A DNA stretch of 64,000 nucleotides from Erythrobacter litoralis (lineage in GTDB: Bacteria; Pseudomonadota; Alphaproteobacteria; Sphingomonadales; Sphingomonadaceae). Shown here in pieces: positions 1-64,000 of this stretch. The stretch lies in the NCBI RefSeq assembly GCF_001719165.1, contig NZ_CP017057.1, positions 2,970,501 to 3,034,500 on the forward strand. Reading direction: 5' to 3'. Below the pieces are notes generated by a model. The model worked only from the letters and a program-made list of their open reading frames with translations. It searched no databases and was not told where the DNA came from. The first letter of the stretch is position 1; every line of letters starts with the position of its first letter. A program made the translations under genes and the position numbers.

Positions 1-408
1 AAATCCAAGAATTCGAACAATGTCTGGAATTCGATCCTCGAGCGGGGCGGTTCGGTCCAGCATCTCGAATTCCTCACCGCTGAGGAAAAGGCGACGTTCA
101 AGACCAGCTTCGAGATCGACCAGCGCTGGCTGCTCGAATTCGCCGCCGACCGTTCGCCCTATATCGACCAGGCGCAGTCGCTGAACCTGTTCATCCCGGC
201 CGACGTCGACAAGTGGGACCTGATGATGCTGCATTTCCAGGCGTGGGAGAAGGGCATCAAGTCGCTCTATTACCTGCGGTCGAAGAGCGTGCAGCGCGCA
301 GGCTTCGCCGGCGGGGTCGAAGCGGACAACACCGCCGAACTGTCGAAGTTCGAACTGAACGCGGCCGGCGAACAGACCGATTACGAGGAGTGCCTGAGCT
401 GTCAATAG
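1..408 (+). CDS. nrdA: Ribonucleoside-diphosphate reductase alpha subunit, class Ia, C-terminal part
   Basis: Open from the first base of the window in frame 1, so the start lies outside. The large subunit reduces ribonucleoside diphosphates to deoxyribonucleotides together with NrdB, whose gene lies at 9514-10560. The visible 135 residues match the end of the alpha subunit: a segment around SPYIDQAQSLNLF, then WEKGIKSLYYLRSK, and a C-terminal tail ending ECLSCQ. In this family the tail cysteine pair relays electrons from thioredoxin/glutaredoxin to the active site and is essential. The last three codons and stop (AGC TGT CAA TAG) lie on or beyond the junction of an inserted element; the displaced native version (AGC TGC CAG TAA) is at 7669-7680. 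The protein is therefore intact although its 3' end and downstream terminator were replaced. Confidence 0.95.
   Translation, partial: KSKNSNNVWNSILERGGSVQHLEFLTAEEKATFKTSFEIDQRWLLEFAADRSPYIDQAQSLNLFIPADVDKWDLMMLHFQAWEKGIKSLYYLRSKSVQRAGFAGGVEADNTAELSKFELNAAGEQTDYEECLSCQ
396..408 (+). other. Left attachment junction (attL) in nrdA
   Basis: GAGCTG at 396-401 followed by TCAATAG. The bases after the core belong to the element but encode Cys-Gln-stop in the nrdA frame, differing from the right junction only at synonymous or stop positions. This is the left border of the element. Confidence 0.75.
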
Positions 409-482
409 TAATGTTGTGCTGTGTCTCATTCTATGGAACAGGATGGGACTGCGGTCAATAAATAACTTGAAAAAGTGAGAGA

Positions 483-528
483 GTGTGTCCTCATGAAGCG
501 GGAAACCCCGTAACCCATGAGGACACAC
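483..528 (+). promoter_or_regulatory. 13-bp inverted repeat overlapping the recombinase A ribosome binding site
   Basis: Arms GTGTGTCCTCATG (483-495) and CATGAGGACACAC (516-528) are perfectly complementary across a 20-base spacer. The right arm contains AGGA (520-523), the only Shine-Dalgarno-like sequence 9 bases before the TTG at 533. In RNA read in from nrdA the arms would pair and hide this site. No T-run follows, so it does not look like an intrinsic terminator. It could also be a recombinase binding site, or both. Confidence 0.6.
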
Positions 529-532
529 CGTC

Positions 533-1804
533 TTGCGTCTGGCTTTCGTCAATCCTGATCTTCTCGATCAATCGGTCGACGAGGCGCTCATGCCGGATGA
601 GCTCGAACGGTTCTGGCATGATCGGGCCAGCCCGTTGGCGAAGTCACTCTACGCCAGGATCGGGATCACTGAACGAGTCCCCTTCGTCCTCGACCAGTAT
701 TCCAATCCTCCTCAAATCCATCCTCAGTCCTCCAGCGTCCTACGCAAGATGACCGAACAAGTGCCCGGGCGGACCACCATGCGGACCTATGGTCAGCACG
801 TCCTCAGATTCGTCGCTACGCTAGCCGAGGATGGTGGAGATCTGGCGACTGTCGATCCGGGATACCTTTCCCAATACCGGGCTCGCCGCCTGGCGAGCGC
901 AACGCCTCAGGGAAAGTCCCTGGATCCTGTTTCCTGGAACTCCGAGGCTGCCGCGCTGAAGACCATGTTCGATGCGGCCGTCCTCCTGCGTCTGCGTCCG
1001 GATAACCCGACAGAGCATCCGGCGTTGCAGTGGTCCTACAAGGGGGCCGGAGCCATGTTCGAAGAACCGAAGTTCATCACGCTCGACCGCTTCCGCATCT
1101 TCCGGGACGACGGTCTGATGGTGACCAGATCGCCGTTGCGCAACGCCGCTTTCGCCGAAACCATCCTGACGTCCGGCATGCGTCTCTACGAATGCAGCAG
1201 GATGCCTGCCACGGCTGTTCCTCCTCGCAACGATAACAATGGCGGTAGAGCTTTCACCTATCCGGTCCCTGCGATCGACGGGAAGGGCCACCGCGCCCGG
1301 AAAGTGCCAGTCGGCATCCACGCTTTCCGCCGTCTTCAAGCATATCAGCAACTCGAGCGACTGCCGGCGCTCGAACGCAAGGGGCTTTCGGCGTCCCTAA
1401 CTCCGCTGTGGCTCAACCAATCCGGTGGCCTCATGGGGATCGGCGGCTGGGAGAAGGTCTTCGAGAACGCATCCGAACGATCGGGCGTCAAGGTGACGCC
1501 GCATACCCTCAGGCACACCTTCGCGGTCTACATGCTCTGTGCGCTCCTGCGTCGTCATCATGACAGCATGAAGATCAAGGACGACGTCAGGCGCCTCACA
1601 GAAGGCGGTCGCAGCGATGTCTACGCGACGATCTTCGGAGACCCCCTCCGCGCCCTCCAGCGTCTCCTGGGCCACAAGCACTACGAGACGACCTTCATCT
1701 ACCTCGACATCCTCAGCGCCGACGATTTCGTCATCGACGAGGCGCTGCGGATCTTCGAGGACACCCTCGGATCGGAGGAGGACTACCTTGACCTCATCCG
1801 CTGA
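533..1804 (+). CDS. Tyrosine recombinase A of the element (TnpA-like)
   Basis: A 423-residue site-specific recombinase that would cut and rejoin DNA at the element ends. The N-terminal half has a SAM-like core-binding domain (about residues 75-160). The catalytic domain shows the family residues: Arg217 in ILTSGMRLYE, His324 and Arg327 in HTLRHTF, His381 in LLGHKH and the nucleophile Tyr390 in TTFIYL, so it looks fully active. The start is a TTG at 533 preceded by AGGA with 9-base spacing; an ATG at 590 is the alternative and would lose 19 residues. Its stop overlaps the start of the next recombinase by 17 bases, implying translational coupling. It corresponds in position to TnpA of Tn554 but is longer than the 361 residues of that protein. 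Confidence 0.9.
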   Translation: MRLAFVNPDLLDQSVDEALMPDELERFWHDRASPLAKSLYARIGITERVPFVLDQYSNPPQIHPQSSSVLRKMTEQVPGRTTMRTYGQHVLRFVATLAEDGGDLATVDPGYLSQYRARRLASATPQGKSLDPVSWNSEAAALKTMFDAAVLLRLRPDNPTEHPALQWSYKGAGAMFEEPKFITLDRFRIFRDDGLMVTRSPLRNAAFAETILTSGMRLYECSRMPATAVPPRNDNNGGRAFTYPVPAIDGKGHRARKVPVGIHAFRRLQAYQQLERLPALERKGLSASLTPLWLNQSGGLMGIGGWEKVFENASERSGVKVTPHTLRHTFAVYMLCALLRRHHDSMKIKDDVRRLTEGGRSDVYATIFGDPLRALQRLLGHKHYETTFIYLDILSADDFVIDEALRIFEDTLGSEEDYLDLIR

Positions 1805-3515
1805 CCACAGGAACGAAGCGTCCGATGACAGTCTCCCGCCGAGGCTCGGGCGGCCGCGACGAAAAGTCCCGACGCTCGACCGGGGTGGAGTCCTCCAGTT
1901 CCCCACCCGATCAAATCCAAGCGATTGGCGGCATCGCCATTTCGAACGGAAGAACCCACTGAACTGGGACTTCGCTTCGGTGCGTCCCGCCCTCGGCAGG
2001 GCCATGCTCGATGCGGTCCACAGGATGTCCGGACCCGGCAAGGCCATCGCCACCGGATCGACGGCCCTGGCCTACCAGACACAGAGCAAGCCCTTCTTCC
2101 TCTGGCTGGCAGAGACCGAAAAGGACGCGCGGGGTCAGGAGCCCGGCAAGGATGACACCATCCTCGGTCCCCAGATCGTCGAAGATTTCCGCATAGCCAT
2201 GGACCTGCGTGCGACGCTGGGGGAAGTCACCGGCACCACCGCCTATGCCTACAAGGCCGCGCCGCTGCGGATCCTGCGACAGCTTTATCTCGAGGACCCG
2301 GCAGTATTCGGCCCGGGCTGGCGCGACGAGGACTTCCTTCCCGGCGAGCGGATTGACGATACGAAGCCCAACGCGCCCTATTCGCTCGCCGAATCGCAGC
2401 GCATCATCAGCGCCTGCGCGGCCATACTGCACCGAACCCACGATAGTGGTGACCCCGGGGACAGGGCGGTCATGGAGATCGCCGCCTTCGTCATCATCGG
2501 CCTAAAGCTCGGGATCGAACTAGAATGCCTTCCCGCGCTCACCCTTGCGAACCTCAAGACCGATGGGCGGCGCATCAAGGTGCGCTACATCAAGCGACGC
2601 GGCGGTGGCGGGAACGGTTTCCGCAAGAGCCGGACAACCAACCCGAGCGACGGAGGCCTCGACACCGAGGAGGAGGCCATCGCGGACGGGACCTCGTTTC
2701 GGGAAGCCGCTGGGGTCCTCGCTCTCCTACGGGATCGAGCCAGAGAGAGGCAGGCCGAGGATGGCGGAACCGACGACGCGACACCGCTGTTCACTTTCCA
2801 CTGCGCCGCCGATGCCTTCAGGGCAATCAGCGACCATCTCAACGAAAGCGGCCTACGAGACGATCACGGCGGGCGATTGCCGATCGTTAGGAACAGGCTG
2901 CGCCCGACATGGCGCACCCAGCGCACGATCAGGCATGGAGGCCGACTGTCAATCGACAGGTCGGACAACTCGGCCGACGTGCGCGCCAAGCACTATCTCG
3001 ACAACGACCGTATCCGACCCTTCCTCGAGAACGCGGTCCTGGACGCGCAGGCGCAGGCTTGGGACCATGCGCTTTCCAGGAGGGTCATCGATCTTCCGAA
3101 CGACGCATCCGACGACCAGGTATCCGCAGCCGCACGGAAGGCCGAAGTCGCCGAGAACGACATCGCAACCGCGCTGTCCGGCGAGCAGGACCTGTGGCTC
3201 GCCAGCTGCCGCGACTTCACGAATTCCCCGTTCGACAAGCCGGGGACACCCTGCTCGAAGGCCTTCTTCGGCTGCGTGGTCTGTCCCAACGCTCTGATCA
3301 CGCGTCGATCCCTGCCCGCGATCCTCGGCTTTCGGGCGCACGTGGAGCGGCGCCGCGACGAGATGGGGTCGCCCGAGTGGGAGGCCCTCTACGGCGCTGC
3401 GTGGCGTGAGATCACCCATGCCATCCTACCCCAGTTCGACAAACGCACCGTCGCAGAGGCGGAAACGATCGCCAAGGGTCTGGATATGCATCTTCCTCCC
3501 GAGATGCTGCAATGA
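1788..3515 (+). CDS. Tyrosine recombinase B of the element (TnpB-like)
   Basis: A 575-residue protein of the phage-integrase superfamily. I place the start at TTG 1788, seven bases after GGAGGAG and 17 bases inside the upstream gene; the open frame extends further upstream but only as an overlap of gene A. The C-terminal half has the end of a recombinase domain, with a candidate nucleophile Tyr403 in VRAKHYLD. The usual first arginine box appears as LGIELECLPAL, with Glu where most members have Arg, so catalysis may be impaired or use another residue. A cysteine pattern follows near the end (C-x3-C at SKAFFGCVVC), suggesting a metal-binding tail. It ends 4 bases inside gene C (ATGA overlap), continuing the coupled operon. 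Confidence 0.82.
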   Translation: MTSSADHRNEASDDSLPPRLGRPRRKVPTLDRGGVLQFPTRSNPSDWRHRHFERKNPLNWDFASVRPALGRAMLDAVHRMSGPGKAIATGSTALAYQTQSKPFFLWLAETEKDARGQEPGKDDTILGPQIVEDFRIAMDLRATLGEVTGTTAYAYKAAPLRILRQLYLEDPAVFGPGWRDEDFLPGERIDDTKPNAPYSLAESQRIISACAAILHRTHDSGDPGDRAVMEIAAFVIIGLKLGIELECLPALTLANLKTDGRRIKVRYIKRRGGGGNGFRKSRTTNPSDGGLDTEEEAIADGTSFREAAGVLALLRDRARERQAEDGGTDDATPLFTFHCAADAFRAISDHLNESGLRDDHGGRLPIVRNRLRPTWRTQRTIRHGGRLSIDRSDNSADVRAKHYLDNDRIRPFLENAVLDAQAQAWDHALSRRVIDLPNDASDDQVSAAARKAEVAENDIATALSGEQDLWLASCRDFTNSPFDKPGTPCSKAFFGCVVCPNALITRRSLPAILGFRAHVERRRDEMGSPEWEALYGAAWREITHAILPQFDKRTVAEAETIAKGLDMHLPPEMLQ

Positions 3516-5508
3516 ACGCGCATTCCGGCCATATCCGGGCTCACGATGAGCGAGGCCAGCGGTCGCCCTACAGCGAATCGCCCATCCTCCTGCGTCGTCC
3601 CGACCTCACTGGTCGGTTCCAAGCGATGATCTGGGATCTGACGGAGACGGATCACCATTCCGGCCGTGCCGAATCGATCTGCCGGATCGACTGGAACGAC
3701 GTCGGCGCGAACCACCCGGGCTGGCTCGCAATCTGCAAGGAACTGTGCTGGCACCGGCTGAACACGCCGTTGGCGACGCAGAAGACGATCGGCAGCTACC
3801 ATGCCTCCCGCGAACAGCTGAGAATGAAGCGGTTCCTGCGTTGGCTGGACGTCAAGCATCCCGATGTCGCGGGTCCTCAGGACCTCCGCCAGCGGCACGT
3901 CCACGAATATCGGGTATGGTTGGAAAACCATGTACCGGAAGATGCGGTCCCCGCATCCGGCGCGAACGTGCGGACGGGTTCCTCCTGCAGTCCGCAGACC
4001 GTCTGGAGCTATCTCCTCCCGATCAAGGCGCTCGACGTCTTCCGTGAACGCCTGAGTTCCCCGCTGCCATTCTCTCCCTATGACGGCAACCTGACCGCAA
4101 AGATGCTCGGCGCCGGCGAGACCAGCGAGGAGAACACGACCGAACCCCTTCCGGACAAGGTCATCGCGACGCTCATCGACTGTGCGCGACGCTATCTCGA
4201 GCACTATGCCCCCACCGTCCTTGCGATGAGGATGGAGATGCACGCATTCTGGGATGATGGCAGAGCCGATTTTCCGGCTGGAAGACATCACCTGGCACCT
4301 GCCCTGAGACGGGCATCACCTGGATGCCGGACCGCAAGAAGGCGGCGCACCATCTCTACCGCGAGGAACTCGGCCATCTCGTCGCCGCCTGCCTCGTCGT
4401 GATCCTCTACCTATCCGGAATGAGGCCGGGGGAGGCCAGCAACCTCGGTTCCGACTGCCTCGACCGTCCAGTCGACAAGGCTACCGGCCTCCGCGACCGC
4501 TGGCGCATAAGCGGCATTCCGCTGAAGAAACGCGGCAAGGGCAAGGAGGGCAAGCCGCCACCCGTCGACTGGGTGGTCCCCGATATCGTCGCCCAGGCCG
4601 TGCAGATGCTGCAGAAGCTACTGGCGCCATACCGCACGATGCACGGGTCGGATCTGCTCATGCTGAGCAAGGATGCCCTACGCAAGCCCAAGCCGCGAGA
4701 CAGGAAGCTGCTGCGTTCATCGAAGACCGGCTATCCACTGTCCGTCACGTCCATCGGAAGCCTGATCAACCTCTTCTACGAACGGGCGAGATGGCAGCGG
4801 GACGCGATCGCCCAGACAGACGCGAGCCTCACCCAGGCACCCGATTATCACATCAAGCCGAGCCAGTTCCGGCGCACGCTCGCGAGGTTCATCGCGAGGC
4901 AGCCCTTCGGCATCATCGCAGGGCGCCTCCACTATCATCATGTCTCCACGGCCGTCTTCGAAGGATACGCGGGCTCCATCTCCGACACCTTCGCGCTCGA
5001 TGTCGAAGACGAGCGCATCCTCGCGGGCATCGACATTCTCGAGGAGATGAGGAGCGATGCCCAGGCAGGTTGGCGGGCCGGTCCGGGCGCCAGCCGCGTG
5101 CTGGCTGAATGGGAGGACGTGCGCGAAGTGGGGCTCGCTGCGGCCGTGGTTGACACGTCCTCGAAGGGGGCGGTTCTCGACAACAGCGTGCGCAAGCTCG
5201 TCCAGACGGTCCATGTCGGCAGCCTGAGCTACTGCGTGTTCAACGTGAGCAACGCGCTCTGCCTGACGGAACGGGCAAAGTCCTCACCGGGCGCATCCCC
5301 GGCGATAAGTATGTGCTCTCCGGATAAATGCGCCAACGCAGTGATCGCGCCCTGTCACGTTCCGAAGTGGCAGGGACTGCTGGAGGAGGTCCAGAGACTG
5401 TCAGGAACCGCCCGGAGCGGGCCGCAGAAACAGTCACTCAGGATCGCCATCGAAAGATACGAAGGGGTGATCGCCAAGGCACAGGGAGGTGAGAATGGAA
5501 AAGATTGA
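3512..5508 (+). pseudogene. Tyrosine recombinase C of the element, two single-base frameshifts
   Basis: Two open frames (3512-4402 and 4324-5508) are the N- and C-terminal parts of one recombinase. Between them a third frame reads MMAEPIFRLEDITWHLP. Removing one G from GGG at 4251-4253 and one C from CCC at 4302-4304 joins all three parts into one frame of about 664 codons. The N-terminal part has a core-binding domain. The C-terminal part has the catalytic arginine (LYLSGMRPGE), a lysine-rich hairpin (PLKKRGKGK), FRRTLARF in the HxxR position and the probable nucleophile in FEGYAG, followed by a cysteine/histidine tail that may bind zinc. Both shifts are +1 in homopolymers, so either decay or sequencing error is possible. 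The stop overlaps the next gene. Confidence 0.8.
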
Positions 5509-5980
5509 CCAGACCTCCTTCGAGGACCTCAGGAAGGACAATGCGGACCGCCTTCACGAACTCGATGTCCTGGCGGGAGGAGGCGACCTTCGCGGAACGG
5601 AATCGACCGAAAGGACGATCCGGGCCGGCATCGATCGCTTCTGCCGCGGGACGACGCAGACGGACGGCTCCTGGACGGTCGTGAACTTGGTCGAGGAGAC
5701 CGGCGTTCCCCGACCAACGCTTTATCGCTACAAGCGCGAACTCGAACTCTTCCAGAATCTTGGCGCATCGGCTCCGCACGGCGGCGCGCGCGAAGAGCTG
5801 AAACGCCTACGGAGCGAATTGGCAACAGAACGCGAAGCGGCGAAGGCGGAACGCGCGCGACACCGCAATACCGAAGCCGTCCTCGTGGAGCGCATCCATG
5901 CGCTATCCCTACTGGTGGCTTCGGCAATGGGAGAGGATTCGCTGCCGCGCATGATCGAGCTTAGAAAGCCTCCGGAATGA
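5495..5980 (+). CDS. TnpC-like small protein of the recombinase module
   Basis: A 161-residue soluble protein. The start is ATG 5495, preceded by GGGAGG and lying 14 bases inside recombinase C; a GTG six bases earlier is possible. Residues about 57-83 (TVVNLVEETGVPRPTLYRYK) look like a helix-turn-helix. The C-terminal half, rich in Glu, Arg and Ala (REELKRLRSELATEREAAKAE), should be a coiled coil. Position and size fit TnpC of Tn554, a small accessory protein that influences the efficiency and orientation of recombination, and the DUF6262-type proteins found behind recombinase clusters. The assignment rests on context and architecture. It is the last gene of the coupled recombination operon. 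Confidence 0.75.
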   Translation: MEKIDQTSFEDLRKDNADRLHELDVLAGGGDLRGTESTERTIRAGIDRFCRGTTQTDGSWTVVNLVEETGVPRPTLYRYKRELELFQNLGASAPHGGAREELKRLRSELATEREAAKAERARHRNTEAVLVERIHALSLLVASAMGEDSLPRMIELRKPPE

Positions 5981-6029
5981 GACCGGATCGCAGGAGATGT
6001 CACGGGTAAAAGGTTAGGAGGAGGGAAAA

Positions 6030-6068
6030 GGCACCCCTGCAGCCTGACGTCAGTACCGAAGGGGTGCC
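6030..6068 (+). repeat. Stem-loop with nested palindrome between recombination module and cargo
   Basis: GGCACCCCT (6030-6038) and AGGGGTGCC (6060-6068) form a perfect 9-bp stem. The 21-base loop contains the 10-base palindrome CTGACGTCAG (6044-6053). It lies in the 173-base gap between the TnpC-like gene and the cargo pair. It may separate transcription of the two modules or bind a protein; there is no T-run of an intrinsic terminator. Confidence 0.5.
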
Positions 6069-6153
6069 GTGGGGAATCCAGACATAGAAGATTCCAGTTC
6101 ATCGCCCTATATCCGTGATGAAGAACGCAACGTAGAAAAGAGGAGGCTCTCAC

Positions 6154-6336
6154 ATGGCGGATCAGAGTTTCAGCCAATCCGACAGGGCCAGGGAAAAGCA
6201 GGCCGCGCGCGACCTCGATGAACGCGATCTCGTCGCCGGACGCATCGATGTAGCTTCGCTCCAAGAGCGCAACGGTTTCATCCCTCGTAACCTCGCTCGG
6301 CGCGCAAGAGTCCGTCAATGGAATGAGATCGATTGA
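6154..6336 (+). CDS. 60-residue cargo protein coupled to nucleotidyltransferase
   Basis: A short, highly charged, soluble protein (MADQSFSQSDRAREKQ... ending VRQWNEID) that I do not recognise. A strong Shine-Dalgarno (GAGGAGG) stands 8 bases before ATG 6154, and the stop TGA at 6334-6336 lies only 5 bases before the ATG of the nucleotidyltransferase (overlapping its alternative TTG start at 6333). No transmembrane segment, signal peptide or cysteine is present; it is rich in Arg, Asp and Glu and likely helical. The size, order and coupling to a downstream nucleotidyltransferase are those of an antitoxin or regulatory partner in toxin-antitoxin pairs, but nothing in the sequence itself proves this. 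Confidence 0.7.
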   Translation: MADQSFSQSDRAREKQAARDLDERDLVAGRIDVASLQERNGFIPRNLARRARVRQWNEID

Positions 6337-6341
6337 TCGCC

Positions 6342-7166
6342 ATGCCTGACGTCCTTCCACAGAGCATCGTGGAGAAGGTCATGGACCTGACCGCTCCCGT
6401 GGAGGGCGCGCTGCTGGTCGGAGGTCAGGCATTGAATTTCTGGGCCGAGCGCTACAGCGAGAAGGCTCCCGAACTGTCGGACTATGCTCCATTCGTTTCG
6501 AAGGATATCGATTTCTTCGGAACCGGGACCGTCGCGGCAAAGATCGCCGAAAGACTCGGTGGCCGCGTCCAGTATCCCAAGGAGAACGACCATACACCGA
6601 ATGCAGCAGTCGTGCATGCAACAATCGAGGGTCACGAACTCGAGATCGACATCCTGTCGAACGTCATAGGTCCACCTGCCGACAAGCTACTCAAGCAGAT
6701 GGTGATCATGGACTTTCCAATGCGGTCCGGCGGCGATGAGACCGCCATAGCCCTCGCAGTCATGCATCCTCTACACTGCCTCCAGAGCAGGGCTGCCAAC
6801 GTGATTACCTTGGGAAGAAAATACGATGTCGCAAAACGCCAGCTGAATGCCGCACCAATCGTGCTTCGCGAATACATCTCCGAGGCCTTGGGCGATGGGT
6901 CGGACCCTAATCGAACGCGCGTTGCCACGTCGGTCCTGAAGTCCCTCGACGCATACCTCCAGACCGATATCGTAGGTCGCCGTCTACATATGCGGATGAA
7001 GAACAACCCGCTAGGTGTCATAAGGGCCTTTGAAGGCGATCCGAGGCTGGACGAACGCTATCGAGAAAATCAGCTCAAACGGATGATCACCGACATTTCC
7101 GCCCGTCAGGCAAGGGATCGCAACCAGATGGCAGCGGTCGCCATGGGGCAAGGCATTCCTCGATAA
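6342..7166 (+). CDS. Nucleotidyltransferase of AbiEii-like architecture (element cargo)
   Basis: A 274-residue protein with the signature of the DNA polymerase beta-type nucleotidyltransferase fold: the glycine pair in LLVGGQALNFW (Gly27-Gly28), the metal-binding DID in SKDIDFF (Asp55, Asp57), and a third acid in LEIDIL (Asp103). This family transfers a nucleotide to a protein, RNA or small molecule. Members with this layout, such as AbiEii, act as toxins in phage defence. The C-terminal half is helical with no recognised domain. ATG 6342 is the likely start; a TTG at 6333 overlaps the stop of the 60-residue gene. As the only cargo of a mobile element, a defence or addiction role is plausible, but resistance or housekeeping functions are not excluded. 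Confidence 0.75.
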   Translation: MPDVLPQSIVEKVMDLTAPVEGALLVGGQALNFWAERYSEKAPELSDYAPFVSKDIDFFGTGTVAAKIAERLGGRVQYPKENDHTPNAAVVHATIEGHELEIDILSNVIGPPADKLLKQMVIMDFPMRSGGDETAIALAVMHPLHCLQSRAANVITLGRKYDVAKRQLNAAPIVLREYISEALGDGSDPNRTRVATSVLKSLDAYLQTDIVGRRLHMRMKNNPLGVIRAFEGDPRLDERYRENQLKRMITDISARQARDRNQMAAVAMGQGIPR

Positions 7167-7219
7167 CCATAAGTGCGAGATCGACGGCGGTCTCAGTTCC
7201 GGGCTGTCTGACCGCATAA

Positions 7220-7489
7220 CACTCGCTTGAAAGTCGGCTCCGTATACTCTCCGCGAGGATCGGAGCGAACCGCCCCCAACAACACACATCGCGTCTTCCC
7301 GCGGAGGCCCTCGCCTCCGCGGTGCTTCGACGTGCCCACCTCGAAGTCCTCGATCAACCCGATCTGGCCGATATCGATGATGTGACCGTCGACGACATCA
7401 CGACCGATGCCGACGGAAGAAGCGTTCTCTACCTTCGCTCTCGCCGGACTTCACTGCCGTTTCCCGACGAATTCCGGAGGGCGGAGTGA
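7220..7489 (+). pseudogene. Open frame without start, possible gene remnant
   Basis: Between the cargo and the right end (7167-7593) no complete gene is visible. One frame stays open for 89 codons from after TAA 7217-7219 to TGA 7487-7489, with good codon pattern near the end (LEVLDQPDLADIDDVTVDDI, then SLPFPDEFRRAE) but no ATG; a GTG at 7322 is the only usual start. It could be the truncated C-terminus of a lost cargo gene, or chance in GC-rich DNA. Confidence 0.3.
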
Positions 7490-7593
7490 GACAGAGAAGC
7501 CATGATTTAACCTTGGAGAACTGGCGACCTTGTCCTAGAATCAGGATGAAAGTCATTCTCCGCCCAACCGATCGAATGACAGGAGAAAGATCA

Positions 7594-7680
7594 ATGAACA
7601 CCCCGTTGCACAAATGCACCCGGCAGGTGCGCAATTGCGCAGTGAGATACCCTCACATTCTAACTAAGAGCTGCCAGTAA
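7594..7680 (+). CDS. Possible 28-residue peptide running across the right junction
   Basis: ATG 7594 follows AGGAG at good spacing and opens a 28-codon frame (MNTPLHKCTRQVRNCAVRYP...) that ends in TKSCQ-stop. The last three residues and the stop are the displaced native nrdA codons at the right junction, so any peptide would be a host-element fusion. It may only be the chance result of the element preserving the reading frame at its end. Confidence 0.3.
   Translation: MNTPLHKCTRQVRNCAVRYPHILTKSCQ
7628..7641. repeat. 14-bp perfect palindrome near the right element end
   Basis: TGCGCAATTGCGCA is self-complementary and lies 27 bases inside the right core. It is followed by GTGAG-ATACC-CTCAC, another short inverted repeat. 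Subterminal repeats of this kind are typical recombinase binding sites; the left end has no copy of this exact sequence. Confidence 0.45.
7668..7680 (+). other. Right attachment junction (attR) with displaced native nrdA end
   Basis: GAGCTG at 7668-7673 followed by CCAGTAA. In the nrdA frame this is the native Ser-Cys-Gln-stop, now 7.27 kb from the rest of the gene. The chromosome resumes here: a terminator follows at 7721 and core genes after that. Confidence 0.75.
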
Positions 7681-7720
7681 GCATCGGGCAGTAGGCATTG
7701 CGCTCCTGCCCTCGGCAACC

Positions 7721-7759
7721 AAAACCCCGCCCGGCCCCGCATGGCCCGGCGGGGTTTTT
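7721..7759 (+). terminator. Intrinsic terminator, originally downstream of nrdA
   Basis: AAAACCCCGCC (7721-7731) pairs with GGCGGGGTTTT (7748-7758) over 11 bp, followed by TTTTT within the arm. It lies 41 bases after the native nrdA stop at 7678-7680, so before the insertion it would have ended the nrdA transcript. Confidence 0.85.
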
Positions 7760-7789
7760 GTTTACCATCACCTGCTAGGATCGCGCGCC

Positions 7790-8140
7790 ATGAGAAACCG
7801 CCGTTCCCAGCGCGTTCCGACAAGCGCCACCGGCTCGTGCCGGACGGCGCGCGGGATGCAGTGGGACATCCACCTCGAAGACCTGTCCTGCGGCGGCTGC
7901 CGGGTGGAAGACCCGCGCGGCGGGATGGCTCTCGGGGAATTCGTCCGCCTGTTCATCGCCGGGACCGGGCCGCATATCGCCGAAGTCGCATGGCGACAGG
8001 GCAGCCGCGTGGGGCTGGAATTCCAGACCCCGCTGCCCGAACGGATCTTCGCCCTCCTCGCCGAGGGACGCTGGGACGATGCAAAGCACGCCCTCGCCGA
8101 TCCGCGCCATTTCGGCTTCGCGCGGCGTTCCTGCCTTTAG
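7790..8140 (+). CDS. PilZ domain protein
   Basis: A 116-residue single-domain protein. The PilZ signature of cyclic-di-GMP receptors is present: an N-terminal arginine cluster (RNRRSQR) and DLSCGG in the D/N-x-S-x-x-G position, followed by a beta-barrel ending GSRVGLEFQTPL. It would bind c-di-GMP and influence an unknown partner. The start is ATG 7790, 30 bases after the terminator stem. It stands alone before a 158-base gap. The window contains a second PilZ protein at 27400-27798 with the same simple layout. Confidence 0.85.
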   Translation: MRNRRSQRVPTSATGSCRTARGMQWDIHLEDLSCGGCRVEDPRGGMALGEFVRLFIAGTGPHIAEVAWRQGSRVGLEFQTPLPERIFALLAEGRWDDAKHALADPRHFGFARRSCL

Positions 8141-8298
8141 GCCTGCCTCCAGGCCTGCCCTTACGCCTGCCTTTCCGGGATCACCGCGAAAAGGCGCGCA
8201 ATTCGCGATGCGCCGCATGCACTCGCCAAGCCCTGCGGCCTGTGACATAGTTTCGCCGCCGCTGAAATTGCGCGGCGTGACAAAGGGGAAGGAATGCC

Positions 8299-8481
8299 AT
8301 GGGTCTGCCGTTCTGGGCGGGTGTTTTCGGTGCTGTCGTCTCGATCGTTTTTCTCATCCGCGCATGGCTCGAACTGCGCCGGAACCGCGAAGGTCACCTG
8401 CGCAACGCGGCGATGATCCATGTCGGCATGGCGGGACTGTTCCTTCCCGCCTGCCTCGTCATCATTCTCGCCTACATGTGA
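8299..8481 (+). CDS. Small inner-membrane protein, 60 residues
   Basis: Two hydrophobic segments (about residues 5-22, FWAGVFGAVVSIVFLIRAW, and 41-59, HVGMAGLFLPACLVIILAY) separated by a charged loop (LELRRNREGHLRN). A purine-rich Shine-Dalgarno (AAGGGGAAGGAA) precedes the ATG. No family recognised. It is followed after two bases by a lipoprotein gene, so the two are probably co-transcribed. The gap 8141-8298 before it contains only imperfect GCCTGCCT repeats at about 8130-8176. Confidence 0.7.
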   Translation: MGLPFWAGVFGAVVSIVFLIRAWLELRRNREGHLRNAAMIHVGMAGLFLPACLVIILAYM

Positions 8482-8483
8482 CC

Positions 8484-8774
8484 ATGCGCGCCGCCCCCCG
8501 CCTGATCGCCGCCCTGGCGCTTGCACTCTTGGTGTCTGCCTGCGCGCGGCAGGTCGATGCGGGGGTCAGCGAAGCCGCCGGCACGCCCGGTTTCTGGTGG
8601 GGCCTGTGGCACGGCTTCATCTTCCCATGGGCGTGGATCGGCTCGCTGTTCTCGGACCAGATCGCGGTTTACGCCGTCCCCAACCGGGGCGGGTGGTACG
8701 ATTTCGGCTTCTTCGTCGGCATCACCGTCCTTGGCGGGGGGAGCTTCTTCGGCTCCCGCTCCCGCAAGGACTAG
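8484..8774 (+). CDS. Small lipoprotein, 96 residues
   Basis: The N-terminus is a lipoprotein signal (RLIAALALALLVSAC, lipidated Cys20). The mature part is aromatic-rich with two further hydrophobic stretches (FWWGLWHGFIFPWAWIGSLF and FGFFVGITVLGGGSFFG), suggesting it lies against or in the membrane. The start ATG 8484 was chosen because it gives the signal peptide directly. Similar small proteins with this WGLWHG pattern occur widely in bacteria without a known function. It is two bases downstream of the 60-residue membrane protein and convergent with the next gene. Confidence 0.75.
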   Translation: MRAAPRLIAALALALLVSACARQVDAGVSEAAGTPGFWWGLWHGFIFPWAWIGSLFSDQIAVYAVPNRGGWYDFGFFVGITVLGGGSFFGSRSRKD

Positions 8775-8778
8775 ATGC

Positions 8779-9147
8779 CTATTTCCCGCCGAGCGGGCGC
8801 GCCGCATCGGTGCGCACGCGGGTCGCGGGGTCGTCTTCGCTGTTGCCCAGGGCGACCGGATCGATCGCTCCGCCGACCGAACCGAAGCCCATTTCGGCCG
8901 CCGGGGCGTCGTCTGCGGCATCCTGTCGGTCGGGGTCTCCGTCGTCGCGGGCTTCCTGCCTGTATCCGGGCTTGTATTCGCCGGGCGCGAGATCGCCCAT
9001 GACGCTGTCGGGCGCGCCCTCGCGGCGATAGCCCGGTTCGGCCGGACCGCTGCGCTCGGGCTCCATCGGATGGGTCGAAGGCGTCAGCGTGATGTTGCGC
9101 GAATCCCCATCCGGAAAGGGGCCGGTTACGGGATCGTTCTTCGCCAT
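8779..9147 (-). CDS. Hypothetical acidic protein, 122 residues
   Basis: A hydrophilic, Pro-, Gly- and Asp-rich protein without signal peptide, membrane segment or recognisable domain; probably intrinsically disordered. AGGAGA stands 9 bases before ATG 9147, a good ribosome binding site, which supports this strand over the overlapping plus-strand frames. It contains short repeated motifs around PGYRRE and PGYRQE (about residues 38 and 60). It is convergent with the preceding lipoprotein and divergent from nrdB. Confidence 0.6.
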   Translation of the reverse strand: MAKNDPVTGPFPDGDSRNITLTPSTHPMEPERSGPAEPGYRREGAPDSVMGDLAPGEYKPGYRQEARDDGDPDRQDAADDAPAAEMGFGSVGGAIDPVALGNSEDDPATRVRTDAARPLGGK

Positions 9148-9268
9148 TGGTGTTCTCCTGTCGATGTGTTTGTCGTCGAATCAATCCGGCAGGGGAGGAC
9201 GGCGTTCCGAGAAAGTCGCTTGCGATCATGGATATCGGCCATGAACGCGGCGCAAGTGCGCAGGCCCG

Positions 9269-9301
9269 GCGCATGGCCAGCGCATGGCCAGCGCATGGGC
9301 A
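9269..9301. repeat. Three tandem 11-bp repeats upstream of nrdB
   Basis: GCGCATGGCCA at 9269-9279 and 9280-9290, and GCGCATGGGCA at 9291-9301. They lie in the 366-base gap (9148-9513) between the divergent genes 8779-9147 and nrdB, which otherwise shows only GC-rich sequence and no convincing NrdR box. They could be a protein binding array or simple slippage. Confidence 0.45.
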
Positions 9302-9513
9302 GCGCCCGATCCGCGCCGATCCGACCGCTCACTTGCACGCCGCGCACCGCGCGATGATGCGTGCCCTGCATCGGACGAGGCGCACCGCTTTACCCGGACT
9401 CGATTCGACTCAGGAAATGCACGGCTTATCCCCACCGAATCATACGCGCTTGCCTTCGATTCCGTAGTTTGTTTCCCTACATAGGAAGCGCACTCAAACT
9501 CAGGGGACACAAG

Positions 9514-10560
9514 ATGTCGTTGCTCGAAGCCCGCAAGACCTACAAGCCGTTCGAATATCCGTGGGCATACGACTTCTGGAAACGCCAGCAGCAGATCCAC
9601 TGGATGCCCGAGGAAGTCCCTCTGGGTGAGGATTGCCGCGACTGGGCGCAGAAGATCACCGATCACGAGCGCAACCTGCTCACCCAGATCTTCCGCTTCT
9701 TCACCCAGGCCGACGTCGAGGTGCAGAACTGCTACCACGACCAGTACGGCCGCGTGTTCAAGCCGACCGAGGTCAAGATGATGCTCGCCGCCTTCTCCAA
9801 CATGGAGACGGTGCACATCGCCGCCTATTCGCACCTGCTCGACACGATCGGGATGCCCGAAAGCGAATACAGCGCCTTCCTCGAATACGAGGAGATGAAG
9901 GACAAGCACGATTTCCTCCAGCAGTTCGGCGTCGACACCGACGAGGACATCGCCCGCACGCTCGCCGTGTTCGGCGGCTTCACCGAGGGGCTGCAGCTGT
10001 TCGCGTCCTTCGCCATGCTGATGAACTTCCCGCGCCACAACAAGATGAAGGGCATGGGCCAGATCGTCAGCTGGTCGGTCCGCGACGAATCGCTCCACTG
10101 CGAAGGCATCATCAAGCTTTTCCACGCCTTCTGCGAGGAACGCGGCTGCCTGACCAAGGCGGTGAAGGAGGACATCATCGACATCTGCCAGAAGACGGTG
10201 CGGCTGGAGGATGCCTTCATCGACCTCGCCTTCGAGATGGGCCCGGTCGACGGGATGAGCCCGAAAGAGATCAAGAAGTACATCCGCTACATCGCGGACT
10301 GGCGCCTGAACCAGCTCGGCCTGCCGCCGATCTACATGGTCGAGGACCACCCCCTGCCGTGGCTCGCGCCGCTGCTGAACGGGGTCGAGCACGCCAACTT
10401 CTTCGAAACGCGCGCGACCGAATATTCCAAGGGCGCGACGCGCGGCAACTGGAACGACGTGTGGTCGAGCTTCGACAAGCGCCAGAAGGCAAAGGCGGTC
10501 AACGAGGACGGCGTCGAGGGCGACGGCCCGGACATGTTCGGAGTTGAGGCTGCGGAGTAG
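9514..10560 (+). CDS. nrdB: Ribonucleoside-diphosphate reductase beta subunit, class I
   Basis: A 348-residue radical-generating subunit that works with NrdA. Di-iron ligands and the radical tyrosine are visible: Asp67 (FFTQADVE), Glu98 and His101 in ETVHIAAY with Tyr105 as the probable radical site, Glu158 (GGFTEGLQ), and Glu192 and His195 in RDESLHCEG. ATG 9514 is preceded by CAGGGGACAC; a longer frame from 9361 has no ribosome binding site and adds unrelated residues. In this genome nrdB is separated from nrdA by about 1.8 kb of native genes plus the 7.27-kb element. The C-terminus (DMFGVEAAE) would contact NrdA. Confidence 0.95.
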   Translation: MSLLEARKTYKPFEYPWAYDFWKRQQQIHWMPEEVPLGEDCRDWAQKITDHERNLLTQIFRFFTQADVEVQNCYHDQYGRVFKPTEVKMMLAAFSNMETVHIAAYSHLLDTIGMPESEYSAFLEYEEMKDKHDFLQQFGVDTDEDIARTLAVFGGFTEGLQLFASFAMLMNFPRHNKMKGMGQIVSWSVRDESLHCEGIIKLFHAFCEERGCLTKAVKEDIIDICQKTVRLEDAFIDLAFEMGPVDGMSPKEIKKYIRYIADWRLNQLGLPPIYMVEDHPLPWLAPLLNGVEHANFFETRATEYSKGATRGNWNDVWSSFDKRQKAKAVNEDGVEGDGPDMFGVEAAE

Positions 10561-10561
10561 G

Positions 10562-10577
10562 GCTTTGTATACAAAGC
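10562..10577. promoter_or_regulatory. 16-bp perfect palindrome just after nrdB
   Basis: GCTTTGTATACAAAGC begins two bases after the nrdB stop. The TTGTATACAA centre resembles operators of GntR/MarR-type repressors. The 206-base gap to the next gene (10561-10766) also contains a stem CTCCCTTC/GAAGGGAG at 10686-10708 without a T-run. It may be an operator or the nrdB mRNA end. Confidence 0.45.
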
Positions 10578-10766
10578 ATTATATTGAATCAGACAGGGCA
10601 GCCCAAAGTTCATCTTTTCGGCTGAACCTCATTCCCCGGCCTTCCCGCTTTCGCGCGGATCACGTTGGTGGGAGCGGCACAGTCCTCCCTTCACGCGAGG
10701 AAGGGAGATTGCGGCACCATCCCACGCGCAACCATTCCTAAACCGCTTCGCCCGAAAATCCCGGCG

Positions 10767-11060
10767 ATGGACCTCACCGCGCTGCTCACGCCGGCCAATA
10801 TCCCCGTCGCCGTAGTGGCGGTGAACGTCCTCGCCTTCGCCGCCTTCGGGATCAACAAGGCGCCCGCCGGGCAGGGGATGCGGCGGATTTCCGAGGATAC
10901 GCTGCTCCAGCTGGCCTTCCTCGGCGGGGTCGCGGGGGCCTATGCCGGGCGGGAGCTGTTCCGGCACAAAACGCGAAAGCAGCCGTTCAGCAACCAGCTT
11001 CACATGATCGCCGGGCTCCAGCTGTGCGCGGCGGCGTTCATGACCGTCTACCTGTGGTAG
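10767..11060 (+). CDS. DUF1294 family small membrane protein
   Basis: A 97-residue protein with three hydrophobic segments: about residues 10-28 (ANIPVAVVAVNVLAFAAFG), 47-60 (LQLAFLGGVAGAYA) and 79-95. The pattern NK-P-G-RRISE and GG-AGAYAGRELFRHKTRKQPF is characteristic of DUF1294 (PF06961), whose function is unknown. The start is ATG 10767, which gives the domain from its first residues; a longer frame exists but lacks support. The region after it, 11061-11278, contains no gene that I can support. Confidence 0.85.
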   Translation: MDLTALLTPANIPVAVVAVNVLAFAAFGINKAPAGQGMRRISEDTLLQLAFLGGVAGAYAGRELFRHKTRKQPFSNQLHMIAGLQLCAAAFMTVYLW

Positions 11061-11278
11061 CGCTCAACACCACGCCCGCCACGCGCCAATCGCCTCAACG
11101 CATCGTCCAACCCACCCCGAAACCCTACACAGCCTCCTGTCGGACTCCCCGAGAGTCCAATCCAACCCGGCACCCCTCCCGCACGCGGCGCGGCCCGTAC
11201 CACCCCCTTCGGCAGGGCGCATGACCGACGCGAACCAACGCCCAACAGCTCCGCCGCGCGGGGGCCTAGAACGCGCCT

Positions 11279-11848
11279 TCAGCACCATTCGCGCCGCGGG
11301 CCGCCCCAGCGCATGGCGAGGCCTTCGCGCACCAGCGCTTCGCCCAGGCTTTTGCCATCGCGCAGCACCACGCGAAGCGCGCGGCCATAACGGTCCGTCT
11401 CCCGGCCCGAGGGGCTGGGGGCGAGGGTGAATTCGCCCGCATTGAGCAATTCCTGCAGCCGCCGCGTCGCGCGCTCGCCCAGCGCCGCCTCGCGCGGGCA
11501 GGAGGGGCGGGAAACCTCGGGCGCGTCGATGTCGGCGATGCGGATCTTCGTGCCGCGATACCAGATCGTGTCCCCGTCGACGACGCAGGTGACGCGCCTC
11601 GATCCGGCGCAGATCGGGAAGAAGGCGCGCTCGGCCCCGCGGGCAGCACCGGGCATGCCCGCCGAAACCTGCGCCCCGGCATCGTTCGACCCGCCCGGGC
11701 CGGGGGCGAAGAAGAGGCCCAGGAACGCCGCTCCGGGAAGCGCCACCATCACCGCCCCGAACCAGCGCCCGCGAGGCTGCCTGTTCGAGGTCACGAGGCG
11801 CAGGTGGCTGCGCCGCGAACCTTTGCCGAATGATCCCATGTCCGACAT
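11279..11848 (-). CDS. Thermonuclease (SNase)-like protein
   Basis: A 189-residue protein with a positively charged N-terminus, one membrane anchor or signal segment (about residues 30-50, FGAVMVALPGAAFLGLFFA) and an extracytoplasmic staphylococcal-nuclease domain. Family residues are present: CVVDGDT, the arginine and acid in KIRIADIDAPE, and DRYGRALR. These correspond to the calcium-binding and catalytic positions of micrococcal nuclease, so DNA/RNA hydrolysis in the periplasm is plausible. Two cysteines flanking the core (Cys in FPICAG and VTC) could form a disulfide. It has a paralogue at 14698-15270 with the same arrangement. Confidence 0.85.
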   Translation of the reverse strand: MSDMGSFGKGSRRSHLRLVTSNRQPRGRWFGAVMVALPGAAFLGLFFAPGPGGSNDAGAQVSAGMPGAARGAERAFFPICAGSRRVTCVVDGDTIWYRGTKIRIADIDAPEVSRPSCPREAALGERATRRLQELLNAGEFTLAPSPSGRETDRYGRALRVVLRDGKSLGEALVREGLAMRWGGPRREWC

Positions 11849-12005
11849 GGCTTGGGTCTGGCCGCGAAATCCTCAAGATTGACTGAACGCGAAATGCGGG
11901 AGCATTCGCAAGGCGGATATTCGGCGCACCGGCTTGACCCATGTCAAAGACGCCCTGCCAGCCCCGGCATAGCATCCTCATCACCACCAATAGGGGAGAA
12001 CACGC

Positions 12006-12281
12006 ATGTCCGCTCACACGCCGCACGAACTCGCCGACGAATTTCCGCACGATGCCGACGTGCTCCACCGGCTCAAGCTGGGCGATGCGCATTTCAACAG
12101 CCTTGCCTCGCGCTATCACGCGGTAAACCGGGCGATCCACCGGGTCGAAAGCGAGATCGAACCGGCGAGCGATGAATACACCGAACAGCTCAAGCGCCGG
12201 CGCCTTGCCCTGCTCGACGAGATCGCGCTGATGGTCGAAAGGGCAGAGGGCAGGTTCGCCCCGGAAACCGCCCATGCCTAG
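12006..12281 (+). CDS. YdcH family protein (DUF465)
   Basis: A 91-residue soluble, mostly helical protein. The motif FNSLASRYHAVNRAIHRVESE followed by LKRRRLALLDEI is the DUF465/YdcH hairpin of two helices found in many proteobacteria; function unknown. ATG 12006 follows AGGGGAGAA. A second short reading frame overlaps its 3' end by 8 bases. Confidence 0.85.
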   Translation: MSAHTPHELADEFPHDADVLHRLKLGDAHFNSLASRYHAVNRAIHRVESEIEPASDEYTEQLKRRRLALLDEIALMVERAEGRFAPETAHA

Positions 12282-12420
12282 CCTGCCTGGCCGTGCGCGC
12301 GGGCCGCTATCGGGCCTGAAACGCCGCATCCGCCGCCAGAACCGCCGCCGCGCGGCGATGATGGCGCTCGTCGGCAGCGCGATGCTGGCGCGCACGGTCA
12401 TGAAACGCGCCCGCGCCTAG
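12274..12420 (+). CDS. Arg-rich 48-residue protein overlapping YdcH
   Basis: ATG 12274 overlaps the YdcH stop (12279-12281) and opens 48 codons: a basic N-terminal half (GRARGPLSGLKRRIRRQNRRRAA, of which 11 residues are Arg or Lys) and a short hydrophobic helix (MMALVGSAMLA). It may be a basic membrane-associated peptide or a nucleic acid binding peptide, translated by coupling. No family recognised. It is followed by a terminator at 12517. Confidence 0.5.
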   Translation: MPSLPGRARGPLSGLKRRIRRQNRRRAAMMALVGSAMLARTVMKRARA

Positions 12421-12516
12421 GCCCGCCGGGCGCGCGCGAAAGAACATCCCTTCCCCGTCGCCTTTGAAGAAACGGGGGGTCTGCACTCCGAAGATCCCAC
12501 GGAGCGGCAGGCCTGT

Positions 12517-12550
12517 GGGCGGCGCATGAGGCGATGCGCCGCCCCATTTT
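12517..12550 (+). terminator. Intrinsic terminator after the YdcH operon
   Basis: GGGCGGCGCAT (12517-12527) pairs perfectly with ATGCGCCGCCC (12534-12544) around a 6-base loop and is followed by CATTTT. It separates the YdcH pair from the lipoprotein genes. Confidence 0.75.
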
Positions 12551-12632
12551 CGTGCCCGCAATCCGCAGATTCCCCTTTCGCTCCCCCCTTGCGCTGCGTT
12601 ACCCATTCGCGCGCAGCAAGGAGGATGCCGCC

Positions 12633-12890
12633 ATGACTTATAATGCCCGCCCCGCCCTGACGCTCGTTCCCGCACTTGCGCTCGCGCTCGCCGCCTGCGC
12701 CGGGGAAGAAGAGGAACGCAATTACGAAGTCGATGCCGAGGACCTGTCGGGCGGCGAATTGCAGGTTCGCGAACCCGATCCGAACGAAGTCCCGGTCGAT
12801 GTGCCCGAGGTCGAAATGACCAATGTCCCGCCCGAGGAAGCCGAGGCGATGGAACAGGGGGCGATGGAACAGGGAGCTTCGTACGAATAG
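12633..12890 (+). CDS. Small acidic lipoprotein, 85 residues
   Basis: Signal peptide with lipobox LALAAC (lipidated Cys22), followed by a strongly acidic, probably disordered mature part rich in Glu, Pro and Asp, ending in a duplicated EQGAMEQGA. ATG 12633 stands 8 bases after AGGAGG. It is followed by a second gene of the same design at 12966-13250, separated by 75 bases; the two are likely related by duplication in form, although the mature sequences differ. Function unknown. Confidence 0.75.
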   Translation: MTYNARPALTLVPALALALAACAGEEEERNYEVDAEDLSGGELQVREPDPNEVPVDVPEVEMTNVPPEEAEAMEQGAMEQGASYE

Positions 12891-12965
12891 ACCGCCCGCA
12901 TCCCCCTATGCGGGGGCCGCGGATCGGAACGGGCAGCGGCGAGGCGCGTAAGGTCATCGAAGGAG

Positions 12966-13250
12966 ATGACGATGAACCACGCCCGCAACGATACCGAAAC
13001 GAAGCGCGCTGCGCTCGTTCCCCTGGCGCTGGCCTCGATCCTGGCGCTCGCCGCCTGCGGTCCCGAAACCGAAGAGACCGCGCCGCTCGGTGAAAGCGCC
13101 GAGGCGGACATCGTCGGGTCCGAGCCGGTCGATGACCACGAGCAGGGCGAATCGCCCGAGGCGATCAACGATCCCACGAATGAGGGGCCGCCGCTCATCA
13201 ACCAGACCGGTCCCGACCGCGACGACGGGATAGACGTGGAAATCGAATAG
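12966..13250 (+). CDS. Small acidic lipoprotein, 94 residues
   Basis: Signal peptide with lipobox LALAAC (Cys31 from the first ATG). The mature part (GPETEETAPLGESAEADIVGS...) is acidic, low in hydrophobic residues and probably disordered. AAGGAGA precedes ATG 12966; the ATG at 12972 is an equally possible start. Same size class and composition as the preceding lipoprotein gene. It is followed by a sulfotransferase gene after 51 bases. Function unknown. Confidence 0.72.
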   Translation: MTMNHARNDTETKRAALVPLALASILALAACGPETEETAPLGESAEADIVGSEPVDDHEQGESPEAINDPTNEGPPLINQTGPDRDDGIDVEIE

Positions 13251-13301
13251 GCATATCCGGCTGGAGAGCGTCCCGCCTTCCCGGGCGCCGAAGGGGGGGA
13301 T

Positions 13302-14228
13302 ATGACACAGGACGCCGCAGCATTGCCCGGCCCGGCGCGCAGCACCGATGGGGTCGGGGCGATCATGGATGCCGCCATGCGGGGCGAACGGCCCCACCAC
13401 CGCGCTTACGAACCGCTCGGCCAGGGGCCTAAGGACGTCTTCATCACCAGCTGGGCGAAAAGCGGCACCACGCTGATGCAGCAGATGTTCCACCAGTTGC
13501 GCACCGCGTCTGCGGGCGGGGACATGGATTTCGACGACATCAGCCGCGTCGTGCCGTGGGACGACACCGCCTATCTGCTCGATTTCGACATGACCGCGCC
13601 CCAGCGCGCCGCCCCCCGGGGATTCAAGTCGCACAGGGAATATGAACGCCTGCCCGCAGGCCAGCGTTACGTCGTCACCCTGCGCGATCCGAAAGAGACA
13701 TTCGTCTCGCATTACCGTTTCCTCGATGGCTGGCATCTGGAACGCGGCGCGGTGACGATGGAGGATTTCATGCCGCTCTGGCTGGGCGGCGGGCCGGGCG
13801 GTTGCGACTGTTTCACGCACCTTTTGAGCTGGCATGCCCGTCTTGGCGAAGCGGATTCGCTGGTGATGACCTACCGCGCCGTGGTGCGGGACCGCGCGGC
13901 GGCGATCCGGCGGCTCGCGGATTTCTGCGACATCGCGATCGGGCCGACCGAGGAAGCGCTGGTGTACGAGCGGACCTCGCGCGAATTCATGGCGGCGCAC
14001 CGCGACCGCTTCGACGACGGAATGATCTGCCGGATCCTCGAGGAAAAGGCGGGCGTTCCGGCGACAAGCGATTCAACGAAGGTGCAGGCGACGGGCAGCA
14101 CTCTCGATGCGCTTCCGCCCGCCATCGCCGAGACGATCGACGCGATGTGGGCGGAACGGGTCGCGCCGGTCACAGGCCATGCCGACTTCGCCTCGCTCGC
14201 CGCCGAGGTCGATGCCGCTCACGGCTGA
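13302..14228 (+). CDS. Sulfotransferase domain protein
   Basis: A 308-residue cytosolic protein of the PAPS-dependent sulfotransferase family. The 5'-phosphosulfate loop is SWAKSGTTLMQQM (about residues 48-60), and the 3'-phosphate binding segment is VVTLRDPKETFVSHYRF (about 124-140). A candidate general base histidine lies in GFKSHREYERLP. The overall length and order fit single-domain sulfotransferases acting on small molecules; the acceptor cannot be deduced. ATG 13302 follows GGGGGG. It stands at the end of the plus-strand run and is convergent with the next gene. Confidence 0.85.
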   Translation: MTQDAAALPGPARSTDGVGAIMDAAMRGERPHHRAYEPLGQGPKDVFITSWAKSGTTLMQQMFHQLRTASAGGDMDFDDISRVVPWDDTAYLLDFDMTAPQRAAPRGFKSHREYERLPAGQRYVVTLRDPKETFVSHYRFLDGWHLERGAVTMEDFMPLWLGGGPGGCDCFTHLLSWHARLGEADSLVMTYRAVVRDRAAAIRRLADFCDIAIGPTEEALVYERTSREFMAAHRDRFDDGMICRILEEKAGVPATSDSTKVQATGSTLDALPPAIAETIDAMWAERVAPVTGHADFASLAAEVDAAHG

Positions 14229-14235
14229 CAGGCGG

Positions 14236-14619
14236 TCAGAACAGCAGCGTCGCCGGGTCCGGCATGGGTTCGCGCTTCTGCGCCTTGACGAGGCTGAGCA
14301 CGCTGCGCACCCCGGCCCAGACGGCGATGACCGGGAATAGCAGGAATCCGATCAGAACGAAGCTGAGCAGGCCCGCGATCAGGCTCGCGATGAGGCCGAA
14401 CCAGAAGGTGCGGATGAGATAGCCGAAATGCGAATCCGCCCATGCCTCGCGGTTGTCGCCGCGCCAGACATGGGCAAGCACGATGCCGATCAGCCCGGAG
14501 ATACCGGTCGCGAAGCTGAGCAGGTAGAGCAGCGCGATGACGGTCGGCTGGTTGAAATCGAATCCCGATCCCTGGGGCGGGCCGCCGCTTGACGGTTCGG
14601 TCGGTTCGGTCGTGGTCAT
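14236..14619 (-). CDS. DUF4870-type membrane protein
   Basis: A 127-residue protein with three or four membrane helices after a Pro/Gly-rich cytoplasmic start: about residues 27-50 ([25 protein letters not shown]), 68-83 and 84-108. The helical layout and the segment HVWRGD...[13 protein letters not shown] are typical of the small membrane proteins grouped in DUF4870/YIP-like families. Function unknown. It ends 7 bases from the sulfotransferase stop (convergent). Confidence 0.7.
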
Positions 14620-14697
14620 GCGCGGATCCCCCTGCTTTGTTGCGATGCAGGAGACATTAGGGACGGGCGGGCCTCAGGGGCAAGCCCGGTTGCGGTT

Positions 14698-15270
14698 TCA
14701 GGCGCACCAATCGGTCGGCGCTTCGCCCCATCCGTCGCGCGCTGCAAGACCCCGGGCGACCATCGCCTCGGCGAGGTTCTGCGTGGTGCCGTCGGGCGCC
14801 ACCCGGCGCGCCCGGCGCAGTTCCCGGCCGAATCGGTCGCGCGGTGGCTCGGCACCGCCGTTCCATTCGAACGCACCCTCGGCGAGCCATTCGTGCAAAG
14901 CCCGCTTCGCCCGCAGCGCGGCCTTGCGCTCCGCCTGGCACGCACCGTCGAGTTCGGGCGCATCGAAGCCAGTGAGGCGGATGCGGCGCAGTGCGTCCCC
15001 GGCGCCGAAAAGAACGACGGTATCGCCATCGACCACGCAGCCAGTGCGGCCGCCCATATCGCCGCCGCCCCTATCGTCGCCACAAAGCGCAAACGTCGCG
15101 TCGATCGCGACCCAGCCGCGCTCCTCCAGCACCGGGCGAACGCCGAACCACCAGGCCGCCATGACGATGCCGAGCAGAGCGGGCACGCGCCACAGCATCC
15201 ACCATGTCAGCATGCGGCCAGATGGGCCGGAAGGATCGCGGCGCAGCGGTGAGCGGAAGCGGGGCGGCAT
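14698..15270 (-). CDS. Thermonuclease (SNase)-like protein, second copy
   Basis: A 190-residue protein from ATG 15270; an ATG at 15213 ([11 protein letters not shown]) is as likely because no clear ribosome binding site separates them, and the frame extends to 15438 into the argB gene. One membrane segment ([22 protein letters not shown]) precedes the nuclease domain: [24 protein letters not shown] and [11 protein letters not shown] carry the conserved positions. It shares the anchor-plus-nuclease plan of 11279-11848, and the C-terminal pattern [19 protein letters not shown] parallels VREGLAMRWGGPRREWC there. It is divergent from argB. Confidence 0.82.
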
Positions 15271-15388
15271 TTGGGAATACGGGCTAGCAAAGCGCGCCGG
15301 TTCCCGCCACTCGCGCCTCATCAGCGCTTTGCATCGGCCCCGCGAGCCGCTAAGCGGCGCGCTCGCAGGCAGGTTGAGAGGCGGCACG

Positions 15389-16312
15389 ATGAGCGCGAAT
15401 GGGGAAAATGGCGGGGACCTCGCCCGGGGCCTGTCCAAGGCCGAAGTGCTGATCGAAGCCCTGCCCTATTTCCAGCGCTATGCCGGGCGCACCTTCGTGG
15501 TGAAATATGGCGGCCACGCCATGGGCAACGCCGAGGCCGCGCGCGATTTCGCAGAGGACATCGTGCTCTTGAAGGCGGTCGGTATCAACCCGGTCGTGGT
15601 CCATGGCGGCGGGCCGCAGATCGGCGACATGCTGCGCCGGCTGGGGGTGGAAAGCACCTTCGTCGACGGGCTGCGCGTGACCGACGAGGCCACCGCCAAG
15701 ATCGCGGAAATGGTCCTGTCGGGCGCGATCAACAAGGAACTGGTCGGCTGGCTCGCAGGCGCGGGCGGCAAGGCGATCGGCCTGTCGGGCAAGGATGGCG
15801 GCCTCGTCATCGCGCGCAAGGTCGAGCGCACCACCAAGGACCCGACCAGCCTAATCGAAAGCGTCGTCGATCTCGGTTTCGTCGGTGAACCCGAGGCGGT
15901 CGACACCAGCGTCATCGACACCGCGGTCGCCGCGGGGATGATCCCCGTGATCGCCCCGATCGCGCCCGGAGCGGACGGGGCGACCTACAACATCAATGCC
16001 GACACCATGGCCGGAGCGATCGCCGCCGCTTTGGGCGCGGCCCGGCTGTTCCTCCTCACCGACGTTCCGGGCGTGCTCGATGCGGAGGGTGAACTGCTGA
16101 CCGATCTCACTCCCCCCGCCATAGCCCGGCTGCGCGACGACGGCGTGATCAGCGGCGGCATGGTGCCCAAGCTCGAGACCTGCGTCGCGGCGGTCGAATC
16201 CGGCTGCGAGGCAGCGGTGGTGCTCGACGGGCGGGTTCCGCATGCCATGCTGCTCGAATTCTTCACCGCACGCGGTGCGGGAACGCTGGTGCGCGCGGCG
16301 GGCAATCCCTAA
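15389..16312 (+). CDS. argB: Acetylglutamate kinase
   Basis: A 307-residue kinase that phosphorylates N-acetyl-L-glutamate in arginine biosynthesis. Family motifs: VKYGGHAM (about residues 37-44), [13 protein letters not shown], the substrate-binding stretch around [12 protein letters not shown], and [10 protein letters not shown]. The start ATG 15389 gives the normal length; the much longer open frame upstream overlaps the divergent nuclease gene. No other arg gene is nearby. The gap to yggT is 117 bases. Confidence 0.95.
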
Positions 16313-16429
16313 CTAGGAGATGCATCCCCCCTTTCGCGGGACTGGCGCAAGCTGTATTGCCCGTCTAACACGCCCCGAGGGACGACCATCCGCGCTGCGA
16401 TGCGCGCCAAACGGATAACAGGCAGACCC

Positions 16430-16726
16430 ATGCAAGGATTACTCGCAGTCTACGACATCATCTCGATCCTAACCAGCGCGCTGGTGATGCTGATCATCAT
16501 CCAGTTCGTGATCGGACTGCTTTTCGCGTTCAACGTGGTGAGCCCGTCCAACCAGTTCCTGATGTCGTTCTACACCTCGATCAACAACCTGCTCGATCCG
16601 ATCCTGCGGCCGATCCGGCGGATCATGCCCGATACCGGCACGATCGATTTCTCGCCGCTGGTGCTGATCATCCTGCTGCAGATCCTGCTGCGGGTGATCC
16701 AGGCCCTGATTCAAAGCGCATACTGA
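16430..16726 (+). CDS. YggT family membrane protein
   Basis: A 98-residue protein with two membrane helices (about residues 8-33 and 72-94) flanking the conserved loop [29 protein letters not shown], which identifies the YggT family (PF02325). The family is linked to osmotic adaptation and membrane integrity, with the mechanism unclear. ATG 16430 gives the family start; an upstream ATG at 16400 adds a basic decapeptide. It is 7 bases from folD, suggesting co-transcription. Confidence 0.9.
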
Positions 16727-16733
16727 CCCCGGC

Positions 16734-17630
16734 ATGACGCAAGCTACCCGCATCGACGGCAAGGCCTTTGCCGCGCGCCTGCGCGAAAAGGTCGGCGAAC
16801 ATGCACATCGCTTCGCCGAAAGGACCGGGCGCAAGCCGGGGCTCGCCGTCGTGCTGGTGGGCGAGGATCCGGCGAGCCAGGTCTATGTCGGTAGCAAGGG
16901 CAAGGCGACCCTTGCCGCCAACATGGAAAGCTTCGAACATCGCCTGCCCGCCGACACGAGCGAGGCGGACCTCGTCGCGCTGGTCAAGACGCTCAACACG
17001 GATGACGCGGTCGACGGCATCCTTGTCCAGCTGCCGCTGCCCGATCACATCGACGAACAGGCCGTCATCGCCGCGATCGACCCGGACAAGGACGTCGACG
17101 GCTTTCACGTCATCAATGCCGGGCGTCTGAGTGTCGGGCAGGCGGGCTTCGTCCCCTGCACGCCGCTCGGCTGCATCATGCTGCTCAAGGACCTTCACGG
17201 CGACCTGTCGGGGATGGACGCGGTCGTCATCGGGCGCTCGAACATCGTCGGCAAACCGATGGCGCAGCTTCTCGTCGATGCGAACGCCACCGTCACCATC
17301 GCCCACAGCCGGACGAAGGATCTCGCCGAAACCGTGCGCCGCGCCGATATCGTGGTCGCAGCGGTCGGTCGGCCCGAGATCATACGGGGAGACTGGCTGA
17401 AGCCCGGTGCGACGGTGATCGACGTGGGCATCAATCGCCTCCCGCCCGAGCCGGGCCGGGAAAAGGGGCGGCTGGTCGGCGATGTCGCCTATGACGAGGC
17501 GGCAGAGGTCGCAGGGGCGATCACCCCGGTGCCGGGCGGGGTCGGGCCGATGACGATTGCCGTTCTCCTGCGCAACACGCTCGTCGCGGCGCATCGCAAT
17601 GAAGGGCTCGCCCCGCCGGAGGGCCTGTGA
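16734..17630 (+). CDS. folD: Methylenetetrahydrofolate dehydrogenase / methenyltetrahydrofolate cyclohydrolase
   Basis: A 298-residue bifunctional enzyme of one-carbon metabolism: oxidises 5,10-methylene-THF with NADP+ and hydrolyses methenyl-THF to 10-formyl-THF. The catalytic lysine lies in YVGSKGK, the substrate motif is QLPLPDHI, the nucleotide-binding segment [15 protein letters not shown], and the C-terminal signature [10 protein letters not shown]. The length matches the family. The stop TGA overlaps the GTG start of the next gene. Confidence 0.97.
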
Positions 17631-18394
17631 GAAGGCGCACCGCCGCGGCACTGCTTCTCGCCACCGCCGCGCTCGCCGTGGCCGGCTGCGCATCGGGCCA
17701 GCGGCGCGGACCTTCGCCGGAGGTCATCAAGCGGGTGCTCACCGGTGCGCCGGGCGAAGCGCAGCCGAGCCTCGTCGTCGCGACCGAGGTCGCCTATGCG
17801 CGCGCCGCCCGCGAAAGAGGCCAATATACCGCAATGAGCGAATTCGCCGCCCCAACCGCGCTTCTCCATGGGCGCAACGGGCCGGTATCGTTCGCTGCCA
17901 TCTCCGGTGCGCTCGAAGATCCTCCCAAGGCGGTGCAATGGGCCCCGCGCACGGTCGTCATCAGCTGCGACGGCGCGCTCGCCGTCAGTGCGGGCCGCTT
18001 CCGCGATCAGGAAGGCTTCGTCGGCAATTACGTCACGACTTGGGTCCGGCAATCCGACGGCGATTACAAATGGGCCTATGACGTCGCCGGGCGCGACGAT
18101 CCGCAGCCGCCGCCGAAACCGGAGCCGGAGGAAGGCGACATCGTCGTCACCGCGATGGATTCGATCCTTGGCCTCGTCGCGAGCTGCCCGCCGAGGGGGC
18201 TCGAGGTGCCCGCGCCGCCCGCGGTGTCTATCGGCGAGGGCGCAGGCGATGCACGGCTGTCCTCCGACGGGACCCTGCGCTGGCGCTGGGAGCACGGCGC
18301 CGACGGCACCAAACAGGTCGCGGTCGATTATTTCTACGAAGGCGAATGGGTCACCGCGATCGAGGAAAGCCTTGCATCTCCGGCTCAGGAATGA
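17627..18394 (+). CDS. Lipoprotein of unknown function, 255 residues
   Basis: GTG 17627 overlaps the folD stop (GTGA). The signal peptide ends in lipobox LAVAGC (Cys21). The mature part contains a region (about residues 50-165) that looks like an NTF2-like fold: an N-terminal helix [20 protein letters not shown], a [12 protein letters not shown] segment and beta-strands ending [22 protein letters not shown] Pro/Glu linker ([11 protein letters not shown]) leads to a second part. Translational coupling to folD suggests co-expression, not a shared function. Confidence 0.75.
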
Positions 18395-18443
18395 TGAGGG
18401 GCGGCTCGCCCGCCGCCTTCCTTCCCGATAGGTTCGAACCGAC

Positions 18444-19085
18444 GTGATCTTTTCCGAACTCTTCATCTCGGCCTTCGTCACCCTGTTCGTGGTGATCGAC
18501 CCGCCCGGCTGTGCGCCGATCTATGCCGGCCTGACCAAGCAGGCGAGCGCAGCGCAGTCGCGAAGCATGGCCCTGCGCGCGACCTTCATCGCCGCGATCA
18601 TCCTCCTCATCTTCGCCTTTTTCGGCGAGCCGCTGCTTTCCGCGCTCCATATCGAGCTCGACAGCTTTCGCATCGCTGGCGGGCTGATGCTGTTCTGGAT
18701 CGCGTTCGACATGGTGTTCGAGAAGCGCACCCAGCGCCGCGAGGAACGCGCCGAGAAGATCGCCGCGCAAAGCGGTTCCGGACCCGAGATCGAGGACGTG
18801 TCGGTCTTTCCGATGGCGATGCCGATGCTGGCGGGGCCGGGCGCGATCGCGGCGATCATGCTGCTGATGAACGAGGCGGAAAGCGCGGCGGAGCGGATCG
18901 AGGTATTTGTGGCATTGGGCGCGGTGCTGGCGATCACCGCGGCGGCGCTGGTCGCGGCCGGGCCGATCATCCGTCTGCTCGGCGACAAGGTCGAGGCGGT
19001 GATCACGCGGCTGCTTGGCGTGCTTCTAGCGGCACTGGCGGCGCAATACGTGATCGACGGTGTGAAGGGCAGCTTTGGCGGCTGA
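18444..19085 (+). CDS. MarC family integral membrane protein
   Basis: A 213-residue protein with about six membrane helices. The N-terminal segment FVTLFVVIDPPGCAPIYAGLT and the central FPMAMPMLAGPGAIAAIML carry the proline/glycine motifs of the MarC/UPF0056 family, whose function is unknown despite the name. A charged cytoplasmic loop (EKRTQRREERAEK) lies between helices 3 and 4. GTG 18444 starts the protein at the family length. The tail includes LGVLLAALAAQYVIDGVKG, also typical. Confidence 0.9.
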   Translation: MIFSELFISAFVTLFVVIDPPGCAPIYAGLTKQASAAQSRSMALRATFIAAIILLIFAFFGEPLLSALHIELDSFRIAGGLMLFWIAFDMVFEKRTQRREERAEKIAAQSGSGPEIEDVSVFPMAMPMLAGPGAIAAIMLLMNEAESAAERIEVFVALGAVLAITAAALVAAGPIIRLLGDKVEAVITRLLGVLLAALAAQYVIDGVKGSFGG

Positions 19086-19189
19086 GTGACCACGGGCCGA
19101 CATTTCCGTGACGACCCCCGAAGCGCGTCCGCCCGATATCCGTCCCTTGAGCGGACTATCGACCAAGTGCCCTCTGGAAGGCCAGACCG

Positions 19190-20404
19190 TCAGGGTTCGA
19201 TCGGCGGTAACAGCGTAAGCGTGCGTGCCGCTACCTGGCGCCCCAGACGCTCACCCGCTTCGTTCGAAAACCGGAAGTGAGCCCCGCCCAATATGCGCGA
19301 GTAAGACACTTCTTCGACCCATTTGTCGAATGTCGGAAGGGTCTGCGTGGCAGCAAGCTCAAGGGAGCGCGAACCCACCTTCACACCGCCTTCCGGAGCA
19401 TTGCCGACCTCGGCCTTGAACACTTCGGCGACGGCTGCAGTCCAGCTGCAATGGGCGCAAGGGTATTCCGGGTGATTGGGGGTGTTGAGCAATGGCTGCC
19501 AATCTGCGTCGATCTCGGTTCCCGGATTGTCGTCCCTGTCCGCATTGCGAATGGCGGTGATCGGTCGCCAGAAATTGTAGCGCAGCTTGGCCATCCCGGT
19601 GACAACCGATGTGTCCGCATCCGCAATGTTGATGAGCGCATAGAGCCGCGCATTGTCGACCGTACTGCGGCCGGGGCGATCGGCGATGCTGCGCAGGGCG
19701 GGAATGGTCACCGGGGTTATGCGATAGCGCGCCATCACCGTCTGCACCGGATCGCGGGCCGTGCTGTCTCGCGCTCCGAGCGATTTCACCTCATTGAAAT
19801 CGCGCGCCCAGATCACGCTAGTGAGCGAGGGAGGGGGCGGCGGCATCAATTCCTCGAAATTGCCATAGGACAAGGTCACAAGGGTAGACATTTCGTCAGC
19901 GTAGGCTGGCAAGGCCCCGGGCACGTAGGTTCCCGGGGTCGTGACAGGTCGATATCGCACGAAAGTCGCGCCTTCGCGGGTAGCCGGCATGGCAATCGCC
20001 GCTTCTGCGGCTGCAATTCCGATTGCAGCGCCCGCTGATTTCCCGGCATCCGGCAAGGTGGCAAGCGCGAGCTCGTAACTGCGATCGATTTCCTGCTTGT
20101 GATCTGGGTAATAGGTCGAGAGCACTTCACGTGCCGCGGTCATGACGGCGGCCTCGACTGAGGCTTCGCCCGTTTCCCGATCAAGTGCGAGAAAGCTCTC
20201 GTATTTGTGATCGATCGCGTTGGCTGCCTCGAACATGGCAAGACCAAGGCGCACGTTGATATGGTGGCGTTCAACCGACCACGGGGTCCTGTCCACGGCG
20301 GCGATTTCCTGTGCCAGTCCGGCCCAGTCAGTCACGACCTCGGCCCGCACCGGCATCGCGAGAAAACATGACGCCAGCAGCGCACCTACGACCGTTTTCA
20401 CCAT
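19190..20404 (-). CDS. Secreted vanadium haloperoxidase/PAP2-like protein
   Basis: A 404-residue exported protein: signal peptide MVKTVVGALLASCFLAMPVRA. The C-terminal half has the three phosphate/vanadate-binding boxes of the acid phosphatase-haloperoxidase superfamily: KLRYNFWRPITAIRNAD, PNHPEYPCAHCSWTAAV and SRILGGAHFRFSNEAG. The catalytic histidine corresponds to GGAHFRF; the central box has PCAHCS in place of the usual PSGH. Two nearby cysteines could form a disulfide. The start ATG 20404 has GGGGGG before it; an upstream extension lacks a signal. Activity (phosphatase or haloperoxidase) cannot be decided from sequence. Confidence 0.82.
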   Translation of the reverse strand: MVKTVVGALLASCFLAMPVRAEVVTDWAGLAQEIAAVDRTPWSVERHHINVRLGLAMFEAANAIDHKYESFLALDRETGEASVEAAVMTAAREVLSTYYPDHKQEIDRSYELALATLPDAGKSAGAAIGIAAAEAAIAMPATREGATFVRYRPVTTPGTYVPGALPAYADEMSTLVTLSYGNFEELMPPPPPSLTSVIWARDFNEVKSLGARDSTARDPVQTVMARYRITPVTIPALRSIADRPGRSTVDNARLYALINIADADTSVVTGMAKLRYNFWRPITAIRNADRDDNPGTEIDADWQPLLNTPNHPEYPCAHCSWTAAVAEVFKAEVGNAPEGGVKVGSRSLELAATQTLPTFDKWVEEVSYSRILGGAHFRFSNEAGERLGRQVAARTLTLLPPIEP

Positions 20405-20583
20405 TATGCCCCCCGGGTCCCGCTCTTTGATCGCTCGCACCATAGAGGCGCCCGATAGCGGCGCAAGACATCATGGGCAGTGGCAGCGTTGGAGAGTTAT
20501 CGGCAGAATTCCCGATGTCGCCGATCGACCTACCGCCCGATCGCGCCCATTGTTATCCGCAGCCGGCCTCGGTCAGCCTCATC

Positions 20584-21195
20584 CTATTGCAGCGTCATGA
20601 TCTCCTCGCCCCCGTCGCGGCGGCCGTAGAACTGCATCAGCTGGACCAGCAGCTCGCATCGCGCCGAAAGGTTCTCCGCCTCCAGCAGCGCCTGTTTCGA
20701 GGCCGGATCGAACGGGGCGATCTGGGATACGCCGTTGATCAGCGACTGGTCGTCGAGCCGCTCGACAGAATCCCAGTCGACTGAATAGCCCTGGCTGTCG
20801 GCGAAGTGGCGCGCCTCGCGCTCGAATCCGCCGCGCTGGGCGTGGGTCAGAGTTTCGTCCTCGTCGTCCTCGATCAATTCGCCCTCGACCTGGCGAAAGG
20901 CGGAGGTCACGTCGAGTTCGCGGATCAGGCGGAAGCGCGATTCGCCTTCGAGGATGAGGTTGTAGCGCCCGTCATCCATTGCCTCGATCTCGCCGATCCG
21001 CCCGACGCAGCCCACGGTGTAGAGGGGCGCACCCTCGAGCGGGCGCTGCGGCTGGATCATCGCGATCCGCCGGTCGCGCACCAGCGCATCGCCCACCAGC
21101 GCGCGGTAGCGCGGCTCGAAGATGTGGAGCGGCAATTGCAGCCCCGGGAAAAGGACCGCGCCAGGCAGGGGAAAGATGGAAAGGCGAAGGGGCAT
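20584..21195 (-). CDS. LON substrate-binding domain protein
   Basis: A 203-residue protein consisting mainly of the N-terminal domain of Lon protease without ATPase or peptidase. The family start LSIFPLPGAVLFPGLQLPLHIFEPRYRALV is clear, followed by IGEIEAMDDGRYNLILEGESRFRL. Stand-alone versions are common in alphaproteobacteria and probably act as adaptors in protein quality control. It lies 7 bases downstream of the thioredoxin/TPR gene, forming an operon with it. Confidence 0.92.
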   Translation of the reverse strand: MPLRLSIFPLPGAVLFPGLQLPLHIFEPRYRALVGDALVRDRRIAMIQPQRPLEGAPLYTVGCVGRIGEIEAMDDGRYNLILEGESRFRLIRELDVTSAFRQVEGELIEDDEDETLTHAQRGGFEREARHFADSQGYSVDWDSVERLDDQSLINGVSQIAPFDPASKQALLEAENLSARCELLVQLMQFYGRRDGGEEIMTLQ

Positions 21196-21202
21196 GCGCG
21201 CC

Positions 21203-22144
21203 TTACCCGAACAGGATTTTGGAAAGGCGGCGGCGGGTGGCGACGACCCATTGATCCTCTAGCCCGATCGCCTCGAACATCTTGAGAAGCTGCGTGCGCG
21301 CCGCGCCCTCGTTCCATTCGCGGTCCTTCTCCACCATGGCGAGCAGCGTGTCGGCGGCCTCGTCGCGGCGCCCCGCGGCGAAGGCCGCCTCGGCATAGGC
21401 GAGCTGGGCGTCCATGTCGTCCGGCGACGCCTCGGCCCTGGACTTGAGGTCGGCGAGTTCGCCCTCGTCCACCTTGGTGCCGGCCAGGTCGAGCGCGCTC
21501 CTGGCCGCGCCCATCGCCGGATCATTGGCGAGGCGCGGATCGTTCATCATCGCCTCGAACACCTGCCGCGCCTCGTCCACCTGGTCGAGCATGACAAGCG
21601 CCCGCACGAGCCCCGAGGCGGCCTGCGCATTGTCGGGCGCGAATTCGGTCACCTGCCCGAAAATCCCCGCCGCGCGCTGGGCATCGCCGCCGGTGAGCGC
21701 ATCCTCGCCCATCTGGACGAACTGGGCGATTTCCTCGGCCGAAGGCCCCTGCTGCTGCCCGTCGGCGCCGTCCGCGCCGGCCTGCACCGGCAATTGCTGG
21801 AGCAGCTGGTCGAGCACCTGCTTCATCTGCGATTCGCTGCGCGCCTGCGTCAGGTCGGCGACCGGCTGGCCCTGGAACATCGCGTAGACGGTCGGGATCG
21901 AGCGAACCTGAAACTGGCTCGCGATGAACTGTTCCTCGTCGACATTGACCTTGGCGAGCACCACGCCCTTGTCGGCGTATTCGGCGGCGACCTTTTCGAG
22001 CATCGGCGCCAGCGCCTTGCACGGACCGCACCATTCGGCCCAGAAATCGAGAATGACGAGCTTCGACTGGGATGGTTCCACCACGTTCTTGCGGAAGCGG
22101 TCGACCGCCTTCTGTTCGTCGAGATTGAGACCCATGCTGGCCAA
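21203..22144 (-). CDS. Thioredoxin domain protein with TPR tail (YbbN/CnoX-like)
   Basis: A 313-residue protein: thioredoxin fold (about residues 20-130) with active-site WCGPC, then tetratricopeptide-like helices (about 165-310, with AFAAGRRDEAADTLLAMV). This is the plan of the co-chaperone YbbN/CnoX, which protects proteins and hands them to chaperonins, although the E. coli protein lacks the full CxxC. I place the start at TTG 22144 because AGGAG lies 8 bases before it, whereas ATG 22135 would be 17 bases away. It is co-directional with the LON-domain gene 7 bases downstream. Confidence 0.9.
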   Translation of the reverse strand: MASMGLNLDEQKAVDRFRKNVVEPSQSKLVILDFWAEWCGPCKALAPMLEKVAAEYADKGVVLAKVNVDEEQFIASQFQVRSIPTVYAMFQGQPVADLTQARSESQMKQVLDQLLQQLPVQAGADGADGQQQGPSAEEIAQFVQMGEDALTGGDAQRAAGIFGQVTEFAPDNAQAASGLVRALVMLDQVDEARQVFEAMMNDPRLANDPAMGAARSALDLAGTKVDEGELADLKSRAEASPDDMDAQLAYAEAAFAAGRRDEAADTLLAMVEKDREWNEGAARTQLLKMFEAIGLEDQWVVATRRRLSKILFG

Positions 22145-22363
22145 GTGATTGCTCCTGTCGTCTGGCTGGATCGTGGCTGTATGCCACAATGTGGGACGTT
22201 TTGGGGGATTGTGAAGCGCCCATTTGCGCTGGAGCCTCGCGCGCATGCGATCAAGTGCTAAATGCTCCATTTTTGGGCTTGCAGGCGCCGCACCTCGCTG
22301 CTAATCGCGCCGCCTCCACGGCAGAGAGGTTGCGGCACCGCCCTCCTGTCACGGCGCCAGTGA

Positions 22364-22438
22364 GCGGGCGTAGCTCAGGGGTAGAGCACAACCTTGCCAA
22401 GGTTGGGGTCGAGAGTTCGAATCTCTTCGCCCGCTCCA
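22364..22438 (+). tRNA. tRNA-Gly (anticodon GCC)
   Basis: Cloverleaf: acceptor GCGGGCG pairs with CGCCCGC, D-arm TAGCTCAGGGGTAGAGCA, anticodon stem AACCTT-GCC-AAGGTT with anticodon at 22396-22398, T-loop GTTCGAATC, and an encoded CCA end (22436-22438). No integrase or duplicated 3' end is near it. Confidence 0.97.
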
Positions 22439-22604
22439 GTTTTCAAGAAGTTGCCCAGATTACCGCCTTGTGCGGCGCGTGGCTGTCGCAATTGTGCCGC
22501 ACTCGGCCAGCCAAAATCCTGCGCGCCATGCTTTGGCCCTTGCATCCAACATAATGGCTGCTAGCTGCGTGAGACGTTATCTCATATAATATACGGAAGA
22601 CTCC

Positions 22605-24797
22605 ATGATCTCTCACACCTCGCGCATCGCGCCCTCCCATATCGCCCTTGCCGCCGCGCTCGGCTTGGCCGTCACGGCGACCCCTGCCATTGCCGAAGGC
22701 AATGCCGACGAAGCGGCCGAGGACGCAGCCCAGCCCACCGGTGGCGCGGCGCAGGTCGAGGACGATCTCCATAACCGCCAGAGCGAAGACAACATCATCG
22801 TCAGCGCCTCGGGCCTTCGTGAACTCGACGTGCTGGCCGGCACCAACGTGCTCGAAGCGCCCGAAATTCAGCGCGAGGCGGTGACCGGCCAGATCGGCGA
22901 ACTGCTGACCAAAATCCCTGGTGTCTCGGCGACCAGTTTCGCCCCCGGCGCCTCGCGGCCCGTCCTGCGCGGCCAGCAGGGCGAGCGCGTGCGCGTGCTG
23001 GTCGATGGGGTCGGCACAGCGGACGTCTCGAACACCTCGGTCGACCATGCCACCACCATCGAACCTATCACGGTCGAGCGGATCGAAGTACTCCGCGGTC
23101 CGGCGGTCCTGCTCTACGGCAGCCAAGCGATCGGCGGCGCGGTCAACGTGATCGACAAGCGTATTCCGACCCGCATGCCCGAGGAAGATTTCCACCTCGA
23201 TGCCTTCGCTGGGGTCGATAGCGCAAGCAACCTTCTCACCGGCGCGGCCTCGCTGGATGTCGGCTTCACCGACAATCTCGTGTTCCACGTCGACGGTTCG
23301 TGGCGCGATACCGGGAACGTGGACATCGGCGGTTTCCAGATCGCGCCCGAACTGCGCCAGGAACTACTCGAGGAAGCGGCCGAAAAGGAGGCCGACGGCG
23401 AGCCTGCGGAAGCCGAGGAGTTTCGCGAAACGGCCGCCCAGCGCGGTTTCATTCCGAACAGCGATATGCGCAGCTGGACCGTCAATGCTGGCCTCGGCCT
23501 GATCTTGGGCGAAAGCACCTTCGGCGCCTCGCTCGGCTATTACGACACCAACTATGGTGTTATCAAACGGCCCGGCCTCAAAAAGGAAGAGGAGGAAGAA
23601 GGCGGCGAAGGCGAAGCGGAGGAGGAGAACGTCCGCATCGACCTCGAGCAGTTCCGCGCCGACTTCAAGGGTGACATCTATTTGGGCGACGGCGCGTTCG
23701 AGCGGCTCAAGCTGAGGGTCGGTTATTCCGACTACACCCACACCGAATTCGAAGGCCCCGGCGAAGTCGGCACGGTGTTCGACAGCACAAGCGTGGAAGC
23801 CCGCGCCGAACTGGTGCAGAATGCCGAAGGCATGCTGCGCGGCGCGACCGGGATCCAGTATCTCCACCGCGATTTCAGCGCCGTGGGTGCGGAAGCCTAC
23901 GTTCCGCCTAACCTGACCGACCAGGTGGCGATCTTCACGCTCCAGGAATTCGGTACCGGACCGATCCAGATTGAAGCTGCCGGCCGCGCCGAGTTCACCG
24001 ACGTCGAGGCCCAGACCCTCGGTATCGCGCGCAACTATGATACCTTCTCGGGCGCACTCGGCGTGGTCTATGAAGGGATCGAGGGCATTCGCATCGGTCT
24101 CAACGGCTCGCGCGCCGAACGCGCGCCGAGTGCGGAGGAGCTGTTCTCAGACGGCCCGCATATCGCAACCCAGGCCTTCGAAATCGGCGATCCCGACCTC
24201 GACACCGAAAGCGCCCTCGGACTCGAGGCCTATGCCCGCGGCAGCATCGGTGCCGGAACGTTTAACCTGACTGTCTTCAAGCAGTGGTTCGACAACTACA
24301 TTTTTCTCGAGGACGCCGGGTTTGAGGAAGACGGTCTGCCAGCCTTCCAATATCTACAGCGGGATGCCGACTTCTTCGGGATCGAGGCGGACTTTTCCTA
24401 TCCGGTCATCGACACCGGCAGCTTCCGCCTACTGACCGACCTGCGCGGCTCCTATATCGAGGCGGATCTCGCCGATGGCACCGCCGTTCCGCGTATCCCG
24501 CCGCTCAGTCTGCTAGGCGCACTGGAAGCGCAGACCGGCGCCTTCGACGTGCGCGGCGAAGTGCAGTGGTTTGACGATCAGGACAACGTGACCACTTTCG
24601 AAACCCCCACCGATGGCTTCACCCTCGTCAATGCGATGGTGGCGTGGCGTCCGCTGGCAGATAATCGCAACGTTACCGTACTGGTGGCAGCGGACAACAT
24701 CTTCGACGTCAACGGCCGCCGCCATGCGAGCTTCACAAAGGACTTCGTGCCGCTGATCGGGCGCAATTTCCGTGCAAGCGTGCGACTGTCCTTCTAA
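22605..24797 (+). CDS. TonB-dependent outer-membrane receptor, ZnuD-like
   Basis: A 730-residue receptor: signal peptide to about AIA30, plug domain (about residues 65-180, with IPGVSATSFAPGASRPVLRGQQG and RIEVLRGPAVLLYGSQAIGGAVNVID) and a 22-strand barrel ending in RASVRLSF with the terminal phenylalanine of outer-membrane proteins. The compact plug, the length and the acidic extracellular loops resemble ZnuD zinc receptors. One loop (about 327-341, KKEEEEEGGEGEAEEE) is almost purely acidic. The substrate is inferred only. The segment before the ATG (22575-22600) is AT-rich, with TTAT/ATAA arms, but I cannot call a Zur box. It follows the tRNA gene in the same direction. Confidence 0.88.
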   Translation: MISHTSRIAPSHIALAAALGLAVTATPAIAEGNADEAAEDAAQPTGGAAQVEDDLHNRQSEDNIIVSASGLRELDVLAGTNVLEAPEIQREAVTGQIGELLTKIPGVSATSFAPGASRPVLRGQQGERVRVLVDGVGTADVSNTSVDHATTIEPITVERIEVLRGPAVLLYGSQAIGGAVNVIDKRIPTRMPEEDFHLDAFAGVDSASNLLTGAASLDVGFTDNLVFHVDGSWRDTGNVDIGGFQIAPELRQELLEEAAEKEADGEPAEAEEFRETAAQRGFIPNSDMRSWTVNAGLGLILGESTFGASLGYYDTNYGVIKRPGLKKEEEEEGGEGEAEEENVRIDLEQFRADFKGDIYLGDGAFERLKLRVGYSDYTHTEFEGPGEVGTVFDSTSVEARAELVQNAEGMLRGATGIQYLHRDFSAVGAEAYVPPNLTDQVAIFTLQEFGTGPIQIEAAGRAEFTDVEAQTLGIARNYDTFSGALGVVYEGIEGIRIGLNGSRAERAPSAEELFSDGPHIATQAFEIGDPDLDTESALGLEAYARGSIGAGTFNLTVFKQWFDNYIFLEDAGFEEDGLPAFQYLQRDADFFGIEADFSYPVIDTGSFRLLTDLRGSYIEADLADGTAVPRIPPLSLLGALEAQTGAFDVRGEVQWFDDQDNVTTFETPTDGFTLVNAMVAWRPLADNRNVTVLVAADNIFDVNGRRHASFTKDFVPLIGRNFRASVRLSF

Positions 24798-24833
24798 ATC
24801 GCATCGACTCCTGACGGTCGTCTGGATTGACGC

Positions 24834-25067
24834 CTAGATCGTCAGTGACCAGAAAATGAGGGCAAAGATCCAGCCCGCATTGAAGACGGCGAGCATGGCC
24901 CATGTCGTGGCCTTGCTCGCCTGTTTGCGTCCGGGCCCGACGGCGACGTCGGGCTCCCGCCGGAACAGCCGCGCGACGTCGCGCGCATGAATAAGCAGCC
25001 ACGCCCCGCTGACGAGCGTGACGAACCCGATAAGGAAGATTCCGGCCTGCATGTAGATGAGCGGCAT
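24834..25067 (-). CDS. Small membrane protein with HARDVA motif, copy 1
   Basis: A 77-residue protein with two hydrophobic helices (about residues 6-23 and 57-75) joined by a cytoplasmic loop LLIHARDVARLFRRE. ATG 25067 is chosen because GGAGG lies 7 bases before it; the in-frame ATG at 25085 has no such site. The next gene on the same strand (25157-25375) encodes a similar two-helix protein with the same HARDVA motif, so the two are probably duplicates. Function unknown. Confidence 0.7.
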   Translation of the reverse strand: MPLIYMQAGIFLIGFVTLVSGAWLLIHARDVARLFRREPDVAVGPGRKQASKATTWAMLAVFNAGWIFALIFWSLTI

Positions 25068-25156
25068 GTTCGCCTCCGTTGGCAATTCCGTTGCTTACGG
25101 AGATTCAATGGCGCTCTTGCCCGCCCGGTTCCGAAATGTGCGGCCGCGCGCGCCTG

Positions 25157-25375
25157 TCAGCGGCCGAGCGAGACGCGCAGCACGATCAGGACTTCGGCGC
25201 TGACCGAAAAGCCGAACAGCGTCATCATCGCGCAGACCTGCCGGAAGCTCGCGAGGCGTTTTCCCAGTCCCGGATCGATCGGCAAGATGTGGCGCAGGAT
25301 CAGCGCGACGTCGCGCGCATGCAGGACCAGCCAGGCCGAGGACAGGATGGACGTCGCGCTGAAGATCATCAGCAT
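25157..25375 (-). CDS. Small membrane protein with HARDVA motif, copy 2
   Basis: From ATG 25375 a 72-residue protein: hydrophobic MLMIFSATSILSSAWLVL, then HARDVALILRHILP, then a second helix VCAMMTLFGFSVSAEVLIVL. The motif and topology mirror 24834-25067. No Shine-Dalgarno is obvious before 25375; the frame is open further, to a TTG at 25438 that would add 21 residues. The start is therefore uncertain. It is upstream of copy 1 and could be read with it. Confidence 0.6.
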   Translation of the reverse strand: MLMIFSATSILSSAWLVLHARDVALILRHILPIDPGLGKRLASFRQVCAMMTLFGFSVSAEVLIVLRVSLGR

Positions 25376-25470
25376 CGCCTGGACCGAAGGGAGTGAAATG
25401 CGCCTGTCTCCGCTGCTCGTTTCCCTCCGGCCGATCAATCCGCAAGGCCGCCCGCGCGTTCCCGCCCCTT

Positions 25471-26646
25471 TCAGTCCTCCGCCGCGAAACTGATCTCGGC
25501 ATGTTCCTGGAGCCGGTCGACCAGCGCCTTGCCGAGGAAGGAGCCGGGCGTCCCGATCCCGCCATCCGCCTTGCAGTCGAGCAGCGCCATGCCGGTTTCG
25601 GACAGCATCCGGCTGGTCGAACCGTAGCCCGGGTCATACTTGCCCTTGACCGCGTAATGCAGCGTCTCGCCGCCCGGCATCTCAGCGACGAACAGCACGT
25701 CGTAGAACCCGTTCTCGCGCTCTTCCCTTGTCGGACCTTCGCCCGGCTTGGGCGGTTTCGAACCGAACGGGTTCTTCATCATCTCCTGCGCTGCCTCGGC
25801 CATCTTGCGGCCCGCTTCGCCGGGGCTGGTGAGCACCATCTCGTCATATTTGAAATCCTCGCCATAGGGGTGGCCGAGCAGGAAATTGGTGCGGTGCACG
25901 TTCTTGGTGTTGATCGGCGCCATGACGAAGGGCGCGGCCCATTTGCCGAGGTCCTCCTCGTGCCGCGGGACCATGCCCGAAGGCTGGTCCGGCCCCTCAA
26001 AGCCGGGGGTGAGGGCAAAGGGATCGCGCAGCAGCGAGATGATCGCCGGCTTGCGCATCGCGGCCTGCATTGTCGCGCCAAGGCTCGCCGCAGTGCCGCC
26101 CGAGAACGTCCCCTGCATCGAGCGCACCCGGCCCCGGATGCGCGGGGCGGGAGCGCCGAAGCGCGCCTTCGCAGCTTCCTGCGCCATCATCACGCCAAGG
26201 TCGAAGGGGATCGAATCGAAACCGGACGAAAAACAGATTCGTGCGCCGGTCTCTTTCGCCTTCGCGTGGTGCTGTTCGATCTTTTCGGCCATCCACGCCG
26301 GTTCGCCGCACAGGTCGGCATAATCGGTTCCGGTCTCCACACAGGCGGCGAGCAGGTTGTCGCCATACAGTTGGTAAGGCCCGACCGTGGTCAGCACGAC
26401 CTTCGTGCGCTCGCACATCGCTTTCAATGAAGCGGGATCGTCGGCATCGGCCACCACCAGCGGGGTATCGGCGGGTGCACCGATTTCGTCGCGCACGGCC
26501 TCGAGCTTGTCGAGGCTGCGACCTGCCATCGCCCAATTCGGACCATCTTCGCGCTCGCCATAGTGATTGCTCAGATATTCCGCCACGAGACGGCCGGTAT
26601 AGCCGGTCGCTCCATAGACGATGATGTCAAAGTCGGTTTCAGCCAT
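25471..26646 (-). CDS. Saccharopine dehydrogenase-like NAD(P)-binding protein
   Basis: A 391-residue protein with an N-terminal Rossmann fold (VYGATGYTGRLVAEYL) and the pattern of the saccharopine dehydrogenase / trans-acting enoyl reductase superfamily: WAMAGRSLDKLEAVRDE, VVLTTVGPYQLYGDNLLAACVETGTDYADLCGE and FSSGFDSIPFDLG. Family members reduce or isomerise lipid intermediates in mycobacteria, or catalyse lysine-pathway steps; the reaction here is unknown. The start ATG 26646 gives the fold from residue 5. It is monocistronic as far as can be seen. Confidence 0.88.
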   Translation of the reverse strand: MAETDFDIIVYGATGYTGRLVAEYLSNHYGEREDGPNWAMAGRSLDKLEAVRDEIGAPADTPLVVADADDPASLKAMCERTKVVLTTVGPYQLYGDNLLAACVETGTDYADLCGEPAWMAEKIEQHHAKAKETGARICFSSGFDSIPFDLGVMMAQEAAKARFGAPAPRIRGRVRSMQGTFSGGTAASLGATMQAAMRKPAIISLLRDPFALTPGFEGPDQPSGMVPRHEEDLGKWAAPFVMAPINTKNVHRTNFLLGHPYGEDFKYDEMVLTSPGEAGRKMAEAAQEMMKNPFGSKPPKPGEGPTREERENGFYDVLFVAEMPGGETLHYAVKGKYDPGYGSTSRMLSETGMALLDCKADGGIGTPGSFLGKALVDRLQEHAEISFAAED

Positions 26647-26782
26647 GACAGTCCTCTCGATGCGTTACTCCAGCTTCAACTGGACCTGCGGGAACGGGTA
26701 AGGCCATTCCGCCGGAGATGCCAGCGCGAGTTGGCTTCACGGAGCGCTGCGGAGAGAAGGCTCACCGACACTGCTGGACGGA

Positions 26783-27250
26783 TCAACCGGCTTTCTCGCT
26801 TGCCTCTTCTGGAGCCGCCGTGTTCTCAGGCAGCGTCAATTCGCGCCAGTTGCTTTCGAATTGATCGATTGGGTCTTTCACTCGGCCGACGATCTCACGC
26901 GCGCAGTATCTCAACCTGGTGGCGCTGCAGAACCCGTTGAAGGCGACCACGTATTGGTCGAACACTTCCGCGAATCTCTTCCTGACCAGAATGACCGAAT
27001 AGAAGGCGACCCGTCCGCTCTCAGTAGTAAGGAGGACGAGCTTCCACCCGTCCTCATCCGCCTGGCCGACAGAGAGGGCGGCGCTGCCGGCGATTTCCTC
27101 GGTCACTTCGTGGGCCAGGAACGTTCCGATCCGATCGCCTCCGATATATTCGACCGAAATGGGATTTGCTTCGCCACGCGCGGAGGCGAGCGCAAAAGCG
27201 CAGCTCAGCGCAGCCGCAAAGGTGAGGCGAAGCAGGCTCCAATCCCCCAT
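26783..27250 (-). CDS. Secreted protein of unknown function, 155 residues
   Basis: N-terminal signal peptide (LLRLTFAAALSCAFALASARG), then a mature region of about 120 residues with a mixed pattern (ISVEYIGGDRIGTFLAHEVTEEIAGS, WKLVLLTTESGRVAFYSVILV) and two cysteines (NGFCSATRLRYC) that may form a disulfide in the periplasm. No family recognised. ATG 27250 is immediately followed by the signal, supporting this start. It is divergent from the PilZ gene at 27400. Confidence 0.65.
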   Translation of the reverse strand: MGDWSLLRLTFAAALSCAFALASARGEANPISVEYIGGDRIGTFLAHEVTEEIAGSAALSVGQADEDGWKLVLLTTESGRVAFYSVILVRKRFAEVFDQYVVAFNGFCSATRLRYCAREIVGRVKDPIDQFESNWRELTLPENTAAPEEASEKAG

Positions 27251-27399
27251 TGGTGAAGCTTAATCTGTAAATTAACCTTGTCCAGTGAGAATGCTTGCCG
27301 CAAGCGCCCCGGAACGTTGCGAAAAGAGCGCCTCCGGGGTGCGTTAAAGATAATTAAAGGTAAGGGTTGGAAACTTGCGCCGGGCAACGGAGGTCGGCG

Positions 27400-27798
27400 A
27401 TGCTGATTACGAAACCGAAGCGGAAACCCAAGCGGGTACGGGTGCTCATCGACGGCACGCTTGAAGGGGCCGAGGGCACGCTCGCCGTGCGCGTCAGGGA
27501 CATCTCGGAGGGCGGAGCGCTGATAGAGACGACCGACACCCCGAAGACGGGAGACAAGGTGCGTCTGTCGTGCCGCGGCCATGATCTCGCAGGCAAGGTT
27601 CTCTGGCAGAGGGGCGCTTGGGCCGGCATCCGCTTCGAACGGCCGCTCCAGAATGCAACATGGAATGAATTCGCGGCCATGGGTCTGCGGGTCGGAGCGC
27701 CGCGCAACTACCGGCCCGATCTGATTCCGGAGGATGAGGAACCAATCGAGGTGAGCCGACGCACAATCCGGATTCGTCGGACGGCTTCGGGCCGCTAG
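27400..27798 (+). CDS. PilZ domain protein, second copy
   Basis: A 132-residue single-domain protein with a basic start (KPKRKPKRVRV) and the PilZ signature RDISEGGALIET, followed by KVLWQRGAWAGIRFERPL. It would bind cyclic-di-GMP. ATG 27400 lies 8 bases after GGAGG. Upstream (27344-27357) TTAA repeats separated by 6 bases resemble, but do not match, a CtrA site (spacing 7), and TTAATCTGTAAATTAA lies at about 27260. The C-terminal tail is basic (RRTIRIRRTASGR). Confidence 0.88.
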   Translation: MLITKPKRKPKRVRVLIDGTLEGAEGTLAVRVRDISEGGALIETTDTPKTGDKVRLSCRGHDLAGKVLWQRGAWAGIRFERPLQNATWNEFAAMGLRVGAPRNYRPDLIPEDEEPIEVSRRTIRIRRTASGR

Positions 27799-27880
27799 CC
27801 GGCCTAGATAGTCGTCACCAGGCTGACCAACGGATGCTGGGTCGAAAGCGCCTGCGATGCTGCAGATCGGCGCTTAGGCT

Positions 27881-28435
27881 CTAAAGACGCGGCAGCGTCA
27901 CACCGCGCTGGCCCATGTATTTGCCCGCGCGGTCCTTGTAGCTCGTCTCGCAGCGTTCGTTGCCTTTCAGGAACAGGAACTGGCACGCGCCTTCATTGGC
28001 ATAGATGCGCGCGGGCAGCGGGGTGGTGTTAGAGAATTCCAGCGTCACGTGCCCCTCCCAGCCCGGCTCCAGCGGGGTGACGTTCACGATGATCCCGCAG
28101 CGCGCATAGGTGCTCTTGCCAAGGCAGATGACCAGCACGTCCTCGGGCACGCGGAAATATTCGACCGTGCGGGCAAGCGCGAAGGAATTGGGCGGGATCA
28201 CGCAGACGTCGGTCTCGCGGTCGACGAAGCTGTTTGCATCGAACTGTTTCGGATCGACGATCGCGCTGTCGACATTGGTGAAGATCTTGAACTCGGGCGC
28301 GACGCGCGCGTCATAGCCGTAGGAGGACAGGCCGTAGGAGATGCAGCCTTCGCGCCGCTGCGCCTCGACGAAAGGCTCGATCATGCCATTTTCGAGCGCC
28401 TGCTCGCGGATCCACTTGTCGGAAAGAATCGCCAT
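27881..28435 (-). CDS. dcd: dCTP deaminase
   Basis: A 184-residue enzyme deaminating dCTP to dUTP, feeding thymidylate synthesis. The family start [14 protein letters not shown], the central YGYDARVA, the SKYAR-like segment [10 protein letters not shown] with [15 protein letters not shown], and the end [18 protein letters not shown] are all typical. Start at ATG 28435; the open frame upstream has no family similarity. It follows an alpha/beta hydrolase on the same strand after 76 bases. Confidence 0.95.
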
Positions 28436-28511
28436 GATGCCAGTGATTCCCCATGGGCGACCGGGCGGCAAGCAGGCGCGGCGATTTATCCGGCGATAGT
28501 CTTGCCGTCGA

Positions 28512-29402
28512 TCAGGCGGCCTTCGCGTGAGCGGCGATCTCTTGCGCAAGCCGGTCCGTCAGTTCGAGAGGCAGATCGTGCCCCCAGCCGGGGATCGTGA
28601 CCAGCCGTGCGCCCGGGATCGCCATGGCGGTATCCTCCCCCGCCTCGACCTTGACCAGCGGATCGTCCTCGCCGTGCAGCACCAGCGTCGGCGCGGTGAC
28701 CGCGCCGAGTCGCCCGCGCCGGTCGCCATCCTCGATGATCGCCGCGAGCTGGCGTGGCAGGCCGTCGGGATAGACGCTGCGACGGACCGTTTTCAGCACC
28801 CGTTCGCGCAGTTTTTCATCGCTCGGCCGATAGGCCGGACTGCCGATCGCGCGCTGGACCCGCATGCCGTGGGCGACGACCGCCTCCTCCTCGAGCGACT
28901 TCAGCGGCGCGGTGAGCGCCTCCATCGCGTGTTTTTCCGCCTGGGGCAGTTTCGGATTGCCCGTGGTCGAGAAGATCGACGTGAGCGAAAGCAGGCGTTC
29001 GGGATGGTGCACCGCCATCAGCTGCGCGATCATCCCGCCCATCGAGGCGCCCACGACATGCGCGTGATCGATCGCCAGCGCATCGAGCAGCCCGGCCGCG
29101 TCGTCGGCCATGTCGGTGAGCGTGTAGGGCACGCGCGGGGGAAAGCCGAGCTTCGTCCACAGCACCTGCCACACCACCTTGGGCGGCCGCTCGCCCGCCA
29201 TCTTCTGTGAAAGCCCGATATCGCGATTGTCGAAACGGATGACGCGAAAACCGCGTTGCACCAGCGCCTCGACGAATTCGTCCGGCCACAAGGTCAGCTG
29301 CGCACCAAGTCCCATCACCAGCAGGATCGGCGGATGCGCGGGGTCGCCGTGATCCTCGTAGAAAAGCTCGATTTGCGTATTGGGCGTGGTGATCGCGGGC
29401 AT
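28512..29402 (-). CDS. Alpha/beta hydrolase
   Basis: A 296-residue cytosolic hydrolase. The nucleophile elbow is [10 protein letters not shown] (serine nucleophile), the acid is in [10 protein letters not shown] and the histidine in GWGHDLP; the oxyanion segment is [17 protein letters not shown]. The sequence resembles esterases and 3-oxoadipate enol-lactonase-like hydrolases, but the substrate is not evident. The start ATG 29402 directly precedes the first strand. It is upstream of dcd. Confidence 0.9.
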
Positions 29403-29567
29403 GGCTGGTCCGTATGCAGGGCTCGGTTGCCATGTGCCTATCGGCGCGCACCCGCCGGCGCAAGCGCTCCACCTGCGCGCGAGCCGCCCCTGCCTGCCCC
29501 GGGCGGGTTGCCCGGAGAGGAGGGACGGCCGCTCCAGCCGGTTGTCGGCGTCAGGGGGAAGGGGCTG

Positions 29568-30086
29568 CTAACCCCCGAGAACGATCGTCTCGCTCTCCGC
29601 CTCACCGGCAGCGAGCCGGGCGCGCTCGGACCTGGCAAGCGCAAGCTTGAGCTCCTTGTGCTGGATTTGGTCGGCGGCGAAGATGATGTTCGCCACGAAG
29701 CGCGCACCGTCCGCGTTGCCGACCGGCACGTCGGAAATGTTGCCGAGCCGCTTCACCGCGTATTTCGCCATTCTCTCCGCCTTCCAGTCGGCGCTGTTGG
29801 AATGGACCTCCAACTGTTCTGGCCGCCCGTCAGCGCCCATGCGGAAAGCGATCTGCACTATACCGTTTCCGGGCACGACGCTGTGGCGACCGGGCGCCTG
29901 GCGCAGCGCATTGTTGAGCTTGCGCGTCGCCTTGTCCTGCCAGCGCTTCATTTCGCTCTTGGACGTGACCTCGATCTGCTCCTGGTCGCCGGCCAGCGCC
30001 GGTGAAGCGACCATCGGCAGCGAAAGGCCGAGCGCGAGAACGGGGACGGCGAGATGCCGCAGGGGTTTGTAGGTATATCGGGTCAT
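29568..30086 (-). CDS. Periplasmic TonB C-terminal domain-like protein
   Basis: A 172-residue exported protein: signal peptide ending PALA-GD, then a domain of about 100 residues with VVPGNGIVQIAFRMGADGRPEQLEVHSNSADWKAERMAKYAVKRL, the pattern of the TonB-box/TonB C-terminal beta-alpha-beta fold. There is no proline-rich spacer or anchor after the signal, so it is not a full TonB. It ends with a charged helix. No exbB or exbD is adjacent. Function unknown. The gap 30087-30352 after it holds no gene. Confidence 0.7.
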   Translation of the reverse strand: MTRYTYKPLRHLAVPVLALGLSLPMVASPALAGDQEQIEVTSKSEMKRWQDKATRKLNNALRQAPGRHSVVPGNGIVQIAFRMGADGRPEQLEVHSNSADWKAERMAKYAVKRLGNISDVPVGNADGARFVANIIFAADQIQHKELKLALARSERARLAAGEAESETIVLGG

Positions 30087-30352
30087 TGGATCATCCTCCT
30101 CGGTTCGTTCAGGAGGATCGGCCGTTCAGCGTCGAGCAGCAGGGCATCAGCCCATACCCGCAAGCGTCGGCGGCAATGGTCGATCCGACGTCGCGCCTCC
30201 GTTTCACCGGACGCCGTGACGTCAACAATGAATCTCGCACGTCGCACGGATCAATCAACGAAAGATCGCCGAGCGACGTTTTATTTCGCTGGAACCCTAT
30301 CTGTCGACGATAAATGACACACCGCTCTCGACGAGCGCAGAGAGCGCAAGGT

Positions 30353-31285
30353 TCACTCGCTCCGCCAGTCCGGCCCCATGATGATCGCGCCTTCCCCTTC
30401 GAGCATGTCGAGCACGCCCTCCGGCTCGGCCAGCACGCGCAGGGGGACGACTGCGACGCTTACTCCGTCCTCGCCCATTGCCTGGGTGATCGATTCGACC
30501 CAGATACCGCGGATTTCCTCGCCCAGTTGCGGATCGGCCCAGGGCCAGCATGATCCGAGCGCGACCTCGAGGGGGTTCTGCATCACGCCGGGAATGTCGA
30601 ACCGCCGCCACGCATTGCCCCGCGCCTCGATGATCTCCGGCCCCGCCTCGGCGGCGGTCATGGCCGCTTCGAGGCAGGGGATCTGCGTGCGCGGGTCGGC
30701 TTCGGACAGGCTGTCGAGCAGATCCTCACCCCGAAACCGCGGCGGGCGGATGATTTCGACGTCCGCATCCTCGGCGGATTCCTCGACCACCTCGGTCGCA
30801 TCGTCCAATGTGTCGTCGTCGAAATCGAGCTGGCGGGCGAGCAGGTTGAACGCGGTGATGAGGAAGGAGGAGCGGTCGTAGTCCTTGTCGTATTTCGCCT
30901 CGAGCGCGGCGAGCCGGGCGCGCTGCTCGGCGTCGAGGTAGTCGCCCGCCACCGTCTTGTCAGGCAGCTTGAGAAAGCGCCCGGCGCGAAACATCACGCG
31001 GAAGAAATCGCCCGGCGAGAATTTGGGCCGCGAGCGCAGGATGACCCTTTGCGATTCCCCCACCGCCTCCTCGAGCCGGTCGGGCCGCCACGGCGTCGCC
31101 TCGGGCACGGCGCGAATCTCTCCGACGAGGATGATCGCGCCGGTGTCCGTGTCGATCGTCCACATCGGCGCGCCGGAACGCTGCGCGGTGACGAGGATGG
31201 AGTTTTCGGACGGCGACGCGGTGTCCTGCGCGGCGAGGGGGGCGGCAAGAGCCGCGAGCACGAAAGACAGGCAATACTTGCGCAT
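30353..31285 (-). CDS. TraB/GumN family protein
   Basis: A 310-residue exported protein: signal peptide MRKYCLSFVLAALAAPLAAQ, then a domain starting PMWTIDTDTGAIILVGEIRAVPE, in which WTI-D... and LVGEIHA-like strands match the TraB/GumN family. The usual GxH motif of catalytic members is here GEIRAV, with Arg for His, so catalytic activity is questionable. The C-terminal part includes VSVAVVPLRVLAEPEGVLDMLEGEGA. Start at ATG 31285; its Shine-Dalgarno AAGGA is 14 bases away, so the start is only moderately sure. It is downstream of nadB. Confidence 0.78.
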   Translation of the reverse strand: MRKYCLSFVLAALAAPLAAQDTASPSENSILVTAQRSGAPMWTIDTDTGAIILVGEIRAVPEATPWRPDRLEEAVGESQRVILRSRPKFSPGDFFRVMFRAGRFLKLPDKTVAGDYLDAEQRARLAALEAKYDKDYDRSSFLITAFNLLARQLDFDDDTLDDATEVVEESAEDADVEIIRPPRFRGEDLLDSLSEADPRTQIPCLEAAMTAAEAGPEIIEARGNAWRRFDIPGVMQNPLEVALGSCWPWADPQLGEEIRGIWVESITQAMGEDGVSVAVVPLRVLAEPEGVLDMLEGEGAIIMGPDWRSE

Positions 31286-31359
31286 GATCGAAAGAGATAT
31301 CCTTCCTTTCCTGCATGCCGCTTGAACGCTCCCGGACCGAGCGTTCGCGGGGATACCTG

Positions 31360-32991
31360 TCACGGTACCAGCACCGTGTCCCGCGGCTCCTCCGCCGTCT
31401 CCAGGTAATCCAGCGTGTAATGCAGCCCCCGGCTCTCCTTGCGGTGGAGCGCGCTTTTCACGATCAGTTCCGCCGCCTGCAGCAGGTTGCGCAGTTCAAT
31501 AAGGTCGGTCGTGACGCGGAAGCTTCCGTAATAATCCTCGACCTCGCGCTTCAGCAGTTCGATCCGGTGCGCGGCGCGTTCGAGGCGCTTGGTCGTCCGC
31601 ACGATGCCGACATAGTTCCACATGAAGCGGCGGATCTCGGTCCAGTTCTGCTTGATGACGACCTCTTCGTCGGAATCGGTCACGCGGCTTTCATCCCACG
31701 GCAGGATTGCAGGCGGTTCGTCGAGTTCGTCCCACATGGTGAGGATGTCGCTGGCCGCCGCCTCGCCGAAGACGAAGCATTCGAGGAGGGAATTGGACGC
31801 GAGCCGGTTCGCGCCGTGCAGCCCGCTTTCGGTGCATTCGCCCGCCGCCCAAAGGCCCGGCAGGTCGGTGCGGGCATAGAGGTCCACCACCACCCCGCCG
31901 CAGGTGTAATGCTGCGCGGGCACGACGGGAATCGGCTCTTTCGTCATGTCGATGCCGAGGCCAAGGAGCTTTTCGTGGATGGTCGGGAAGTGGCTGCGGA
32001 CGAAATCCGGGGCCTCGTGGCTGATGTCGAGATGGACATAGTCGAGGCCGAAGCGCTTGATCTCGGCATCGATCGCGCGCGCCACCACGTCGCGCGGTGC
32101 GAGCTCCATGCGCTCGGGGTCGTAATAGGTCATGAATCGCTTGCCGGTGCGCGGATTGATCAGCCGCCCGCCTTCGCCGCGCACGGCCTCGGTGATGAGG
32201 AAGTTCTTGACGTCGAGATTGTAGAGGCAGGTCGGGTGGAACTGCATCATCTCCATGTTGGAGACGCGCGCCCCCGCCCGCCACGCCATCGCTATGCCAT
32301 CGCCGGTCGCGCCGCGCGGGGCGGTGGAAAAGAGGTAGCAGCGCCCCGCCCCGCCGCTCGCGAGCACGGTGGCCCGCGCGACGTGGCGTTCGACCCGGCC
32401 CGTGTCCTCGTTCAGCGCATAGACGCCCCAGACATGACCCGCGCCGGAATAATGTTCGCGGTGGCGATCGGTGATGAAATCGATGCAGGTGCGCCCAGGC
32501 AGGAGCGTGATGTTGTCGTTCGCCTGCGCCGCCGTCAGCAGCGCGTCCTGCACCGCCCAGCCGGTCGCATCGTCGACATGGACGATCCGGCGATGCGAAT
32601 GGCCGCCCTCGCGGGTCAGATGGAGCGCATCGGCGTCGCGGTTGAAGGGGACGCCGAGTTCGCACAGCCGGTCGATGCTGCCGGGCGCACGCTCGATCAC
32701 GAATTCCACCGCCTCGCGGTCGTTCAATCCCGCGCCCGCCACCATCGTGTCGCGCACGTGGTTTTCGAACGTGTCGCCCGCATCGAGAACGGCTGCGATC
32801 CCGCCCTGCGCCCAGGCGGTCGACCCGCCAGTGAGCGATCCCTTGGCGAGCACGAGCACCCGCTTCGTCTCGGCCAGTTCGAGAGCGGCGGTCAGTCCGG
32901 CCGCGCCCGACCCGATCACGATCACGTCGTGGGGCGGAATGTCGTGTTCCGTGACATCCGATCGGCCGCCGGCTGCTTTCGCTTCGTTCAT
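31360..32991 (-). CDS. nadB: L-aspartate oxidase
   Basis: A 543-residue flavoprotein that oxidises L-aspartate to iminoaspartate in NAD synthesis. The FAD-binding site is VIVIGSGAAGLTAALEL; the active-site region SLTGGSTAWAQGGIAAVL, HSHRRIVHVDD, FHPTCLYN and TCGGVVVDL, with the end HANRLASNSLLECFVFG, fits the succinate dehydrogenase/NadB family. Start at ATG 32991; the 12-residue upstream extension is basic and unlikely. nadA and nadC are not in the window. It follows the ABC ATPase gene after 54 bases. Confidence 0.93.
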   Translation of the reverse strand: MNEAKAAGGRSDVTEHDIPPHDVIVIGSGAAGLTAALELAETKRVLVLAKGSLTGGSTAWAQGGIAAVLDAGDTFENHVRDTMVAGAGLNDREAVEFVIERAPGSIDRLCELGVPFNRDADALHLTREGGHSHRRIVHVDDATGWAVQDALLTAAQANDNITLLPGRTCIDFITDRHREHYSGAGHVWGVYALNEDTGRVERHVARATVLASGGAGRCYLFSTAPRGATGDGIAMAWRAGARVSNMEMMQFHPTCLYNLDVKNFLITEAVRGEGGRLINPRTGKRFMTYYDPERMELAPRDVVARAIDAEIKRFGLDYVHLDISHEAPDFVRSHFPTIHEKLLGLGIDMTKEPIPVVPAQHYTCGGVVVDLYARTDLPGLWAAGECTESGLHGANRLASNSLLECFVFGEAAASDILTMWDELDEPPAILPWDESRVTDSDEEVVIKQNWTEIRRFMWNYVGIVRTTKRLERAAHRIELLKREVEDYYGSFRVTTDLIELRNLLQAAELIVKSALHRKESRGLHYTLDYLETAEEPRDTVLVP

Positions 32992-33045
32992 CCTCGTCGC
33001 TTTGACGCGCAAACGGGCGCGGAGCAAGGGCCTGCGCGCATGCGC

Positions 33046-34011
33046 TCAGACGCCCGTCCCGGTCAGCTGGACGAAGACATCCTCAAGATCCGCCTCGCGT
33101 GTCGTCACGTCCTCGATGCGCAATCCCTGTTCCTGCAGGATGGCGAGAACCTGGCCCGCGCTCAGGCGGTCCTTGTCATAGGTGATCTCGACCGAGTGGC
33201 CACCGGTCAGTTCGGCGCGGGCGAATGCCTCGTGCGAGGGGGCCTGCGACAACTCGCCCGTGACGGTGACCGCGACGACCTTCTCGCGCGCCATTTCGAC
33301 CAGTTCGCGGGTCGGCTTGTTTGCGATCAGCTGGCCGTTATTGATGATCGCGATGCGGTCGCACAATTCCTCGGCCTCCTCGAGGTAATGCGTGGTCAGC
33401 ACCACGGTCACGCCCTCGCGATTGAGTTCGGTGACAAGTTCCCACAATTGCCGCCTCAGTTCGACGTCGACCCCCGCAGTCGGTTCGTCGAGGACGAGGA
33501 TCGGCGGGGAATGCACCATCGCCTTCGCCACCAGCAGCCGTCTTTTCATGCCGCCCGACAAAGTGCGGGCATAGGCATTGCGCTTGTCCGCGAGGCGCAC
33601 CGCCTCGAGCAGTTCCATGCTGCGCCGCCGGGCCTTGGGGATGCCGTAGAAGCCGCCCTGGTTTTCCAGCACCTCGAACGGCGTGAAGAACGGGTCGAAG
33701 ACGATTTCCTGCGGCACGATCCCGATCGCGCGGCTCGCATTGCGGCGATGCTCGTCGATGTCGAAGCCCCAGATCTCGGCTTGGCCGGAGGTCTTGTTGA
33801 CCAGCCCTGCAAGGATGTTGATGAGCGTCGACTTGCCCGCCCCGTTCGGCCCCAGCAGCCCGAAGATCGAGCCTTCGGGCACATCGAAGCTGACCCCGGC
33901 GAGAGCGAGCTTGCCCTCGGATTCCTCCGCGCTCTTGGCGCCCTTGATGCCCCCCGGCGGAGCATAGCGCTTGGCGAGGTTCTCGATGCGGATGGCGGGC
34001 TCTGAGGGCAT
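33046..34011 (-). CDS. ABC transporter ATP-binding protein (ABC-2 type exporter)
   Basis: A 321-residue ATPase: Walker A GLLGPNGAGKST, Q-loop IGIVPQEIVFD, signature LSGGMKRRLLVAKAM, Walker B ILVLDEPTAGVD and switch His in LTTHYLEEAEEL. The C-terminal part of about 90 residues is typical of DrrA/NodI-like exporters that partner an ABC-2 permease. No permease gene is adjacent: the next gene downstream is nadB and the upstream gene is divergent. It may work with a permease encoded elsewhere. Start at ATG 34011; the longer frame to 34227 overlaps a divergent gene. Confidence 0.92.
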   Translation of the reverse strand: MPSEPAIRIENLAKRYAPPGGIKGAKSAEESEGKLALAGVSFDVPEGSIFGLLGPNGAGKSTLINILAGLVNKTSGQAEIWGFDIDEHRRNASRAIGIVPQEIVFDPFFTPFEVLENQGGFYGIPKARRRSMELLEAVRLADKRNAYARTLSGGMKRRLLVAKAMVHSPPILVLDEPTAGVDVELRRQLWELVTELNREGVTVVLTTHYLEEAEELCDRIAIINNGQLIANKPTRELVEMAREKVVAVTVTGELSQAPSHEAFARAELTGGHSVEITYDKDRLSAGQVLAILQEQGLRIEDVTTREADLEDVFVQLTGTGV

Positions 34012-34108
34012 GGCTTCAGCCCATGAAAGATCACTCCCGGCAAGGCAAGGGCCGCCGGAAGCACGATGGGCGATTGAGCTTGCCGAAAAGCTGTTATACG
34101 GGAGCGCC

Positions 34109-34369
34109 ATGAACACCCCCCCTCCCGAAGTCCTGCTGGTCGATACGCGCCGCGTGAGCTGCGACGGGTCGAGCGGCATTCGCGGCGGCGCCGGATACCG
34201 TCCCGCCGCGCTCGGCCATCCGCGCATCTATCTCGAGATCGACGAGCATGGCTATGTCGATTGCGGCTATTGCGATCGCCGTTTCGTGCTGAAGGGCGGG
34301 CCGGCCGACGGAGTCGACCAGGCAAGCCTGCCCGACATCAACGAAGGCGCCGATCCGGGCCACCGCTGA
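34109..34369 (+). CDS. Zinc-finger CHCC domain protein
   Basis: An 86-residue protein of the zf-CHCC family (PF10276), bacterial relatives of the complex I accessory subunit NDUFS6. The metal ligands are Cys18 (VSCDG), His37 (LGHPRIYLEI), Cys52 and Cys55 (VDCGYCDRRFVL), in the expected order. ATG 34109 follows GGAGC. It is divergent from the ABC ATPase gene. Role inferred from the family: respiratory-chain assembly or iron-sulfur-related. Confidence 0.9.
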   Translation: MNTPPPEVLLVDTRRVSCDGSSGIRGGAGYRPAALGHPRIYLEIDEHGYVDCGYCDRRFVLKGGPADGVDQASLPDINEGADPGHR

Positions 34370-34543
34370 TCGGCGGAGATTCTTCCGCAAGGGAGTTAGG
34401 CGACAGCGGCTAATCGCCGCGACACGGGCTTTTCGCGCCATGGTCTGGCCTCGCGCAATCAGGGCCGGGCCCGGGTTCAAAGCATTGTTAATGCCTTGCC
34501 GCTAACACCGCCCCGACCACGCAAGGACCAGGGCGAGGCCAGT

Positions 34544-35101
34544 ATGACCAGGATTTTCACTCGGGGGCGCTTAGCGCTCGCGACATCGTGCGCCGTGCTC
34601 GCGGCGATGATCGGCGGGCCGGCCTATGCGCAGGACAGCACCGGCTCGAGCGATGCGCGCACGCTGGTCGTCACCCCGCTCTCCTTCGTCAAGGACACCG
34701 ATCTCGATTTCGGACAGATCATCGCCAGCGGCACGGCCGGGACGGTGACCATGGATGTGGACGGGAACATGACGACCACCGGCGGGGTCACGGCCGCGGG
34801 CGGCAACCCGCTGCCCGCCCGGTTCTGGGGCTACGGGACCTTCAACCAGACGCTGCTGATCAATGTCGACCGCAACAGCTACCTGCTGACCCGCGAAGGC
34901 GGGACCGAGACCATGCGGCTCGACCAGGTCGCGATCGGCAGCCGCCCGCCGATCCAGATTCGCACCAATCCGCGCCGGTTCCGCATCGCCAATCCGGATG
35001 GCTTCTTTGCCTTCACCATCGTCGGGCGGCTGCGGGTCGGGGCGAATCAGCCCTCGGGCATCTATCGCGGCGAATTCACCGTCACGCTCGAATACGAATA
35101 G
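34544..35101 (+). CDS. Secreted DUF4402 domain protein
   Basis: A 185-residue exported protein: signal peptide ending AYAQ, then a beta-rich domain with LSFVKDTDLDFGQIIASGTAGTVTM and PSGIYRGEFTVTLEYE at the end, the pattern of DUF4402, a pilin/adhesin-like domain frequent in Sphingomonadales. A short unusual segment, RNSYLLTREGG, lies mid-domain. GAGG precedes ATG 34544. The next gene is 88 bases downstream on the same strand and also encodes an exported protein. Confidence 0.85.
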   Translation: MTRIFTRGRLALATSCAVLAAMIGGPAYAQDSTGSSDARTLVVTPLSFVKDTDLDFGQIIASGTAGTVTMDVDGNMTTTGGVTAAGGNPLPARFWGYGTFNQTLLINVDRNSYLLTREGGTETMRLDQVAIGSRPPIQIRTNPRRFRIANPDGFFAFTIVGRLRVGANQPSGIYRGEFTVTLEYE

Positions 35102-35188
35102 GCTTTCGCGCCCCCGCGCAAAGCGCGCTCATGACGGGTTCAGGCATGGTGTGGCATAAGCGCCGGCATGTTTGAGGAGACCGATATC

Positions 35189-35716
35189 ATGACCCGCCGC
35201 CCCGCTTCTTCGACCCGCATCGCGCCGCGCCGCTTCGGTGGACTCGTCGCAGGGCTTGTCGCCGGCGCCGCGCTGGCGATTGCCGCTCCCATTGCCGCCA
35301 GCGCGCAGGACAGCGCAGCCGATGATGGCGCCGAGGAGGATGGCGCGGAAGAAATGACCAAGGGAGAAAAGCGCCTTGCCAGGATGCTCGAAGGCCGGGT
35401 CGCGGGCGAGCCGGTCAATTGCATCCGGGTGATCCCGAACCAGCGCATGGTGACGATCGACAAGACCGCGTATGTCTATGGCCGGGGCAGGACGATCTAC
35501 GTCCAGCGCACCGCCAATCCCGATGACATCAACAACAATGACATCCTTGTCTCGCGCCGTTTCATGGCGAGCGAACTGTGCCGCCAGGACGTGATGACGA
35601 CCGCCGACAGGATCCTCGGGTTCTTCACCGGCGCGGTCTTCTTCGAGGATTTCATCCCCTATACCCGCGTCGATGATGCCGGTGACGAAGCGACGGAGGA
35701 TGACAGCGCCGCCTGA
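35189..35716 (+). CDS. Secreted protein of unknown function, 175 residues
   Basis: Exported: signal region VAGLVAGAALAIAAPIAASAQ, then a very acidic linker (DSAADDGAEEDGAEE) and a domain with EPVNCIRVIPNQRMVTIDKTAYVYGRGRTIYVQRTANP, containing two cysteines that could pair. The tail is again acidic. This looks like the alphaproteobacterial family with the pattern C-x-R...D..AIVYR...GTIYVNR, function unknown. ATG 35189 was chosen because GAGGAG lies 9 bases before it. Confidence 0.7.
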   Translation: MTRRPASSTRIAPRRFGGLVAGLVAGAALAIAAPIAASAQDSAADDGAEEDGAEEMTKGEKRLARMLEGRVAGEPVNCIRVIPNQRMVTIDKTAYVYGRGRTIYVQRTANPDDINNNDILVSRRFMASELCRQDVMTTADRILGFFTGAVFFEDFIPYTRVDDAGDEATEDDSAA

Positions 35717-35731
35717 TCCGCCGCGCGCCGA

Positions 35732-36730
35732 TCAGGCCGCGACGCTCGCTCCGCCCTTCGCCCCGGCCATCGCGTTCATCCGCGCAAGGATCGCCTCGGC
35801 CTCGCCCATGATGCGGTCGATCAGTTCCTTGCAGGTCGGAATGTCGTGGATCAGCCCGGCGACCATGCCGCAGCTCCAGGCGCCCTTGTCCATTTCTCCC
35901 TCCATCATGATCGCGGGATAGACCCCGGCGACCTCGGGCAGGATGTCCTGGATCGTGATCTTGTCGCCGAGTTCCTTTTCCTTCTCGAGCAGGCGCTCGA
36001 CCGCGTCGTTGGTCATCACCCTTTCGGTGTTGCGGAGCGGGCGCATGACGAGGCGGGTGTCGAGTTCGCTCGCCTCGACGATGGCGCGCTTCACGTTTTC
36101 GTGCACGGGCGCTTCCTTGGTCGCAATGAAGCGCGTTCCCATGTTCATGCCCTGAGCGCCCATCGCGAGGGAGGCGACGAGGCTGCGCCCGTCGGCCATG
36201 CCGCCGCTTGATACGAACGGGATTTCGAGTTCATCGGCCGCGCGCGGAAGGAGGATGAAGTTCGGCACGTCGTCCTCGCCCGGATGCCCCCCGCATTCGA
36301 ATCCGTCAACGCTCACCGCGTCGCAGCCGATTTCCTGCGCCTTCAGGGAATGGCGGACGCTGGTGCATTTGTGGATGACCTTGATCCCCGCATCCTTGAG
36401 CGGACCGAGGAGTTCGACCGGGTTGCGCCCCGCCGTCTCGACCACCGGAACACCGCCTTCGATCACCGCCTTGACCAGCCCGGGGTAATCGGGCGGGGTC
36501 AGCGTCGGCAGGATGGTAAGGTTCACGCCAAACGGTTTGTCGGTCATGCCCTTGCAGCGCGCGATTTCATTGGCGAGCTTTTCCGGAGTGCCCTGCGTCA
36601 GCCCGGTGATGATCCCGAGCCCGCCCGCATTCGATACCGCCGCCGCCATTTCGGCGAACCCGACATAATGCATGCCGCCCTGGATGATGGGGTGCTCGAT
36701 GCCGAACATTTCGGTGATGGCGGTTTTCAT
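35732..36730 (-). CDS. NAD(P)H-dependent flavin oxidoreductase, nitronate monooxygenase-like
   Basis: A 332-residue FMN-binding TIM-barrel protein. MFGIEHPIIQGGMHYVG, NAGGLGIITGL, NLTILPTL, KCTSVRHSLKAQEIGCDAVSVDGFECGGHPGEDDV and the phosphate loop VSSGGMADGRSLVASLAMGAQGMNMGTRF follow the 2-nitropropane dioxygenase family order. It may oxidise nitronates or act in degradation pathways; the substrate is unknown. Start at ATG 36730. It is convergent with the secreted protein gene upstream in coordinates. Confidence 0.9.
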   Translation of the reverse strand: MKTAITEMFGIEHPIIQGGMHYVGFAEMAAAVSNAGGLGIITGLTQGTPEKLANEIARCKGMTDKPFGVNLTILPTLTPPDYPGLVKAVIEGGVPVVETAGRNPVELLGPLKDAGIKVIHKCTSVRHSLKAQEIGCDAVSVDGFECGGHPGEDDVPNFILLPRAADELEIPFVSSGGMADGRSLVASLAMGAQGMNMGTRFIATKEAPVHENVKRAIVEASELDTRLVMRPLRNTERVMTNDAVERLLEKEKELGDKITIQDILPEVAGVYPAIMMEGEMDKGAWSCGMVAGLIHDIPTCKELIDRIMGEAEAILARMNAMAGAKGGASVAA

Positions 36731-36836
36731 GGATGTGTCTCCCGTTCGAATCTGGCGTTCGCGCGGGAACCAAGCGCAATCGCGGGCCATGTGCAAGCAC
36801 GCCTTTCGCGGTCCCCGGACGCCGTAGCGTCAGCCA

Positions 36837-38090
36837 TCACCCGGTGAGAGCGCCGAACACCCTCAAGAGCGAAACCGCGCCCAGCAGCAGGGCGATTCCC
36901 GTTACCGCTACCATCGCCGCCGCGCCTAGCGGGCCGCTCGCCGCTTCGCCGAGCAGCGCGCGGTCGCGCATCGCCAGCATCAGGAACACCGCCACCACCG
37001 GCAGCAAAAGCCCGTTGAGCGCCTGCGCCAGAAGGATCGCAGGGACCGGGCGAACCTCCGCCATCCCGAAAGCGATCCCGATGCCTAGCACCGCGATCCA
37101 GACCCCGCGAAAACGCCAGCCGCTCGCCGACCAGCGCGGGTCGTCCGCATCGGCAAACAGCCCGCGCACCGTGAGCGCGGCAGCGAGCGGCGCGGTCACA
37201 GCCGAGGACAGTCCGGCCGCGAACAGGCCGAGCGCAAGGCCCGTTCCCGCCCATGCGCCGAGCCTCGCCGCAAGCAGCGCTTCCAGCCGATCGAAAGAGA
37301 AATCCCCGTCGAGCGCCGAACCGACGATCATGATCGCGAGCGTGATGAGCCCGCCGAGCCCGACCGCCACGCCAAGCCCGAAGCGGCTGTCGGCAAGGCT
37401 CGCCCCGCGCGCGAGGCTCGATCCCAGGAACAGGTTGTAGGGCACCACCGTCGTCCCGATCAGCGCGACCACGGTCAGCGCCGCGCCCTCGGGAATGGAC
37501 GGTGTCGCCAGCGCCGCGGCGATCTCGGCCATGCTTGGGGCGAGGACATATGCGGTGAACAGGAAACCCGCTCCCATCATCGCCACCAGCGCGGCGAGCA
37601 GGCGCGCGATCCGGGCGGGCGATCCGGCGGCGAGCAGCAGCGCCGCCATGGCCCCGAGCCCTGCCGTCAGCACAGGCCCGGGCAAGTCGACCCCGAGCGC
37701 GACGCCAGCGACGCCGCCAAGGATGTTGCCCGCTTCATAAGCGATGCTGCCGATGACGACCGCCCCGCCCGCGAGCACGATCGTGAGCGCGCGCTTCCAG
37801 CCGCTCGGGAAACGCCGGTGCAGGACTTCGGCAAGGTCGCTCCCGCTGGCGATGGTCAGCCTTGCGGCGGCTTCCTGCAGCACGAATGTCGCCAGGACCG
37901 AAAAAAGCACCGCCCATATCAGCGCCGCGCCATGCGAAGCCCCTGCGCTCGCGGCGGTGGTGACGGTGCCCGGGCCGATAAAGGCCGCTGCCACCGCCGA
38001 CCACAGTAGTATCGCCCCGATCCGCCGCACTCGCGCCCCCCGCCTCTGGTCCCCCCGCCTGTCAGCCGGGACCATCCTCGCGGGCGGCAT
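36837..38090 (-). CDS. Nramp-family transporter with altered metal-site motifs
   Basis: A 417-residue membrane protein with 11 predicted helices in the Nramp/LeuT arrangement. In canonical manganese/iron Nramps, helix 1 carries DPGN and helix 6 carries MPHN. Here the corresponding segments are IGPGTVTTA (residues 38-46) and VPYNLFLG (216-223), so the metal-binding Asp, Asn and Met are replaced. Such changes mark Nramp-related subfamilies with other cargo, for instance magnesium or aluminium; selectivity cannot be read from sequence. The start at ATG 38090 or 38075 overlaps the 3' end of the upstream endonuclease III gene by up to 29 bases, suggesting translational coupling. Confidence 0.85.
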   Translation of the reverse strand: MPPARMVPADRRGDQRRGARVRRIGAILLWSAVAAAFIGPGTVTTAASAGASHGAALIWAVLFSVLATFVLQEAAARLTIASGSDLAEVLHRRFPSGWKRALTIVLAGGAVVIGSIAYEAGNILGGVAGVALGVDLPGPVLTAGLGAMAALLLAAGSPARIARLLAALVAMMGAGFLFTAYVLAPSMAEIAAALATPSIPEGAALTVVALIGTTVVPYNLFLGSSLARGASLADSRFGLGVAVGLGGLITLAIMIVGSALDGDFSFDRLEALLAARLGAWAGTGLALGLFAAGLSSAVTAPLAAALTVRGLFADADDPRWSASGWRFRGVWIAVLGIGIAFGMAEVRPVPAILLAQALNGLLLPVVAVFLMLAMRDRALLGEAASGPLGAAAMVAVTGIALLLGAVSLLRVFGALTG

Positions 38091-38721
38091 ACCATTCGCA
38101 CATGTCCTGCACCACGCAGATGTCGCATTTCGGCACGCGCGAGCGGCACACCTTCTTGCCGAACTGGATCAGCCAGAAATGCCCGTCGGCCATGGCCCAT
38201 TGTGGGCTGCGCTCTTCAAGCTGCTGCGCGGTCCTTTCCGCCGTCTTCGCCTCGGTCAGACCGATCCGGTTGCAGACCCGGTGTACATGGGTGTCGACCG
38301 CGATCACGTCCTTGCCGAAAGTGAAGCTCAGCACGATGTCGGCGCATTTCCTACCGATGCCGTGAAGCGAGAGGAGCCCTTCGCGCGTGTCGGGCACAAC
38401 GCCGTCATGCTCCTCGATCAGGGCCGTGCAGAACTTGCGGATGTTCTTCGTCTTCATGTTGTAGAGGACGCAGGGCTTGATCGCGGCGGCGATCGCCTCG
38501 TCTTCGAGCGCGAGCATTGCCTCGGGCGTTTTCGCCAGCTCGAAAAGCGCCTTCGTCGCGGCCGCCGTGTTGCGATCGAGCGATTGCGCGGACAGCATGC
38601 AGGAAATGCACGAACGAAAGGCGTCCGGCTGGCCCTTCGGCCCCTTTGCCCCTTTCGTGCGGCCCGGCATGGCTTCGGCGAGGCGCCGGTAAACCTCCTC
38701 GACCCCGCTATCGTCGATCAT
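38062..38721 (-). CDS. nth: Endonuclease III
   Basis: A 219-residue DNA glycosylase/AP lyase that removes oxidised pyrimidines. The helix-hairpin-helix is LHGIGRKCADIVLSF with the catalytic lysine, the catalytic aspartate is in VIAVDTHVHRV, and the iron-sulfur cluster ligands are C-x6-C-x2-C-x5-C (CRSRVPKCDICVVQDMC). Length is standard. It overlaps the YrhK-like gene upstream by 14 bases and the Nramp gene downstream by 29 bases, so the three form a compact operon. Confidence 0.95.
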   Translation of the reverse strand: MIDDSGVEEVYRRLAEAMPGRTKGAKGPKGQPDAFRSCISCMLSAQSLDRNTAAATKALFELAKTPEAMLALEDEAIAAAIKPCVLYNMKTKNIRKFCTALIEEHDGVVPDTREGLLSLHGIGRKCADIVLSFTFGKDVIAVDTHVHRVCNRIGLTEAKTAERTAQQLEERSPQWAMADGHFWLIQFGKKVCRSRVPKCDICVVQDMCEWYAAREDGPG

Positions 38722-38938
38722 GCTTGTGCTCGAACCGGTTGACGAGGAACTGGCCGAGCGCGCCGACGAACATCAGCGCCGCACCGATGATGAAGAGCCA
38801 AACCCCCGTCACCTTCCACGGCTCGAAGCGCGGCAGGAACAGCACGCTTCCGACAACGAAGGCGAGATTCCCCGCCAGCCACATGCCGCGATGAATCCAG
38901 CCATAATCCCTGACGATCAGCCTGATGATGGTGCTCAT
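38708..38938 (-). CDS. YrhK-like small membrane protein
   Basis: A 76-residue protein with two membrane helices: about 19-35 (MWLAGNLAFVVGSVLFL) and 45-65 (GVWLFIIGAALMFVGALGQFL). The pattern RDYGWIH-G...GN--F-VGS-LF-......G-WLFI-GS identifies the YrhK domain, of unknown function. The 3' end overlaps the start of nth by 14 bases, indicating coupled translation. Confidence 0.8.
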   Translation of the reverse strand: MSTIIRLIVRDYGWIHRGMWLAGNLAFVVGSVLFLPRFEPWKVTGVWLFIIGAALMFVGALGQFLVNRFEHKHDRR

Positions 38939-38974
38939 GCCCCGAGAACCGAACAGGCAGGCGCGCGGTTCCCG

Positions 38975-39763
38975 TCACTCCTTGGGCTTGACCAGCCTGT
39001 CGGGCCGCATGCGCCGCGCCTCGCCGAACAGCGAATAGGTCTTGTTGACGTAGTTCGATACGTCGATGATCGAATCGATGTAGGTCGACAGGTCCTCGGT
39101 CATTTCCTGCTCGACCAGCCGGACATGCGCCGCCGGGTTCTCGGTCTCGAAGCGGACATAGAACCAGGGCTCGCCGCGCTTGAGCACGAGCGGCTTTGAG
39201 ACGTCGTGCCATTCGAAGCCCCAGCTCAAGGGGCGCGGCCAGATGTGGACCGGAAAGCGTCCGCCCATCATGAGGCCCGGTCGCGGGGTCGGAAACCAAT
39301 CGAGATAGGGCGCGGTCTGGACGACATAGCACGGTTCGTCCGCAACGAAGACATAGGGCGCCACGATCTGGATGATCGGGCGTTCCGGGTGGCGCCATTC
39401 GGATTGCGGGTGGAGCATCATCATCGAATTGCGCCCCTGCGGCCGCATCGCGGATTTCTCGCCGTCCATGTCGGCAAGCTGCAATTGCCCGTTGGGCCCG
39501 CGCATGACCGAAAGCGTGATGTCGATCGGGCAGGGAATGACGAAATGGCGCCGGTCGAAATCGATCGCGGCCGGGCAGACCTGCACCGACTTCGCCGAAG
39601 CGGGTTTCGGGTCGTTGCGGGTAAAGGGTTTGGGCGGAGCCCAGATCGCGTCCGATCCCTGGGGGAAACGCACCGTCCAGCCGACCGTCACGCTGCGCGA
39701 CCTGCCTTTACGCTCGCTCTCGTCGCGGTCGAAATCCTCGGCGAACTGGTCTTCCCATTTCAT
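38975..39763 (-). CDS. Conserved protein of unknown function, 262 residues
   Basis: A soluble, aromatic-rich protein without signal or membrane segment. Stretches such as ICPAAIDFDRRHFVIPCPID-like (here VCPAAIDFDRRHFVIPCPID), FPVHIWPRPLSWGFEWHD and WFYVRFET look highly constrained. I know similar proteins from alphaproteobacteria and phages but no function. Two cysteines (positions 63 and 78) could bind metal. ATG 39763 was chosen to start at MKWEDQF; the open frame upstream overlaps the next gene. Confidence 0.72.
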   Translation of the reverse strand: MKWEDQFAEDFDRDESERKGRSRSVTVGWTVRFPQGSDAIWAPPKPFTRNDPKPASAKSVQVCPAAIDFDRRHFVIPCPIDITLSVMRGPNGQLQLADMDGEKSAMRPQGRNSMMMLHPQSEWRHPERPIIQIVAPYVFVADEPCYVVQTAPYLDWFPTPRPGLMMGGRFPVHIWPRPLSWGFEWHDVSKPLVLKRGEPWFYVRFETENPAAHVRLVEQEMTEDLSTYIDSIIDVSNYVNKTYSLFGEARRMRPDRLVKPKE

Positions 39764-39792
39764 CGGCGCTCGTCTCCTCTTCCGGGCCGCGC

Positions 39793-40497
39793 TCATGCAC
39801 CGCCGCGCGCGGTGTCGCAATCCCCGCTGACCGGGCAGTCGCGGCATTGCGGCGTGCGCGGACGACAGAATGTCTGACCGAGCTTCTTCAATAGCAGGTG
39901 GTGTTCGTCCATGTCGGCGCTGCTCCATTCGGTCGGGACAATCGGCATGAGCGTGTCGAAGGTCTTCGCCGTGTCGGCTCTGGCAGGCACGATGCCGGTG
40001 CGCTCCATGATCCGGCGATGATGCCCGTCGATCACCATGGCGCGGCGCTCGAACGTGCTCGCATTCATCACCCCCGCGCTGTTCTTGCGCGCGACGCCGG
40101 GCAGGCGCTCGAGCCAGGCGATCGCGTCCTCGGTCGGAAGGTTGGAGAGATGCCTGAGATCGACGCTCCCGCGTTCGGCGATGATCGCGCAGAGGCAGGC
40201 CTTCAATCGCGCCGCCGCGACGCTGGGGAAAGTCTGACGCTGCAGCCGCCGTTCGAGATCGGCCGCGGGGGCGGCCGCGACCGCTTCCCACGATCCGTAT
40301 TCGGCGAGAAGCGCGTCGGTCGAGGCGTTGGACGCGGCGGTCTTCGTCTGCGCCCCGATCACGCCATGAACCAGCACCCATTCGGGCGAGCGGCGCTTTT
40401 CCGGCGGACGCACGATCCGGCCGAAGCGCGCGATGAGCGCGGCCTGTATCCGGCGCAGGCGGTCGGTGCGGGGATCGGGGCCGAGATCGAGCTGCAT
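39793..40497 (-). CDS. HhH-GPD family endonuclease III-like protein
   Basis: A 234-residue second member of the endonuclease III superfamily. It keeps the hairpin LPGVARKNSAGVMN with the lysine, the aspartate in MVIDGHHRRIMER, and the iron-sulfur ligands C-x6-C-x2-C-x5-C (CRPRTPQCRDCPVSGDC), so it is likely active. It diverges from nth elsewhere: the N-terminal domain has SPEWVLVHGVIGAQTKTAASN instead of LSAQSLD. Substrate preference is unknown. ATG 40497 starts at MQLDLG; the 17-residue upstream extension is doubtful. It lies about 1.1 kb from nth on the same strand. Confidence 0.85.
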   Translation of the reverse strand: MQLDLGPDPRTDRLRRIQAALIARFGRIVRPPEKRRSPEWVLVHGVIGAQTKTAASNASTDALLAEYGSWEAVAAAPAADLERRLQRQTFPSVAAARLKACLCAIIAERGSVDLRHLSNLPTEDAIAWLERLPGVARKNSAGVMNASTFERRAMVIDGHHRRIMERTGIVPARADTAKTFDTLMPIVPTEWSSADMDEHHLLLKKLGQTFCRPRTPQCRDCPVSGDCDTARGGA

Positions 40498-40557
40498 GGC
40501 AGCGCGAGGAATGGCCGAGCGCTCGCCCCCGCGCAAGCGCTCGGCCAAGGCCGGTCG

Positions 40558-40752
40558 TCAGGTCTTGCCGACGCCCGGCACCTGCCGCGCGATGAACCAG
40601 GACGCTGGAACCGACAGCGCGAATGCGGCCAGAGCCGCCAGCGCTATCGGTTGCATGCCCGCTTGGATGTCCATCGTCAGCACGGCAACCACCGCGACCC
40701 CCATCAGGGTCGTCGCGATCACGGGAAACAAAACAAGTGCGATTTTGAGCAT
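40558..40752 (-). CDS. Small membrane protein, 64 residues
   Basis: Two hydrophobic helices (about 4-26, IALVLFPVIATTLMGVAVVAVLT, and 34-54) in a 64-residue protein; no family recognised. AGGAGGG stands 8 bases before ATG 40752, a strong ribosome binding site that supports it as a real gene. Confidence 0.65.
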   Translation of the reverse strand: MLKIALVLFPVIATTLMGVAVVAVLTMDIQAGMQPIALAALAAFALSVPASWFIARQVPGVGKT

Positions 40753-40857
40753 CGTCTCGCCCTCCTCACGTTCAGGAAACGAAGAGGAGAGTGCAGCGCG
40801 ATTCGGAGGCGCGCATTGATGCGGGTCAAAACCGGGCCCGCCCCGGTCCGCCGGAGC

Positions 40858-41487
40858 CTATCGCGTGCGCTCGAACGTCAGCGCGAATGTGACCGGCACG
40901 GCCGGAGTGATCGACTCAAGGCCGGCAATCTCGCGGAGCTGCTCGATCCCCTCGCCCAGTCCGAAGGCGTCGGCATAGACGATCACGGGCTCGCTCGACA
41001 TAGCGACTACCCGGTCGGGCCCGGTGCGGGTGACGTCGACCTGCGTTTCGATCCGGCCTTCGACCCCCTTGAGCGACAAGGTCGCATCAAGGGGCTGGAC
41101 CGTCGTCTCGCCCACCGAAAGGTCGGCGAAGGCGGCGGGGTCGATCGCGGCGGTTATGGTCGCGGTCGGATAGTCGGAAATCTCGAAGAACAGATCGCGC
41201 ATGCGTTCATTGCGGATGTCGACACCGGTCTCGAGCGATGACAGGTCAATCGTCACCGTCGCCGTGCCGTTTTCGCTGACCGAGCCCGACAGGCCGGTGA
41301 AGCGATTGGTTTCGAGCACTTCGCCCGATTTGACCGAGACATAGGCAAGGCGCGAGGCGTCGGGGACGATCTGCCACTCGCCGGTATTGGCGGGCGGAGA
41401 GTCCTCGGACTGCTGTCCGCAGGCGGCAAGCGCAAGGATCGCGGGCGCGGCGAGCGCGTAGGCGGTCGAGCTGGTAATTCGGTTCAT
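40858..41487 (-). CDS. YceI family lipoprotein
   Basis: A 209-residue protein: lipobox LALAAC (Cys23), then a YceI/lipocalin-like domain starting WQIVPDASRLAYVSVKSGEVLETNRFTGLSGSV. YceI proteins bind isoprenoid or amphiphilic lipids in the periplasm; the lipoprotein form would sit on a membrane. The domain end TFALTFERTR fits the family. ATG 41487 gives the signal directly. Confidence 0.88.
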   Translation of the reverse strand: MNRITSSTAYALAAPAILALAACGQQSEDSPPANTGEWQIVPDASRLAYVSVKSGEVLETNRFTGLSGSVSENGTATVTIDLSSLETGVDIRNERMRDLFFEISDYPTATITAAIDPAAFADLSVGETTVQPLDATLSLKGVEGRIETQVDVTRTGPDRVVAMSSEPVIVYADAFGLGEGIEQLREIAGLESITPAVPVTFALTFERTR

Positions 41488-41554
41488 GTCGGTTCCCCCG
41501 TTGGAACTGTGTCAGACAAACGCCGATTGGGCGCGATGGTTGCGAAGGATCGCT

Positions 41555-43138
41555 TCATTCCCACTCGATCGTGCCCGGCGGCTTCGACGTGATGTCGTAG
41601 ACCACGCGGTTGATGCCCTTGACCTCGTTGACGATCCGCGTTGCGACCTGCGTCAGGAAACCCGCGTCGAAGGGATAGACATCCGCCGTCATACCGTCGG
41701 TCGAGGTGACGGCGCGCAGGCCGCACACGCTGTCATAGGTCCGCCCGTCGCCCATCACGCCCACGGTCTTGACCGGGAGCAGCACGGCGAAGGCCTGCCA
41801 GATCGCGTCGTAAAGCCCGGCATTTCGGATTTCCTCGAGATAGATCGCGTCCGCCTTGCGCAGGATGTCGCAGCGCTCCTTGGTGATCTCGCCCGGAATG
41901 CGGATCGCAAGGCCCGGTCCGGGAAATGGGTGGCGTCCGACGAAGGCTTCGGGCAGGCCGAGCTCGCGGCCGAGTTCGCGGACCTCGTCCTTGAACAATT
42001 CGCGCAAGGGTTCGACCAGTTTCATGTTCATGCGTTCGGGCAGGCCGCCGACATTGTGGTGGCTCTTGATCGTCACTGAGGGGCCCCCGGTGAAGCTGAC
42101 GCTTTCGATCACGTCCGGGTAGAGCGTGCCCTGGGCGAGGAAATCGGCCCCGCCGATCTTTTTGGCCTCGGCCTCGAACAGGTCGATGAAGGCCTTGCCG
42201 ATGAACTTGCGCTTGGCTTCGGGATCGGTGACGCCGGCAAGGCCGGAGAGGAAGGCGTCCTCCGCATCCACTGCGACGAGCGGGATGTTGTACGAATCGC
42301 GGAACAGGCTGACGACCTGCTCGGCCTCGTTCATGCGCATCAGGCCATGATCGACGAAGACGCAGGTGAGCTGGTCGCCGATCGCTTCGTGGATGAGCAC
42401 TGCCGCGACCGCCGAATCGACCCCGCCGGAAAGGCCGCAGATGACCTTGCCGTCGCCGACCTGTGCGCGGATTTCCTCGATCTTGGTCTTGCGGAACTCG
42501 GCCATGGTCCAGTCGCCAGCGAGGCCGCAGACATGGCGCACGAAATTGGCGAGCAGTTTGCCCCCGTCAGGCGTGTGGACGACCTCGGGGTGAAACTGGG
42601 TGCCGTAGAGCTTGCGGCTTTCATCCGCGATCACCGCGAAGGGCGCGCCGTCGCTGGTCGCGACGATTTCGAAACCGGGGGCGAACTCGGTGACCTTGTC
42701 GCCGTGGCTCATCCAGACCTGGTGGCGTTCGCCCTCGGCCCAGAGCCCGTCGAACAGGGCGCAATCCTTCGTGACGGTTAGAAAGGCGCGGCCGAATTCG
42801 CCGCCTTCCCCCGTTTCATGGCCGGGCCGGACCTCGCCGCCCAACTGCTTGGTCATGACCTGCTGGCCATAGCAGATGCCGAGGATCGGCACGCCCGCCT
42901 CGAACAGGGCATCGGGCGCGCGGGGGGAACCTTCGTCGGGAACGCTCGCCGGCGAACCGGACAGGATGATCCCCTTGGGCGAAAGGCGCTCGAAGGCTTC
43001 CTCGGCCTGGGTGAAGGGGGCGATTTCGGAATAGACCCCGGCCTCGCGCACGCGGCGCGCGATGAGCTGGGTCACCTGACTTCCGAAATCGACGATTAGG
43101 ATCGAATCCGGTGCGGCGTGGCTGGCATGGTCCTGCAT
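41555..43138 (-). CDS. guaA: GMP synthase (glutamine-hydrolysing)
   Basis: A 527-residue enzyme converting XMP to GMP. The class I amidotransferase domain has GICYGQQVM with the nucleophile cysteine and QFHPEVVHT with the catalytic histidine; the ATP pyrophosphatase domain has [13 protein letters not shown]; the dimerisation domain ends in [12 protein letters not shown]. All are complete. Start at ATG 43138. guaB is not adjacent. Confidence 0.97.
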
Positions 43139-43305
43139 GGCGCGCAGTTAGTCCGTGCACGCGGCAACTGTCCAGCATGCACGAAGCCCGGATGCATCTG
43201 CACCCTGCCCAAGCCGGCTCCGCGCGAGGGCCCTGGCGTGTGCGCCAAAAGGTTCCCGCGAAAACTGCATCGGCCAGTTGCAAAGATTGGAACCTTTTTG
43301 GAGGT

Positions 43306-43321
43306 TTTCGCATTTGCGAAA
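43306..43321. promoter_or_regulatory. 16-bp perfect palindrome upstream of urcA-family gene
   Basis: TTTCGCATTTGCGAAA lies 89 bases before ATG 43410 in the 271-base divergent gap between guaA and the UrcA gene. A 12-base part (TTTTCGCATTTG) recurs at 43883-43894 downstream of the same gene. Likely an operator for one of the two promoters; the regulator is unknown. Confidence 0.55.
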
Positions 43322-43409
43322 TGATCTTGTGCAGTGCACCATAGTTTCAAACAGCAACTGAATGCCGGTCAGCGGCATCGAACCCTCTCCAGACTAAGGA
43401 ACTTGACCC

Positions 43410-43745
43410 ATGCGTTTTGCTCTTCCCCTGATCGCTCTCGCCACCGTTTCCACCCTTGGTTCCGCGCCGGCCGTCGCCGCCCCGCAGGGCACCGAAGAAG
43501 TCGTCACCGTGCGCATCGCCTACGACGATCTCGACCTTGCCAAGGCGGAAGACCGCGCCGTGCTCGAACAGCGCGTCGATGCCCAGCTGCGCCGCGCCTG
43601 CACGCTGCCTTCGCGTCCGGCCTATGTCGTCGGCCCGCTGGTCGATGAAAAGTGCGTCAGGGAAGCCCGCACCGCCGCGCTCGCCGAAGTCGAGCGGGTC
43701 GCCGCTGCCGAAGCGCGCCGTGGCCGGGAAATCGCCGCCAACTGA
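43410..43745 (+). CDS. UrcA family protein
   Basis: A 111-residue exported protein: signal peptide ending AVAAP, then VVTVRIAYDDLDLAKAEDRAVLEQRVDAQLRRAC and a second cysteine near EKCVREAR, the standard UrcA pattern with one probable disulfide. The family is typical of Sphingomonadales and Caulobacterales; function unknown, though some members are induced by urea-cycle or stress conditions. A Shine-Dalgarno (AAGGAACTTG) precedes the ATG. A terminator follows at 43779. Confidence 0.85.
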   Translation: MRFALPLIALATVSTLGSAPAVAAPQGTEEVVTVRIAYDDLDLAKAEDRAVLEQRVDAQLRRACTLPSRPAYVVGPLVDEKCVREARTAALAEVERVAAAEARRGREIAAN

Positions 43746-43778
43746 GCGCGCCTTCCCCGCATCCAGGCACACGCAAGC

Positions 43779-43808
43779 GGCCGCCGGACCCCGTCCGGCG
43801 GCCGTTTT
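43779..43808 (+). terminator. Intrinsic terminator after the UrcA gene
   Basis: GGCCGCCGGAC (43779-43789) pairs perfectly with GTCCGGCGGCC (43793-43803) around a CCC loop and is followed by GTTTT. Confidence 0.9.
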
Positions 43809-44369
43809 GCATGTGCGAAGGGCAATGCTTAAAGTTCAGGTGGCTGTTCGATAGATTGCAATAATAGCAATATAATTACCCATTTTCGCATTTGTGTTTC
43901 GCGCAATCGAGCGCCATCTGGGCGGCGCAGCACGGTGAGGCTCCTCTCTCCTCCTCGCCGCTGTGCAAGGCTTCAGTCGCGGACCAAACATGGCCGCAAG
44001 GAGCCAGTCTGCTGGCCCCGGCAGGCAGTCCGACATGCGCAATGCGGCATGGCGCCGGTCACTTCCAGGACCGCCCTGCGCGCGCAAGGTTGATACGGCG
44101 TTCCCCACGCCCGGCTGCCATGTGAGGCGAAGGAACGGTCAAGAACGGATCGCCGAGCGCTTTCCCCGAGCGCATCCCCGCGGCCATCCAACCGCCTTCG
44201 TCCCGCCGGACCCGCCATCAGCGAGCGAGACGCGGCCGCCCCATTCCCCCTCCCCCCGAACGGCGGCCGCGTCTCCCACCGCTGACCCGCATACGGACAA
44301 ACGGCGGCGCCCATTCCGGCGCCGCAGCATCGGTTTTTTCGATTGCGGTGAGTGGTAATTTCCATGCTT
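43809..44369. other. 560-base stretch without a supported gene
   Basis: Short overlapping frames on both strands have no ribosome binding site or family similarity. The first 90 bases are unusually AT-rich for this region, with a repeat of the palindrome half-site (TTTTCGCATTTG at 43883-43894); the rest is GC-rich and featureless. It could hold a small RNA or regulatory DNA for the following small gene. Confidence 0.5.
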
Positions 44370-44394
44370 GAAAGGATAATATTATTATCCTTTC
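44370..44394. promoter_or_regulatory. 11-bp inverted repeat (operator-like) before a small gene
   Basis: GAAAGGATAAT (44370-44380) and ATTATCCTTTC (44384-44394) are perfect arms around ATT. This AT-rich site stands out in GC-rich DNA, 70 bases before ATG 44465. A dimeric repressor or activator binding site is the simplest reading. Confidence 0.6.
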
Positions 44395-44464
44395 GCCCCT
44401 ATCTTCCCTCTGACGCCGGGCCGGAAAGGCTCGCGTCCCCGGCACCATTCGAAGGAGCAAAACC

Positions 44465-44548
44465 ATGGGTTCCATCCAGGAAAAGATGATCGCGTTCGTC
44501 CTCGCGCTCGCAATCACCGGCACGACCCTCAACACGATTCTAGTCTGA
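44465..44548 (+). CDS. 27-residue hydrophobic peptide gene
   Basis: ATG 44465 has AAGGAG 7 bases before it and opens 27 codons: MGSIQEKMIAFVLALAITG, then TTLNTILV and a TGA stop. The central 15 residues form one short membrane helix. It has its own operator-like repeat upstream and its own intrinsic terminator downstream, so it is a complete transcription unit of about 200 bases. No family recognised; a small membrane regulator or a leader/type I toxin-like peptide are possible. Confidence 0.65.
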   Translation: MGSIQEKMIAFVLALAITGTTLNTILV

Positions 44549-44592
44549 GCAGGCCCTGTCGCAGCGGAAAGCGCCGAAACCCGAACCATGAC

Positions 44593-44626
44593 AAAGCGCG
44601 CGTCGCCACCGGCGGCGCGCGCTTTC
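44593..44626 (+). terminator. Intrinsic terminator after the 27-residue peptide gene
   Basis: AAAGCGCGCGTCGCC (44593-44607) pairs with GGCGGCGCGCGCTTT (44611-44625), with one G-T pair, around an ACC loop. The A and T ends make it work for both strands, so it could also end the convergent acyl-CoA ligase transcript. Confidence 0.85.
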
Positions 44627-44656
44627 GTGGTTCTTGAAGGCGTAATTCTCGCAGGC

Positions 44657-46195
<1,539 letters not shown>

Positions 46196-46334
46196 GATGT
46201 CTCTCTCCATGAGGCGAGCATTAGCCGCCCGCCGCGACGCCGCAAGACCCGCGCTCATTCGTTCCGGATGGGCACGGCGGTACGGCTTTACCAGCCACGG
46301 CGATTATGGGATCGGGCCGCAAGAGGAGAGGACC

Positions 46335-47135
46335 ATGAGGGCGCAAATAATCGCGGTGAGGGCATTGCCCGCGCTTGCCACTGTATTCGCCGGGGCGGTG
46401 ACGGCGCAGACCGCTGACTTTGCTGATACCGCCTCGCAAGAGGCCGAAGGCACGATCCTCGTCGTGCTTGCCCATCCCGATGACGAGCTGGTGATCGCGC
46501 CGGCGATCGCGGCGGCAGCACGCAAAGGAGCGCGGGTCAGCGTGCTTTACGCCACCAGCGGCGATGCCGGTCCGGGGGTGAGCGATTTCGAACCGGGCGA
46601 GGCGCTTGGCCGGGCGCGCCGTGCCGAGGCCGAATGCGCAGGCAAGGCCCTGGGTGCGCGGATCCGCTTTCTCGACGACATCGCTGACGGCACGCTGACC
46701 GACAGGCCGCGCGCGCACGGTAGCCCGGCGGAGCGCTTCGCAGACCAGTTTTCCGCCGTCCTGCGCGCCGCCCGGCCCGATACGGTCATCACCTGGGGGC
46801 CGGACGGCGGCTATGGTCACGGCGACCACCGCATGGTGAGCGCGCTCGTCACGCAGCATCTCCAGTCGCTTAGCGCCGACACGCGACCCGCGCTGCTTTA
46901 TCCCGCGCTCGTCAACGCGCCGCTTCCTCCACAACTCGCCGCGCAGGGATGGTCGCTGACCTCGCCCGATCTCGCGCCCGTGAGCCATCGCTATGAAGAC
47001 ACGGACCTGACTGCCGCAGGCAAGGCCGCGCAGTGCCACGCGACCCAGTTCGACGAGGCGACGCGCGCGATGATCGCGCCTGGTTTCCATGGCGCCGCGT
47101 GGAAAGGCGAGGTGCGCTTTCGCAAGGGGCTGTGA
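46335..47135 (+). CDS. Secreted PIG-L/LmbE family deacetylase
   Basis: A 266-residue exported protein: signal peptide ending VTAQT, then VVLAHPDDELVIAPAIAAAARKG with the zinc-binding AHPDDE motif and the GHGDHRMV segment supplying further ligands. Family members hydrolyse N-acetyl groups from amino-sugar conjugates. The acceptor is unknown. AGAGGAGAGG precedes ATG 46335. gyrB follows after 84 bases. Confidence 0.9.
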   Translation: MRAQIIAVRALPALATVFAGAVTAQTADFADTASQEAEGTILVVLAHPDDELVIAPAIAAAARKGARVSVLYATSGDAGPGVSDFEPGEALGRARRAEAECAGKALGARIRFLDDIADGTLTDRPRAHGSPAERFADQFSAVLRAARPDTVITWGPDGGYGHGDHRMVSALVTQHLQSLSADTRPALLYPALVNAPLPPQLAAQGWSLTSPDLAPVSHRYEDTDLTAAGKAAQCHATQFDEATRAMIAPGFHGAAWKGEVRFRKGL

Positions 47136-49778
<2,643 letters not shown>

Positions 49779-49844
49779 CGGGCGCGCTGCCCGGGGCGTA
49801 TCGCCGCGCTTGATCTGCGCGCCATAAGGGGCGACATCACCCCC

Positions 49845-51035
49845 ATGCCGAGCGAGCCACGCCCCACTCTCGATCTCGAACAGGCGAGCTTCCTGCTGAT
49901 CCTCGCCGGGGTCACGATCATGCTGACGGTGATCGCATGGCCCTTTGCGACCCCGCTGCTGTGGGCCGCGCTCGCCGCTATCATGTTCCAGCCGCTCTAT
50001 CGCTGGTCGCTCAAAGTCACGCGAGGCCGACGCAACATGGCCGCCTCGCTTTCGCTTCTGATCATCTTTTTCGCGGTGCTCGTTCCGGCCCTGTGGATCG
50101 GCTCGATGGTCGTCGAGCAGGCGCTCGGCCTCATCGCGCGTCTGCAGGAACAGCCGATCGATCTCGCGCAGACCTTCGACTGGGTCTACGGCATGCTGCC
50201 CGAAACGCTTCGCGAAGCGGTGGACGAGCGTGGCTGGACCAATCTCGCCGCGGTGCAGGAACGGCTCCAGGCGGTGCTCGGCGAAAGCGCGGGCTTCATC
50301 GCACAGCAGGCGGTCTCGATCGGGGGCGGCGCACTCAGTTTCATGCTGTCCTTCGCCCTTGCGCTTTACGTGATCTTCTTCCTGCTGCGCGACGGGACGC
50401 GGATCGGGGAGACGATCCTCCATTCCGCCCCCGTCAAGCGCGACATCGCCGACCGGCTGGCGGACCGTTTCCTCGGCATCGTGCGCGCCACGATCAAGGG
50501 ATCGGTCGTGGTCGGCATCGTCCAGGGAACGCTCGCCGGGCTCACCTTCGTCATCGCGGGCGTGCCCTCGGCCCTGCTGCTGGGCGTGATCACGGCGATA
50601 TTCTCGCTCATCCCGGTGGTCGGTACGGTCGTCGTCTGGGGCCCGGTAGGCGTCTGGCTGCTGTTCGACGGGAGCCTCTGGCAGGGCCTGCTGGTGCTGT
50701 TTTCCGGGTTCGTCATCGTCAGTTCCGCCGACAACGTGCTGCGTCCGATCCTGGTCGGCCGGGACACGGGCATTCCCGACTGGATCGTGCTCATCACGAC
50801 GCTCGGCGGGATCAGCCTGACGGGCTTTTCGGGCATCGTGCTCGGCCCGCTGGTCGCCGGGCTGTTCCTTGCGACCTGGTCGATCCTGCAGGAACAGCGC
50901 GCCCAGACGGCCGAGGCGCGGGCGCGATACGGCCCGCGCGTCGGGCCCGACGGCAGGGCCCCGCGAACAAAGCGACCGAAGAAGGCCGAAGCCGGCGCAA
51001 GCGAGGCCGATGACAGCACGCCGATCGGGATCTGA
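49845..51035 (+). CDS. AI-2E family transporter
   Basis: A 396-residue protein with about eight membrane helices, the layout of the AI-2E/PerM family of putative exporters: an N-terminal helix pair, a large soluble loop (about residues 105-155), and the conserved segment VVGIVQGTLAGLTFVIAGVPSALLLGVITAIFSLIPVVGTVVVWGP. The substrate is unknown. The C-terminal tail is charged and cytoplasmic. The next gene follows after 3 bases. Confidence 0.9.
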   Translation: MPSEPRPTLDLEQASFLLILAGVTIMLTVIAWPFATPLLWAALAAIMFQPLYRWSLKVTRGRRNMAASLSLLIIFFAVLVPALWIGSMVVEQALGLIARLQEQPIDLAQTFDWVYGMLPETLREAVDERGWTNLAAVQERLQAVLGESAGFIAQQAVSIGGGALSFMLSFALALYVIFFLLRDGTRIGETILHSAPVKRDIADRLADRFLGIVRATIKGSVVVGIVQGTLAGLTFVIAGVPSALLLGVITAIFSLIPVVGTVVVWGPVGVWLLFDGSLWQGLLVLFSGFVIVSSADNVLRPILVGRDTGIPDWIVLITTLGGISLTGFSGIVLGPLVAGLFLATWSILQEQRAQTAEARARYGPRVGPDGRAPRTKRPKKAEAGASEADDSTPIGI

Positions 51036-51038
51036 CGC

Positions 51039-51821
51039 ATGCGCTCGCTCGTCCAGCCCGGCAGCCAGGCCGAAATGGTGGGCCGCCTGTTTCTCGCGGT
51101 GATCGTCGTGATCGCGCTGCCCGCGCTGCCCTTCGGCACCTATCTCATCTATCCCTTCGTCATCCTCACGACATGGTTTCACGAAATGGGCCACGGCCTC
51201 ACCGCGGTCCTGTTCGGACAGGATTTCGAGCGGCTCGTCATCTATGCCAACGGATCGGGCGTCGCCGAAAGCCTCGTTGCGAACGACGCCTCGCGCCTGA
51301 CCCATGCCGCGATCGCAGCGGGGGGACCGCTCGCGCCGAGCCTCGCGGGCGCGGTCCTGATCGTGGCGAGCGCCCACGCACGCATCTGGCGCCCGGCGCT
51401 CTGGCTGACCGCCGGGGCGATCGTGCTCTCGGTCGCGATCTATGTCCGATCGACGGTCGGCGTGATCGTCCTCCCGCTGGTCGCGGCGCTGCTGGGCCTC
51501 ATCGCATGGCGCGCGCCAGCCGGTTTCGTGCGCTTCACGTTGCAATTCCTCGGCGTGCTCGGCGCGATGAGCATGCTGCGCGATTTCGATTACCTGTTCA
51601 CCGAACGCACCGTGATCGCCGGACGCGCGATGCTGTCCGATACCGGCCAGATCGAGGCCGCGTTGGGCCTGCCGCACTGGGTCTGGGCTGGACTGATCCT
51701 CGGCGTGTCGGCGGTGATGGTCGCAGCGAGCCTGCGCTACGCGCTCGATGAAAGGCGCCTGCGCGCCGCCCCCGGACGCCTGCCGCGCAACGTGGTGCGC
51801 TTTCGCCGCCCGCCGCGCTGA
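51039..51821 (+). CDS. M50 family membrane metalloprotease
   Basis: A 260-residue protein with 6-7 membrane helices and the zinc motif HEMGH (FHEMGHGLTAVLFGQDF) of site-2-type proteases. An additional ligand probably lies in LRDFDYLF. Related proteins are annotated as M50B-like. The start is 3 bases after the AI-2E stop, so the two are co-transcribed. Partners and substrate unknown. Confidence 0.83.
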   Translation: MRSLVQPGSQAEMVGRLFLAVIVVIALPALPFGTYLIYPFVILTTWFHEMGHGLTAVLFGQDFERLVIYANGSGVAESLVANDASRLTHAAIAAGGPLAPSLAGAVLIVASAHARIWRPALWLTAGAIVLSVAIYVRSTVGVIVLPLVAALLGLIAWRAPAGFVRFTLQFLGVLGAMSMLRDFDYLFTERTVIAGRAMLSDTGQIEAALGLPHWVWAGLILGVSAVMVAASLRYALDERRLRAAPGRLPRNVVRFRRPPR

Positions 51822-51831
51822 ACGGCGGGCC

Positions 51832-52470
51832 TTAGCCCGCCACCCGCAACGCGTTGACCCCGCGCGCCGCGCCGCCGGTCTCGCCCGAAAGGCCGATGAA
51901 GACCGTGTCGACGATCCGCGCGAGCTTGTCCTCGGTCAGCTTCTCGCCGAGATAGATCAGCGATTCGGGCAGCGTGTAGGGTGAGACCATCTGGTTGATG
52001 AGCGACAGCGCCTCATCGATCGAAAGCCCCGCGAAATAGCCATCCGCCTGCGCCTGGACGATCAGCTCGCACAGGTAATGGTCGGCAAGGTCGACATAGG
52101 AGCGGACCTTTTCGAAATTGGCCGCGCCCATCTCGCAAACGATGGTGAAATATTCGGGGTCGTCGCGGAAGCGCTCGCGGCTGATGACGAAGCGGCGCCG
52201 GAAGAATTCGTACATCTTGCGCGGAGGGGGAAGGTCGGCGCCCAGCACCTCCTCCATCACTTCGATATGTCGGCGCAGCCAGATCTGCGCGATCGCATCG
52301 AACAGATCGTCGTAATCCTCGAACAATTGTTCGAAGCGGGCGCGGGTCAGGCCGCTTTCGGCGACCGCGGTCTGATAGGGAATCTCGGTCCCGCGCTGCT
52401 TGACGAGATCAAGCACCATGCGCGCAATCCGATGCCGTTCCGCCTCGCGGTCTTGCGGTGAGAGTGCCAT
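51832..52470 (-). CDS. TetR family transcriptional regulator
   Basis: A 212-residue regulator. The N-terminal helix-turn-helix covers about residues 12-62 (RIARMVLDLVKQRGTEIPYQTAVAESGLTRARFEQLFEDYDDLFDAI), with a C-terminal ligand-binding domain. ATG 52470 starts at MALSPQ; the 12-residue upstream extension is basic and overlaps no gene. It is convergent with the M50 gene and 108 bases from the end of the DUF1295 gene. Its target is unknown. Confidence 0.87.
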   Translation of the reverse strand: MALSPQDREAERHRIARMVLDLVKQRGTEIPYQTAVAESGLTRARFEQLFEDYDDLFDAIAQIWLRRHIEVMEEVLGADLPPPRKMYEFFRRRFVISRERFRDDPEYFTIVCEMGAANFEKVRSYVDLADHYLCELIVQAQADGYFAGLSIDEALSLINQMVSPYTLPESLIYLGEKLTEDKLARIVDTVFIGLSGETGGAARGVNALRVAG

Positions 52471-52578
52471 TATCGCCTCGCGCCTTCGATGAACTTTTCC
52501 CGACATAGGTCAGGCAAGCGGCAGCTTAAAGGCAGGGCGGTAAATTTTGCGCGTCGCAGCGATCGGCAAAAGCGCCGG

Positions 52579-53397
52579 TCAACCGCTAGCCCGCGCCTCC
52601 CCTGCCGATTTGGGCGGCAGGGGGAAGAAGGCCGAGGTCCGGCGCTTGTAATCGGCGTATTTGTCGCCTTTCGAACGGTCCATGCCCTTTTCGAGCAGGG
52701 TGACGCCCGACCATTTCGTCAGCGTGAAGCTGAGAAAGAGCGGCCCGATCACGGTCGCTGCCGCATAGCCCCAGCCGACGCTCGCGCAGACCAGCCAGAT
52801 CCCCCACCACGCCGCAAAATCCCCGAAATAGTTGGGATGGCGAGTGTAGCGCCACAACCCGCTGTCGAGCACCTGTCCTTCGTTCGCCGGGTCCGCCTTG
52901 AACCGCGTCAACTGCCAGTCGCCGACCCATTCGAAGAAAATGCCGACAAGGTAGATCGCAACGCCCAGCCAGGTGAGCCAGGTGAGCGGCGCGGCAGGCG
53001 CGCTCGCGAGGATGCCGACCTGCGCCGGGCTCGACACCATGAACAGCAGCACCGCCTGCATCAGCCACACTTTGGTCAGCGCAGCGATCGCGAAATTGCC
53101 TTTCTCGCGGTCCTTCTTGAGTATCTTCTTGTAGCGCTTGTCTTCGCCTTCGCGGCGCCAGCGCAGGAACAGGTATCCGCCGAGGCGAAAGCCCCACGCC
53201 CCGGTCATCACCATCAGCAGCGTGGCGAGCGCGCCCGGTTCGCCCAGCTGGAGCCAGCTCGCGATTGCCAGCACGCCCATCCCCGCGCCCCAGAACGCGT
53301 CGATGAACGACACGTCGTCGATCTTCACCGAAATCGCCCATTGCACCAGCACCAGCGCCAGCAGCAGGGCTGCATTGACCAGCAATGCCTCAAACAT
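52579..53397 (-). CDS. DUF1295 / steroid 5-alpha-reductase-like membrane protein
   Basis: A 272-residue protein with about 6-7 membrane helices. The signatures WGFRLGGYLFLRW, DSGLWRYTRHPNYFGDFAAWWG and the C-terminal DKYADYKRRTSAFFPLPP identify DUF1295 (PF06966), related to steroid reductases and isoprenylcysteine methyltransferases. Its start overlaps the acyltransferase stop by 8 bases, suggesting a joint lipid function. Confidence 0.9.
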   Translation of the reverse strand: MFEALLVNAALLLALVLVQWAISVKIDDVSFIDAFWGAGMGVLAIASWLQLGEPGALATLLMVMTGAWGFRLGGYLFLRWRREGEDKRYKKILKKDREKGNFAIAALTKVWLMQAVLLFMVSSPAQVGILASAPAAPLTWLTWLGVAIYLVGIFFEWVGDWQLTRFKADPANEGQVLDSGLWRYTRHPNYFGDFAAWWGIWLVCASVGWGYAAATVIGPLFLSFTLTKWSGVTLLEKGMDRSKGDKYADYKRRTSAFFPLPPKSAGEARASG

Positions 53398-54007
53398 CGT
53401 TGCGTCCCTCGATGATCGCCCGGGCCTGCGCCTCGAGCACCTTGAATCTTTCGTAATCAGGCAGCTTCGAACGAAACCACTCGGCCAGCTTCAGAAGGTC
53501 CTCGCCGTAATTGCCGGTCGGGACCAGCGGCGGGCCAAAGCCGATCACCATGTTCTCGTTATCGGCATAAGCGGGCACGATCGGCACGCCGGAGGCCTGC
53601 GCGATATGGTAGAAGCCCGACCTCCAGCGCCCGTCGGTCTTGCGCGTGCCTTCGCAGGCGATCACCAGCGCGAGTTCCTCGCGGCGGGCGAATTCCTCGG
53701 CCACCTGCTGGGTCGCGTTCGCCTTTTTCGTGCGATCGACCGGGATGCCTCCCATGTCGAGCATGAAATTGCGCATCACGCCGGTGAACAGGGTGTGCTT
53801 CCCCATGAAGTTCGGGAGGATGTTTTCCTTGTGCGTCGCCCCGGCGAAGAAGACGAAATCCCAGTTCGACGTGTGCGGCGCACCCGCGATCACGTATTTC
53901 TTGAGATGCTTCGGCAGCGATCCCTCGATCTTCCAGCCTTTCCAGGCATAGATCCAGATGATGATGCGGCGCACGATGCGTGAAAGCAGCGTGGGCTTGC
54001 GCGGCAT
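53390..54007 (-). CDS. Acyltransferase, PlsC-like
   Basis: A 205-residue protein with the acyltransferase pattern: the HX4D-like motif appears as APHTSNWDFVF, and the substrate-binding loop as GGIPVDRTKKAN; a later IACEGTRKTDGRWRSGFYHIA matches the family EGTR block. It probably acylates lysophosphatidate or a related acceptor. It is the first gene of a two-gene unit with the DUF1295 protein. ATG 54007; the longer frame upstream is unsupported. Confidence 0.88.
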   Translation of the reverse strand: MPRKPTLLSRIVRRIIIWIYAWKGWKIEGSLPKHLKKYVIAGAPHTSNWDFVFFAGATHKENILPNFMGKHTLFTGVMRNFMLDMGGIPVDRTKKANATQQVAEEFARREELALVIACEGTRKTDGRWRSGFYHIAQASGVPIVPAYADNENMVIGFGPPLVPTGNYGEDLLKLAEWFRSKLPDYERFKVLEAQARAIIEGRNDV

Positions 54008-54104
54008 GTGCCCCGCCTCGACCGGTTGATGCAGCAAAGATCCCTCCCAGAGCGGTTCTTTTGGCCTAACCTGGGTAAGTTACGCAAGGGAAAGCGTCGG
54101 GGTT

Positions 54105-54494
54105 TCAGGAGGGGCCGGAATCCCAGCGGAGGAAATCGGGATCCGGGCGGTCTTCGTACCAGGCCAACAGGACCGCCTCGACCTCGCCAAGAGTGAAGGT
54201 GTCGGCATCGCGCTTGCCTCGGCCCCCGCCCAGCAGGCGCTTGAAGAAACCGGGTCTCGGCGGTTTCGGCGACGGGCGGCCGCCGGTGCGCCGGGCGTGG
54301 ACATGGCTGTCCTCGCCGCCCTCGCGCTTCTCGATGACGAAGCCGCCGCCCTCGGCCGCGACCTGGATGAAATGCCTCCCGCCGCGCGACAGCACGCCGA
54401 AAGGACTGGTGGCGGGGTCCAGCTCCCCGATGCGCTTGCTGAGGTCACGCTCCGACCGGATTTCGACCACGCCCTTTACGCCGCTCCACTGCAT
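54105..54494 (-). CDS. Hypothetical protein, 129 residues
   Basis: A soluble protein without recognised domain. N-terminal part VVEIRSERDLSKRIGELDPATSPFGVLSRGGRHFIQVAAEGGGFVIEKREG appears folded; then a basic Arg/Pro linker (RTGGRPSPKPPRPGFF), then an acidic C-terminal helix (TFTLGEVEAVLLAWYEDRPDPDFLRW). It resembles proteins annotated as immunity-protein-like (Imm1-type) in some bacteria, but without a toxin neighbour I do not assign this. ATG 54494. Confidence 0.6.
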   Translation of the reverse strand: MQWSGVKGVVEIRSERDLSKRIGELDPATSPFGVLSRGGRHFIQVAAEGGGFVIEKREGGEDSHVHARRTGGRPSPKPPRPGFFKRLLGGGRGKRDADTFTLGEVEAVLLAWYEDRPDPDFLRWDSGPS

Positions 54495-54566
54495 CGAGCG
54501 TCCTTCCCGCTTGCCGCTTCCTGCCCTTGCCAAGGGGCAAGGGCAAGCGGGAAAAAGCGGGCCGGG

Positions 54567-56174
54567 CTACATGCGGAAAACGCCGAATTGCGGGCGTTCA
54601 GGGATCGGCGCTTCGAGGCAGGCGGCAAATGCAAGGCCAAGCACGTCGCGGGTCTGCACGGGGTCCACAACGCCGTCGTCCCACAGGCGGGCGGTGGCGT
54701 AGTAGGGGTTGCCCTCGTCCTCGTATTTCTGGCGGATCGGCGCCTTGAACGCCTCGGCTTCGCGTTCGTCCCACTTGTCCGCGTCGCGGTGGACGGTGGC
54801 GAGGACGGACGCGGCCTGTTCCCCGCCCATCACGCTGATGCGCGCATTCGGCCAGGTGAACAGGAAGCGCGGGGAATAGGCCCGCCCGCACATGCCGTAA
54901 TTGCCCGCACCAAAGCTTCCGCCGATCACGACGGTGACCTTGGGCACGGTGGCGGTGGCGACCGCAGTGACGAGCTTCGCGCCATGCTTGGCGATGCCCT
55001 CCGCCTCGTATTTGCCGCCGACCATGAAGCCCGAGATGTTCTGGAGGAACAGCAGCGGAATGCGGCGCTGGCAGGCGAGCTCGATGAAATGCGCGCCCTT
55101 CTGCGCGCTTTCGGAGAACAGCACGCCATTGTTGGCAAGGATCGCGACCGGCATCCCCCAGATGTGGGCAAAGCCGCAGACCAGCGTCGCGCCATAATGC
55201 TGCTTGAATTCGTGGAATTCGCTGCCGTCGACCAGCCGGGCGATGACCTCGTGCACATCATAGGGCGCGCGCACGTCGTCGGGGACGAGAGCGTAGAGAT
55301 CCTCGGCGTCGAACTTGGGCGGGCGCGGGTCCTTGAGGGCCACGTCGCTCGCCGCTGCGGTGTTCGCGCCGAGATGGCTGACGATGTCGCGCACGATGGT
55401 GAGCGCATGCTCGTCATTCTCGGCAAGGTGATCGACAACGCCCGATTTCTTGGCGTGGAGATCGCCCCCGCCAAGGTCCTCGGCGCTGATTTCCTCGCCC
55501 GTTGCGGCCTTCACCAGCGGTGGCCCGGCGAGGAAGATCGTGCCCTGATTGCGCACGATCACCGTCTCGTCGCTCATCGCCGGGACATAGGCGCCCCCGG
55601 CAGTGCAGCTACCCATGACGCAGGCGATCTGCGGGATGCCGAGTGCGCTCATGTTCGCCTGATTGAAGAAAATCCGCCCAAAGTGATCGCGATCCGGAAA
55701 CACCTCGGCCTGATGCGGCAGGTTCGCCCCGCCGGAGTCCACCAGATAGATGCAGGGCAGTCGATTGTCCTGCGCGATCTCCTGCGCGCGCAGGTGCTTC
55801 TTGACCGTCATCGGGTAATAGGTGCCGCCCTTAACGGTCGCATCGTTGCAGACGATCATGCACTGCCGCCCCGACACGCGTCCGATGCCGCAGATGATCG
55901 AGGCAGCGCTGACGTCGCCTTCATACATGCCGTTCGCGGCCAATTGTCCGATCTCGAGAAAGGGCGAGCCGGGATCGAGCAGCCGTTCGACGCGCTCGCG
56001 GGGGAGCAGCTTGCCCCGCCCGACATGGCGCTCGCGGCTGCGCTCCGGCCCGCCGAGCGCGGCCTCGGCGACCCGCGCGCGCAATTCCTCGGCGAGCGCC
56101 CTATTATGCTCGAAGCGCGCCTTCGCATCGGGCGCTTCGCGGTCGAGTTTCGAGGTCAGGACGGGTGCGGTCAT
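54567..56174 (-). CDS. Methylcrotonyl-CoA carboxylase beta subunit (carboxyltransferase)
   Basis: A 535-residue carboxyltransferase of the biotin-dependent acyl-CoA carboxylases. The order [57 protein letters not shown] is that of MCC beta, with [39 protein letters not shown], and a later [19 protein letters not shown]. It uses carboxybiotin to carboxylate 3-methylcrotonyl-CoA in leucine degradation. The start ATG overlaps the stop of the small membrane gene (ATGA). The biotin-carboxylase alpha subunit is not adjacent downstream. Confidence 0.92.
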
Positions 56175-56455
56175 GCGGTCGTTTCTTCCGGTTCCTTGTC
56201 GTCATCGCCTGCGGCGAAGAGATAGCGATAGACCCCGACGAGGTTGATCGCGAGGAGGCCAATGTTCTGCCAGCCGATCCCCTGCCCCTCCTCGTTCATG
56301 AAGCCCCAGGCGATCAGCGCGATCGAGGAGGTGACGAAGATCACGAAACCCCAGCCCGTGGGCCGCGTGCCGAGATTGAGCGAGACGATGAAGGCGGCGA
56401 CGAGCCCCGCGCCGGCACCATAATACTGGAGGACGGCGAGAAGGGTTTCGCTCAA
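56171..56455 (-). CDS. Small membrane protein coupled to ivd and the MCC beta gene
   Basis: A 94-residue protein with three hydrophobic segments: about residues 8-25 ([18 protein letters not shown]), 35-51 ([17 protein letters not shown]) and 62-80 ([19 protein letters not shown]), ending in an acidic tail. The start TTG 56455 overlaps the dehydrogenase stop (TTGA) and the stop overlaps the MCC beta start (ATGA), so all three are coupled. No Shine-Dalgarno is needed in such a case. No family recognised. Its place suggests a role in transport or membrane attachment within leucine catabolism. Confidence 0.75.
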
Positions 56456-57618
56456 TGCGCAGCACCGATCAGTTCGCGCCCGATCAGCATGCGGCGGATC
56501 TCGTTGGTCCCCGCGCCGATGTCGAGCAGCTTCGCGTCCCTCATGTAGCGTTCGACCGGCCAGTCGGTGGTGTAACCCGCCCCGCCCAGCGCCTGCACGC
56601 TTTCCGCCGCGACACGGAAGGCGTTTTCGCTCGCGAGCAGGATCGCGCCCGCCGCATCGAAACGGGTGGTGCGGTCGGCATCGCAGGCCTTCGCCACGGC
56701 ATAGGTGTAGGCGCGCGCCGATTGCAGCGCGACATACATGTCGGCGACCTTGGCCTGCATGATCTGGAAAGATCCGATGGGCTTTCCGAACTGCTTCCTC
56801 TCGCGAAGGTAGGGAATGACCGTGTCGAGGCACGCCTGCATGATGCCCAGTTGCAACCCGGCGAGTACGACGCGCTCGTAATCGAGACCGCTCATCAGCA
56901 CGCCGACGCCGCCATTGACCGGGCCCATCACGCGGTCTTCGGGCACGTGGCAATCGTCGAACACCAATTCCGCGGTGGGTGAGCCCTTCATGCCGACCTT
57001 TTCGATCTTCTGGCCGATCGAAAAGCCTTCGTCGCCCTTTTCGATCAGGAAGGCGGTGATGCCGCGCGATCCCGCTTCGCTGTCGGTCTTGGCATAGACG
57101 ACCAGCGTGTCGGCCTCGGGCGCGTTGGTGATCCAGAACTTGGTGCCGTTCAGGACGTATCCGCCCTGAACCGCCTCGGCCTTCAGCTTCATCGAAACGA
57201 CGTCCGACCCCGCGCCCGCCTCCGACATGGCAAGGCTGCCGACATGCTCGCCCGAAATGAGGCCGGGCAGGTATTTCGCCTTCTGTTCGTCATTGCCCCA
57301 GCGGCGAATCTGGTTGAGGCACAGGTTGGAATGGGCGCCGTAGGACAGGCCGACGCTGGCGCTCGCCCGGCTCACTTCCTCGACCGCGATGACGTGTTCG
57401 AGATAGCCGAGCCCGAGCCCGCCCCATTCCTCCTCGACGGTGATGCCGTGGAAGCCAAGCTCGCCCATGGGCTGCCACAATTCGCGCGGGAAGCGGTCCT
57501 CGCGGTCGGTGCGTTCGGCCAGCGGCGCGATCTGTTCATCGGCGAAACGCGCGGTCGTGTCGCGGATCATCTCGGCCGCTTCGCCGAGCTGGAAATCGAA
57601 TTCGGGGGTGGCTCGCAT
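56452..57618 (-). CDS. Isovaleryl-CoA dehydrogenase
   Basis: A 388-residue FAD-dependent acyl-CoA dehydrogenase that turns isovaleryl-CoA into methylcrotonyl-CoA. The start DFQLGEAAEMIRDTTARFADEQIAPLA, the FAD-binding AMSEAGAGSDVVSMKLKAE, WITNAPEADTLVVYAKT, and the family end GGAGYTTDWPVERYMRDAKLLDIGAGTNEIRRMLIGREL fit IVD best. ATG 57618 is chosen because GAGG precedes it at 7 bases; a longer frame to 57867 is unsupported. First gene of the operon with the membrane protein and MCC beta. Confidence 0.92.
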   Translation of the reverse strand: MRATPEFDFQLGEAAEMIRDTTARFADEQIAPLAERTDREDRFPRELWQPMGELGFHGITVEEEWGGLGLGYLEHVIAVEEVSRASASVGLSYGAHSNLCLNQIRRWGNDEQKAKYLPGLISGEHVGSLAMSEAGAGSDVVSMKLKAEAVQGGYVLNGTKFWITNAPEADTLVVYAKTDSEAGSRGITAFLIEKGDEGFSIGQKIEKVGMKGSPTAELVFDDCHVPEDRVMGPVNGGVGVLMSGLDYERVVLAGLQLGIMQACLDTVIPYLRERKQFGKPIGSFQIMQAKVADMYVALQSARAYTYAVAKACDADRTTRFDAAGAILLASENAFRVAAESVQALGGAGYTTDWPVERYMRDAKLLDIGAGTNEIRRMLIGRELIGAAH

Positions 57619-57779
57619 GAAAATCCTCAGGTGTCTCTCGAAGGTGCGCCTCGCAGCGCTGTTCCTTCCTCTCCCACGGCGCATAGCAACGCGCCGGGGA
57701 AAGGCAAACCGCGGCGCTGCGAAGCGCCGCTGGCAGGGGGCTTGTGGACGCAGCGCGCTTGTTTTGACGGGCGGCGGGC

Positions 57780-59339
57780 TTGTTGTATGGCAGCCATTCG
57801 AGGCGTCCTGCCGCGAAGGATAAGCAGCTGACCCATCCCGAGCCTTCCCCCTGGCCGAACGGCACACCGCCCGCGCGCGATTATTGCAGCGAGGATCAGC
57901 GGCTCGTCGTCCTTGCGAGCTTCGAATTCGACACGCTCGACGGCGATCCCGAACTCGCGCGCCTTTCCCGTTTCGCCGCGCATCTTTGCGGCACCGGACA
58001 GGCCGCGGTCAGCATCGTCGAGGCCGAACGGCAATATTTCGTCGCCCGCACCGGATGGGACACCGACCACACACCGCGCTCTACCAGCATCTGCGCGTAC
58101 ACGATGGAAGGCGGCGACATCCTCGAAGTGCCCGATGCGAGCGGAGACGAACGCTTTGCCGACTTCGACGCAGTGGCGGGCGAACGGCATCTCAGGTTCT
58201 ATGCCGGCGTGCCGCTGGTCTCGGCCGAGGGCGCCCCGCTCGGCGCGCTGTGCGTGACCGACAGCGAGCCGCGGCCCGGCGGGCTCACCGAAATGCAGCG
58301 CGAGGGGCTCCTCGTGCTCGCTGCGGCGGTCAAGCGGCGGGTCGAGACCCACCGCCAGGCGCGCCGCAACGTGGCGGAGATCCAGGCCAGCGCCGACCGG
58401 CTGCAATTCGTGCTCGATTCGGTCCCCGATATCGCCTGGTCCTCTTCGCCCGGCATGCAGTTCGACTATTTCAACGCGCGTTTCAGCGAGGTCACCGGCA
58501 ACCCCGCCCCGCTAAATGTCGAGGACTGGCGTGCGGTGATCCACCCGGAGGATTACGAATCCAGCCTGAGGAAATTGCGCGAGGCGATGGAAAGCGCCGC
58601 GCTGTTCGAGGACGAATGGCGTCTGCGCGTGGCCGACGGAAGCTATCGCTGGGTGCTGAGCCGCGCGGTGCCCTCCTCGAGCGACCCGGCAAGTGCGCGA
58701 TGGTTCGGGACGATCACCGATATCGACGACACGCACCGCATTTCCGAGGAGCGCGAATTGCTCGCAGGGGAGCTTGCGCACCGGATCAAGAACATTTTCT
58801 CGGTGATCGTCGGACTGATCTCGCTTCACGCGCGCGGGGCTGCGACGCATCGCGAATTCGCCGATGTGCTGACCGCCCACATCCACGCGCTGTCGCGGGC
58901 ACATGATTACGCGCTGCAGCTGGGCGAGAGCCGGGCAAGCGACCTTGCCGAGCTGCTGCGCGTCCTGATGGCGCCCTATGGCGTTCCGGGTTCGGATGCG
59001 GTGATCATCAACGGCGAGACGATCGAACCCGGCCGCCGTGCGGCGACCCCGCTCGCGCTCGCCTTTCACGAACTGGCGACGAATTCGGCCAAATACGGAG
59101 CGCTCGGCAGCGAAAGCGGGCGGGTGACGATCCATCTCAAGACAGAAGACGACCGCGTCGTGATCGAATGGGCCGAAAGCGGCGGGCCCGAAACCCGCCC
59201 GCCGGCGGACGAAGGCTTCGGCTCGCGGTTAATGAAGATGGCGGTCGAGCGCCAGCTCGGCGGGACGATGACGCAGGAATGGCGGCCAGAGGGGCTGCGC
59301 GCGCGGATCGCCGTCCCGCTCGAACAGATCGCACGCTAA
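57780..59339 (+). CDS. HWE/HisKA_2-type sensor histidine kinase with GAF and PAS domains
   Basis: A 519-residue cytosolic kinase from TTG 57780. A GAF domain (about residues 55-195, with AERQYFVARTGWDTDHTPRSTSICAY) and a PAS domain (about 205-320, with ILDSVPDIAW-like LDSVPDIAWSSSPGMQFDYFNARFSEVTG) precede the kinase: H-box ELAHRIKNIFSVI (His334) and N-box FHELATNSAKYGAL. There is no membrane segment. The start is uncertain: no ATG occurs before the GAF core; a CTG at 57828 with AAGGA 8 bases before it is attractive. No response regulator is adjacent, as is common for HWE kinases that act with general stress-response regulators. Confidence 0.9.
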   Translation: MLYGSHSRRPAAKDKQLTHPEPSPWPNGTPPARDYCSEDQRLVVLASFEFDTLDGDPELARLSRFAAHLCGTGQAAVSIVEAERQYFVARTGWDTDHTPRSTSICAYTMEGGDILEVPDASGDERFADFDAVAGERHLRFYAGVPLVSAEGAPLGALCVTDSEPRPGGLTEMQREGLLVLAAAVKRRVETHRQARRNVAEIQASADRLQFVLDSVPDIAWSSSPGMQFDYFNARFSEVTGNPAPLNVEDWRAVIHPEDYESSLRKLREAMESAALFEDEWRLRVADGSYRWVLSRAVPSSSDPASARWFGTITDIDDTHRISEERELLAGELAHRIKNIFSVIVGLISLHARGAATHREFADVLTAHIHALSRAHDYALQLGESRASDLAELLRVLMAPYGVPGSDAVIINGETIEPGRRAATPLALAFHELATNSAKYGALGSESGRVTIHLKTEDDRVVIEWAESGGPETRPPADEGFGSRLMKMAVERQLGGTMTQEWRPEGLRARIAVPLEQIAR

Positions 59340-59389
59340 AGCCCGGCGCGGACTTGGCGCGAGCGCGCTTCGGCTCTAGGCTCGTGCGC

Positions 59390-59878
59390 GTGTTACGTCC
59401 TAGACGTCTTCTGTGGCTCGCCCCGCTTCTCCTTGCCGCCTGCGATGGCGCCGAGGTGCTCTCTCCTGCCGCGACCGCAACGGGCAGCGGGGAGAGCGCC
59501 GAAACCCCGAGCGAACCGGAGGCCGAGGAAAAATCCCCCGAACGCCTCGCCATGGCCGAGACGGGCTGGCTGACGATCGGCAGGGACGGATCGGTCTACA
59601 CCACCCAGTTCGATGCCGACGGCACCTATCGCGACTATCGCAACGGTGAATTCCTCCAGGAGGGGAAATGGCGACGCAGCGAGGACGGGCTGCTGTGCTT
59701 CACTCCGGCGACGCAGGACCGGCCCGGGGCATGCTGGGAGACGCTGGGTCTGGAGGATGACGGGACGATGCGCGCGCGCGATGCCGACGGTCGGGCGATC
59801 CAGCTGCGCCGCGTGAGTTATCTCCCGCCCGAGACGGCCGCGAGCGACGAAGACGCCGACGACGAGAGCGCGGGCTAG
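59390..59878 (+). CDS. Lipoprotein, 162 residues
   Basis: GTG 59390 opens a protein with lipobox LLLAAC (Cys16), a Ser/Glu/Pro-rich linker, and a domain starting MAETGWLTIGRDGSVYTTQFDADGTYRDYRNGEFLQEGKWRRSEDGLLCFTP, resembling a compact lipocalin- or beta-barrel-like fold with cysteines CFTP and GACW that may pair. An alternative GTG is at 59384. The ABC ATPase gene follows after 10 bases, so co-transcription is likely. Function unknown. Confidence 0.7.
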   Translation: MLRPRRLLWLAPLLLAACDGAEVLSPAATATGSGESAETPSEPEAEEKSPERLAMAETGWLTIGRDGSVYTTQFDADGTYRDYRNGEFLQEGKWRRSEDGLLCFTPATQDRPGACWETLGLEDDGTMRARDADGRAIQLRRVSYLPPETAASDEDADDESAG

Positions 59879-59888
59879 GTTCACGCGC

Positions 59889-60680
59889 ATGCAAGAAACA
59901 CCCTCCCGGCGCGGCGACGCGCTGCTGACTTTCGAGCGTGTCGAGCGCCGCTATGGCGATGCGGGCGAAGTCGTCGCGGTCGGCGGGGTCAGCCTCGAGG
60001 TCGCGGCGGGCAGCTTCGTCGCCCTGGTGGGCGCATCGGGTTCGGGCAAGTCGACCCTGCTCAAGACGGTCAACACGCTGGTCGAACCGAGCGCGGGCCG
60101 GGTCCTGTTCGCCGGCGAGGATGTCGCCGAGGCGAAGCCCGCCACCCTGCGCCGCCGGATCGGCTATGTCTTCCAGGGCATCGGCCTTTTTCCGCACATG
60201 CGGGTAGGCGAGAACATCGCGATCGGCCCGCGCCTTGCCGGGGAAAGCCTGTCCGAACAGCGGATCGCCGAATTGCTCGGTCTGGTCGAACTCGATGCCG
60301 ACATGGCCGAGCGCATGCCCGACGAACTTTCGGGCGGCCAGCGTCAGCGGGTCGGCGTGGCACGGGCGCTGGCCGGCGATCCGGAATTGCTGCTGATGGA
60401 CGAACCGTTCGGAGCGCTCGATCCGATCACCCGCGATGCGCTGGGCGATACGGTTCGGGGCCTGCACGACAGGCTCGGCCTCACCACGGTCATGGTCACG
60501 CATGACATGGCCGAGGCGCTCCTCCTGTCGGACCGCGTGCTGGTGATGGATGCAGGCCGGATCGTTGCCGACGAGAGCCCGCACGCGCTGCTTGCCGGGG
60601 AGGGCGGAGAGATCGCGCAGGGCCTCGTCGCGGTCCCGCGCGAACAGGCGGAAAAGCTTGCCCGGATGGAGCGCGGATAG
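59889..60680 (+). CDS. Osmoprotectant ABC transporter ATP-binding protein
   Basis: A 263-residue ATPase: Walker A VGASGSGKST, Q-loop VFQGIGLFPHM, signature LSGGQRQRVGVARAL, Walker B LLLMDEPFGALDP and switch His in MVTHDMAEALLL. Sequence and the gene that follows fit OpuCA/ProV-type glycine betaine or choline importers; CBS domains are absent. The stop overlaps the GTG start of the permease gene by one base. Confidence 0.9.
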   Translation: MQETPSRRGDALLTFERVERRYGDAGEVVAVGGVSLEVAAGSFVALVGASGSGKSTLLKTVNTLVEPSAGRVLFAGEDVAEAKPATLRRRIGYVFQGIGLFPHMRVGENIAIGPRLAGESLSEQRIAELLGLVELDADMAERMPDELSGGQRQRVGVARALAGDPELLLMDEPFGALDPITRDALGDTVRGLHDRLGLTTVMVTHDMAEALLLSDRVLVMDAGRIVADESPHALLAGEGGEIAQGLVAVPREQAEKLARMERG

Positions 60681-62218
60681 TGGACGGGTTCGGGGGCATC
60701 CTGCTCGGCCTCGGCGACAAGCTCGCAGCCCATGTCGTGCTCGCGGCCTCCGCGATCGGGCTCGGCATAGCGGTCGCGCTGCCGCTCGCGGTCTGGGCGA
60801 GCCGGTCGCGCGCGGTGGCGCGAATCGCGCTGGGTTTCGCAAGCCTCGTCCAGACCATCCCGGCGCTGGCGCTGCTGGCGCTGTTCTTCCCGATCCTGCT
60901 CTCCTTGCGCGCCGTGTTCGGGGAGGACCTACCGACGCTGGGCTTTCTGCCGGCCCTGCTTGCGCTCGCGCTTTACGCCCTGCTGCCGATCCTGAGGAAC
61001 GCCGTCACCGCGCAGGCCAATCTCGACCCCGGCGTGCTCGAGGCAGCGGATGGCGTCGGCATGACTTCGTGGCAGAAGCTGGCGCTGGTCGAAGCGCCGC
61101 TGTCAGCGCCCTTCATCATGGCCGGCATCCGCACCGCAAGCGTGTGGACGATAGGCGCCGCAACGCTTTCGACGACGATCGGCCAGCCGAGCCTCGGCGA
61201 TCCGATCTTTGCGGGCCTGCAGACCCAGAACTGGGCGCTGGTCCTTGCCGGGTGCGTCGCGAGCGCGGGGCTGGCGCTGGTCGCCGACAGCCTGCTCGGC
61301 CTGATCGAGACGGGCCTCGCGACCCGGCGGCGCTGGATGTGGGCGAGCGGCCTTGTCGCGGTGGCGCTGGGGGTGGCGGGCGCGCTGGCATACCAGAACG
61401 CGGGCGACGACGAGGACACGGTCGTGATCGCGGCCAAGCAGTTTTCCGAGCAATATATTCTCTCCAAGCTGGTCGGCGCACAGCTCGAAAAAGCGGGATA
61501 CAGCGTCGAATATCGCGACGGACTGGGTTCGGCGGTCGTCCATAGCGCGCTCGCGAGTTCCGACATCGACATCTCGATCGATTACACCGGCACGATCTGG
61601 ACCAACGAGATGAAACGCACCGACAGCGCGCCGCGCGATGCAATGTACGAGCAGATCAAGACGTGGGACATGGAAACGAACGGCGTGCTCGTGCTGGGCC
61701 GGCTCGGGTTCGAGAACGCCTATGCCTTCGCCATGCGCCGCGACCGGGCGGAGGAACTTGGCGTCGAAACGCTGGCCGATCTCGCCCCGGTCGCGCCGCG
61801 CCTGACAGTGGGCGGCGATCCCGAATTCTTCGAGCGGCCCGAATGGGTCGCGGTGCGCGAGGCCTATGGCATGCGCTTTGGCGAAACCCGCAATTTCTCG
61901 CCCACCTTCATGTACAATGCGCTCGTCTCGGGCGAGGCCGACGCGATCAGTGCCTATACCTCGGACGGGCGGATCGCGGCCTATGATCTCGTCGTGCTCG
62001 AAGACCCGAAGGAGGCGCTGCCTTCCTATGACGCGATGCTGATGCTCTCCCCCCGCGTTGCCGGCGACGACCGGCTCAAGGCGGCGCTGGAACCGCTCAT
62101 CGGCGCGATCGATGTCGAGGCGATGCGCCGCGCCAATTACATGGTCGATCGCAAGGACGAGGAAAAGGTCAGCCCCGCCGAAGCCGCACGCTGGCTGGCG
62201 CGGGAGATCGGCCTCTAG
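60680..62218 (+). CDS. Fused permease and substrate-binding protein of osmoprotectant ABC transporter
   Basis: A 512-residue protein in two parts. Residues about 1-225 form the permease with 6 helices and the EAA-type loop GVLEAADGVGMTSWQKLALVEAPLSAPFIMAGIR. Residues about 245-512 are a binding protein of the OpuAC/ProX family, starting VIAAKQFSEQYILSKLVGAQLEKAGYSVEYRDGLGSAVVHSALASSDIDISIDYTGTIWTNEMKR and containing aromatic pocket residues. Such fusions are known for glycine betaine/choline/carnitine importers. GTG start overlaps the ATPase stop. Confidence 0.9.
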   Translation: MDGFGGILLGLGDKLAAHVVLAASAIGLGIAVALPLAVWASRSRAVARIALGFASLVQTIPALALLALFFPILLSLRAVFGEDLPTLGFLPALLALALYALLPILRNAVTAQANLDPGVLEAADGVGMTSWQKLALVEAPLSAPFIMAGIRTASVWTIGAATLSTTIGQPSLGDPIFAGLQTQNWALVLAGCVASAGLALVADSLLGLIETGLATRRRWMWASGLVAVALGVAGALAYQNAGDDEDTVVIAAKQFSEQYILSKLVGAQLEKAGYSVEYRDGLGSAVVHSALASSDIDISIDYTGTIWTNEMKRTDSAPRDAMYEQIKTWDMETNGVLVLGRLGFENAYAFAMRRDRAEELGVETLADLAPVAPRLTVGGDPEFFERPEWVAVREAYGMRFGETRNFSPTFMYNALVSGEADAISAYTSDGRIAAYDLVVLEDPKEALPSYDAMLMLSPRVAGDDRLKAALEPLIGAIDVEAMRRANYMVDRKDEEKVSPAEAARWLAREIGL

Positions 62219-62637
62219 CGCGCGCGCTTCCAGACCTGCGTCTGGCAGATGAAAGCGACGCAGCCCTTCACTTCGAGCCGGTCAATCCCCGTGCGGCGGA
62301 TGACCGAGCGATAGCTCTTGCCACTTTTCGGATCATAGATCCGCCCGCGCCAGAGGTCCGCCTCCTCGTCGAAGCCATATAGCACCGGCAGGCCGAGCAG
62401 CTTTCGCCGGCGCAGCTGGGGATCGGGATTGTTGATGTCGCGCTGGTTGAGCCCATCGGGCGGCGGGACGAGAAACCGCGCGATCCGGCCGCAGGTGGAC
62501 TTGCCGCACGCGCCGACCTCGATGATCGCGTCGCCTTCTTCGGTCACCCACCGCCCGGCAATGGGGTCGGCGGCGCTCGCCGGGGCGGCCAGCACGAAGG
62601 CGAAAAGGACGAAGCGAAGAATCACGGGCGGGGCCAT
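62215..62637 (-). CDS. Secreted DUF2147 domain protein
   Basis: A 140-residue exported protein: signal peptide ending ASA-A, then GRWVTEEGDAIIEVGACGKSTCGRIARFLVPP and ...GLPVLYGFDEEADLWRGRIYDPKSGKSYRSVIRR, the DUF2147 pattern, with cysteine pairs CGKSTC and CVAFIC. Family function unknown. ATG 62637; the upstream extension overlaps the methyltransferase gene. It overlaps the importer stop by 4 bases in a convergent arrangement. Confidence 0.87.
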   Translation of the reverse strand: MAPPVILRFVLFAFVLAAPASAADPIAGRWVTEEGDAIIEVGACGKSTCGRIARFLVPPPDGLNQRDINNPDPQLRRRKLLGLPVLYGFDEEADLWRGRIYDPKSGKSYRSVIRRTGIDRLEVKGCVAFICQTQVWKRAR

Positions 62638-62654
62638 AGCACGAAGCGGCCGCC

Positions 62655-64000
62655 TCAGTCGAAGCCCGCCCCGAACGGCCAGCGCCGCCCGCACACCCCC
62701 ATGACCTTGAACAGCAGCCCCATCTGATCATCGGCGGTCAGCCGGGCATGCTGCCGCGCGAGCACTTCGGCCTCGGCCGGGTTCTTGCGCTGCAGCGCCT
62801 CCAACCGCGTGTCGATGCCGAGCTGGCGAAGCCATTCGCCCTGTGTCTGAAGACCCATCACATCGGCCCCATGCTTTGAGGCGACCATCTGCAGCAGTTC
62901 GAAATCGACATGGGCGGTGAGGTCCGCCTCGCCCGGAGAGCTGAGCACGTCGACCTTTTCATGCGCCCGGATCGCCTGCAGGGTCGAGCCTGCGCGCAGC
63001 TCCTTCGCGCCGTAATCGATGACAAGCGCCGCGCCGCCCTGTTCCTTCAGCCGGGTCGCGATTTCGCCCATGACGGTCACGGCGGCCGGGCTGGTTTCGA
63101 TCATCGTTCCCTGCGCGGCGGTAGCCCAGCTCGGCGGGACGACGGCGTCCATCGGTTTGTCCCCGGCGACGAAGACGAGATCGTCGCCTTCGAGCCCGAC
63201 CATGCGTTCGTGCCAGCCCTGCGCCGAGCGGACGAGCTGGTGGATCGGCAGTGCGTCGAAGAATTCGTTGGCGACGATCAGCAGCGGGCAATCCTCGGGC
63301 AGGGTCGAAAGATCGTCATGATGCGTGCAGCCCGGGAAGGCCTCGCGCTGGATCCTGCGCAGGGCGGGACTGCCCTCGACGAAATGAATTTCCGGTTCGA
63401 GCCCATAGCGCCTCGCTGCCCGCAGCGCGTCGGTCGCCAGAGTGCCCCTGCCGGGGCCGAGCTCGACATAATGGGGCTGCCTCTTGGTGCCCATCTTGAC
63501 CCAGACATCGGCGAGCCACAGACCGATGAGTTCGCCGAACATCTGGCTGATTTCGGGCGCGGTGATGAAGTCCGCATCCTCGCCGAGCGGGTCGCGGCTG
63601 GCATAATAGCGCGCATTGCTCTCGCCCATGTATTGCGCGAGGCTGATCGGCCCGGATTCGCGAATGAGCCGGCGGAAGGTCTTGCCGAGATCCTTTGCGG
63701 CGTCCTGCGCTGCAAGCAGGCGGGCCTTTTCCTCTTCCTCAGCCCTGCGCGCGCTTTCCTCGGCGTCCCTGCGCGCTTTTTCTTCGGCTTCCTTGCGAGC
63801 CTTTTCCTCGGCCTCCTTGCGGGCCTTGGCCTCGGCCTCGCGGCGGGCTTTCTCCTCCGCCTCCCGGCGGGCCTTTTCCTCGGCCTCGCGGCGGGCTTTC
63901 TCCTCCGCCTCCCGGAGAGCCTTCTCCTCAGCCTCCCGCCGGGCCTTCTCCTCCGCCTCGCGGCGGGCTTTCTCCTCCGCCTCCCGGCGGGCCTTTTCCT
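62655..64000 (-). CDS. MidA-like SAM-dependent methyltransferase with repeat-rich N-terminus (partial, 5' end outside)
   Basis: The frame is open without stop from 62655 to the window edge, at least 448 codons. The C-terminal 350 residues are a class I methyltransferase of the MidA/NDUFAF7 family: [53 protein letters not shown] and [14 protein letters not shown]. In mitochondria the relative methylates a complex I subunit. The common start ATG 63629 would cut the conserved PISLAQYM segment, so the protein starts upstream. The N-terminal 125 visible residues are repeats of KARREAEE, merging into [23 protein letters not shown]. They would form a long charged helix. The true start lies beyond 64000. 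Confidence 0.85.
63750..64000 (-). repeat. 24-bp tandem repeats encoding KARREAEE
   Basis: About ten copies of a 24-base unit encode KARREAEE or close variants, running past the window edge. Units alternate codon use, giving a 48-base second-order period, and the 40 bases at 63841-63880 recur exactly at 63961-64000, 120 bases (five units) apart. This points to recent tandem expansion. Confidence 0.9.

Follow-up and report, generated by a model that had tools for sequence, protein, structure and literature searches.

The nrdA gene of Erythrobacter litoralis ends in codons brought in by a 7.3-kb mobile DNA element

The window analyzed here, a 64,000-nucleotide stretch of the Erythrobacter litoralis genome (contig NZ_CP017057.1, positions 2,970,501 to 3,034,500), opens with the 3' part of nrdA, and the end of that reading frame, Cys-Gln-stop, is encoded twice more than 7 kb apart. 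The question raised by this locus is what separates the two endings. The answer, confirmed in the window sequence, is a 7,266-bp element (402-7667) inserted inside the last codons of nrdA, as a preliminary description of this DNA had proposed with coordinates that are right to the base. A GAGCTG lies to its left at 396-401 and another to its right at 7668-7673, the latter followed by the host tail CCAGTAA at 7674-7680. Read in the nrdA frame, the left side is TGT CAA TAG and the right side is TGC CAG TAA. From the element come the Gln codon, the stop, and, of the last Cys codon, the third base alone; all other bases of the Cys pair belong to the host. In this way the 7.3-kb mobile DNA element provides the host nrdA with a substitute end. 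At E<=1e-10 the genome yielded a single NrdA match. The locus illustrates how the sole class I RNR alpha gene detected in a genome can harbor a mobile element whose sequence re-encodes the final two codons and the stop. The features of the region are as follows.

1..408, + strand: 3' portion of the class I RNR alpha gene nrdA (Pfam PF02867, NCBIfam PRK09102); host bases up to 401, last seven coding bases (T CAA TAG) element-derived
396..401, + strand: attL 6-bp spacer GAGCTG, part of the host nrdA and covering the wobble base of a Leu codon, the Ser codon, and the first two bases (TG) of the Cys codon
402..428, + strand: left terminal motif C (TCAATAGTAATG...GTGTCTCA), completing Cys-Gln-stop; identical in L033 and the G1275 copy
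533..1804, + strand: IntA, tyrosine recombinase, 423 aa, TTG start (PF00589, 4.8e-11)
1788..3515, + strand: Tfp-like protein, about 575 aa, predicted tyrosine-recombinase fold without the catalytic set
3512..5508, + strand: IntB-like large recombinase, one-base frameshift near 4273; intact (665 aa) in L033
5495..5980, + strand: small fourth operon protein, 161 aa, in the Srap/GinD/TnpC position (by position and size)
6154..6336, + strand: 60-aa protein, candidate antitoxin (a guess from position), 4-nt overlap with the next gene
6333..7166, + strand: nucleotidyltransferase-like cargo protein; DNA of 6154-7166 94.5% identical to the G1275 copy
7346..7490, + strand: remnant of a cargo gene (its 3' end); in L033 the gene has its full open reading frame of 511 aa
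7640..7667, + strand: right-end motif C' (...GTGAGATACCCTCACATTCTAACTAA), which repeats C in inverted orientation with mismatches (8 identities in the first 13 bp)
7668..7673, + strand: attR 6-bp spacer GAGCTG, a putative footprint of the previous host's nrdA; unequal to attL in L033 and the G1275 copy
7674..7680, + strand: displaced original nrdA end (C CAG TAA)
7790..8140, + strand: host gene, PilZ-like by eye, following nrdA in some empty-site relatives

The natural form of the nrdA end was examined in a same-genus set of 61 genomes, of which 52 matched; 30 loci were listed, including the window's own, and the 29 others were compared. All 29 end in CAG plus a stop, none ends in TGTCAATAG, and the right-hand ending of the window, TGC CAG TAA, is the commonest natural end (11 of the 29 relatives listed). 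A PilZ-like gene, recognized by eye, starts 10-163 bp past the nrdA stop in seven of the 29, and 357 bp past it in a weakly matching locus (L016). Judged by gene order, these relatives represent the empty sites for which the preliminary description had recommended a search, with the genes in the expected arrangement. That description had also named a natural TGTCAATAG ending as an observation that would speak against an insertion. Among the 71 nrdA ends read that seemed to carry no element, none had this form, though similar ones occur, namely TGTCAATAA (L044), TGTCAATGA (L066), and TGCCAATAG (L070). A natural CAA is present in five of the 71.

The IntA clade of this element lies directly downstream of nrdA at each of six loci (the window, L033 in Qipengyuania citrea H150, the G1275 copy, L034, L035, and L036). 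The first three copies are complete and range in size from 7.3 to 9.9 kb; for the last three only the left end is visible before the contigs terminate. In all three complete copies a second, displaced nrdA tail is found at the right end, and both the left-end bases (TCAATAGTAATG...) and the right-end bases (...CTAACTAA) are identical, such that the proposed search for further elements sharing this left end at nrdA was rewarded twice. From the displaced tail in G1275 it can be read that the nrdA of that host once ended in TGC CAA TAG. The clade was encountered away from nrdA at none of the six loci, which agrees with the earlier idea of a site-specific family that re-encodes the tail of nrdA at its constrained 3' end, and the same stretch at another locus, named beforehand as contrary evidence, did not appear there. 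Three of three outgroup loci examined (IntA 27-30% identical) are not at nrdA. Within the nrdA clade the IntA proteins are 35-99% identical in the pairs compared, and one target has accordingly been kept across recombinases only about 35% identical. The element cores of L033 and the G1275 copy are 97.9% identical and their nrdA genes 84.5%; for the window and G1275, which belongs to another genus, the corresponding values are 92.4% and 85.6%. In both pairs the element is more alike than nrdA, which suggests that it reached the site after the hosts had diverged.

Copies were sought in 296 genomes of the order (E<=1e-20), 385 of the class (1e-30), 398 of the phylum (1e-15), and 397 of the family (1e-30), and in 346 genomes of the order of a Roseomonas genome (1e-30), these sets being overlapping. 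Each search recovered its own centre and that of the family added one more, for a frequency of 2 in 397 same-family genomes, own included. The Roseomonas copy ends in Cys-Ser, whereas 14 of 14 other nrdA genes in that genus set end in Cys-Gln; the last NrdA residue there has been changed from Gln to Ser through the element. The view that the replacement is synonymous thus holds for the window, where both sides encode Cys-Gln-stop, but not as a general rule. Among 101 matching records for plasmid-borne nrdA, three were inspected by annotation and none carried the element. A viral origin was also considered and set aside: a scan of viral_contigs with IntA found no relative, and scans with Tfp and IntB led to one shared distant contig, not at nrdA.

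The left end of the element is occupied by a four-gene operon. In IntA the residues Arg 217, Arg 327, His 328, His 381, and Tyr 390 are invariant across 15 aligned sequences. The TTG start of the Tfp-like protein at 1788 was picked by eye from relatives beginning MTSS and gives an overlap of 17 nt with IntA. No Pfam match was obtained for this protein. Its AlphaFold model (mean pLDDT 67, pTM 0.44) has as its best matches the Tn1549 integrase, Cre, and XerH, albeit with a best Foldseek E of 5.4e-4 and low TM-scores; the model suggests a recombinase fold without RHRY, as is asked of a Tfp in SE elements. The IntB family profile aligns with IntB of pAQU1 (hhalign E 1.1e-7) and the protein retains R, R, H, and Y. 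Since its own IntB is frameshifted, the copy in the window may be immobile. The sole domain signal in the fourth protein is a sub-threshold HTH_IclR, and no BLAST match at E 0.1 to its pAQU1 counterpart was found. A comparison of Tfp with that of pAQU1, the one SE-type operon compared, revealed no sequence similarity (hhalign E 0.14). Against an SE assignment stand this lack of similarity to the pAQU1 operon in Tfp and the fourth protein and the H-x-x-R motif of IntB, whose first His is missing. With respect to the cargo, neither the 60-aa protein nor the product of 6333..7166 matched a family, and the latter we take, by motif, to be a nucleotidyltransferase-like candidate toxin. Positions 7326-7679 of the window match 18600-18954 of L033 at 91%.

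The 6-bp spacers of the three complete copies, given as left/right, are GAGCTG/GAGCTG (the window), CGCCTG/GGCATG, and GGCTTG/GGCGTG. Differences between the two sides are confined to positions 1 and 4, which are wobble positions of nrdA codons. All six spacers encode Leu-(Ala/Ser)-Cys, as would 40 of the 4096 possible hexamers. A split attB in attL and attR, imperfect inverted repeats, and a 6-bp spacer are present in the three copies, with attB deduced from relatives and not from the same strain.

That there was no insertion at all, and that a natural nrdA end is simply followed by an unrelated integrase cluster, is extremely improbable: the endings of L044, L066, and L070 give the idea some footing, but it must contend with a displaced nrdA tail in three of three complete copies, with identical termini in three hosts, and with relatives in which the next host gene comes directly after nrdA. 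An ordinary integrase island that moves by cut-and-paste and has the same fixed 6 bp at both ends, in the manner of a Tn554-like core, would account for the GAGCTG on both sides of the window copy. The spacers are unequal in two of three complete copies, however, and GAGCTG is simply what most nrdA genes of the genus have at this place, being natural in 24 of the 29 relatives listed, so that at the left end it is no signature of insertion. Such an island is quite unlikely, and the Tn554-type assignment with a fixed short core made in the preliminary description had to be given up, given four genes in SE order and 6 bp that vary between copies.

Harder to set aside is that the element is a GInt in the strict sense, with three integrases and ginABCD, a possibility that we take seriously but rather doubt. 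In its favor are the four-gene operon at one end, the cargo after the fourth gene, a 3'-end target, and 13-nt imperfect direct repeats (criterion 10-17 nt) matching at 10, 9, and 11 of 13 positions in the window, L033, and the G1275 copy, respectively, as counted by eye. GInts are, furthermore, known from RNR-alpha ends in P. aeruginosa and from ssb ends, and putative gin operons have been noted in Alphaproteobacteria (PMC5385486). By a published figure legend, the third GInt protein, GinC, is without RHRY and the first two have it; in the present element the motif is missing from the second protein, and R, R, H, and Y are retained in the third. Additionally, no ginC-ginD block was found in Alphaproteobacteria by Idola et al.

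The stretch from 402 to 7667 is probably a non-conjugative, site-specific integrative element with SE gene order, from a lineage that attaches at the last bases of nrdA. In the mechanism proposed, the recombinases would bring attB, at the end of nrdA, into synapsis with the joined termini of a circular copy and cut around a 6-bp spacer made up of the wobble base of the Leu codon, the codon after it (Ser or Ala), and the TG of the last Cys. A circular intermediate, copy-out, and a strand bias are presumed. On integration, the 6 bp belonging to attB would stay at the left, and those that the circle carries as a copy of its previous host's nrdA would land at the right. The left arm C (TCAATAG...) would imitate the attB arm that it replaces, CCAGTAR, and nrdA would therefore keep its Cys pair and stop. 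A derivation of the right 6 bp from the nrdA of a previous host would predict such wobble-only differences. This origin draws on two copies with unequal spacers and three differing bases in total; a recombinase requirement for similar spacers is an alternative source of the pattern. The SE footprint rule itself has been published (PMC10214605; PMC9345347), and since the spacer differences fall on codon wobble positions, the element offers a natural test of it. A bolder version, which we advance tentatively and judge to be probably an overreach, is an obligate nrdA-parasitic SE lineage whose right spacer preserves the nrdA codons of the host it came from and which replaces the tail for good, having altered Gln to Ser in one lineage. 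If so, a single genome would tell the source of the element because the right spacer records those codons, and the element's codons would replace the RNR tail permanently because copy-out would leave no empty site.

Among known systems, RIT elements were dismissed, their three recombinases of 315-410 aa all having the catalytic Tyr; here the proteins are of 423, about 575, and 665 aa and there is a fourth gene. The target of the Tn554 family is radC, unlike nrdA here. That family shares a 6-bp footprint (Idola et al.), one ordinary and one large recombinase, and a small TnpC, but its tnpABC has no counterpart to Tfp, and the four genes in SE order cannot be filed there. Collinear plasmid operons of Paraburkholderia PsJN and Klebsiella VA172 (IntA about 29-30% and IntB 29% identical) do not adjoin nrdA. 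GInts (Bardaji 2017) resemble the element in their four-gene operon, variable cargo, and 3'-end targets that keep the product, as at ssb, where it is unchanged, and they occupy RNR-alpha gene ends in P. aeruginosa PA_D16 (PMC5385486); the degenerate recombinase here is second rather than third, and the element is small in its three copies. This was the only earlier report found to bear on nrdA as a target. With the SE elements SE-6283 and SE-6945 (Nonaka 2022, Idola 2023) are shared the order IntA-Tfp-IntB-small protein at the left end (the fourth by position only), overlapping genes, IntB homology, imperfect terminal inverted repeats, 6-bp spacer behavior, and few fixed targets. The differences are the target, nrdA, Tfp and Srap without detectable sequence similarity to the sole SE-type operon compared, that of pAQU1, and an alphaproteobacterial host, SEs having been reported from Gammaproteobacteria only. 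In Alphaproteobacteria the PSI-BLAST survey of Idola et al. turned up no SE and no ginC-ginD block, which speaks against the SE reading; SE-order elements are now extended to this class. The idea of targeting an RNR-alpha end is not new; the element is a new, rare lineage of a known kind, seen only at nrdA.

The nrdA gene is already under way at the start of the window, which holds only its 3' part, and the element interrupts its last codons as follows.

396-401: left spacer (attL), GAGCTG; the nrdA frame continues TCAATAG
402-7667: element, 7,266 bp
533-1804: IntA, an XerC/D-like recombinase with conserved catalytic residues
about 1788-3515: second gene, Tfp, assigned from a recombinase-like model without a recognisable catalytic set
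3512-5508: third gene, a large recombinase whose SGxR, QFRR, H and Y are conserved across 17 sequences
5495-5980: fourth gene, Srap/GinD by place and size only
6154-7166: pair of genes encoding 60 and 277 aa
7668-7673: right spacer (attR), GAGCTG; continues CCAGTAA

The 3' ends of nrdA were sought in 61 genomes of the same genus, 52 of which matched; 30 loci were listed, including that of the window, and the other 29 were all read. Among these listed matches, every gene ends in Cys-Gln-stop with CAG (TGC CAG TAA in 11, TGC CAG TAG in nine, TGC CAG TGA in five, TGT CAG TGA in three and TGT CAG TAA in one). The right-hand tail of the window is thus the commonest natural ending, and the left-hand tail matches none of the 29. 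The gene following the element, PilZ-like by eye, begins 10-163 bp past the nrdA stop in seven of these 29 relatives, with a weak match 357 bp past the stop in one more. The natural right tail, the absence of the left tail from the listed relatives and the proximity of the next host gene to nrdA confirm the insertion proposed in the preliminary description; on sequence grounds, the stretch 402-7667 is an insertion into the 3' end of nrdA. With the L033 NrdA (694 aa) as the query, each of the six element-bearing genomes gave one match at E<=1e-10, and hence each insertion sits at the only nrdA copy found.

A profile scan of genome_contigs with the IntA alignment returned four loci, namely L033 (a complete copy, Qipengyuania citrea H150), L034 (a Sphingomonas MAG), L035 (Roseomonas sp. 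KE2513) and L036 (Sphingomonas sp. Ag1). In all four the end of nrdA lies ~120-245 bp upstream of intA. A family-wide search of 397 genomes provided one further complete copy, G1275, at nrdA in a genus other than that of the window. All six loci with an IntA of the window's clade are therefore at nrdA, three complete and three interrupted by contig ends. The three outgroup loci (one PsJN plasmid operon, a Klebsiella plasmid and an IMG/VR contig), with IntA 27-30% identical, have left neighbours other than nrdA. The element is rare, being present in 1/296, 1/385, 2/397, 1/398 and 1/346 genomes (centre genome counted, cut-offs differing between sets). Protein clusters 93-97% identical to window or L033 proteins hold 18 (Tara), 404 and 138 (ENA) member sequences, and metagenomes thus represent close relatives better than genomes do. 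In both Sphingomonas copies (L034 7807-9060, L036 10001-11260) intA carries an in-frame stop or frame break in the deposited contigs, which suggests decayed copies. Plasmid pBPHYT01 (L037) carries two different four-gene recombinase operons in succession (2851-8243, 8974-14351). In IMG/VR contig L053 (4881-12159), a related four-gene operon is flanked by two genes that are ArdC-like by eye, as if one such gene had been split or duplicated by it.

Over 5,580 bp, the element cores of L033 and G1275 share 97.9% identity, against 84.5% over 1,494 bp for their nrdA genes; between the window and G1275, from different genera, identity is 92.4% across 5,579 bp of element core and 85.6% across 389 bp of nrdA. 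Horizontal movement of the element into the same nrdA site is likely from these sequences.

From TCAATAGTAATG onward, all three complete copies have the same left end over the 45 bp compared, and their right ends have ...CATTCTAACTAA in common; the left and right ends form an imperfect inverted repeat, with 8 of the first 13 bp matching. The left/right spacers are GAGCTG/GAGCTG in the window, CGCCTG/GGCATG in L033 and GGCTTG/GGCGTG in G1275. In the nrdA frame a spacer comprises the wobble base of Leu, a Ser or Ala codon and the TG of Cys. All six encode Leu-(Ala/Ser)-Cys, a property of 40 of the 4096 hexamers, and the three bases that differ between left and right, across two copies, all fall at the wobble positions 1 and 4. 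The right spacer lies outside the translated part of nrdA, and thus coding selection does not explain its sequence. The spacers might alternatively resemble one another because the recombinase needs near-identical ones. The wobble-only differences would be explained by the published rule for strand-biased circularizing integrative elements (SEs), in which 6 bp of target remain beside the left motif C and 6 bp carried from the donor end beside the right motif C' (PMC10214605, PMC9345347). GGCGTG, the right spacer of G1275, occurs five times, in Sphingomonas, among 71 natural nrdA ends read; GGCATG, that of L033, was not found among them.

Those 71 ends comprise 29 from the window's genus, 14 from Roseomonas, 27 from Sphingomonas and L044, emptiness being judged by a few bases past the stop. 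TGTCAATAG is the natural ending of none of them, although CAA occurs in five (L044, L059, L066, L070, L102); the counterexample envisaged in the preliminary description, a relative lacking the element and ending in this manner, was thus not encountered among them. The record of L044 (NZ_CP098495.1), named a plasmid of Qipengyuania citrea E4, bears nrdA, nrdB, guaA and nadB, and judging by these genes may be a chromid, or else a piece of chromosome under the wrong label; its nrdA, without the element, ends TGT CAA TAA. For Sphingomonas, matches came from 52 of 56 genomes, with 30 loci listed; two were unreadable and one was the occupied L036, and all 27 counted among these matches end in Cys-Gln. 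All 15 genomes of the Roseomonas set matched, and 15 nrdA loci were read, with six further weak matches left out. The 14 without element sequence past the stop all end in Cys-Leu-Ala-Cys-Gln; the occupied gene (L035 9747-9755) ends in Cys-Leu-Ala-Cys-Ser. The Cys-Ser of this NrdA is a change of the RNR tail imposed by the element.

The preliminary description had envisaged a fixed GAGCTG core and a synonymous replacement of the nrdA tail. The latter fails in Roseomonas, and the former is contradicted by the spacers of L033 and G1275; moreover, GAGCTG is the natural nrdA sequence in 24 of the 29 listed same-genus relatives, such that the identical pair in the window requires no fixed core. Its observation stands, as does targeting of the nrdA 3' end (six of six loci).

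The second gene had no Pfam match in a domain search. Its model (mean pLDDT 67, pTM 0.44) best matches the Tn1549 integrase (E 5.4e-4), Cre and XerH, with low TM-scores, and judging from this model the gene is Tfp. The third-gene profile aligned collinearly with the gene at the same position in the SE-type operon of pAQU1 (hhalign E 1.1e-7) and gave no match to the second gene there (hhalign E 0.04); the second-gene profile matched neither (hhalign E 0.14 and 0.92 for the second and third). From the plasmid named in the literature and the gene layout beside blaGMA-1, we infer that this operon is SE-Pda04Ya311. Relative to L033, whose third gene is open across 665 aa, that of the window has a one-base frameshift near 4273, reflecting either decay or a sequencing error; G1275 has a 699-residue open frame across the region.

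In place of the window's gene pair, L033 carries an AbiEii-like nucleotidyltransferase (Pfam PF08843) and a 511-aa gene. G1275 has open frames matching all of these, and the 3' end alone of the 511-aa gene remains in the window; the shorter copies consequently look like deletion derivatives. A role of the cargo pairs as addiction genes is conjectural.

Bardaji et al. 2017 (PMC5385486) report that duplicated RNR-alpha genes of P. aeruginosa PA_D16 have GInts, islands with ginABCD, at their end and that six GInts sit at ssb ends with the product left unaltered, and they record putative gin operons in Alphaproteobacteria. Neither the target gene nor the tail repair is therefore new. Idola et al. 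2023 (PMC10214605) state that SEs were found only in Gammaproteobacteria and that the ginC-ginD block was not found in Alphaproteobacteria; SE target and footprint data appear in Nonaka et al. 2022 (PMC9345347). To these the window adds an alphaproteobacterial lineage with the SE gene order, the use of nrdA over deep divergence, spacer differences at wobble bases only, and one case of a changed RNR tail.
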